A stretch of 32,084 nt of DNA from Omnitrophica WOR_2 bacterium GWF2_43_52 (GTDB lineage Bacteria; Omnitrophota; Gorgyraeia; Gygaellales; UBA12090): positions 1 through 32,084 of the forward strand of contig MHGF01000024.1 in NCBI GenBank assembly GCA_001805445.1, read 5' to 3'. The translations under genes and the position numbers were made by a program. This document shows positions 1 through 32,084 of this stretch, in pieces (position 1 is the first letter of the stretch; every line of letters begins with the position of its first letter). The notes beneath the pieces are model-generated. The model saw nothing but the letters and a program-made list of their open reading frames with translations. It ran no database searches and was not told the DNA's origin.

Positions 1-2177
1 AAAGTAAAATATATGAAGCTAAGCTTGGCGGTATAGAGAATGAGAAGAGAGCCTTAGAGAATACCTTAGCAGAGCTTAAGAGCCGGCAGCAGAACCTGCA
101 GGGTGAAGGGAAGGCGCTTTCGGGTTCCATCCAGCAGTTAACTGCCACACTCGAGGCGAAGGAGAAGGAAACCGCGGAATTAAAACAGGTACAAAGGGCA
201 TTGCTGAAGGCGCACGGAGAGGACCTCTGGAAGATTAAGGGTTTTCAAGATGGCCTCGGTAGAGTACAAAGCGAAAAGGCATTATTAGAGAAAGAGCTTT
301 CAGAGCTTAAGAGTAAGCAGGCCAACTTACAGGACCAGGGCAAGGAATTATCAGTTTCTCTTTCAGAGGTAAACAATGCGCTAAAAGAAAAAGATGATAT
401 GATAAAAAACCTGCGACAGTCAGAGCAGGTATTATTAGAAAAACAAAAGGATACACAGAAAAAAATAGAAGACTATGAAAACCGGTTTTCTCTTGTAGAG
501 CCTGAAAAGGCCGCATTAAAGGCCGAGTTGGAAAAATATAAGAGCCAGCAGCAGAACCTGCAGGGTGAAGGGAAGGCGCTCTCGGGTTCCATCCAGCAGT
601 TAACCGCTGCCCTTGAGGCAAAAGAGAAGGAAACCGCGGAATTAAAAAATGTTCAGAGGGCATTGCTGAAGGCGCATGGAGAGGATCTCTGGAAGATCAA
701 GGGTTTTCAGGATGGCCTCAGTAGAGTACAAAGCGAAAAGGCATCATTAGAGAAAGAGCTTTCAGAGCTTAAGAGTAAGCAGGCCAACTTACATGGCCAG
801 GGCAAGGAATTATCAGCTTCTCTTTCAGAGGTAGAAGGCCAGAAGAAGATATTAGAAGCCCAATTAAGAGATAAGGAAACAAAGCTTTTTTCTTTAGATA
901 GTAAAGTTATAGAGTTGAGCGATTCTCTTAGCGCGAAGGAGAAGCAATTGCAGGATGCCATTGGGCGAAGCGAGCAGTTGTTTCTTCAGGCCAAAGACTC
1001 CGCAGATAAGCTTTCTGTTAGGGAAAATGAAAAAATAACACTGCAGAATGAATTGGAAAGAACCGCTGCTCAGTTAAGCCAGTCGCAGGAAGCATTGAGC
1101 GGTCAACAGCGTGAATATGAGCAGAGGCTCAAAGAGTATGAAACTAATCTTAACCAGCTTCGGGATGAAAAGGAATCTTTGGAAATTGCATCAGCCAATT
1201 GCAAGCAGGTAAAGGAAAATTTGGAACAGCAAAGCCTGGAGTTAGGGGCATCTTCTCAGGACAAGGAGAAGATGCTTGCTGATGTTAAGGAGCGGGAAAA
1301 GGAGCTTCTTGAGAAGCAGAAGCAAAATGCCGCTCTGCTTAAGGAATATGAAGACAAATGCGCTTTCTTGCTGGGGGAGAAAACAAGCCTGCAAAAACAG
1401 CTTAATGACTTTAAATTCCGCGAACAGGAATATAGGGCCAAGGATGATGATATGGCGGCGGTAGTCCATGATAAGGAAAAAAATATCCTTGAATTAAAAC
1501 AGAGGCAAAAAGAGCTCCTTCTCGAGCAGGATGGTGCTCTCTTAAAGCTGGATGAGCGCCAGACAAAAGTCAATAGCCTGGAAAAAGAGGTTACCAATCT
1601 CCAGGCAAAGTTGAAAGAGGTAAACGCCAAAGAAGAAATGCAGCGTAAGAAAAATGAAGACTTTGCCGCGGATAGTGAGGAGAAGGATGCCATTATCGCA
1701 AGCCTGCGCCAGCATGAGAATAGGCTTCTTACTCAGGCCAAGGGCTGCGAAGAAAAAGTAAGGGCGCTGGATTCTGAAAAAGAAAATCTTACGCAAAGGA
1801 ACAAGACACTCTTTCATGCCAATAAGTTTCTTAAAGAAAAAGTTGAAGTTTATCCGCGCAAGCTTGCTCAGGTCGCGCTTTTAAAAGACCGGTTGCTTAA
1901 GGAAAATGGAGTGCTTCATTATAATTTAGGGGTATTCCATATTCAGCGCCAGGAATACAGCGAGGCGATCGTGGAATTTGATAAGGTTTTGGAGCTTACC
2001 CCGAATGACCCGGCGACGCATTATAACTTGGGAATTGTTTACGCGGATTACCTTAATGACCGCACGAAGGCAATTAAGCATTTCAAGCGTTATCTTCTTG
2101 GCACGCCGAAAGATGATAAAGATGCCGAGCGCGCGAAAAAATATCTTCTTATCTGGGAGAAATGGGAGGAGAAGTAA
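1..2177 (+). CDS. Coiled-coil protein with C-terminal TPR repeats (5' end outside window)
   Basis: The frame is open from base 3 to the TAA at 2177, with no start in view, so the gene begins upstream of the window. About 615 visible residues are long charged heptad-like coiled coil (K/E/Q/L rich) containing two near-identical blocks offset by 154 codons. The last ~110 residues hold two tetratricopeptide repeats (HYNLGVFHIQRQEYSEAIVE and HYNLGIVYADYLNDRTKAIK), followed by a short basic tail. The same C-terminal module ends the gene at 4060-5214, so the two are paralogs flanking the secretin. A GGAGG near the 3' end also serves as the ribosome site of the secretin. A structural or scaffolding role in the envelope or with the secretin is inferred from context only. 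I do not recognise a named family beyond coiled coil plus TPR. Confidence 0.85.
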   Translation, partial: SKIYEAKLGGIENEKRALENTLAELKSRQQNLQGEGKALSGSIQQLTATLEAKEKETAELKQVQRALLKAHGEDLWKIKGFQDGLGRVQSEKALLEKELSELKSKQANLQDQGKELSVSLSEVNNALKEKDDMIKNLRQSEQVLLEKQKDTQKKIEDYENRFSLVEPEKAALKAELEKYKSQQQNLQGEGKALSGSIQQLTAALEAKEKETAELKNVQRALLKAHGEDLWKIKGFQDGLSRVQSEKASLEKELSELKSKQANLHGQGKELSASLSEVEGQKKILEAQLRDKETKLFSLDSKVIELSDSLSAKEKQLQDAIGRSEQLFLQAKDSADKLSVRENEKITLQNELERTAAQLSQSQEALSGQQREYEQRLKEYETNLNQLRDEKESLEIASANCKQVKENLEQQSLELGASSQDKEKMLADVKEREKELLEKQKQNAALLKEYEDKCAFLLGEKTSLQKQLNDFKFREQEYRAKDDDMAAVVHDKEKNILELKQRQKELLLEQDGALLKLDERQTKVNSLEKEVTNLQAKLKEVNAKEEMQRKKNEDFAADSEEKDAIIASLRQHENRLLTQAKGCEEKVRALDSEKENLTQRNKTLFHANKFLKEKVEVYPRKLAQVALLKDRLLKENGVLHYNLGVFHIQRQEYSEAIVEFDKVLELTPNDPATHYNLGIVYADYLNDRTKAIKHFKRYLLGTPKDDKDAERAKKYLLIWEKWEEK
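78..833 (+). repeat. Two-copy direct repeat, 462-bp offset, inside the coiled-coil gene
   Basis: Bases 78-371 and 540-833 are near-identical at the DNA level, with few substitutions. Both encode the run QNLQGEGKALSGSIQQLTA and later KAHGEDLWKIKGFQDGL. The offset is 462 bp, or 154 codons, so the frame is kept. The high identity suggests a recent in-frame tandem duplication lengthening the coiled coil; further copies may lie upstream of the window. Confidence 0.85.
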
Positions 2178-4073
2178 GTGTGTAAGTGTGTAAGTGTAAA
2201 GTATAAAGTGAAGAGGAGGAAACTAAGAATAGTATTTGTTTACGGTGGCTTTCTACTTTCTACTGCCTACTTTCTACTTTCTACTGCTCTATGGGCACAG
2301 GAAATAACGGCTGTGCCTGAAGCAGTTCAGGCAGCCCCAAGGGAAGTGTCCGCGGACGCGGTTTTTAGCCAGAAAATCACCCTGGACCTGCGCAATATTG
2401 ATATTATTGACGCGCTGAAATACCTGACCTCAAAAACGGGATTAAATATTATTTTTACCAAAAATGTTTCCGGCCGCGTGAGCCTCATGGTTGAAAATGT
2501 GCTGATTAAGGATGTCTTTGACGTTATGCTGCGTTCAAACGGCCTTGCCTATATGCAGCAAGGCAATATTTGCAATGTGATGACTGAGGTAGAATATAAG
2601 GCGTTTTACGGGAGTAATTTTTATGATATGCGCCAGGTAAAAATGATGCGGCTTAAGTATGCTATCCCCGAGCAGGCGTTTAGCCTCCTTGACGCCCTTA
2701 AAAGCGACATCGGCAGAGTATTGGTTGAGCCTGAATCAGGGAATGTGCTTATCATGGATACTCCGGAGCGGATACAGAGGATGCAAACTGCTCTGGAAGA
2801 ATTTGAAAAGGTGAATATGGTGCGGGTCTTTACCTTAAAATACGCGAAAGCCAAAGAAGTAGAGGATATCCTTAAGACCCAGTTAGATTCGAAAAAGGTT
2901 GGTTTCGTAAAAGCCGATGAACGTAATAACCAGCTTATCGTGCAAACGCTTTCCGAACGGATGCAGGAAATAGAGGCGTTGATACGAAGCCTGGATAAGC
3001 AGACAAAAGAAGTCATCATTGATACCAAGATTGTGAAGATTAAATTAACCGATCAGTTAGACAGCGGTTTTGAATGGGAAGGAATATTTCAGGTTGCCAA
3101 GAATCACGGGGTGAATTATCTAGGTTCAACGCCTTTTAGTGTTATTCAGAAATCTACGGATACCTGGCAGACAAGAGATAAGTTCCTGGAAACTACTATG
3201 AGCGGCGGAATTGGCGCGTATCCGTTTAGCGGAACAACCAGCGACTTTGCCTCAAGCACGAAAAAAGTGCTCGGGGAGGAGATGCACTATGGGATAGTGC
3301 AGGATAAGCGAGATTTTGATATATTTTTTAAATATCTGCAAACCTTGGGGAAAACCCGGATTCTTTCCAATCCCAAGTTAGCGGTGGTAAATAATCAGGA
3401 GGCGAAGATTCATATCGGCGAACGCCAGGCATATACGACCTCGACCACAACCGCGGGCCAAACGACAAGCACTATTTCCGAAGAAGTTACCTTTGTCGAT
3501 GTCGGTATTCAGCTTGCGCTTACCGCGGTAATCAATGACGACGGATTTATCACGCTCAAAGTAAAGCCTGAGGTTTCTAGTGTTACCTCTTCTCTTACGA
3601 CGCCTACCGGCAATAAAATTCCTATTATCGATACCTCGTTAACTGAGACAACCGTGATGATGAAGGATAATACCACCCTTATTGTGGGCGGATTGCGTAA
3701 AGAGGAGAAGACAAGTTCTTCCGAGGGTGTGCCGTTCTTAAGTAAAATTCCTTTGATCGGGTTTATCTTCAGTTCAAAAACCGGCAAGACTGACAGGACG
3801 GAGCTTCTGGTGATGCTTACCCCGCATATTATTAGCGGCGATGAGCTTTCTACCGGCAATGAAAGGGCTTTCGGCGATAAGCCGGGCAAGGAGTATAGAG
3901 GATATGATACTATTGCCCCGCGCTATACAACAACGCCTCAAGAAGAGCAGCCTTTAGCACTGCAGGAGCTTCCAGCCGGCTCCGAAATAAAACCTTATCG
4001 TGATATTAAAGATGTGAGTGGCAGCGATGAAAAATTTGCGATAAAAGAGGAGAAACCCTATGAGTCTTTTTAA
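2178..4073 (+). CDS. Secretin family protein (GspD/PilQ-like outer-membrane channel)
   Basis: The 631-residue protein has a signal peptide (hydrophobic stretch ~18-39, ending ALWAQ). An STN/N0-type domain follows at ~60-130 (ITLDLRNIDIIDALKYLTSK), then two N1/N2-like ring domains at ~150-275 (DERNNQLIVQTLSERM). The secretin core spans ~390-560, including RILSNPKLAVVNNQEAKIHI, the Val-Gly-rich lip VDVGIQLALTAVI, and IPLIGFIFSS...ELLVMLTPHII at its end. Such proteins form outer-membrane channels for type II secretion or type IV pili; which one cannot be told, since no ATPase or pilin is in the window. GTG at 2178 is chosen because GGAGG sits 8 nt upstream inside the previous gene. GTG at 2208 would give a tidier signal peptide but has no clear ribosome site. 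The signal peptide is encoded by a tandem low-complexity repeat. Confidence 0.93.
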   Translation: MCKCVSVKYKVKRRKLRIVFVYGGFLLSTAYFLLSTALWAQEITAVPEAVQAAPREVSADAVFSQKITLDLRNIDIIDALKYLTSKTGLNIIFTKNVSGRVSLMVENVLIKDVFDVMLRSNGLAYMQQGNICNVMTEVEYKAFYGSNFYDMRQVKMMRLKYAIPEQAFSLLDALKSDIGRVLVEPESGNVLIMDTPERIQRMQTALEEFEKVNMVRVFTLKYAKAKEVEDILKTQLDSKKVGFVKADERNNQLIVQTLSERMQEIEALIRSLDKQTKEVIIDTKIVKIKLTDQLDSGFEWEGIFQVAKNHGVNYLGSTPFSVIQKSTDTWQTRDKFLETTMSGGIGAYPFSGTTSDFASSTKKVLGEEMHYGIVQDKRDFDIFFKYLQTLGKTRILSNPKLAVVNNQEAKIHIGERQAYTTSTTTAGQTTSTISEEVTFVDVGIQLALTAVINDDGFITLKVKPEVSSVTSSLTTPTGNKIPIIDTSLTETTVMMKDNTTLIVGGLRKEEKTSSSEGVPFLSKIPLIGFIFSSKTGKTDRTELLVMLTPHIISGDELSTGNERAFGDKPGKEYRGYDTIAPRYTTTPQEEQPLALQELPAGSEIKPYRDIKDVSGSDEKFAIKEEKPYESF

Positions 4074-5214
4074 GCAAAAAACAGGATGTCTTGCCCCGTC
4101 AGAGAAAGCTACCGACAAAGCCAGTGGTGGAAAAGATATAGCCGCTGACGGTGGTTTAATGCCACCGTCAGCGGGAACCGTTAGAGAACGAAGTTCTCTA
4201 ACGGGGTTTACCTTTCTTGTAGCCTTCGTATGCGTGATAGGCATAAACGCGATATACGATAAAGGCGTCAGAGCTGCGGGGGTATCCGAGAACGAAAATA
4301 CCGAAAGCCAGCCTATGGGCCAAGGTGGTCAGGAACTCAAAGATAAGTATGATGCGTTACAGAAGGATTTCCAGGCTCTTTCTATGGATCGCGATAATCT
4401 TATTAATCAAGCGAAGCTCTTGCTCAATGAAAAAAGTAAAGCCAGAGAGTTTGAAGATGCTTTGGCAAAGGAAAAAAGTGATAGGGCACTGGCGGTAAAA
4501 GAAAAGGAAGAAATTCAAGGCGTCCTTAAGGACTTAGAGGATAAGCATGCGGCACTCAAAGATGCTCAGGGAAAGCTGGAAGCCCAAAAACAGGAGTTGG
4601 AAGATGACCTTGCCAAGGAAAGGGATAAGAGCTGGGTAAAAAAGATAACCGATGAAAAAACAGCGTTACAGAAAGAAAATGGCGAGTTAAAGCTAACCCT
4701 CAAAGAAACACAGGCCGCTTTAGCCAAACTCAAAGAGCGCGGTACTCAGGCAGATAAGGCATTGGTAAAGGCAGAGGCGGAACTGGCGCAGCTGCGCGAC
4801 ACTACGGAAACCTTGACGAAGGATTATCAGGAGGCGGTAAAGAAAAACAAGCTTATAGAGCAGCGCGCCTTTGAGTCACCGAAAAAATTTGTAGAGCTCG
4901 CGCATCAGAATAAAACGCTGATAAAACAAACCGGTAATATGCACTATAATTTAGGGGTCTTTTATAGCAAGCAAAAGGAATATTCACGGGCAGTTTCAGA
5001 ATTTGAAGAAGCGGTGAAATTAAGGCCTGATGATGCCTATTCCCATTTTAATCTGGGGTATATTTACGCGGAGTATCTTGTTAACCGGCCAAAGGCCATA
5101 GAGCATTTTCGGCATTACCTAAGGCTTGCCAAAAAAGACGATAAGGATTTGGATTGGGTAAAAAAATATATCCTCACCTGGCAGGCGTGGGCTGGTAAGG
5201 AACCGATGGAATAA
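4060..5214 (+). CDS. Membrane-anchored coiled-coil protein with C-terminal TPRs
   Basis: The 384-residue protein starts at an ATG 14 bp inside the secretin gene, with AGAGGAGA upstream, so translation is probably coupled. Residues 1-47 are an odd hydrophilic N-terminus partly encoded by perfect DNA palindromes. A single membrane segment follows at ~48-64 (FTFLVAFVCVIGINAIY). Residues ~90-275 are charged coiled coil. Two TPR motifs lie near the C-terminus (HYNLGVFYSKQKEYSRAVSE and HFNLGYIYAEYLVNRPKAIE). The C-terminal module is closely similar to that of the gene ending at 2177, so the pair flanking the secretin are paralogs. The coiled coil and TPR would sit in the periplasm if the N-terminus stays inside. 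A role as partner or scaffold of the secretin is inference. Confidence 0.88.
   Translation: MSLFKQKTGCLAPSEKATDKASGGKDIAADGGLMPPSAGTVRERSSLTGFTFLVAFVCVIGINAIYDKGVRAAGVSENENTESQPMGQGGQELKDKYDALQKDFQALSMDRDNLINQAKLLLNEKSKAREFEDALAKEKSDRALAVKEKEEIQGVLKDLEDKHAALKDAQGKLEAQKQELEDDLAKERDKSWVKKITDEKTALQKENGELKLTLKETQAALAKLKERGTQADKALVKAEAELAQLRDTTETLTKDYQEAVKKNKLIEQRAFESPKKFVELAHQNKTLIKQTGNMHYNLGVFYSKQKEYSRAVSEFEEAVKLRPDDAYSHFNLGYIYAEYLVNRPKAIEHFRHYLRLAKKDDKDLDWVKKYILTWQAWAGKEPME
4094..4206 (+). repeat. REP-like palindromes inserted in coding sequence
   Basis: Three nested symmetries lie inside the start of the 4060 gene. CCGCTGACGGTGG (4142-4154) pairs exactly with CCACCGTCAGCGG (4162-4174). CCGTTAGAGAAC (4178-4189) pairs exactly with GTTCTCTAACGG (4193-4204). 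CCCCGTCAGAGAA (4094-4106) can also pair, with one wobble, with the final TTCTCTAACGGGG. The reading frame passes straight through, adding about 35 low-conservation residues before the membrane helix. This looks like a mobile palindromic element that was inserted in frame. Confidence 0.75.
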
Positions 5215-5230
5215 AGTTATGAGGTAGTGA

Positions 5231-5474
5231 CATGTTAAAAGCGCCTGCCTGCCCACGGCTTCGCCGTGAGGCGAGCCGCAGGCAGGGATATTAGGGTATG
5301 AGGGAATTGGGATTTTCCCGCTATAGTCTTTGATGAGGCGGGATCCCGCCTTGGGCGGGAGGGGATCGGGAAATCGGGGGATTAGGGAAAAAACCGATAT
5401 TTTATTCCCAATATCCTGATATCCTAATCACCAAATCCTAATCTCCCGATCACCTAATCTCCGCATTTGACATG
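5231..5474. repeat. Long imperfect inverted repeat upstream of paralog A
   Basis: The ends CATGTTAAAAGCG (5231-5243) and CGCATTTGACATG (5462-5474) are inverted copies with 11 of 13 matches. The arms between consist of degenerate GATTAGG/GGGAT words on the left and CCTAATC/ATCCC words on the right. The left arm is interrupted by a GCCTGCC hairpin element (5244-5286) and by the perfect palindrome GGCGGGATCCCGCC (5337-5350). A shorter, cleaner copy of the same repeat lies at 25316-25471. In both places the repeat ends 35-55 bp before a gene of the same small exported family. Confidence 0.75.
5244..5286. repeat. GCCTGCC-type REP hairpin
   Basis: CCTGCCTGC (5244-5252) pairs perfectly with GCAGGCAGG (5278-5286). 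Inside is a second stem, CACGGC/GCCGTG, closed by a TTC loop. The element interrupts the left arm of the long inverted repeat and is absent from the sister repeat at 25316. It resembles the palindrome inserted in the riboswitch leader at 23787-23857, so a dispersed REP-like family is likely. Confidence 0.65.
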
Positions 5475-5495
5475 GTTATTGACATATATTATACG
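5467..5495 (+). promoter_or_regulatory. Putative sigma70-type promoter for paralog A
   Basis: TTGACA (5467-5472) lies on the right edge of the inverted repeat, followed 16-17 bp later by TTATAC/TATACG (5489-5495). Transcription would start about 25 bp before the ATG at 5528. The -35 box overlaps the terminal repeat, so the palindrome could act as an operator. Sequence match only. Confidence 0.4.
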
Positions 5496-5527
5496 GGGCG
5501 TGTGAGCTGTGGAAAGGGGTAACGTAT

Positions 5528-6022
5528 ATGAAAAAAAGACTGTGTATTGTTTTAACAATGGGTATGGTGATTATGTGTATCCCGTTTTCTCTGGCTGCGG
5601 AAAGAAATAAAAAGAAGCCGTCTTCCGTGTCAGCGACGGTTTCCTTCGAGCGCGCTAAGCAAGATGAAGAAACAAAAGCCAGCCAATTACTGAGGGCTGA
5701 GGAATGGGTGGTATATCTAAGCCGTCTTCCCGATGGACAAGACAAGCCGCAGATAGATATCCTTACTTTTTCCTCAGGGAACGTCTTTACTTCAAAGAAT
5801 CTCGCTAGCAAGGGGTATCGGAGCGCTGCTTATTCCCTTACTCCTGGTAACGATGGGACATCCGCGTGGGAGTCTCTCGGTGAGCATACTGACGGGAGCC
5901 TCGCTTTTTGGCATGGTGAGCTTAAGGGAAGGCTTATGCATGGGGTGGTGAGTATACAGCAGAAAAACGCTGCTACTGAAGATTTCTATTTTACTACTGA
6001 AGCCTCAGATATAAAAAGATAG
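5528..6022 (+). CDS. Small exported protein, paralog A of an unnamed beta-rich domain
   Basis: This 164-residue protein has a signal peptide (KKRLCIVLTMGMVIMCIPFS, then LAA). A lysine-rich linker leads to a ~105-residue domain with the pattern EEWVVYLS..., D-I-LTF, G-x-VFTSKNL, Y-SLT, W-E, a GELKGRLMHG-type motif and T-EDFYFTT. The same pattern recurs in the protein at 25507-26043 and in the C-terminus of the RAYT fusion at 24130-25302. The repeated tryptophans and alternating hydrophobics suggest a small beta barrel or sandwich. I know no named function. The start has GAAAGGGG about 9 nt upstream. It has no N-X-S/T sequon, unlike the giant exported protein downstream. Confidence 0.85.
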   Translation: MKKRLCIVLTMGMVIMCIPFSLAAERNKKKPSSVSATVSFERAKQDEETKASQLLRAEEWVVYLSRLPDGQDKPQIDILTFSSGNVFTSKNLASKGYRSAAYSLTPGNDGTSAWESLGEHTDGSLAFWHGELKGRLMHGVVSIQQKNAATEDFYFTTEASDIKR

Positions 6023-6070
6023 GCAGCCACATAGTAAAAAACGCAGTAAGACGTTAAGAGAAGTGAGAGT

Positions 6071-8632
6071 ATGAAAAAAGAAAAGGTGTTTTTTATCGCG
6101 GCCATAGGATTTGTTCTCAGCGTCAATATTTATTTTCGCGCGTTTCCCATTACTTTCCCACAGCTCAAAACCCAGGCTTCGTCAATCGTAAAACAAATTG
6201 TTCAACAGCAGGCAACGGCTGAAGTTCAGAAAAGGTTTCCCCAGTTTTATTATTCGGCAAAAGATGCCATCGTACAATCAGAGATAAAGCAATATTATAA
6301 ATATAACAAGGCAAATATCCGCAAGCAAATCGGCGATATCTATAAGAATCTAAAGAATAGATACCAGGATGATGGAGGGCAAACCTACCTTATGGAATTA
6401 GATTGCTGGCATTGGGCGCGGTACGTTGAGAATGTCCTTAAATTCGGCCATCCAGGGGATGCGGTTATTGATGGAAAACAATGGGATATGTTGATGATTG
6501 CGCCAAAAGGCGCTTTCTTGAGTTGGGGGCAATTACTCTTTTATTTCTCAGCTTTTCTTTATAAGGTGTTTTCTCTTTTTACCGCTGTGCCGCTTTTTAC
6601 CTTTCTTTTTTATCTGCCATTGTTTTTCACCTGTCTTTTTATTATTGCGCTTTTTCTGTTTTCTTTCAAATACGGAGGATACATCGGAGCTACAGTGAGT
6701 TGTTTATTTGTTGGGCTAGCGCCTGTATTTCTCCCCCGTAGTTGCGCGGGGTGGTTTGATATGGATATCTTTAATTTGTTGTTTCCTGTCCTTATTGTAT
6801 GGGCATATCTTATTTCCGTGGAAAAGGTAATGCTTAGGCGAAAGGTTCAGTGGCTTGTTATTTCAGCGTTTTTTGTAGGGTTATTCGCCTTTACGTCATG
6901 GGCTTTTTGGTGGTATATCGTAGTAGTTATTCTGGGGTGCGAATTATTTTTCTGGGGATGTTCGTTCATAGAGTATTGTTATTTTAGAGCCCGATTAAGA
7001 GGTTCTTCTGGCGGCGATGATGGCCCTCTGGAACGGGCTGAAACTTCCGCTATGAAATTATCGTGTGCCCACCGGAATGCTTTAGCGGCAGTGCTCTTTG
7101 TAGCGTTCTCTTTTTCATGGGTGTTTCTTATTGCTGGCGTTGAACCGTTTACCGTATTATATAATGATATAAAAAGAGCGGTAGTTTTGAATAAACCTTT
7201 AATGGCCTCTATATGGCCTAACGTATTCTCTACGGTTGGCGAGTTGAGAAAGATGAACCTGAGAGAAATAGGTAATACTATCGCCCCTGCATGGATTGTT
7301 GGATTATCACTGCTTTGCATGGCCGTAACAGCGCTGCGCGCGTTCTTATCCAAGTCGTTTTCAAATACTAAGCGTTCGGCTATTGTCATTTTTATTATCT
7401 GGTATTTATTGATGTTTTTTGCCACCATGAGAGGCGTGCGCTTTGCTGTTTTTCTTCTGGTGCCTTTTGCGGTATGCCTCGGGTGGGGTATTCATGATAC
7501 CATGGCATATTTCAGAAACAGAAAAAGCGGCCTTGGCGTGGGTATAGTTATGGGCGGGGCATTGGTATTATGTGTATCATTGGCGAATAAGGGTTACGCG
7601 GTTGCAAAGAGCATCTATCCACTCATGGATGATACCTGGTATCAGGTGTTGAATCTTGCACAGGAAAAAACCCCGCAGGAAACAATCATAAATTCCTGGT
7701 GGGATTTTGGCGATTGGTTTAAGGTAGTTGCCGGGCGCCGGGTTATTTTTGACGGCCAGAGCCAGCATTTGCCTCAGGCATATTGGATGGCTAAGGCTTT
7801 GCTTTCTCAGGATGAAAATCAGGCAGTCGCAATTCTTAGAATGTTGAATAACGCAGGGAATAAGGCATTTGAGCTTTTAGACCAGCATATGAAAGACCCT
7901 CTGCGGTCAGCGCTGTTATTAGAGCATGTGCTTACCTTGCCGCAGGAAAAAGCAGGCGAGGTGTTGAAGAAAATTCTTTCCCAAAAAGCGGCAGATGAGG
8001 CAATAAAGATACTTTTTTCTCCCGCGGCAAAGGCAGTCTTTGTCGTTGATCATACGATGCCATTTAAGATGCCGGCAATTTCTTATTTAGGAAATTGGAG
8101 TTTCCCAAAAGTGTATATCGCGCAAAATTTTAGCCGGATAGAGAAGAATCAAATTGTGGAGTACCTTAAAAACTTAAGCAAGAATGAAATACAGATAGAA
8201 CAATTTTATCAGGAAGCTTTTCTTATAGAAAACAAGGATTTAGATGAATGGCTCTCTCAGAGGGTGCAGTTTTATAGCGCGTTGACAAACGGCAGGCTTA
8301 AAGATGATAGCGCATATTTTGAAAATGGTTTCGTGTATAATGTCAAAGATGGCAGCGTGCATTCAAATAACGGGCAAATTCCAAGAAGCGCGTTTGTTTT
8401 TCGCCAGGATGATCTTGTCGAGGTGCCATATTCTAATCCTAATGTGCCATTTTCTATTCTTATTTATGAGGTAAAGGGCGAATATAAATCTATTCTTTTA
8501 GATACCCAGTTAGGCCGTAGTTTATTTGTGAGGCTTTATTTCTTAGGAGGAAGGGGATTAAAGCATTTTACCCCGTTAATCGATGCCGAAGAAGGCAATA
8601 ACTATATCAGGTTTTTTAACATACTATGGTGA
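6071..8632 (+). CDS. STT3-family oligosaccharyltransferase (PglB/AglB type)
   Basis: This 853-residue membrane protein has about a dozen predicted helices in its first ~510 residues and a large soluble C-terminal domain. The active-site signatures of the family are present in order: an acidic first external loop (ELDCWHWAR, D111); GWFDMD with D230 and D232, matching the second metal-binding DxD; STVGE (T388-E391), matching the TIxE/SVSE element of external loop 5; and SWWDFGDW (W543-W549), matching the WWDYG sequon-binding motif. STT3 enzymes transfer a polyprenyl-linked glycan to Asn in N-X-S/T on exported proteins. It heads a run of glycosyltransferases, which fits a protein N-glycosylation locus. 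The length and C-terminal domain are closer to archaeal AglB than to Campylobacter PglB. Start ATG 6071 follows GTGAGAG. The assignment is firm; its glycan and substrates are unknown. Confidence 0.93.
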   Translation: MKKEKVFFIAAIGFVLSVNIYFRAFPITFPQLKTQASSIVKQIVQQQATAEVQKRFPQFYYSAKDAIVQSEIKQYYKYNKANIRKQIGDIYKNLKNRYQDDGGQTYLMELDCWHWARYVENVLKFGHPGDAVIDGKQWDMLMIAPKGAFLSWGQLLFYFSAFLYKVFSLFTAVPLFTFLFYLPLFFTCLFIIALFLFSFKYGGYIGATVSCLFVGLAPVFLPRSCAGWFDMDIFNLLFPVLIVWAYLISVEKVMLRRKVQWLVISAFFVGLFAFTSWAFWWYIVVVILGCELFFWGCSFIEYCYFRARLRGSSGGDDGPLERAETSAMKLSCAHRNALAAVLFVAFSFSWVFLIAGVEPFTVLYNDIKRAVVLNKPLMASIWPNVFSTVGELRKMNLREIGNTIAPAWIVGLSLLCMAVTALRAFLSKSFSNTKRSAIVIFIIWYLLMFFATMRGVRFAVFLLVPFAVCLGWGIHDTMAYFRNRKSGLGVGIVMGGALVLCVSLANKGYAVAKSIYPLMDDTWYQVLNLAQEKTPQETIINSWWDFGDWFKVVAGRRVIFDGQSQHLPQAYWMAKALLSQDENQAVAILRMLNNAGNKAFELLDQHMKDPLRSALLLEHVLTLPQEKAGEVLKKILSQKAADEAIKILFSPAAKAVFVVDHTMPFKMPAISYLGNWSFPKVYIAQNFSRIEKNQIVEYLKNLSKNEIQIEQFYQEAFLIENKDLDEWLSQRVQFYSALTNGRLKDDSAYFENGFVYNVKDGSVHSNNGQIPRSAFVFRQDDLVEVPYSNPNVPFSILIYEVKGEYKSILLDTQLGRSLFVRLYFLGGRGLKHFTPLIDAEEGNNYIRFFNILW

Positions 8633-8636
8633 GGAT

Positions 8637-9782
8637 ATGGATAGTATAAAAACAGAAGTTTCGGTGATTTTGCCATGCCTTAATGAAGAAGAGGCGATAG
8701 CCATTTGTGTCAGGAAGATCAAAGAAGTATTTGCGAGAGAGCATCTAAACGGAGAAATTATTGTTGTAGATAATGGCTCAACTGATCGCTCGGCAGAGAT
8801 TGCGAAATCTGAAGGGGCTATCGTCGTGTTAGAGCCTCAACGCGGCTATGGCTCAGCCTATTTGCGGGGATTAAAAGAGGCTCAAGGCAAATACTTCATT
8901 ATGGCTGATAGCGATAATTCCTACGATTTCTATGATATCCCGCGTTTTCTGAACGCGTTAAAAGAGGGGCATGAGTTAGTAATGGGCTCGCGGTTTAAGG
9001 GGACAATGAAAGAAGGGGCAATGAGCTGGTCGCACCGCTATATCGGCAACCCAATACTTTCAGGGATGTGCCGGCTTTTTTTTCATACCCGCCTTTCTGA
9101 TATTCATTGCGGTATGCGCGGCTTTACCCGCCAGGCATATGAGAAGATGCACTTAAAAACCCCGGGCATGGAATTTGCCACGGAAATGGTTTTTTCCGCG
9201 CTCACGTATAATCTTAAGATACAGGAGATACCCATTGATTATCACCCTCGCACAGGTAAATCTAAGTTAAGCCCATTTTTTGATGCCTGGCGGCATGTGC
9301 GTTTTATGCTCTTTTATTGCCCGCTGTGGCTTTATTTTATCCCCGGGGGGATTGGGCTTACGTTAGGAACATTGCTGTCTTTGTTTCTTTTGAAAGGCCC
9401 TTTTCTTTTTATGGGCCGTTATTGGGACATCCATCTTATGATTTTCGCGAGCATGCTTTCCATACTTTCGTATCAGGTTATCAACATAGGAGTATACGCG
9501 CATACCTTTGGCATACGCCAAGGGCTGCTTAGGTACGATAAAATTACTGTTTTCTTTCAGCGCCTCTTTAGCCTTGAAAAGGGCTTGTTGTTAGGGGGGA
9601 TCGTCTTTTTGATAGGTTTTGGCATGATTATTGCTATTATTGCCGAGTGGTTTTCAGCGCATTTTGGCGCGCTTGATAGAATGAGAGAGTCTATTTTTGC
9701 CATGACCTTTCTTACCATAGGCCTCCAGACAATCTTTTCTTCTTTTTTCATCAGCCTGCTCTTCTTGGAAAGAAAACAATGA
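8637..9782 (+). CDS. GT2 glycosyltransferase, polyprenyl-phosphate sugar synthase-like, with C-terminal membrane helices
   Basis: The 381-residue protein has an N-terminal GT-A domain (VSVILPCLNEEEAIAICVRK; IIVVDNGSTD; D91-S-D93 in MADSDNSYDF; VMGSRFKG; DIHCGMRGF) and about four hydrophobic helices after ~residue 220. This architecture is typical of enzymes that move a sugar from a nucleotide to polyprenyl phosphate on the cytoplasmic face. Its start follows the STT3 stop by 4 bp with GGTGAGG upstream; an earlier in-frame ATG at 8583 would overlap STT3 and has no ribosome site. In this locus it probably supplies or extends the lipid-linked glycan. The sugar is not predictable. Confidence 0.85.
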   Translation: MDSIKTEVSVILPCLNEEEAIAICVRKIKEVFAREHLNGEIIVVDNGSTDRSAEIAKSEGAIVVLEPQRGYGSAYLRGLKEAQGKYFIMADSDNSYDFYDIPRFLNALKEGHELVMGSRFKGTMKEGAMSWSHRYIGNPILSGMCRLFFHTRLSDIHCGMRGFTRQAYEKMHLKTPGMEFATEMVFSALTYNLKIQEIPIDYHPRTGKSKLSPFFDAWRHVRFMLFYCPLWLYFIPGGIGLTLGTLLSLFLLKGPFLFMGRYWDIHLMIFASMLSILSYQVINIGVYAHTFGIRQGLLRYDKITVFFQRLFSLEKGLLLGGIVFLIGFGMIIAIIAEWFSAHFGALDRMRESIFAMTFLTIGLQTIFSSFFISLLFLERKQ

Positions 9783-10528
9783 AGGTATCCGTGGTGATTC
9801 CTGTTCATAACGAGCAGGATTGTATTAAAAAGACCGCGGAAGCGCTCATTCATGAATTAGCCCTGAACGGGGTACCATACGAAATTATCATTGTCAATGA
9901 TAATTCTACCGATAATACGCCTTCAGTACTTAATGAGATTGTTATGCTGCATAATGAGGTGAAAGTCGTTTGTGCCCAGCCGCCAAAAGGTTTTGGCCGC
10001 GCGATACAAAGGGGATTAGAGAGCGTTAACGCGGATATCGTGGTAATCTACATGGGCGATGGTTCTGATGACCCCAAAGATGTGGTACGCTACTATCAGA
10101 AAATACTAGAAGGGTATGACTGCGTATTTGGCTCACGTTTTATGAAGGGAAGTAAAACAACAGGATATCCTCAATTAAAGCTTATGTTAAACCGTTTGGG
10201 AAATACTTTTATTCAAACGCTTTTTCTTATAGACTACAATGATGTGTCAAATGCCTTTAAGGCATACAGAATTGAGGTTATCCGGGCAATGCAGCCGCTT
10301 GTATCCCAGTATTTTAATATTACCGTGGAAATGCCGCTTAAAGCTATAATTTCCGGTTTTTCTTATGCGGTTATTCCTATTACTTGGAATGGAAGAGGCA
10401 GCGGGGTAAGTAAATACCATATTCGGGAGTTAAGCCGTAAGTATTTTTTCTCCATTCTCTATGTTTGGCTTGAGAAAATCCTTCTTAAAGAAGAAATCCG
10501 CAAGATGCGTTCATCCCCACCCATATGA
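9779..10528 (+). CDS. Dolichol-phosphate mannosyltransferase-like GT2 (DPM1 family)
   Basis: The 249-residue protein is a single GT-A domain with little membrane anchoring. It has VSVVIPVHNEQDCIKKTAEA, IIIVNDNSTDNT, MGDGSDDP (D94, D97, D98) in place of the usual DxD region, CVFGSRFMKGS and ISGFSYAVIPITW. Length and order match DPM1-type enzymes, which make polyprenyl-phosphate hexose from a nucleotide sugar. The ATGA overlap with the previous gene implies translational coupling. Its likely product would be the lipid donor for the GT-C enzyme encoded next (inference from order). Confidence 0.87.
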   Translation: MKVSVVIPVHNEQDCIKKTAEALIHELALNGVPYEIIIVNDNSTDNTPSVLNEIVMLHNEVKVVCAQPPKGFGRAIQRGLESVNADIVVIYMGDGSDDPKDVVRYYQKILEGYDCVFGSRFMKGSKTTGYPQLKLMLNRLGNTFIQTLFLIDYNDVSNAFKAYRIEVIRAMQPLVSQYFNITVEMPLKAIISGFSYAVIPITWNGRGSGVSKYHIRELSRKYFFSILYVWLEKILLKEEIRKMRSSPPI

Positions 10529-12135
10529 AAAAAACAGCCCAACATGTCAGCAGTGTTATTTTGTTATTGTTGATTATTTCTTTCGGGGCCATTCTGCGAA
10601 GCCAAAATATCAGTTTCCCCGCGATTGGGTATCATAATATGAAAGAAAATGAATATCTTAGCATGGCTCAGGAAATGAAGCGAACCGGAGACTTTTTGAC
10701 TAAGAGGGTTTATTTTTATAATGCCTTTGATCAAGACCCAGGTATTATTAGAAATTCAGGGATTCCCTTGTTTCCTTATCAAATACTTGGAGCCTGGAAT
10801 GTTTTTGGTGAAAACCTTTGGGGAGCGCGGGTAGTGAATGTTATCTTTGGGGTTTTGGGAATCGTCATAATCTTTTGTATTTCTCGTCTTTTTTTTTATA
10901 ATCTTTCAATCTGCCTTTTTGCTTCGTTTCTATTAGCGGTTATGCCATTGGCTGTATTTTTTTCGCATAATCTCCAACCTGAGACTTCCGCGTTATTTTT
11001 TATGCTCTTGGGCAGTTTCTTTTACTTACGATATGCTTCTTTACCTGAAAAGACACACTCTCTTTTGTGGGGAGGGGCATGTTTTTTAATGGCGGGGAGC
11101 TATCAGTATAATTTCCTTATTGGGATTCTCCCTTGTCTATGCTGTTTCCCTTATGGGCTATGGCGTAAGGACGGAAAAACCCTCTTTCAGTTTTTTGTTA
11201 ACGTATCCTTGCCGTACGCGATATTCATATTCTTGGTTTTAGGATTAGCAAGAAAAGGCGGATGGGAATTCCAAATGCCTGAGCCTCAAAATTTATTTAG
11301 GATATTTTCGCCTGCCTACTGGCAGAGTTACGGCGTAACTATTTGGAGATACGCGGTATCTGAGAATTTTACCATAGGAGTCGTAATACTTGCATTTTTA
11401 GGATTACTGCGCGCCTGTTATAAACCAAGGAACCTGGTTCAACGTTATAGTATGGGCTGGGCGATCGCATTAGTTCTCTATGGGATGGTTTTTCCAGACG
11501 CGCTCTACCGGCAGAATTATTACCAAATGCCCTTGGTGCTATTTGTATGTATTAGTGTTAGCTATGCCATTTTTAGCCTTTCTGAGCTGCTGCGAAAGAT
11601 TACGGCACGAGATAGTTTTATTTTTTTAGCGCTTATTGTCTTAAGTGTATCGGCTCCTCTTATTAAGAGCTCAATCGTACGGATGCAGACAACGGTTTTT
11701 TATGGCTTAGACGCCGCGGGGGCGTCTCTTAAGGAATTCACGAAGCCGGATGAGCGTGTTTTTTTATTCGCCCACGCGCAAGGAAGCGGGATTGCCCGTT
11801 ACGCGTCGCGGTATATGGGATGGGTAGATAATCTTGATGATTTCAAGGATAAGGAAAAACGCTTTGGCATACGATACGTCTGCTTTTATCCCGCGGAGTT
11901 CGCCCATAAATTAAAAACCAGCGACCCTGAACTTTTTGAGTATATTCAGGCACAGTATCATCTGAAAGAGGCGGGGTTGATTAAAGAGCCTCAGCAGGTT
12001 TTTTATCTTATCTTAGGCAAGGGAGCGCCCGCTCAGGGAAAAGGTTTCCTTGAAGAGCTTACAGGGCGCATACAGCTTATGACTATTTACCAGGTATTGG
12101 GTAAGTACGTTTTCTTTTATACGATACGTCCGTAA
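10525..12135 (+). CDS. GT-C membrane glycosyltransferase (GT39/ArnT-like)
   Basis: The 536-residue polytopic protein has one N-terminal helix, a first external loop with acidic residues (NMKENEYLSMAQEM), then ~10 helices and a ~150-residue C-terminal soluble part. Loop residues RNSGIPLFPYQ and the helix opening WGARVVNVIFGVLGIVIIFC match the dolichyl-phosphate-mannose protein mannosyltransferase/ArnT fold. Such enzymes use polyprenyl-phosphate sugars as donors outside the membrane. It overlaps the DPM1-like gene by ATGA, so donor synthesis and use look coupled. It could finish the lipid-linked glycan before STT3 transfer or glycosylate another acceptor. Confidence 0.82.
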   Translation: MKKTAQHVSSVILLLLIISFGAILRSQNISFPAIGYHNMKENEYLSMAQEMKRTGDFLTKRVYFYNAFDQDPGIIRNSGIPLFPYQILGAWNVFGENLWGARVVNVIFGVLGIVIIFCISRLFFYNLSICLFASFLLAVMPLAVFFSHNLQPETSALFFMLLGSFFYLRYASLPEKTHSLLWGGACFLMAGSYQYNFLIGILPCLCCFPYGLWRKDGKTLFQFFVNVSLPYAIFIFLVLGLARKGGWEFQMPEPQNLFRIFSPAYWQSYGVTIWRYAVSENFTIGVVILAFLGLLRACYKPRNLVQRYSMGWAIALVLYGMVFPDALYRQNYYQMPLVLFVCISVSYAIFSLSELLRKITARDSFIFLALIVLSVSAPLIKSSIVRMQTTVFYGLDAAGASLKEFTKPDERVFLFAHAQGSGIARYASRYMGWVDNLDDFKDKEKRFGIRYVCFYPAEFAHKLKTSDPELFEYIQAQYHLKEAGLIKEPQQVFYLILGKGAPAQGKGFLEELTGRIQLMTIYQVLGKYVFFYTIRP

Positions 12136-12139
12136 GAAC

Positions 12140-13573
12140 ATGAAAGTATTGTTACTCAATGAGCCTTTTGTAAAAGATTTCTGCCGCACTCAGCGCTGGG
12201 CAGCCCGTTCGCGGGGCAGGGTTTTGCGCGCCCCTGACTGGCTTGCCTACGCGGCCGCGGTGTTAGAAAAGGGCGGCCATCAGGCGAAACTTTTGGATAT
12301 GGTAGCGCAAAATCAGGATAAAGATGCCTTGAGGCGTATCGTAAGAGAAGAAAAACCGGATTTTGTGGTATTAGACTCTACTACTCCGTCAATATATTCG
12401 GATATTGAATGCGCCCGTATTGTAAAAGAGGAATCAAACGCGAAGGTAATTATGGTGGGCCCGCATGTATCGGCGCTGCCTGAAGAAACGCTTCTTACGG
12501 GGCGCGGGGCAGTGGATATTGCCTGTATAGGTGAATATGATTACTCCGTGCGCGATTGCGTGGAGCACTATGATACTCTTTCTTCAGTCGCGGGAATCGC
12601 GTATTTTAAAGACGGGAAGGCACAGCGGACTGCGCCGCGGCCGCTGATTGAGGACCTTGATGCGCTCCCGTTTCCTGCCTGGCATCATCTGGACTTGATG
12701 AAATATTTTGACGGGGGTAAGCTCTATCCCTATATTGACGTTATTGCCGGCAGGGGCTGTCCCAACCAATGTATTTTTTGCCTTTGGCCGCAGGTAATGC
12801 ATGGGGTTAGATACCGGCTCCGTTCCGCAAGGAATGTTGTTGATGAAATAGAGCATGATATAGAACTTTGTCCTCAAGTAGCAAGGGGGGGAGAGTTTTT
12901 CTTTGAGGATGATACCTTTACGGTGAATAAATCCCGGGCAATAGAGATTTGCGAGGAGATAATGCGCAGGAGGCTTACCATAACCTTTTCGGTAAATTCC
13001 CGGGTTGATGACGCGGATTTGGCAATGTTTAGGATAATGAAGCGCGCCGGCTGCCGTGAGCTTCTTGTGGGCTTTGAGTCGGGAAGTCAGCATATGCTTA
13101 CCGATATGAATAAGCGCATTACCTTAGACAAATCATATCAGTTTATGGAATATGCCAAAAGGTGCGGCTTAGAGGTTCATGGGTGTTTTGTGATAGGGCT
13201 GCCGGGTGAAACCGAGGAAAGCGCCAAGCAAACTATAGATTTTGCCTTGGCCCTGGGATTGACCACTGTGCAATTTTCCGGCGCGGTACCATTTCCCGGA
13301 ACGCGTTTTTACGAGATAGCCGCTCAACATAAGTGGCTCAATGCCAAGAATTACGGTGATTGGCTTAAAGATGGCGAGCAGACTGGCGTGGTCACGTATC
13401 CTTCATTTTCAAGCCAAAGGATAAATTACTATGTGGATTTAGGCTTGAAGAAATTTTATCTGCGCCCCGGCTATATACTGCGATTTTTATTTCAGACCCG
13501 CTCATTCCCTGATCTCTACAGAAAGGCTCGCGGCGCGTTGAATTTTTTTTCGTATTTCTTTAGGAAGCAATGA
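12140..13573 (+). CDS. Cobalamin-binding-type radical SAM enzyme
   Basis: In this 477-residue protein the N-terminal ~150 residues form a Rossmann-like B12-binding domain (KVIMVGPHVSALPEETLL; CIGEYDYSV) without the DxHxxG motif, as usual in this class. The radical SAM core carries C207-x3-C211-x2-C214 (GRGCPNQCIFC), then FFFEDDTF, VGFESGSQ and FVIGLPGET. Members of this class methylate unactivated carbons or do other radical chemistry. It starts 4 bp after the GT39-like gene and overlaps the next GT2 by ATGA. The genomic setting suggests sugar or lipid-carrier modification; the substrate is unknown. Confidence 0.88.
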   Translation: MKVLLLNEPFVKDFCRTQRWAARSRGRVLRAPDWLAYAAAVLEKGGHQAKLLDMVAQNQDKDALRRIVREEKPDFVVLDSTTPSIYSDIECARIVKEESNAKVIMVGPHVSALPEETLLTGRGAVDIACIGEYDYSVRDCVEHYDTLSSVAGIAYFKDGKAQRTAPRPLIEDLDALPFPAWHHLDLMKYFDGGKLYPYIDVIAGRGCPNQCIFCLWPQVMHGVRYRLRSARNVVDEIEHDIELCPQVARGGEFFFEDDTFTVNKSRAIEICEEIMRRRLTITFSVNSRVDDADLAMFRIMKRAGCRELLVGFESGSQHMLTDMNKRITLDKSYQFMEYAKRCGLEVHGCFVIGLPGETEESAKQTIDFALALGLTTVQFSGAVPFPGTRFYEIAAQHKWLNAKNYGDWLKDGEQTGVVTYPSFSSQRINYYVDLGLKKFYLRPGYILRFLFQTRSFPDLYRKARGALNFFSYFFRKQ

Positions 13574-14517
13574 ATACGCCAAAGGTAGCAGTTATTGTCG
13601 CCGCGAAAAACGCGGAGCGGACTATTAAGAAATGCGTGGAATCGCTTCTTGCCTTAGACTATCCAAATTATGAGGTGATTGTTGTTGATGATGGGTCTCA
13701 TGACCAAACTCCACACATAGTGGAGAGCTATAAGGATAAGATAAAGATTATTACTTTAAGCGGAGTCGGGCCTTCATCCGCAAGAAATAGCGCGGTAAAC
13801 CAGGCGCAGGCGGAATATGTTGCTTTTACCGATAGTGATTGTATCGTTGAGGCAGGTTGGCTGAAAGCTCTTATTGAAGGTTTTGAAGAAAATTCTGCTC
13901 ATACGGCAGCCTGCGGAGGCATTCAGAAATTGCCTGATGACGCGACGGATTTTGAAAAAAAAGTATACCTGTTTATGAAAAAGACAGGTTTTGTGACAGA
14001 GTATATGCGTACGGCCCAAGCGAAAAATATTATTGACGTTGAGCATAATCCTTCGTGTAATGTGATGTACAAAAAGGAGATCCTTCAGCGGGAAGGAGGT
14101 TTTCTGGAAGGGGTATGGCCGGGAGAGGATGTTGAGCTTGATTATAGGTTACGGAAAAAAGGGTACAGGTTACTTTTTAGCCCGCAGGCAATCGTGTACC
14201 ATTACAGGCCTCAAAAGCTTAGTTCGTTTTTAACCATGATGTTTAGGTATGGCAGGGTACAAGGTTTCCTGGTGAGAAAATATGGGATATTTAGAAAGAT
14301 GCATTTTTTACCTGTGTTAACCATTGTTTTTTCGCTGCTGTTTCTGTCAGCGTGTGTTTGGAACCAGTCGCTCGCGTTCGCTTTAGCCATAAGTTCCTGC
14401 TTTTTAGTATTGGGGTATAGCCTGGATTTTGTTGTTGCCGCGCTTTTTTTATTAGGGGGGATATATTGGAATACAGGATTTGTGAAAGGGTTTCTTAATG
14501 CTGATACCTGTTCTTAA
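13570..14517 (+). CDS. GT2 glycosyltransferase with C-terminal membrane helices
   Basis: The 315-residue protein has a GT-A domain with VIVAAKNAERTIKKCVESLL, VVDDGSHDQT (D40, D41), FTDSDC (D88-S-D90) and the GEDVELDYRLRKKGY acceptor-site motif. These are the classical features of processive or chain-extending GT2 enzymes. Two to three hydrophobic helices follow at ~245-305. ATGA overlap upstream and a 20-bp overlap downstream place it inside the operon. It probably adds a sugar to the growing glycan. Confidence 0.87.
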   Translation: MNTPKVAVIVAAKNAERTIKKCVESLLALDYPNYEVIVVDDGSHDQTPHIVESYKDKIKIITLSGVGPSSARNSAVNQAQAEYVAFTDSDCIVEAGWLKALIEGFEENSAHTAACGGIQKLPDDATDFEKKVYLFMKKTGFVTEYMRTAQAKNIIDVEHNPSCNVMYKKEILQREGGFLEGVWPGEDVELDYRLRKKGYRLLFSPQAIVYHYRPQKLSSFLTMMFRYGRVQGFLVRKYGIFRKMHFLPVLTIVFSLLFLSACVWNQSLAFALAISSCFLVLGYSLDFVVAALFLLGGIYWNTGFVKGFLNADTCS

Positions 14518-15460
14518 GAAAATTAACACCTTTCTTCCTGAAAGAGTAAGGCTTGCTGTCTTGCCCTACTACCGTTTTTTTCTTCCGAATCTTACTAATA
14601 TTATATTCTTGCCACAAGTAAGGTGTAATTATCGCTGCCCCTATTGTATTTGGAATAGGTTTAGCCCTGATGAAATTAAGCAGGCATACTATCCTTATCC
14701 TGATTGGATTCATGCCCTTAAACGATTTCCGCCTTCAGCAGTTATTGTTACTGGAGGCGAACCGCTTCTTTACAAGGATATCGTTCCTTTGATAGAAAAT
14801 TTTCCCCGCAAACACGTAATTTCCTGTTTGGTGACTAATTTAAGCACTGGCATTGAAAAGCTGTTATCGCTTAAGAAGAAAGAATTCAGAATAATGACGA
14901 GTTATCATCCTGAGATGGCTTCAAAAGAGGAACTTGCCAGAAATGTGATGCGCCTTAAAAAACATGGTTTTCGCAATGTAACTATTAATTATGTAGCTAC
15001 TCCAGCGCATTTGAAAGGTATCGTTGAGTTAAAGAAATACTTTGAAGATGCTACAGGTTTTTATTTCAGAGTTGATACGTATAAGGATCCACAGTATGAT
15101 TACTCGCAAGAAGAAGCGCGTTTCATACGAGAGTTAAAGCGCGCGGGAATTATTGCGAGGGATAGGACGGAGGGGTATGATTTTGATGATACTTCTCTAA
15201 AAAAATGCAAGGCGGGGAGGAAGCTCTTTGTTGTAACAGCAAACGGAAACGTATATAGCTGCATGGAGGGATATTTCTACTTGGAATGTGAGCCGTATAA
15301 GCAAAAATACAATAAAATTGATAATTTCTATCTCGGTAATGTGTTTAAAGGCGATTTTAAGCAGTGTGCCAAAGATAGAATGTGCCATTCTCCTTGCGCG
15401 GAGTTATGCGATATCGAACTTGCGGGGGTGAAAAGATTACCAGGTAAGGAGATGGCATGA
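14498..15460 (+). CDS. Radical SAM protein with SPASM-like cysteine-rich C-terminus
   Basis: This 320-residue enzyme lacks a B12-binding domain. The cluster motif is C43-x3-C47-x2-C50 (CNYRCPYC), followed by VTGGEPLLYKD. The C-terminal region carries extra cysteines (KKCKAGRKLF, VYSCMEG, and CxxxxxCHSPCAELCD) in the order typical of SPASM/twitch auxiliary-cluster domains, with LGNV between them. It overlaps the preceding GT2 by 20 bp and the next radical SAM gene by ATGA. SPASM-type enzymes modify peptides or act as dehydrogenases on sugars; here sugar dehydrogenation or epimerisation is plausible but unproven. Confidence 0.85.
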   Translation: MLIPVLKKINTFLPERVRLAVLPYYRFFLPNLTNIIFLPQVRCNYRCPYCIWNRFSPDEIKQAYYPYPDWIHALKRFPPSAVIVTGGEPLLYKDIVPLIENFPRKHVISCLVTNLSTGIEKLLSLKKKEFRIMTSYHPEMASKEELARNVMRLKKHGFRNVTINYVATPAHLKGIVELKKYFEDATGFYFRVDTYKDPQYDYSQEEARFIRELKRAGIIARDRTEGYDFDDTSLKKCKAGRKLFVVTANGNVYSCMEGYFYLECEPYKQKYNKIDNFYLGNVFKGDFKQCAKDRMCHSPCAELCDIELAGVKRLPGKEMA

Positions 15461-16818
15461 GTTACAAACTTGCTATTATAAATCCTAAGGCAAAACATAT
15501 GCTTAACACCAATGAACCCCTCAATATCCTGGTCATTGCAGCTTATTTGAAGCGGGAAGGCATCAACATAAAAATTCTTGATGAACATGCCGGTGATGAT
15601 GTAATAGAAGATATAAAAGATTTCAAACCGGATTTGGTTGGGTTTACTGCAACTACCTGCCCCTATCCGAGGGCTGTTCAACTGATGAAAACCATCAAGC
15701 TGATGGGATATAGAACTATTATTGGCGGGGTGCACGCGTCAACACTTCCTGAAAAGGCTAAAGAAGATGGTTTTGATATGGTGGTAGTCGGTGAAGGCGA
15801 AAAGATGCTTTTAGACATTATAAGGAAACAAGAAAAAGAAGGGATATTCAGAGTTTCGCGTGAGGCGATTTTAAAAAGTGAAGAAATCCCCTTGCCGGAT
15901 AGAACCTTGATAAATATGGAATTTTATTGTACTGTCAAGGACAGGTCTCCGTATGATGTTAATCTTGATTTCGTTCCTCCTGGCGCGCGTATGGCATCTT
16001 TTTTGACATCCCGGGGATGTCCCTTTAACTGCATTTTCTGCCACAACGATTGGCGCGGTATTCCTGTAAGAGGTGTCGCCCCTGAGATGATAATTGAGGA
16101 ATTAGAGCGCCTTGTCCGCGACTATCACACGCACTATGTATTGTTTGTTGACGATGATTTCTTTTGGAAGAAAAGTAGGGCAATGAGGTTTTGTGAACTT
16201 GTTATTCAGAAAAAATTACCTATCTGTTGGGCAACCTCAACCAGGCCGGATAGCATTGATGATGAACTCTTAAAGATTGCCTCAGAGGCAGGATGTACAA
16301 GGCTTGCATTCGGATTTGAGTCTGGCAGCCAGCGGGTGTTGAATGTTTTAAAGAAACGCTCAGATATTGATGTGAATTTGACGGCGGCTCATTTATGCCA
16401 TCGATATAATATTGATGTCTTAGGGCTTTTTATGGTAGGAAATCCTACTGAGACGAAAAAAGATTTACAATTAACCTGGGAGTTTATTAAGAAAGCGAAA
16501 GTGAATAGTTTATCGGTAAGCGTTTTAACTCCTTTTCCGGGAACGCAGTTGTGGAAACAGTGCGAAGAAAGAGGATACATCAAGCCGGATATAGATTTCT
16601 CAACTTTTTATTTTACTTACGGCACGGTGCAGATTCCTGATACCTTTCCTCCTTATATTGTGGAAAAATTTAAAAGGCAATTACTCATTAAGGCATATTT
16701 ATTTAATCCAAACATAAGAAAGAAATTTCTATGTAGAGTTTGCCAGCATCCTATTCTAACGTTTAAGAAGGTTCTTGATTATATTCCTTTTTTGCGGAAG
16801 ATTTCCCCATCAATCTAG
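15457..16818 (+). CDS. Cobalamin-binding-type radical SAM enzyme
   Basis: The 453-residue protein has a B12-binding domain at 1-135 (ILVIAAYLKREGINIKILDE; IIGGVHASTLPEKA; VVVGEGEKM), then the radical SAM core with C188-x3-C192-x2-C195 (SRGCPFNCIFC), FVDDDFFW, FGFESGSQRVL and FMVGNPTET. Length and domain order fit the BchE/HpnJ-like superfamily. It overlaps its upstream neighbour by ATGA. The next gene follows after a 140-bp gap in which I see no coding signal. Probable role: radical modification of a glycan or lipid intermediate. Confidence 0.88.
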   Translation: MSYKLAIINPKAKHMLNTNEPLNILVIAAYLKREGINIKILDEHAGDDVIEDIKDFKPDLVGFTATTCPYPRAVQLMKTIKLMGYRTIIGGVHASTLPEKAKEDGFDMVVVGEGEKMLLDIIRKQEKEGIFRVSREAILKSEEIPLPDRTLINMEFYCTVKDRSPYDVNLDFVPPGARMASFLTSRGCPFNCIFCHNDWRGIPVRGVAPEMIIEELERLVRDYHTHYVLFVDDDFFWKKSRAMRFCELVIQKKLPICWATSTRPDSIDDELLKIASEAGCTRLAFGFESGSQRVLNVLKKRSDIDVNLTAAHLCHRYNIDVLGLFMVGNPTETKKDLQLTWEFIKKAKVNSLSVSVLTPFPGTQLWKQCEERGYIKPDIDFSTFYFTYGTVQIPDTFPPYIVEKFKRQLLIKAYLFNPNIRKKFLCRVCQHPILTFKKVLDYIPFLRKISPSI

Positions 16819-16958
16819 CTGCCCTTTCCATTCTCTTGGGCCGACACGCGGAGCTTGTTGGAGTAGAGCGGTTATAAAATAAAGGTGATGAGCGCTTATC
16901 AGTCATGAACAGGAAGATAAGGTATGTTAAAAACGGCATTCTGAAGCAGGTATAGCAA

Positions 16959-18062
16959 GTGAGAATTGTAATAGTTAATTCGCTAAGCCCTGAATACGGT
17001 TCAACCTATAGGGCGCGTAATTTGTATAAAGCATGCGGAGAATTAGGTTATACGGTAACGTATCTTGAATCTAATACCACTCTTTCTGCGAAAGGAGTGG
17101 TTAATATTTCTCAGGAGGCAACTCTTGTTGGCTATTTAGCGGCATCCTTAAAAAGAGCCTATGTGTGTTTTGCCCTTTCTTATGATGTGGCTGTAATCCA
17201 GAAGTTTACTCCGCTGACTCTTTTTGCCATACTTGTGGTTAAACTCAGGCGTAAAAGATTAATAGTGGATTGGGATGATTTGGATTCTGAGTTTCAGAAG
17301 ACGCCTTTAAGGAAAATTATTCTTAGAATCCTTGAACATAGTATTCCGCCTTATATAGCTTGTATTATGACTCATAGCAGGTATCTTATGGAATACGCTA
17401 AGAAATCCGGCGCCAGGAGAGTCGTGATGGTGCCTCAAGTGGTTGATACGGCTCTTTTTGACGCACTACCACGCGAAGGATCGCCTTTACATGCACGGTT
17501 ACCCGCGGATAAAGTAATTGTGTCATATCTTTGTACTATGACGCAGGGAGGAGCCAGAGATATTGAGTTTATTGTGCGCTCATACACTATCGCTCAGCGT
17601 TCTTGTGGAAGGCTGCATTTGTTATTGATAGGGGGAGGGCCTTCGGAAAGCCATATCCGGCTGCTTCTTAAAAAACATAAAATTACCGAGTATACTATTA
17701 CCGGGTTGCTTTCTCAGGAAGAGGTGGCACAGCATCTTTTTCATTCGAGTGTCTGTCTTGTGTATATGAAGGATGACCGTGGAAATAAAATGCGTGTTTC
17801 ACTCAAGGTTTTGGAGTATCTGGCAATGGAGAAAAAAGTGGTTGGCTCATTTACCGGGGAGACTAAGGACACGCTTGCAGATTTTTGTATAGAGGTTAAG
17901 CCTGCTTCTGAAGAAAACTTCGCGCGGGCGATTTTATCGGTTATTGAACAAGATGATTTTGTTAATAAAGAAGGACGTGAGTATATAGAAAAGAATTATT
18001 CCTTTCAAGCGATGAAAACCGCGATTAAAAATACGTTAGAAAATGAAAATTTCTCTCGTTAA
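16959..18062 (+). CDS. GT4-type (GT-B fold) glycosyltransferase
   Basis: The 367-residue protein has a two-lobed GT-B layout: N-terminal IVIVNSLSPEYGSTYRARN, interlobe VVMVPQVVDTALFD, nucleotide-binding lobe with LHLLLIGGGPSE and YTITGLLSQEEVAQHL, and a conserved end LKVLEYLAMEKKVVG. These fit family GT4. The start is GTG 16959, where the initiator leads directly into RIVIVNS; AGCAGG lies upstream. Its 3' end overlaps the next radical SAM gene by 20 bp. It probably adds a sugar from a nucleotide donor in the cytoplasm. Confidence 0.83.
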   Translation: MRIVIVNSLSPEYGSTYRARNLYKACGELGYTVTYLESNTTLSAKGVVNISQEATLVGYLAASLKRAYVCFALSYDVAVIQKFTPLTLFAILVVKLRRKRLIVDWDDLDSEFQKTPLRKIILRILEHSIPPYIACIMTHSRYLMEYAKKSGARRVVMVPQVVDTALFDALPREGSPLHARLPADKVIVSYLCTMTQGGARDIEFIVRSYTIAQRSCGRLHLLLIGGGPSESHIRLLLKKHKITEYTITGLLSQEEVAQHLFHSSVCLVYMKDDRGNKMRVSLKVLEYLAMEKKVVGSFTGETKDTLADFCIEVKPASEENFARAILSVIEQDDFVNKEGREYIEKNYSFQAMKTAIKNTLENENFSR

Positions 18063-19443
18063 TCCCCCAAGCCCCCCCGGCTATACGGCAAACCGTGGTT
18101 TTATGGGGGAGTTCGGCATGCTCCATTTTGCGGGAGGGACTATACTGCCTCCGCATAATCTTTTACTGTTGGCCGGCATGGCGAAAGATATAGCGGAGTT
18201 GCAATTTTTAGATGCGGTGGCCTTGCGCGCGGATGAAAGCGCGGTTATAGAGCATGTCGCGGGTTTTAATCCGGATATTATATTTGTTAACACGTCTACC
18301 CCTACAGCAGAAGAGGATTGTTCTTTAGGCAAGAAACTCAAGAGCCGCCTTGGAGCGCATCTTGTGTATATGGGGCCGCACGCGGTATATACCGCTCGAG
18401 AGATTTTTGAAAAGACGGGAGCTGAGTATATTCTAATTAACAATACCCCTGAGGTAGTTAAAGCGCTTATAGAGAGATTATCTTTGTCAGTTTACCATTC
18501 TTTTCCCGGAGTATATTGTTATAACAGCGGGAAAATAGAGGGAGAGCCTGTCTCAGGATACGATATTGAACATTTCCCGTTTCCTGCTTGGGGCTATGCC
18601 GCATTGGAAAAATATTTTTACCTGTATACATCCGAATATCCCTATGCAACTATGCTTAGTTCGATAGGCTGTTTGTTTAGATGTAAATTTTGTCCTTATC
18701 CGGTAGCGGTTCAATCTCGATTCGCCGCTATGTCCGCAGAGAGAATTATTTCAGAAATGCAATTTTTAAAGAGTCTTGGTGTAAAAATGATTCTGTTTAG
18801 GGACGCGTTATTCACCGCGGAAAAAAAGAGGATCTACCGCATGTGTGAATTAATGCTTGAGCAAAAGATAGGATTGCTTTGGCGCTGCGAGACGTCCATT
18901 GATTGTGTTGACGAACAATTGCTTCAAAAGATGGCGCAGTCCGGTTGCAGGGGGATCAACTTTGGCATTGAATCCGTGGTTCCAGAAGTGGCAGGGCAGA
19001 TGAACTGCGAATCTAAAAGAAAAGATTTATCTATGACAAAAAAGATATTTCGCGCATGCAGGAGCCTTGGAATTGAAACATTTGCTTTTTTTATCCATGG
19101 ATTGCCTAATGATACCAGGGAAACCATTGAAAGTAACGTCAGGTTTGCAATCGAACTTGGTCCTGACCATGTGCAGTTTTCTATTGTGACTCCTTTTCCA
19201 GGCACAGAACTCTACGCCATCGCGCAAAAGGAAAATTTATTGATTGAGAAGACATGGCATAAGTTTTCCAGCTTAGAGCCGGTTATGGCAACAAGATTCT
19301 TATCAACTTCCGACATAGCGCGCTTGAACAAGTGGGCATACAGAAGATTTTTTATCCGTCCGAGCCGTATTTTAAAAGAATGCCGGCATCCTGGGCGCCT
19401 TTTGCGGCGGGCGATAACGTATCTTCATTGGTTAAAGCGATGA
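18043..19443 (+). CDS. Cobalamin-binding-type radical SAM enzyme with variant B12 domain
   Basis: The 466-residue enzyme has an N-terminal domain with NPPSPPGY, LVYMGPHAVYTAREIF and ILINNTPEVV. In sister proteins the last motif is G-E-x-E; here it is NNTPE, which could weaken or alter cobalamin binding. The core has C210-x3-C214-x2-C217 (SIGCLFRCKFC), FRDALFTAEKKR, FGIESVVPEVA and FIHGLPNDT. It overlaps both neighbours and ends in ATGA with the epimerase. Same superfamily as the genes at 12140, 15457 and 20723, but clearly diverged. Confidence 0.86.
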   Translation: MKISLVNPPSPPGYTANRGFMGEFGMLHFAGGTILPPHNLLLLAGMAKDIAELQFLDAVALRADESAVIEHVAGFNPDIIFVNTSTPTAEEDCSLGKKLKSRLGAHLVYMGPHAVYTAREIFEKTGAEYILINNTPEVVKALIERLSLSVYHSFPGVYCYNSGKIEGEPVSGYDIEHFPFPAWGYAALEKYFYLYTSEYPYATMLSSIGCLFRCKFCPYPVAVQSRFAAMSAERIISEMQFLKSLGVKMILFRDALFTAEKKRIYRMCELMLEQKIGLLWRCETSIDCVDEQLLQKMAQSGCRGINFGIESVVPEVAGQMNCESKRKDLSMTKKIFRACRSLGIETFAFFIHGLPNDTRETIESNVRFAIELGPDHVQFSIVTPFPGTELYAIAQKENLLIEKTWHKFSSLEPVMATRFLSTSDIARLNKWAYRRFFIRPSRILKECRHPGRLLRRAITYLHWLKR

Positions 19444-20456
19444 CAGTATTGGTAACCGGTGCGACAGGATTTATTGGTTCATATCTTGTGGCCGATTTGA
19501 TTTCAAAAGGCGTTAATGTTGTAGCGGTTGTCCGCGACAGTAAAAAGCTCTCGCCTGCTTATCGGGATAAAATACGGTTCATCACATGCGACTTGCGTGA
19601 TAGCGCGGCGTTGCGCGCGCGTCTGGATGCGTTACGGAAGAAAGAACCTGTTTCCAGTATCGTGCATTTGGCAGGCCTTACTGATTTTTACGCTTCATAC
19701 AAAAAGCTTTTTCAGGCTAATGTAGTCCCTACGAGGCTATTGCTTTCCTGGTGCGAGAGCGCTGGAATAGGTAAATTTATCTTTGCCAGCAGCATAGAAT
19801 CGGTGGGGCCTCTTACCTCAAAAGACATTCCCGCCGGAGAAGATATTGAGCCAATGCCTGTGTCAGCCTATGGGCTTTCAAAGTTAGCGGCTGAGCGGCA
19901 TATCAACGACTATAGCGCGCAAAAGCCTTCAACGCCAAAAACACTGATACTCAGGATAGGAAATGTGTATGGCCCAGGCAGTGGATTCCTTGTTCCAGCA
20001 ATTGCCCGCGCAATAGAAAAACGGTCCCCGTTAGTAAGGTGGCGCAGCCTATGGGGAGAATTTATTTACAATCCTATTTTTGTAGCGGATGTAACTAATT
20101 TTATAACCTCTCTTGTGCTGCAGGATAGTGAACATAGCGGAATCTATAATGTGTGTGGCGGAGTATCGCTTAAGCTTGAAGAGTTATACAAAACAATCGC
20201 CGATTGCATTCAGAAAGAGCTTCCCCAGGGGAATGCCCCCGTTTTTGCGGAGTATTTTTTGATGCTAAAAAAATATCTCTTTAAGACAGTAGGCCTTTGT
20301 GATACGCCGACATATTTTTTAGCTGGAGCAAAAGGAAGAAATCACAGATTTTTTTCTATAGATAAGATTCGCTCCGAATTCGGGTTTGCCCCGCTGACGT
20401 CTTTGGAAGAAGGGATACTTCGGACGTTGAATGTGAACGGTAATGCTGGTAAGTAG
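19440..20456 (+). CDS. NAD-dependent epimerase/dehydratase (extended SDR)
   Basis: The 338-residue protein opens with the Rossmann glycine motif GATGFIG (7-13) and has the catalytic SSIES serine region and Y144-x3-K148 (YGLSK). LRIGNVYGPG and NVCGG complete the extended short-chain dehydrogenase pattern typical of sugar-nucleotide 4-epimerases and dehydratases. ATG 19440 overlaps the previous stop as ATGA; an upstream in-frame start would read through the radical SAM C-terminus. It closes the packed operon and probably supplies a modified nucleotide sugar. Confidence 0.86.
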   Translation: MTVLVTGATGFIGSYLVADLISKGVNVVAVVRDSKKLSPAYRDKIRFITCDLRDSAALRARLDALRKKEPVSSIVHLAGLTDFYASYKKLFQANVVPTRLLLSWCESAGIGKFIFASSIESVGPLTSKDIPAGEDIEPMPVSAYGLSKLAAERHINDYSAQKPSTPKTLILRIGNVYGPGSGFLVPAIARAIEKRSPLVRWRSLWGEFIYNPIFVADVTNFITSLVLQDSEHSGIYNVCGGVSLKLEELYKTIADCIQKELPQGNAPVFAEYFLMLKKYLFKTVGLCDTPTYFLAGAKGRNHRFFSIDKIRSEFGFAPLTSLEEGILRTLNVNGNAGK

Positions 20457-20462
20457 TACACC

Positions 20463-20681
20463 GTGACATAAATTTCTGTTATATAGGGCGGAGGTCCTGT
20501 CAAGGTTATGTCTTCGCGGGGACGTTCGTCCGCCGTAGGCGGACTCACTCGGCGTAAATTTCTGCGCTCCCCGCCGTTGGCGGGGAGACCAAGCCGCAGG
20601 AATTTCCGTACGCCCCGCTCACACATAACCTTGCCACCCCCGCTTTCAAGATAAAGCGCGGTAGCATGAATTTATGTCATA
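20463..20681. repeat. Complex multi-hairpin palindromic element
   Basis: This intergenic block is a nested cruciform. The outer arms are GTGACATAAATT (20463-20474) and AATTTATGTCAT (20669-20680). The middle arms are AAGGTTATGT (20502-20511) and ACATAACCTT (20623-20632). Inside are two perfect hairpins, GTCCGCC-GTA-GGCGGAC (20528-20544) and CTCCCCGCC-GTT-GGCGGGGAG (20567-20587), and imperfect arms around TAAATTTCTGCG/CGCAGGAATTTCC. No T-run follows, so it is not a simple terminator. It resembles a composite REP or MITE-like element. No coding signal is seen in it. Confidence 0.75.
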
Positions 20682-20722
20682 ACGCAGTAGAGTAATGTTT
20701 TTAACTCCGCAATGAGGTGAAT

Positions 20723-22159
20723 ATGAAAATTGTAGTTGCTAACAGCATAGGTGTTGATGAGCGCGGTTACCGTATGATTCATTATCCGAGCCGTTGGACT
20801 ACGGGTGTGAAAAGGGCGTATTTCGCATGGTATCCATGGGAATTGGCTTATACGAGCGCTCTTTTGAAACGAGAAACAGATCATGCGGTCAAAATGATTG
20901 ATGGTTGCTGGGAGCGGTTAAATTTCAAAACATATCGGGAAAGGTTAATGAGGGAAACTCCGGATATGTTGATTATGGAGAGTTCCTCTCGGACCATAGA
21001 AGAAGACCTGCTTTTAGCGGAATCGGTGAAGAAAGAGCTGGGAACGAAGATTATTATGGCCGGCCAGCATGCAAGCGCATACCCTGAGGGGATAGCCTCG
21101 CGTGTTGATTATGTATGCGTTGGCGAATATGAATTTACGGTTTTAGATATCGTGAAAGGCATTGAACGTTCCAAAATAGAGGGGCTCTATCCAAATCATC
21201 GCAGAGATCCTTTTGATATTAATCTTCTCCCATGGCCGGAAGATGAAGATATAAGGCGGATTGAATATTGTTATCCTGGGCCTCCCGGCCTTAAGTACCG
21301 GCAGATACAGGCCTATGCTTCCCGTGGATGCCCTTTTCAATGCGGTTTTTGCGTGTGTTCTAATCTTTATTATAACAAGCCGCTGTGGCGTCCCCGCAAG
21401 ACAGATGATGTGGTGAATGAAATTATCTATTTGAAGAATAAATATAATGAAATGGAAGGCATATTTTTTGATGAGGAGGTGCACAATCTGAGTAAACCTC
21501 ATACAGTTGAGCTCTGCAATAAGATTTCTGCCGCGGGGCTTCATAAGCTGCATTATACCGCTATGTGTATGTATAATATGATTGATGAGGAAGTCCTAGA
21601 GCGTATGAAAGAGGCGGGATATTATCAGGTAAGGATAGGCATTGAAACAGCCAGTGATGCGGTAGCCCACGAATCAACAGGGAAGACAAAGATGGATATG
21701 GCAAAATTGTATAAGGTCCTCGAGGCCGCGAAGAAACTTAAAATTGATATATACGGAACCTTTTTGATAGGAGCCTTAGGATCGGATGAAAAGGAGGATT
21801 TAAAAACCGTTGAATTGATTAAAGGGCTTTTGAAAAAGGAATTGATCTGTGAGCTTCAGATTTCCATTTGCACGCCCCAGCCGGGCACTCCTTTCTTTGA
21901 TTATGTTGATAAACAAGGTTTTCTTCTTACTAAAGACTGGCAGCGTTTCGACGGAATGTCGGAATCGGTTATTAGCTATCCGCATTATCCGAAAGAAAGA
22001 ATCGAAGAAGTTTTTAAGAAGGCGGTCGATGCCGGGCACTTTTACCGCGGCCAGCTTGCGCTTAAAAGAGAAGGTTTATTGCCAGTTTTGATCAAGGCGG
22101 TAAGAAAGAGAGGGGTTCTGGGAAGCATAAAGCTGATTTTAAATCAATTATTCCATTGA
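20723..22159 (+). CDS. Cobalamin-binding-type radical SAM enzyme
   Basis: The 478-residue enzyme starts at ATG 20723 with GAGGTGA just upstream; GTG 20717 is part of that ribosome site. The B12-like domain shows KIIMAGQHASAYPEGIA and VCVGEYEFTV. The core has C203-x3-C207-x2-C210 (SRGCPFQCGFC), GIFFDEEVH, VRIGIETASD and GTFLIGALG. An extra cysteine (GFCVC) directly follows the cluster motif. It is separated from the glycan operon by the multi-hairpin element, so it may be transcribed separately. Function probably parallels the other radical SAM enzymes here. Confidence 0.87.
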   Translation: MKIVVANSIGVDERGYRMIHYPSRWTTGVKRAYFAWYPWELAYTSALLKRETDHAVKMIDGCWERLNFKTYRERLMRETPDMLIMESSSRTIEEDLLLAESVKKELGTKIIMAGQHASAYPEGIASRVDYVCVGEYEFTVLDIVKGIERSKIEGLYPNHRRDPFDINLLPWPEDEDIRRIEYCYPGPPGLKYRQIQAYASRGCPFQCGFCVCSNLYYNKPLWRPRKTDDVVNEIIYLKNKYNEMEGIFFDEEVHNLSKPHTVELCNKISAAGLHKLHYTAMCMYNMIDEEVLERMKEAGYYQVRIGIETASDAVAHESTGKTKMDMAKLYKVLEAAKKLKIDIYGTFLIGALGSDEKEDLKTVELIKGLLKKELICELQISICTPQPGTPFFDYVDKQGFLLTKDWQRFDGMSESVISYPHYPKERIEEVFKKAVDAGHFYRGQLALKREGLLPVLIKAVRKRGVLGSIKLILNQLFH

Positions 22160-22200
22160 TAGGTAGGCTTTTAGAGAGTAAATTTAGATTAAATTTTCTA

Positions 22201-22228
22201 TTGACAAATCTAACGGCTATGCTAATAT
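22201..22228 (+). promoter_or_regulatory. Sigma70-type promoter
   Basis: A consensus TTGACA (22201-22206) is followed after 16 bp by TAATAT (22223-22228). It lies 42 bp after the radical SAM stop and about 430 bp before the next gene, so it drives a long leader or a separate small RNA. Confidence 0.6.
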
Positions 22229-22234
22229 TATCAC

Positions 22235-22576
22235 TAAATTAAGCTTGCGTAACTCTTTGATTACCCTTTGATATTAAAGAAGTTCCAGAGAAAAATAGTG
22301 AGCACATAGTTAGAAATAGCCTGCCGTAAGAAGCAATGGAATGAATGATAGGAAGAACAAGAATATAAAAGGCGAACTAATCTCTGAGGGCAAGTAAATT
22401 ACAGTGAGGTTAATCAAAATTTTACTGGTTAGAGGGGGAGTAAATAGCAGCAAAGCGCATATATAAGAGTGTATTTTTTTAATTTAATGACTTAGATAGT
22501 ACAGGAGAAGATCTTGGTCATAGGTTTAAAGATAGGGGGCCGAATTTTAAAGCGAGATTCGGCCCCTCGGTTTTTA
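22235..22576 (+). ncRNA. Putative leader or small RNA, unassigned
   Basis: The stretch between the promoter at 22201-22228 and the strong terminator at 22536-22576 would give an RNA of about 340 nt. It is AT- and purine-rich, has no reading frame with a ribosome site and no match I recognise to 6S RNA, SRP RNA, RNase P or a named riboswitch. It precedes the SurA-like gene, so it may be an attenuated leader or an independent RNA. Confidence 0.4.
22536..22576 (+). terminator. Rho-independent terminator
   Basis: GGGGCCGAAT (22536-22545) pairs over 10 perfect base pairs with ATTCGGCCCC (22557-22566), followed by TCGGTTTTTAT. It lies upstream of the SurA-like gene, so that gene needs either readthrough or its own promoter. 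Confidence 0.75.
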
Positions 22577-22657
22577 TATCAGGAGCGTAACTATAGTAAT
22601 ATCAATGAAATATATTTGAATGGTGATTGTGGGAAAATAAGCAGTAAAAGCTTAAGA

Positions 22658-23662
22658 ATGTATAAGAAAATCGTAGTTATTGCTGTGCTCTTTGCTATGT
22701 TTTCTTTGGGAATAGCGCAAGGCCAAGAAGCAAATATTCCGGTTGCAAATAACAAAGTATCCGAAGACTTGAAAAAGGATGAGCCAAAGTATATAGGTAG
22801 TTTTTTTGATGTCCAGGTTACTGACGCGAATTACTTTTTTATAAGCAGCGTAGTTGATGTGTTTGGGATAAAAGGCGCGCCCAAGCCTTCCACAGCAGAA
22901 GAACGTGAAAAATATATATGGGACCAATTATTACTTTCTTATGAAGCCTTTCGCAGGAATGTCGCGGTGAGCCAGGAAGAGATAGATGTGGAGGTCCGAA
23001 AAATCCTTACTGAAGATAAAGTTACATTTGATTGGAAGAAAGATGCGCAGGCGTATGAAAAATGGGTAAAAGAAAGGACCAATGAGCCGGTTATCCTTTT
23101 TGAAAATCAGCTCAGGCATTTAGTGCAAGTGCAAAAATTGAATGAGCAGATCTTGACGTCTCTTCAGCCAAAAGTATCAGAACATGAGGCATTTCAGGAG
23201 TTTTTGAATGAACATAATTCTTTGAGTGTGGAATTGGTTGAATTTAAAAATAAAAAAGATGCACTGACGTTTTACGCAAAGGTAAAATCAAATTTGAATT
23301 TTTGGGATGAAGAAAAGAATAAAAAAATAAAAGAATTCAGGCGCCCTGGATTTGTGTCTTTGGAGTTTCTTATGGATATCTGGAAATTCTCTAAAAAAGC
23401 TGTCTACCAGATGATGAAACAAAAAATAGGTGCTATCTCCCAGCCGTTTCCTATATATAAGGGTTATGGGGTGTGCAAAATTTTAGAGACGCGCCTAGCA
23501 AACGCCTCAGAGTTTAAGAAATTTAAAGACTCATATTATGGGCAAATCAGAACACGTAAAAAATATGAAGGCGTAGGCGTATGGTTTGGAAACTTAAAAA
23601 AGCAGGCAAATATAAAAATATATTCTAAGGATGAGTTATCCGCAAGGAAACAGCAGTCTTGA
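22658..23662 (+). CDS. SurA-like exported chaperone/peptidyl-prolyl isomerase-type protein
   Basis: The 334-residue protein begins with a signal peptide (YKKIVVIAVLFAMFSLGIAQ). Residues ~30-165 are helical and resemble SurA/PpiD N-terminal chaperone regions, with a DQLLLSYEAFRRNVAVSQEE segment. Residues ~175-290 look like a parvulin-type domain (VSEHEAFQEFLNEHN; KIGAISQPFPIYKGYGVCKI), followed by a C-terminal helix. The parvulin active-site histidines and cysteine are not obvious, so it may be chaperone-only. In-frame codons from 22514 run through the terminator, so ATG 22658, just before the signal peptide, is preferred. It may assist folding of exported proteins such as the giant protein downstream (inference). 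Confidence 0.75.
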   Translation: MYKKIVVIAVLFAMFSLGIAQGQEANIPVANNKVSEDLKKDEPKYIGSFFDVQVTDANYFFISSVVDVFGIKGAPKPSTAEEREKYIWDQLLLSYEAFRRNVAVSQEEIDVEVRKILTEDKVTFDWKKDAQAYEKWVKERTNEPVILFENQLRHLVQVQKLNEQILTSLQPKVSEHEAFQEFLNEHNSLSVELVEFKNKKDALTFYAKVKSNLNFWDEEKNKKIKEFRRPGFVSLEFLMDIWKFSKKAVYQMMKQKIGAISQPFPIYKGYGVCKILETRLANASEFKKFKDSYYGQIRTRKKYEGVGVWFGNLKKQANIKIYSKDELSARKQQS

Positions 23663-23687
23663 TATATTAGCTAAAATGTGTTATACT
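23659..23687 (+). promoter_or_regulatory. Sigma70-type promoter for the riboswitch transcript
   Basis: TTGATA (23659-23664) and TATACT (23682-23687) are separated by exactly 17 bp. The -35 box overlaps the stop codon of the SurA-like gene. Transcription would start near 23694, about 25 nt before the conserved GGCAAAC of the riboswitch aptamer. Confidence 0.65.
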
Positions 23688-23786
23688 TTAAATAGAAAAT
23701 TAGAGAATGGTTTCGAAAAGGCAAACTTCCGCCACAACACATGGCGGACGCGCCAAACAGTATGGCGTGCCGAGCAATCGGGGGGC

Positions 23787-23857
23787 GCCCGCCTGCCTCG
23801 GCATATAGCCGAGGGAAAGCGGGTCTGTACTGCTGGATGGATATCCGGCGGGCAGGC
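23787..23857. repeat. REP-like palindrome inserted in the riboswitch aptamer
   Basis: GCCTGCC (23791-23797) pairs with GGCAGGC (23851-23857), and CCCGCC (23788-23793) with GGCGGG (23847-23852). Inside is a perfect hairpin CTCGGC-ATATA-GCCGAG. The layout of GCCTGCC arms around a GC hairpin resembles the element at 5244-5286. It makes up most of the 106-nt insertion between GACGC and AAAGCC. Confidence 0.6.
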
Positions 23858-23918
23858 AAAGCCGTGCGTCCTAAGTTCTGGGATAGGCAGGTTACCGAAT
23901 AACTATGCTGAAGTTATA

Positions 23919-23949
23919 ATCCCAGATGCGGTTTGTCTGGGATTTTTTT
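23919..23949 (+). terminator. Rho-independent terminator (riboswitch expression platform)
   Basis: ATCCCAGA (23919-23926) and TCTGGGAT (23936-23943) form a perfect 8-bp stem followed by seven T. An identical TCTGGGAT lies upstream at 23877-23884 and can act as antiterminator. Confidence 0.8.
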
Positions 23950-23950
23950 G

Positions 23951-24129
23951 TAGTCTTGTTAAAAAGTGTCAGGCATATAGTAAAAAGTGCCAGGTACAAA
24001 ATAAAAACCAGACAATGCCTCTAAGAAAAAACGGTTTAAAGCGCCTTTACCCTGGAATTGGGGTTTATAACGCCTGTGGAGCAGGGGATGATGCACGCGC
24101 GCTACGCGCGTGTAATCGCGAGGTTAAGC
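23951..24129 (+). other. Leader between terminator and RAYT gene: short direct repeats and a hairpin
   Basis: TAAAAAGTGTCAGGCA (23960-23975) is repeated with two changes 21 bp later (23981-23996). The perfect hairpin CACGCGCG-CTA-CGCGCGTG (24094-24112) lies shortly before the RAYT start codon. Both resemble the boundary sequences that often accompany RAYT or IS200-like elements. No gene is supported here: an in-frame start at 24058 lacks a ribosome site and would add residues unlike the family. Confidence 0.5.
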
Positions 24130-25302
24130 ATGCCCAGGTTACCAAGGATTTATTTAGAAAAGGCGCTGTATTATATCACCACCAGGGGTGATAGCAGCCA
24201 GCATATTTTTAAAGAGGCGGAGGATTTTAAGGTATTTTTAGATTTAGTAAAAAAGTATAAAGAGCAGTATCAATTTAAATTATACGCCTATTGCCTGCTC
24301 CCAGAGCATTTTCACTTGTTGGTAGAATTACCTGACCAAAAAGAGGTGAAAAATAAGATGGGCCCACTCAGTAATATAATGCATGATCTAAATTCCTCCT
24401 ATACGAAATATTTTAACGCGAAATATCAAAGAAAAGGCCATCTTTTTCGCGAAAGGTATAAAGCCGCCTTAATCGAAAAAGAGCAGTATCTTTTAAAGCT
24501 TGCCTGTTATATTCACTTAAATCCCCTGAGGCTGAAGCTCTCAACCTCTGTAGGAGGCTATCCTTACAGCAGTTACAACGCTTACGTAAATCACGAAGGT
24601 ATCGCGAATTCTTATCTTGCTGATGAGAAAGAGGAGATTGCAAGGCTTTTAGAAGGAAAGAGTTACGCGGAATTGATGGATGAAGTTGTCAAAGAGCCTG
24701 ATTGTACGCGCCTACGCCAGAGTTTAAAAAAAGGTATCGTTGGTTCAAGTGCTTTTAAGGAGCAGATAAAGCAGGCGCTCGCCTTACAGATGAAAGAAGG
24801 CGCGATAGAAAAACCTGGCCGTAGAAAAAAAATAGGAATTATTTTTTTCATAGTATTGGTAAGCGGCCTGGGAATATTCTTTACTGTTAAAATGGGCACA
24901 GAGCAAAAAAAAGAAACAAAAGGCGCGCTTTCTGCGTTCCCGCATAAATTCCCGGCGCAGGTCAAAGAATTATTGCGAGAACTGGAAAATACCGAATGGC
25001 AGATTCGCCTTGTTTCTTTGCCGGGAGGCAAGGTCCAGGATGATAGCATCCGTTTTGAAGAAGGGAAATTCTATTCGCGTATTTTTTCGGCAAAGCATTA
25101 TCCGGCATCGGAATATTTTTTGCTTATTGAAGATGACCAGAAAATAATATGGGAGTCAGAACAGCCTGGCGAGGGCGCGGTAGCTTCCTGGCGGGGTGAA
25201 ATCAGAGAAGGCGAAATGGAGGGGGGCCTGCGCCTGCGGTATGCTAACGCGACAACGCAGGATTTTTCTTTTGTAAGCGTGAGCAGTAAAAAAAGAAAAT
25301 AA
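24130..25302 (+). CDS. RAYT (Y1/HUH transposase) fused to a transmembrane helix and an exported beta-rich domain
   Basis: The 390-residue protein starts at ATG 24130, with GAGG 7-8 nt upstream and the typical RAYT opening MPRLPRIYLEKALYYITTRG. Residues 1-175 form the Y1 transposase domain, with the HUH motif H60-F-H62 (PEHFHLLVEL), candidate catalytic tyrosines Y91 and Y94 (SYTKYFN), GHLFRERYKA and CYIHLNPLRL. A KGIVGSSAFKEQIKQAL segment, usual at RAYT ends, follows. A basic stretch (GRRKK, ~230-234) leads into one membrane helix (~235-256). The last ~105 residues (TEWQIRL, D-SIRF, W-E, RGEIREGEMEGG, TTQDFSF) match the exported domain of the genes at 5528 and 25507. Positive-inside topology puts the transposase in the cytoplasm and the extra domain outside. 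RAYTs cut and process REP palindromes; REP-like elements occur in this window. Whether it still transposes or has become a regulator is unknown. Confidence 0.88.
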   Translation: MPRLPRIYLEKALYYITTRGDSSQHIFKEAEDFKVFLDLVKKYKEQYQFKLYAYCLLPEHFHLLVELPDQKEVKNKMGPLSNIMHDLNSSYTKYFNAKYQRKGHLFRERYKAALIEKEQYLLKLACYIHLNPLRLKLSTSVGGYPYSSYNAYVNHEGIANSYLADEKEEIARLLEGKSYAELMDEVVKEPDCTRLRQSLKKGIVGSSAFKEQIKQALALQMKEGAIEKPGRRKKIGIIFFIVLVSGLGIFFTVKMGTEQKKETKGALSAFPHKFPAQVKELLRELENTEWQIRLVSLPGGKVQDDSIRFEEGKFYSRIFSAKHYPASEYFLLIEDDQKIIWESEQPGEGAVASWRGEIREGEMEGGLRLRYANATTQDFSFVSVSSKKRK

Positions 25303-25315
25303 GAGTGAGGCAGTA

Positions 25316-25471
25316 CATGTTAAAAGCGGATATCAGGGTATCAGGAGAATAGGATTTGGAGATTAGGATGCCGGGAGATTAGGGAAAAGACCGGGATTTT
25401 GTTCCCAATATCCTGATACCCCGATCCCCAAATCCCGATCTCCCAATTATCTAATCCCCGCATTTAACAGG
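25316..25471. repeat. Long imperfect inverted repeat upstream of paralog B
   Basis: The ends CATGTTAAAAGCGG (25316-25329) and CCGCATTTAACAGG (25458-25471) are inverted copies with few mismatches. The two ~70-bp arms align without gaps, sharing AGGATTTGG/CCAAATCC and AGATTAGG/CCTGATAC-type words with mainly transition differences. The ends and internal words match the element at 5231-5474. It separates the RAYT fusion from paralog B, ending 35 bp before the ATG. It could be a transcribed hairpin, an operator or a mobile palindrome. Confidence 0.75.
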
Positions 25472-25506
25472 GCTACTAACACATATTATATGAGGAGGAG
25501 AGAAGA

Positions 25507-26043
25507 ATGAAGAAAAATATCGTTAAGGTGTGGGCATGCGTTTTTTCCGGTCTGTGTGGGATGTTGTTTTTAAACAGTTTTCTGTTTGCCCAAAACCAGG
25601 CTGGTGTGGGAAAAAACGAGAATGCCATCGCGCAACAGCGTAAGACGGCAGAGGAGAAAGCACGGCGGATACTAAAAGCAAAAGAATGGCTGGTGTATGT
25701 AACTTCGGAAAGCGGCAAAGGCAAGGCCGAAGCTGACGTAATTACCTTTACCGAAGAAGGCAAAGTTTCTTCAAAGAACCTGTTTGCCCAGGGTTATGGT
25801 GATTCCAATTTCAGGCTGACGGCTCAAGATGACGGCAGCGCGGTATGGGAAACAATGAAAGTGGATAAGGATAAGAACCTTGCTTTTTTAAGGGGGGAGC
25901 TTCGGGGAAATGAAATGACAGGAAGTATTTTTATGAAATCGGCAGCCGGAGTGGGCTCTACCTATTACTACGGAACTACCCAAGTGCAGGCTCCAGCATC
26001 ATCGGATAAGCCTCCTGTAAAAAAAGGCAAGAAGAAAAGATAA
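25507..26043 (+). CDS. Small exported protein, paralog B of the unnamed beta-rich domain
   Basis: The 178-residue protein has a strong ribosome site (GAGGAGGAG) and a signal peptide ending near LFAQN. The domain (~60-160) has KEWLVYV, DVITF, GKVSSKNLF, FRLTAQDDGS, VWET, RGELRGNEMTG and YYYGTT, aligning along its length with paralog A and with the RAYT C-terminus. A lysine-rich tail (PPVKKGKKKR) follows. It has no N-X-S/T sequon. It begins a co-directional run with gaps of at most 15 bp reaching the giant gene. Function unknown. Confidence 0.85.
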   Translation: MKKNIVKVWACVFSGLCGMLFLNSFLFAQNQAGVGKNENAIAQQRKTAEEKARRILKAKEWLVYVTSESGKGKAEADVITFTEEGKVSSKNLFAQGYGDSNFRLTAQDDGSAVWETMKVDKDKNLAFLRGELRGNEMTGSIFMKSAAGVGSTYYYGTTQVQAPASSDKPPVKKGKKKR

Positions 26044-26058
26044 GAGGTGATTGGACAA

Positions 26059-26547
26059 ATGATTACACAGATAAAAGAATACCTGTTTAACGTCAGCGGC
26101 CAGAAACTACGCAGATTGATAATTTTTATTATGGCCCTAACTGCCTTTGCTGTTTTTGGAAGAGGGTTAATCGCTTACGCGCAAAATGATACGCCAAAAA
26201 AGACAGGGAGAATCATGAAAGGCGTTAGCGGAGAAGTTAGTGCTATCAGTAAGGATTTTATCGCGGTTGTCTATAGGCGCGATGAAGCAAAAGGCTCAGA
26301 GGAGGAAATTGCCTTACCTGTTGCCAAGGATGTTATTGTTGAGCATAAGAAGAGTATCGCTGAGATTGGAGCAGGAGATTTGGTGGATGTTGAGCTTGAA
26401 GAGTATACGGAGGAAACTCCTGAAGGCCCTAAGTCAAAGCGGGAGGCAAAGGTGATTCGGTTTGTTAGCGCGGCTCCAAAGCAAGCCAATTCTGTTGTGT
26501 TAGACAGCGGCACTCAAAACAGTGGTGATGAGCCAGAGGAAGAATGA
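26059..26547 (+). CDS. Small exported or membrane-anchored protein, OB-like (DUF5666-type) candidate
   Basis: The 162-residue protein starts at ATG 26059 with GAGGTGA 8 nt upstream. A 19-residue polar N-terminus leads into a hydrophobic stretch (RRLIIFIMALTAFAVFG) ending AYAQ, which could be cleaved. The rest is ~75 residues of beta-like sequence (GVSGEVSAISKDFIAVVYRR; VAKDVIVEHKKSIAEIGAGD; LVDVELEE; REAKVIRFV) in the pattern of small OB-fold secreted domains, and an acidic tail. Its stop overlaps the next start as ATGA. Function unknown. Confidence 0.72.
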   Translation: MITQIKEYLFNVSGQKLRRLIIFIMALTAFAVFGRGLIAYAQNDTPKKTGRIMKGVSGEVSAISKDFIAVVYRRDEAKGSEEEIALPVAKDVIVEHKKSIAEIGAGDLVDVELEEYTEETPEGPKSKREAKVIRFVSAAPKQANSVVLDSGTQNSGDEPEEE

Positions 26548-26891
26548 AAATAGAAAAGAGATTATTCATAGATGCTGATGGTGTGATTCAGCGCTTTAGG
26601 CAAGGCTTGAAGGCTAAGCGTATGGATAAAAAGATAGAGAAAATATATTTATTTGGTTCTCGGACAAAGGGCACGGAAAGGCCGGATTCTGACTATGACG
26701 TGCTCATTGTTGCTCCTTCCCCTAACCAGGAATTCAGGAGTAATATTTATGATATCGTGGTAGATATACTTCTTACTACAGGCAGAGAGGTATCGTTAAA
26801 GATTTTCAAAACCGAGGAATTTAAGCGCCTTAAAGGAATGCAGACACCTTTTATGCAAAATGTCTTGAGGGAGGGAATAAAAATTGGATAA
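26544..26891 (+). CDS. MNT-type minimal nucleotidyltransferase (antitoxin-like)
   Basis: The 115-residue protein has the polymerase-beta-type nucleotidyltransferase signature: YLFGSRTKG (G38-S39) followed by SDYDVLIV (D50, D52) and IVVDILLTT. These residues bind metal and nucleotide. With the HEPN gene that overlaps it by 8 bp, it forms the common MNT/HEPN pair. In studied pairs, such as MntA-HepT, the MNT protein neutralises the HEPN ribonuclease by modifying it with AMP. ATGA overlap with the upstream gene ties it to this operon. Confidence 0.87.
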   Translation: MKIEKRLFIDADGVIQRFRQGLKAKRMDKKIEKIYLFGSRTKGTERPDSDYDVLIVAPSPNQEFRSNIYDIVVDILLTTGREVSLKIFKTEEFKRLKGMQTPFMQNVLREGIKIG

Positions 26892-27285
26892 GAAGACTTT
26901 GGATTTATTAAAAGGGTATCTGGCAAAGGCGGAAGAGAAACTGCGCGTGGCGAAAACATTGCTAAAGAATGAAGGCTATGATGATTGCGTTTCCCGCGCC
27001 TATTACTGCGCTTTTCATGCTGCGCAGGCCCTGCTTCTTACAGAAGGATTTTCAGCAAATACGCATCAAGGGGTCCTCAATTTCTTTGGGCTTAACTTTG
27101 TAAAGACAGGAAGATTTGATAGGAAGTTTGGAAAGATTTTGTCTACCTTAAAGGATGAGAGGGAGAATGGCGATTATGAGATATATTCTGCCATTGATGA
27201 GGAGGTTGCTAAGGTAGCGGTCAAAGAAGCAGAGGACTTTTTGAAAGAGGCAAGACATTATTTGAATAAATATTTAAAAGGATAG
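26884..27285 (+). CDS. HEPN-domain protein (partner of the MNT gene)
   Basis: The 133-residue all-helical protein starts at TTG 26884 with GAGGGAA upstream, overlapping the MNT gene. It has the HEPN hallmark SRAYYCAFHAAQALL (R38, Y40, Y41) and a later RENGDYE segment, as in the PF05168 type. The canonical HEPN ribonuclease motif R-x4-6-H is not evident, so ribonuclease activity is uncertain. Probable toxin or regulatory half of a two-gene module, placed directly before the giant gene. Confidence 0.82.
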   Translation: MDKKTLDLLKGYLAKAEEKLRVAKTLLKNEGYDDCVSRAYYCAFHAAQALLLTEGFSANTHQGVLNFFGLNFVKTGRFDRKFGKILSTLKDERENGDYEIYSAIDEEVAKVAVKEAEDFLKEARHYLNKYLKG

Positions 27286-27288
27286 TTG

Positions 27289-30200
27289 ATGAAAACTCAC
27301 TGGCGCAGGATAATTCTGGGAGTGCTTACCTTGGGGATGGCGGGAGCCTTTTTTGCCTCATCTTCCTATGCCGTGCAGATAAAGAGGGTGCAGTCAGGGG
27401 CCGCTAATTATGACACTGATGATGTGGTATATTCCGCCGCTCTTCAATATCCGGTAAATCAATCAAAGTCAGTCATTCTTTTATATCCGACCGGCGATAC
27501 GACCAATACCCGTGACCAAAACTGGTTTTTTACCGGACAGTTTGAGGATGATAGCACGATTGCCATAGACCGCGGCGGCGGAACTTCTCCGGCAAGTGTA
27601 TTATGGCAGGTCATTGAATTTGAAGATGGGGTCAGGGTTCAGCGCGGCATCACCAGTATGACCTCAACCACTAAAACCAAGAATATCACTTTGCCGGTAA
27701 CCCTGGATGGCTCTGGAGAAAAGGCTGTCCCTATTGTAACCACCAGGGCGGCTTTCACCACTATTACCCAGACCCATGAAATGTTTCTTCTGCCTAGTTT
27801 TACCAATAATACCACAATGTTTCTGGAGCGGCTTGATGCCACAGGAACAAAGGCCACGCAGATAGTCTGGCAGGTAATTGAGTTCTTGGATGACGCCACT
27901 GTCCAGACTGGCACAGTCTCTTTGCCGGTGCCTGGCGGTACTACCAATAACCAAACTGTAAATGCCACCGTATCTGAAGCGGCGAATCCACTCTTGTTTA
28001 CCTATTTTACGGGCAATGTTGATATTAATGGACAGGATGCCCGGCTTTACACGCAGGCTGAAATGTTAAATTCAACTACCGTCAGCTTTAATCGGCTGTA
28101 TGCCACAAATACCGCTAATACGGATGTAGCTGTCAGATATTACTTGGTCAACCTTACTGACCCGGTAAGTTATGTCCAGAGCGGCTGGAACCAGTGGCTA
28201 ACCACCGCTGCCACCAAAACGGTTGGCGCTTCAACTGATGCCAGCCCCATCCAGGTTACTATTACTGGCCATGGCTTTGTTAGCGGCGATCTGATAAATA
28301 TCGGAGGCCATGGTACAAATCTCGCGGCTAACGGAAATTGGTTTATTACTGTTATTGACGCCAATACTATTACTCTGAATAATTCTTCTGGCTCTGGAGC
28401 AGGAGCTGGTAGCGGAGGCGTGGCCATAAAAGCGCAGTATTCCTCCATTAATTCCATAGCTCCGGAAAGGACTATGGTAATTAAGACTACCAAAGCAGAT
28501 AGCGGAACCACCAATGCCGCTTACGGCGACGATCTTTCTGTGGGGGCAGGGATATTTAATGCTACTAATGTTTTTACTATACGTTCCGCGCGGACAACAG
28601 CAATCAACAGCAACAGCACTTATTCGGCTATTGAGTTTTGTCCTTTAACTTTAAAACTTCCTAACGGCGGCAACGCCAGCTCAGGATACAGCGACCGGGA
28701 GGTCTGGCGTGTGGGGCAGAGTAAGAATATTACCTGGAAGTATTCTAATGATGTGGCTGCCAATAATATAAGTATTCTCCTTAATTTAAATAACGATACC
28801 AATATCTCAAACTATAGCCTGATAATCAATAACAGCATTAACACCTCTTATAATAACGGCACTTACACCTGGACTATTCCTGAAGCTATCAGCGGGACTA
28901 ACCTACTTTCAGCAAACGCGAGGATTGCTATTCAGGATGATGTCCTTTCCGTGCGCGACTATGATTATTCCAATAACCGCTTTGAGATCAAAGGCGATAT
29001 AAATGTAACCGCCCCTAGCGGCGGAGAAAACTGGAATGTAGGAGATACCCGTCAGATTAATTGGACCCGTTACGGCAATATGAGCGCGATCAATTTTAAT
29101 ATAACCCTTTCTACTGACGGCGGCGGAAACTGGAGCGTGTTGAATAATTCGGTAACTCAGGTGGAGGTTGACCCTGATGGAGATGGCCTGTGTATCTATA
29201 ACTGGACTATTGGTGATAATGACCCTACCGGCACCAGTATGAAAGCTAATATTACCTGGATGGGAGACCCCGGTAACGTAACCAACACCTCAACCAGCAC
29301 CTTTAACGTCCGGGCAAAGATAAATATTACTGAGCCTACCAATATCACCGAATGGCTGGCGCAGGACAACGGCACGATTAACTGGACCAAAAACGGTACC
29401 TGGAGCGGCAATAATGTGAGCATCTATTATAGGATAGGCGCGGGCAGTGAAAATCTTATTAGTACCGAAAATGCCTCTAACGGCACCTATAGCTGGGTGA
29501 ATATTTCAACCGGGGCAATCAGCAGTAATAATACCTATATTGTTATCCGTTCCGGAGCTGACCCTGATAATGTCTATAATACCTCCCCGGCCTTTACGGT
29601 GCATCCGTATATAGAAGTGACTTACCCTAATACGGCGGACGTAGTCTGGAATGTTTCGGATTCGCCGAACATTACCTGGAATGTTACCGGAAGCCTGAGC
29701 ACGGTGGATGTCTGGTATAACAATACTACAGGCTGGACAAAAGTCGGTAACGACGTCAATGCCACCGGCGGCAACTGGACGTGGACTAATATTCCTGCCG
29801 CGTATGTAAGTGAAACTGTTACTATTCGCGTGTCAAAGCATACGACCGGCGCTACGCCTATTGTACCCTACGATGATGCTAATTATGTCATTCCTATACG
29901 GGGAAAACTCACGGTAACCAAACCTGCCAGCGGCGATATCCTTAGGGTGGGCAGTGATGAAAGTATTAACTGGACTGCCAGCGGTTTTGGCGGCGCGGAC
30001 TTAGTAAGAATTAAATTCGCCAAATTCGGGAATTTTGCTGATGCCGGCAACACTACAACTATTGCCGAGAATGAAACCGCGACGAATCAGACATTCTTAT
30101 GGACAGGCCTGCCTAATAATATAACAACCTCCGGAAAGGTGCGCCTTGAGTGGCAGACAAATACTACCGTGTTTAATGATTCCGACCCATTTTCCATTAA

Positions 30201-32084
30201 GGGGAAGCTTAACCTCACCTCTCCTAACAGCGGTGTCTACTATATAAACGGCACAATGGCTATCAACTGGACGCCCACAGGGACTGTTGGCGCGACACGC
30301 CTCAATTATACCGCGGACGGGGGTCTTGATGGATATAATCATAGTATTTTAAATAGTACTGACGGCTATGATTTTAATGAAAGCGGCCCTTATACGTGGA
30401 CTATTCCTGATGCCACCGATATCAGTAAACAGATACGGGTAAAGGTATATGCCAAGAATGACGCCGAGAATGTGACCTCCAATTCAACGGCTAATGTTAC
30501 GATACGCGGGATTTTAAACCTTACCTCGCCTGACGGCGGAGAGGTGTGGCAGGTCAATACTACAAAAAATATCAATTGGACCCGCCAGGGTTCTAAAATG
30601 GGCAATATTACTCTTTTGTATTCCACGGATAACGGCACAAACTACAACGGGACCATAAACGCCAGCATAAGCTCAACCGGTGTCCCCGCGGATACCTATA
30701 GATACACCTGGACTGTAGACAATGTTATGTCCGGTAACCCGACCCAAAAATTTGACCAGATGAAGATAAAAGTTGCCGTTGTTGGAGATGAAGATAATAC
30801 TTCAGATAGTTCTGCCAGCAATTTTACCATTGTCCCTAAAATTCAGGTAACCAGGCCGGATGCTATAAACAATACTTTTTATGTTGATGAAAACCAGAGT
30901 GTTCTATGGGGTGCAAGCGGTGATTTGGATAAGGTTAATCTCTATCGTTCATCTGACGGCGGCGGCAACTGGACACTTATTACTACAGAAGGCTCAGAAG
31001 TAAATGACGGGAATTATACCTGGAATGTGCCTAATACCATCAGCAATACCTCTAAGGTAAAGGTGTGCAGCTGGTATTATAATGAGACTCCTTCTGAGGC
31101 CTGCGGTGAGTCGGTTAATTTCAGTGTTAAGCAGAAAATAGATATAGACAATCCTTTGGCAGGCATAACCGCGGTAGCCGGCCAGGTGTATCAGATACGC
31201 TGGACGCCCCATGGCACGTTAGGGACGGTAAATGTTTCCTATGCCAATTATTCAAGCGGATGGAACTTTACCGAGATAACCAATAATACCAGCGCTACTT
31301 CCTTTAACTGGACAGTGCCTGATGATATGGGTACTAATACCAGCAAAATTAAGATAATCTCTGAGGTCTATCCTGAAATTAATAATACGTCTTCGGCATT
31401 TTCCATTAGGGGATATATCAATCTTACTCAGCCTGCTACAGGAGCCAATATCAGCGCCAAGTCAACAGACACTCCCATACGCTGGACATACAATGGAAGC
31501 CTGATAGGAGATGTGAGCGTTGAGTATTCTTTAGATGGCGGATTAAACTGGACACTTATTGAGAATACATCGGTTACCAGCGGCTCTTCCTATATATGGC
31601 CTCAAGTTCCAGTAACAACCAGCGATAATAACGCGAAAGTACGAGTATATGATGTTAATAATAGCGCGACCGTAAGTACCTCCGGGTTATTTAACATTGT
31701 CTCCAGCCTTAACCTGACCAGCTTTAACGGTGGAGAGAACGCGCCGGTAGGCTCCGGCTTAGGGGGAGTTAATCCGCAGTATATTACCTGGAAACAGTCC
31801 GCGGCAACTTTGGTGAATGTATCTTATTCGCTGGATAACGGGGGTAACTGGACGCTGATAGAACAGGTCGCTCCGGCAACAGAATCAATGACCACGAACT
31901 GGACTATCGCCAATAATACCCAGGCTTCAAACAGCGCGAAGATAAAGATACATGATTTCAATAATCCCGCTGTATATGATATTTCTACTGCCACCTTTAA
32001 CGTAATCGCGGTCTTTAACGTAACCGATCCTGAGGACGGTAATATCACCTACGCGCAGGAGTATTATAATGTAACCTGGACGAA
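27289..32084 (+). CDS. Giant exported Ig-like repeat protein, extremely rich in N-glycosylation sequons (3' end outside window)
   Basis: The frame is open from ATG 27289 to the window end (1598 codons, no stop), 3 bp after the HEPN gene with AAGGA upstream. A signal peptide (IILGVLTLGMAGAFFASSSY, then AVQ) is followed by three related ~100-residue modules (LWQVIEFEDG, VWQVIEFLDD, VRYYLVNLTD). Residues ~320-375 resemble the FCCH-type beta motif (TITGHGF...GDLINIGGHG). From ~455 on there are at least twelve ~100-residue repeats opening LNLTSP[ND]GGEVW...NI[TN]W and closing YTWTIP or similar, like Kre9/KNH-type Ig-like repeats. Repeat starts include 28999, 29323, 29614, 29908, 30211, 30514, 30841, 31138, 31420, 31711 and 32026. 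Hand count gives about 105 N-X-S/T sequons, one per 15 residues overall and one per 12 in the repeats. A surface adhesin or shell protein is likely. Confidence 0.9.
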   Translation, partial: MKTHWRRIILGVLTLGMAGAFFASSSYAVQIKRVQSGAANYDTDDVVYSAALQYPVNQSKSVILLYPTGDTTNTRDQNWFFTGQFEDDSTIAIDRGGGTSPASVLWQVIEFEDGVRVQRGITSMTSTTKTKNITLPVTLDGSGEKAVPIVTTRAAFTTITQTHEMFLLPSFTNNTTMFLERLDATGTKATQIVWQVIEFLDDATVQTGTVSLPVPGGTTNNQTVNATVSEAANPLLFTYFTGNVDINGQDARLYTQAEMLNSTTVSFNRLYATNTANTDVAVRYYLVNLTDPVSYVQSGWNQWLTTAATKTVGASTDASPIQVTITGHGFVSGDLINIGGHGTNLAANGNWFITVIDANTITLNNSSGSGAGAGSGGVAIKAQYSSINSIAPERTMVIKTTKADSGTTNAAYGDDLSVGAGIFNATNVFTIRSARTTAINSNSTYSAIEFCPLTLKLPNGGNASSGYSDREVWRVGQSKNITWKYSNDVAANNISILLNLNNDTNISNYSLIINNSINTSYNNGTYTWTIPEAISGTNLLSANARIAIQDDVLSVRDYDYSNNRFEIKGDINVTAPSGGENWNVGDTRQINWTRYGNMSAINFNITLSTDGGGNWSVLNNSVTQVEVDPDGDGLCIYNWTIGDNDPTGTSMKANITWMGDPGNVTNTSTSTFNVRAKINITEPTNITEWLAQDNGTINWTKNGTWSGNNVSIYYRIGAGSENLISTENASNGTYSWVNISTGAISSNNTYIVIRSGADPDNVYNTSPAFTVHPYIEVTYPNTADVVWNVSDSPNITWNVTGSLSTVDVWYNNTTGWTKVGNDVNATGGNWTWTNIPAAYVSETVTIRVSKHTTGATPIVPYDDANYVIPIRGKLTVTKPASGDILRVGSDESINWTASGFGGADLVRIKFAKFGNFADAGNTTTIAENETATNQTFLWTGLPNNITTSGKVRLEWQTNTTVFNDSDPFSIKGKLNLTSPNSGVYYINGTMAINWTPTGTVGATRLNYTADGGLDGYNHSILNSTDGYDFNESGPYTWTIPDATDISKQIRVKVYAKNDAENVTSNSTANVTIRGILNLTSPDGGEVWQVNTTKNINWTRQGSKMGNITLLYSTDNGTNYNGTINASISSTGVPADTYRYTWTVDNVMSGNPTQKFDQMKIKVAVVGDEDNTSDSSASNFTIVPKIQVTRPDAINNTFYVDENQSVLWGASGDLDKVNLYRSSDGGGNWTLITTEGSEVNDGNYTWNVPNTISNTSKVKVCSWYYNETPSEACGESVNFSVKQKIDIDNPLAGITAVAGQVYQIRWTPHGTLGTVNVSYANYSSGWNFTEITNNTSATSFNWTVPDDMGTNTSKIKIISEVYPEINNTSSAFSIRGYINLTQPATGANISAKSTDTPIRWTYNGSLIGDVSVEYSLDGGLNWTLIENTSVTSGSSYIWPQVPVTTSDNNAKVRVYDVNNSATVSTSGLFNIVSSLNLTSFNGGENAPVGSGLGGVNPQYITWKQSAATLVNVSYSLDNGGNWTLIEQVAPATESMTTNWTIANNTQASNSAKIKIHDFNNPAVYDISTATFNVIAVFNVTDPEDGNITYAQEYYNVTWT

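Follow-up and report, generated by a model that had tools for sequence, protein, structure and literature searches.

Omnitrophota have probably turned a REP-associated tyrosine transposase (RAYT) into a membrane-anchored, DNA-binding protein, the gene for which heads a giant-protein operon behind a riboswitch. We put at about 55% the probability that this protein, TM-RAYT, is a domesticated transposase that would bind DNA from its place in the membrane and regulate or anchor the operon it belongs to. The sequence-only reading had raised the idea of a membrane-tethered and possibly domesticated regulator, and it gains support because the family is monophyletic, holds a conserved operon position, has lost part of its catalytic triad in 35 of 62 members and has a private upstream site. 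The riboswitch, the operator-like sites and the linkage to the giant protein are the features most informative on function.

The DNA analyzed here (the window) is the whole stretch of 32,084 nucleotides from Omnitrophica WOR_2 bacterium GWF2_43_52 (contig MHGF01000024.1). The gene, its parts and the secreted paralogs of its last domain are as follows.

24130..25302, forward strand: membrane-anchored RAYT (TM-RAYT), 390 aa (ORF translation, RAYT family models, AlphaFold2).
24130..24804, forward strand: predicted cytoplasmic RAYT domain (family models, Foldseek), with H60 at 24307, H62 at 24313 and Y127 at 24508.
24832..24888, forward strand: predicted transmembrane (TM) helix, approximately residues 235-253 (hydropathy, AlphaFold2).
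24955..25299, forward strand: predicted exported beta-barrel domain, residues 276-390 (own-genome search, structure model).
25507..26043, forward strand: secreted paralog of the beta domain (own-genome match, signal-peptide-like N-terminus).
5528..6022, forward strand: secreted paralog of the beta domain, adjoining secretin and coiled-coil/TPR genes (own-genome match, signal-peptide-like N-terminus).

The 390-aa frame is uninterrupted in the window translation. Its start was placed at 24130, where MPRLPRI opens the protein as it does in most family members, and the upstream TTG start of a longer ORF at 24058 was rejected in favor of this conserved family start. The first domain matched NCBIfam REP_Tyr_transpos (NF047646) over residues 5-147 (83 bits, cut-off 80) and Pfam Y1_Tnp over residues 25-129 (1.2e-10; 42 bits, cut-off 23), contains H60-F-H62 and Y127, and had as its best PDB match in Foldseek 4er8, the structure of a RAYT in complex with a REP hairpin (target TM-score 0.72). 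The sole strong hydrophobic segment of the tail begins at residue 235 (mean Kyte-Doolittle hydropathy 2.69 across a 19-residue span) and is preceded by the basic stretch GRRKK. AlphaFold2, run with 42 sequences, modelled the RAYT domain at pLDDT ~95, a helix at residues 237-251, a linker at residues 254-273 at pLDDT below 50, and the beta domain at pLDDT ~95 (95 when modelled by itself). The predicted topology is thus a single TM helix followed by an exported domain, the latter modelled as an eight-stranded beta-barrel. The sensor-like role that the earlier reading gave to the exported domain would fit this topology. Family models, hydropathy and AlphaFold2 therefore agree with the earlier description of a complete HUH/Y1 RAYT running unbroken into a TM helix and an extra domain.

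That the extra domain recurs as two secreted proteins of the window was likewise borne out by the own-genome search, in which the C-terminal domain matched 5546-6007 (5e-11) and 25624-25950 (4e-8), within the two proteins with signal-peptide-like N-termini listed above. Pfam and PDB sequence searches assigned the beta domain to no family, and Foldseek returned weak likenesses only (LolA, nitrobindin, bradavidin; none at E < 0.001), so no ligand is named for the barrel. At window positions 3-5214, a secretin gene is flanked by two long coiled-coil/TPR proteins, and similar secretin clusters lie near TM-RAYT in loci L049, L050 and L052-L056.

In searches among relatives, across the phylum and in named genome contigs, the RAYT-TM-domain architecture was found in 62 non-redundant proteins, 61 from Omnitrophota and one from a Ratteibacteria MAG. 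An alignment query succeeded in this search, and a protein-only search of the genome contigs with the C-terminal domain gave no match. The genomes, all from uncultured organisms and mostly MAGs, number more than 50 among those sampled and represent several classes and many independent assemblies. Every TM-RAYT whose gene covers that part has a strong hydrophobic segment at approximately residues 220-270. The tail is the barrel in most of them and a coiled coil in a sister group. In the tree, 43 TM-RAYTs and 45 ordinary RAYTs fell on either side of a branch with support 100/99; the tree does not itself place the root, and to call the TM-RAYTs one clade presumes a root among ordinary RAYTs. Recurrence together with the single branch indicates that the fusion is old and inherited, not an assembly accident. 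A trapped fusion or misassembly, which the sequence-only reading had considered, is excluded by the recurrence, and an assembly chimera or recent accidental fusion has next to no probability, being refuted by full-length homologs in those genomes and assemblies. One locus (L241, G160:C20) has a tandem pair of TM-RAYT genes, both with a c-di-GMP-I aptamer of their own ~130 nt upstream.

In relatives, the gene next after TM-RAYT usually encodes a small exported protein and often overlaps the TM-RAYT stop codon; next comes a giant secreted protein, with N-terminal sequences like AVQIKRVQTG. The counterparts in the window are these.

26047..26547, forward strand: small exported protein with the GEVSAISKDFIAVVY motif, usually directly after TM-RAYT in relatives (neighborhood comparison).
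27286..32082, forward strand: start of the giant secreted surface protein, a signal peptide followed by AVQIKRVQSG (ORF, relatives).

The small exported protein had no Pfam match. The giant protein of the window has at least 1599 aa, its frame being open at the contig end. In the window operon, TM-RAYT is separated from the giant gene by one of the secreted barrel paralogs and by an MNT/HEPN pair. The pair, an MNT nucleotidyltransferase and a HEPN gene, occupies 26544-27285, between the small exported and the giant proteins, and a similar pair is found in the same neighborhood of a relative (L050, 8016-8766). N-x-S/T sequons abound in the product of 27286-32082, and at 6071-8632 the window has a gene for an STT3/PglB-type oligosaccharyltransferase (Pfam STT3, 3e-28), accompanied by glycosyltransferase-like and radical-SAM-like genes; bacterial N-glycosylation of the giant protein is possible from these sequences. 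Giant ORFs are known from Omnitrophota, where the very long secreted proteins they encode are poorly understood and have been connected with attachment and predation (PMC10066038); the TM-RAYT operon resembles them in encoding a very long secreted protein in the same phylum, and that paper mentions neither riboswitches nor transposases nor c-di-GMP.

The leader of the window gene contains the following elements.

23659..23687, forward strand: sigma-70-like promoter TTGATA-17-TATACT, its second hexamer preceded by TG (10/12 matches).
23706..23905, forward strand: c-di-GMP-I riboswitch aptamer in two parts, with ~125 nt of additional hairpins between them (RF01051, own model).
23918..23951, forward strand: intrinsic terminator, AATCCCAGA...TCTGGGATTTTTTT (leader comparison, fold).
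23964..23976, forward strand: operator-like site 1, AAGTGTCAGGCAT (leader motif comparison).
23985..23997, forward strand: operator-like site 2, AAGTGCCAGGTAC, 21 bp from site 1 (leader motif comparison).

Rfam models detected a c-di-GMP-I or c-di-GMP-I-GGC aptamer upstream of the TM-RAYT gene in all 12 leaders first examined, the aptamers of relatives scoring up to 65.5 bits (RF01051) and 62.2 bits (RF03167), above threshold. Our own covariance model was built from those 12 leaders and showed compensatory changes at 10 of 19 pairs. A same-strand aptamer lies within 400 nt upstream of 57 of the 62 TM-RAYT genes, a count that includes the 12 model-building leaders, with 20 later-fetched loci as the test set; with our own model, no aptamer was found at 31 ordinary-RAYT loci. 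Another TM-RAYT gene (L082) has its aptamer 798 nt upstream, and an upstream aptamer is absent at four (L111, L115, L239 and L244). At L244 (G196:C78), the operon is rearranged, with a riboswitch 3' of the TM-RAYT gene and no operator-like site. Whole genomes gave 0-11 aptamer matches each, and 28 of 32 leaders have an intrinsic terminator after the aptamer. Strong riboswitches that lack a TM-RAYT gene in relatives were considered as hidden family members and rejected, as they precede other surface-type genes, e.g. pilin-like ones.

The aptamer in the window differs from RF01051 and RF03167 in its extra hairpins and its sub-threshold score (26.8 bits against RF01051, gathering score 35). Its 5' part includes GAAAAGGCAAAC near 23715-23726 and a GNAA-loop hairpin within 23706-23819, and its 3' part spans 23837-23905; our own model scored the 3' part at 38.0 bits and the 5' part (23706-23819) at a weak 14.9 bits. 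The split explains why a whole-window Rfam scan at E up to 0.1 missed the riboswitch; the short-range scan and our own model detected it. The extended form occurs at one further place in the genome, so the window aptamer is a variant and not simply damaged. This second split c-di-GMP-I-like aptamer (G000:C35:73390; L167, 1495-1685) also has large inserted hairpins and is 81% identical to the 5' part of the window aptamer over 68 nt. The notion that the extra hairpins are a multi-copy repeat was rejected, as the genome holds one partial copy, which is itself this split aptamer. Split aptamers with inserted hairpins possibly form a distinct architecture missed by Rfam models. The promoter-like sequence lies ~20 nt ahead of the riboswitch and is weak alone, since shuffles average 1.0 such site. 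Pairing is possible between the 5' arm of the terminator and the aptamer bases UUCUGGGAU, and a pairing of this kind occurs in the minimum-energy leader fold; this would make ligand binding favor termination (OFF sense), a prediction to which we give little weight.

Between the terminator and the start codon, most TM-RAYT leaders contain the near-palindrome AAGTGCCAGGCAC, commonly twice in the same orientation and commonly 20-90 nt before the start codon. With the threshold set at 11 of 13 positions matching the motif or a clade variant, 57 of 62 TM-RAYTs had a site within 400 nt. None of the 45 ordinary RAYTs had one, and among 310 shuffled leaders 7 did. Because the consensus motifs, three in number, come from these very leaders, the shuffles control for chance and the set is not motif-independent. 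Paired sites are spaced 20-23, 30-33, 43, 53 or 64 bp apart, multiples of ~10.5 bp. The concentration at a 10.5-bp period was R 0.79 (Rayleigh p ~6e-7) in a test on related sequences whose near relatives were collapsed into clades by hand and by eye. As read from these sequences, such phasing points to a protein that would bind along one face of duplex DNA. In several members with the coiled-coil tail, one site lies before the riboswitch and another before the start codon, 208-215 bp apart.

The sites are rare and nearly private to the gene. At one mismatch or fewer, the motif occurs 1-6 times per genome in 20 genomes, mostly at the TM-RAYT leader, and twice in the 2.47 Mb of the window's own genome; by the count of this upstream motif, there is no cognate REP population. 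Site variants track the protein clade (GTACCACGTAC and GTGCCACGCA with the coiled-coil tail, GTGCCAGGCAC with the barrel tail), and this may simply follow species phylogeny. Three clostridial ordinary RAYTs (L124, L125 and L129) have GGGACAGGCAC 5' of the gene and its reverse complement 3', and two others (L123 and L126) have an inverted GGGACAGGCAC pair on the 3' side. These repeats share the core CAGGCAC with the TM-RAYT leader sites. The common core suggests, short of proof, that the RAYT domain itself would recognize the sites; another regulator could own them.

Ordinary RAYTs act on single-stranded hairpins, and the TM-RAYT site (AAAGTG-CCAGG-CACTTT) could form a weak hairpin in single-stranded DNA or RNA. 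The RAYT domain might bind the leader RNA, not DNA, and fasten a very long mRNA, or the place where its translation begins, to the membrane beside the export machinery. Consistent with this idea, the sites fall within the transcribed leader at the short distances from the start codon given above, hairpin recognition is known for RAYTs and the cargo is a giant exported protein. We nevertheless consider it unlikely: the spacing tracks the DNA helical repeat, the upstream site of the coiled-coil-tail members precedes the aptamer and lies near or before the likely promoter, and the 3' arm is broken in many copies, which makes the hairpin impossible there.

All ordinary RAYTs with readable positions keep H-x-H and the tyrosine. 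The HUH/Tyr triad is complete in 27 of the 62 TM-RAYTs and partly lost in the other 35, with diverse replacements (ENY, QDY, EHF, REQ, HHH and GSF among them). The losses are scattered over many parts of the TM-RAYT clade, where the operon and riboswitch are unchanged. Five residues of the nucleic-acid face (S81, Y91, K93, G103 and R109) are invariant in all 62 proteins. This pattern fits a family that would have lost nuclease activity while still binding nucleic acids. With its catalytic triad intact, the window protein may still be an active nuclease; as for the earlier label of a DNA-processing enzyme, it may hold for this copy and is doubtful for the family as a whole.

These residues bear on two further explanations. 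TM-RAYT could still be active as a single-strand nuclease, cutting and rejoining DNA at the sites in its leader and perhaps serving as an on/off switch of the giant-protein operon, as would agree with the intact triads, the fold shared with a REP-bound RAYT and the near-palindromic sites in the leader. The loss of at least one catalytic residue across the clade under the same operon and riboswitch, together with the handful of sites per genome in place of a canonical REP population, makes this quite unlikely. Alternatively, TM-RAYT might be mainly an envelope component acting with the secretin, the secreted paralogs and the giant protein, its RAYT part being a vestigial cytoplasmic plug. Genes for secreted barrel paralogs and secretins are indeed often nearby; the RAYT domain is, however, the best conserved part of the protein, down to its invariant face residues, and the site and riboswitch are conserved together with it, so that we regard a vestigial domain as decidedly unlikely.

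For the preferred reading, a domesticated regulator or anchor, a mechanism can be proposed. c-di-GMP, or a related dinucleotide, would decide whether transcription passes the leader terminator. The RAYT domain, on the cytoplasmic face of the membrane, would bind both sites of its own leader as duplex DNA; this binding might repress or gate the operon while it is made, and might tether the locus to the membrane, the place where the giant protein would be translated and exported. The periplasmic barrel, or the coiled coil in the sister group, might report on export or on secreted partners and tune binding. The architecture, its recurrence, the catalytic decay, the riboswitch, the terminator, the sites and the operon are seen in the sequences themselves; TM-RAYT as the binder of the sites, duplex DNA as the form bound, repression or tethering as the effect, sensing by the barrel and the identity of the ligand are inferred. 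The full scheme, in which a phylum-wide domesticated transposase tethers the giant-protein locus to the envelope via phased leader sites, senses the export or envelope state outside and is gated by a cyclic-dinucleotide riboswitch, is offered tentatively, as possible and somewhat improbable.

RAYTs are present in many bacterial genomes, their domestication is suspected and their benefit to the host is unclear. TM-RAYT shares fold and sequence with RAYT/TnpAREP (TnpAY1 family; NF047646; 4er8), the window copy with HUH and Tyr included, and the sites near its gene, which contain CAGGCAC, are similar to the inverted repeats flanking clostridial RAYTs. Unlike them, it adds a TM helix and an exported domain, has lost the triad in more than half of its members (35/62), lacks, by the motif count, a REP population and holds a fixed place in a riboswitch-controlled operon. 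ToxR/CadC-type one-component membrane regulators combine a cytoplasmic nucleic-acid-binding domain, a single TM helix and a periplasmic domain. TM-RAYT shares this topology, as predicted, and differs in having a RAYT fold in place of the N-terminal winged helix and in standing behind a riboswitch; it would work like these regulators only and is not a member. The RAYT family classification (PMC6006769) describes soluble subclasses with extra domains, and a text search of that paper found neither 'transmembrane' nor 'Omnitroph'. Elsewhere, c-di-GMP signalling controls very large surface proteins, such as the large adhesins of Vibrio cholerae (PMC6890996); TM-RAYT control would differ in pairing a riboswitch with a transposase-derived membrane protein. 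Taken separately, RAYTs, riboswitches and membrane-bound one-component regulators are familiar; no paper joining a RAYT with a membrane anchor or a c-di-GMP riboswitch was found in the literature searched, which held no preprints and a minority of subscription journals.

The TM-RAYT family lets the host function of a RAYT be framed in concrete terms, since its place in the operon is fixed, its catalysis has decayed, a near-palindromic site has been retained and the protein has a membrane anchor. The family is also a first handle on how Omnitrophota may control their giant proteins, connecting these proteins to cyclic-dinucleotide signalling, and TM-RAYT is a testable candidate for giant-protein control in Omnitrophota cells.
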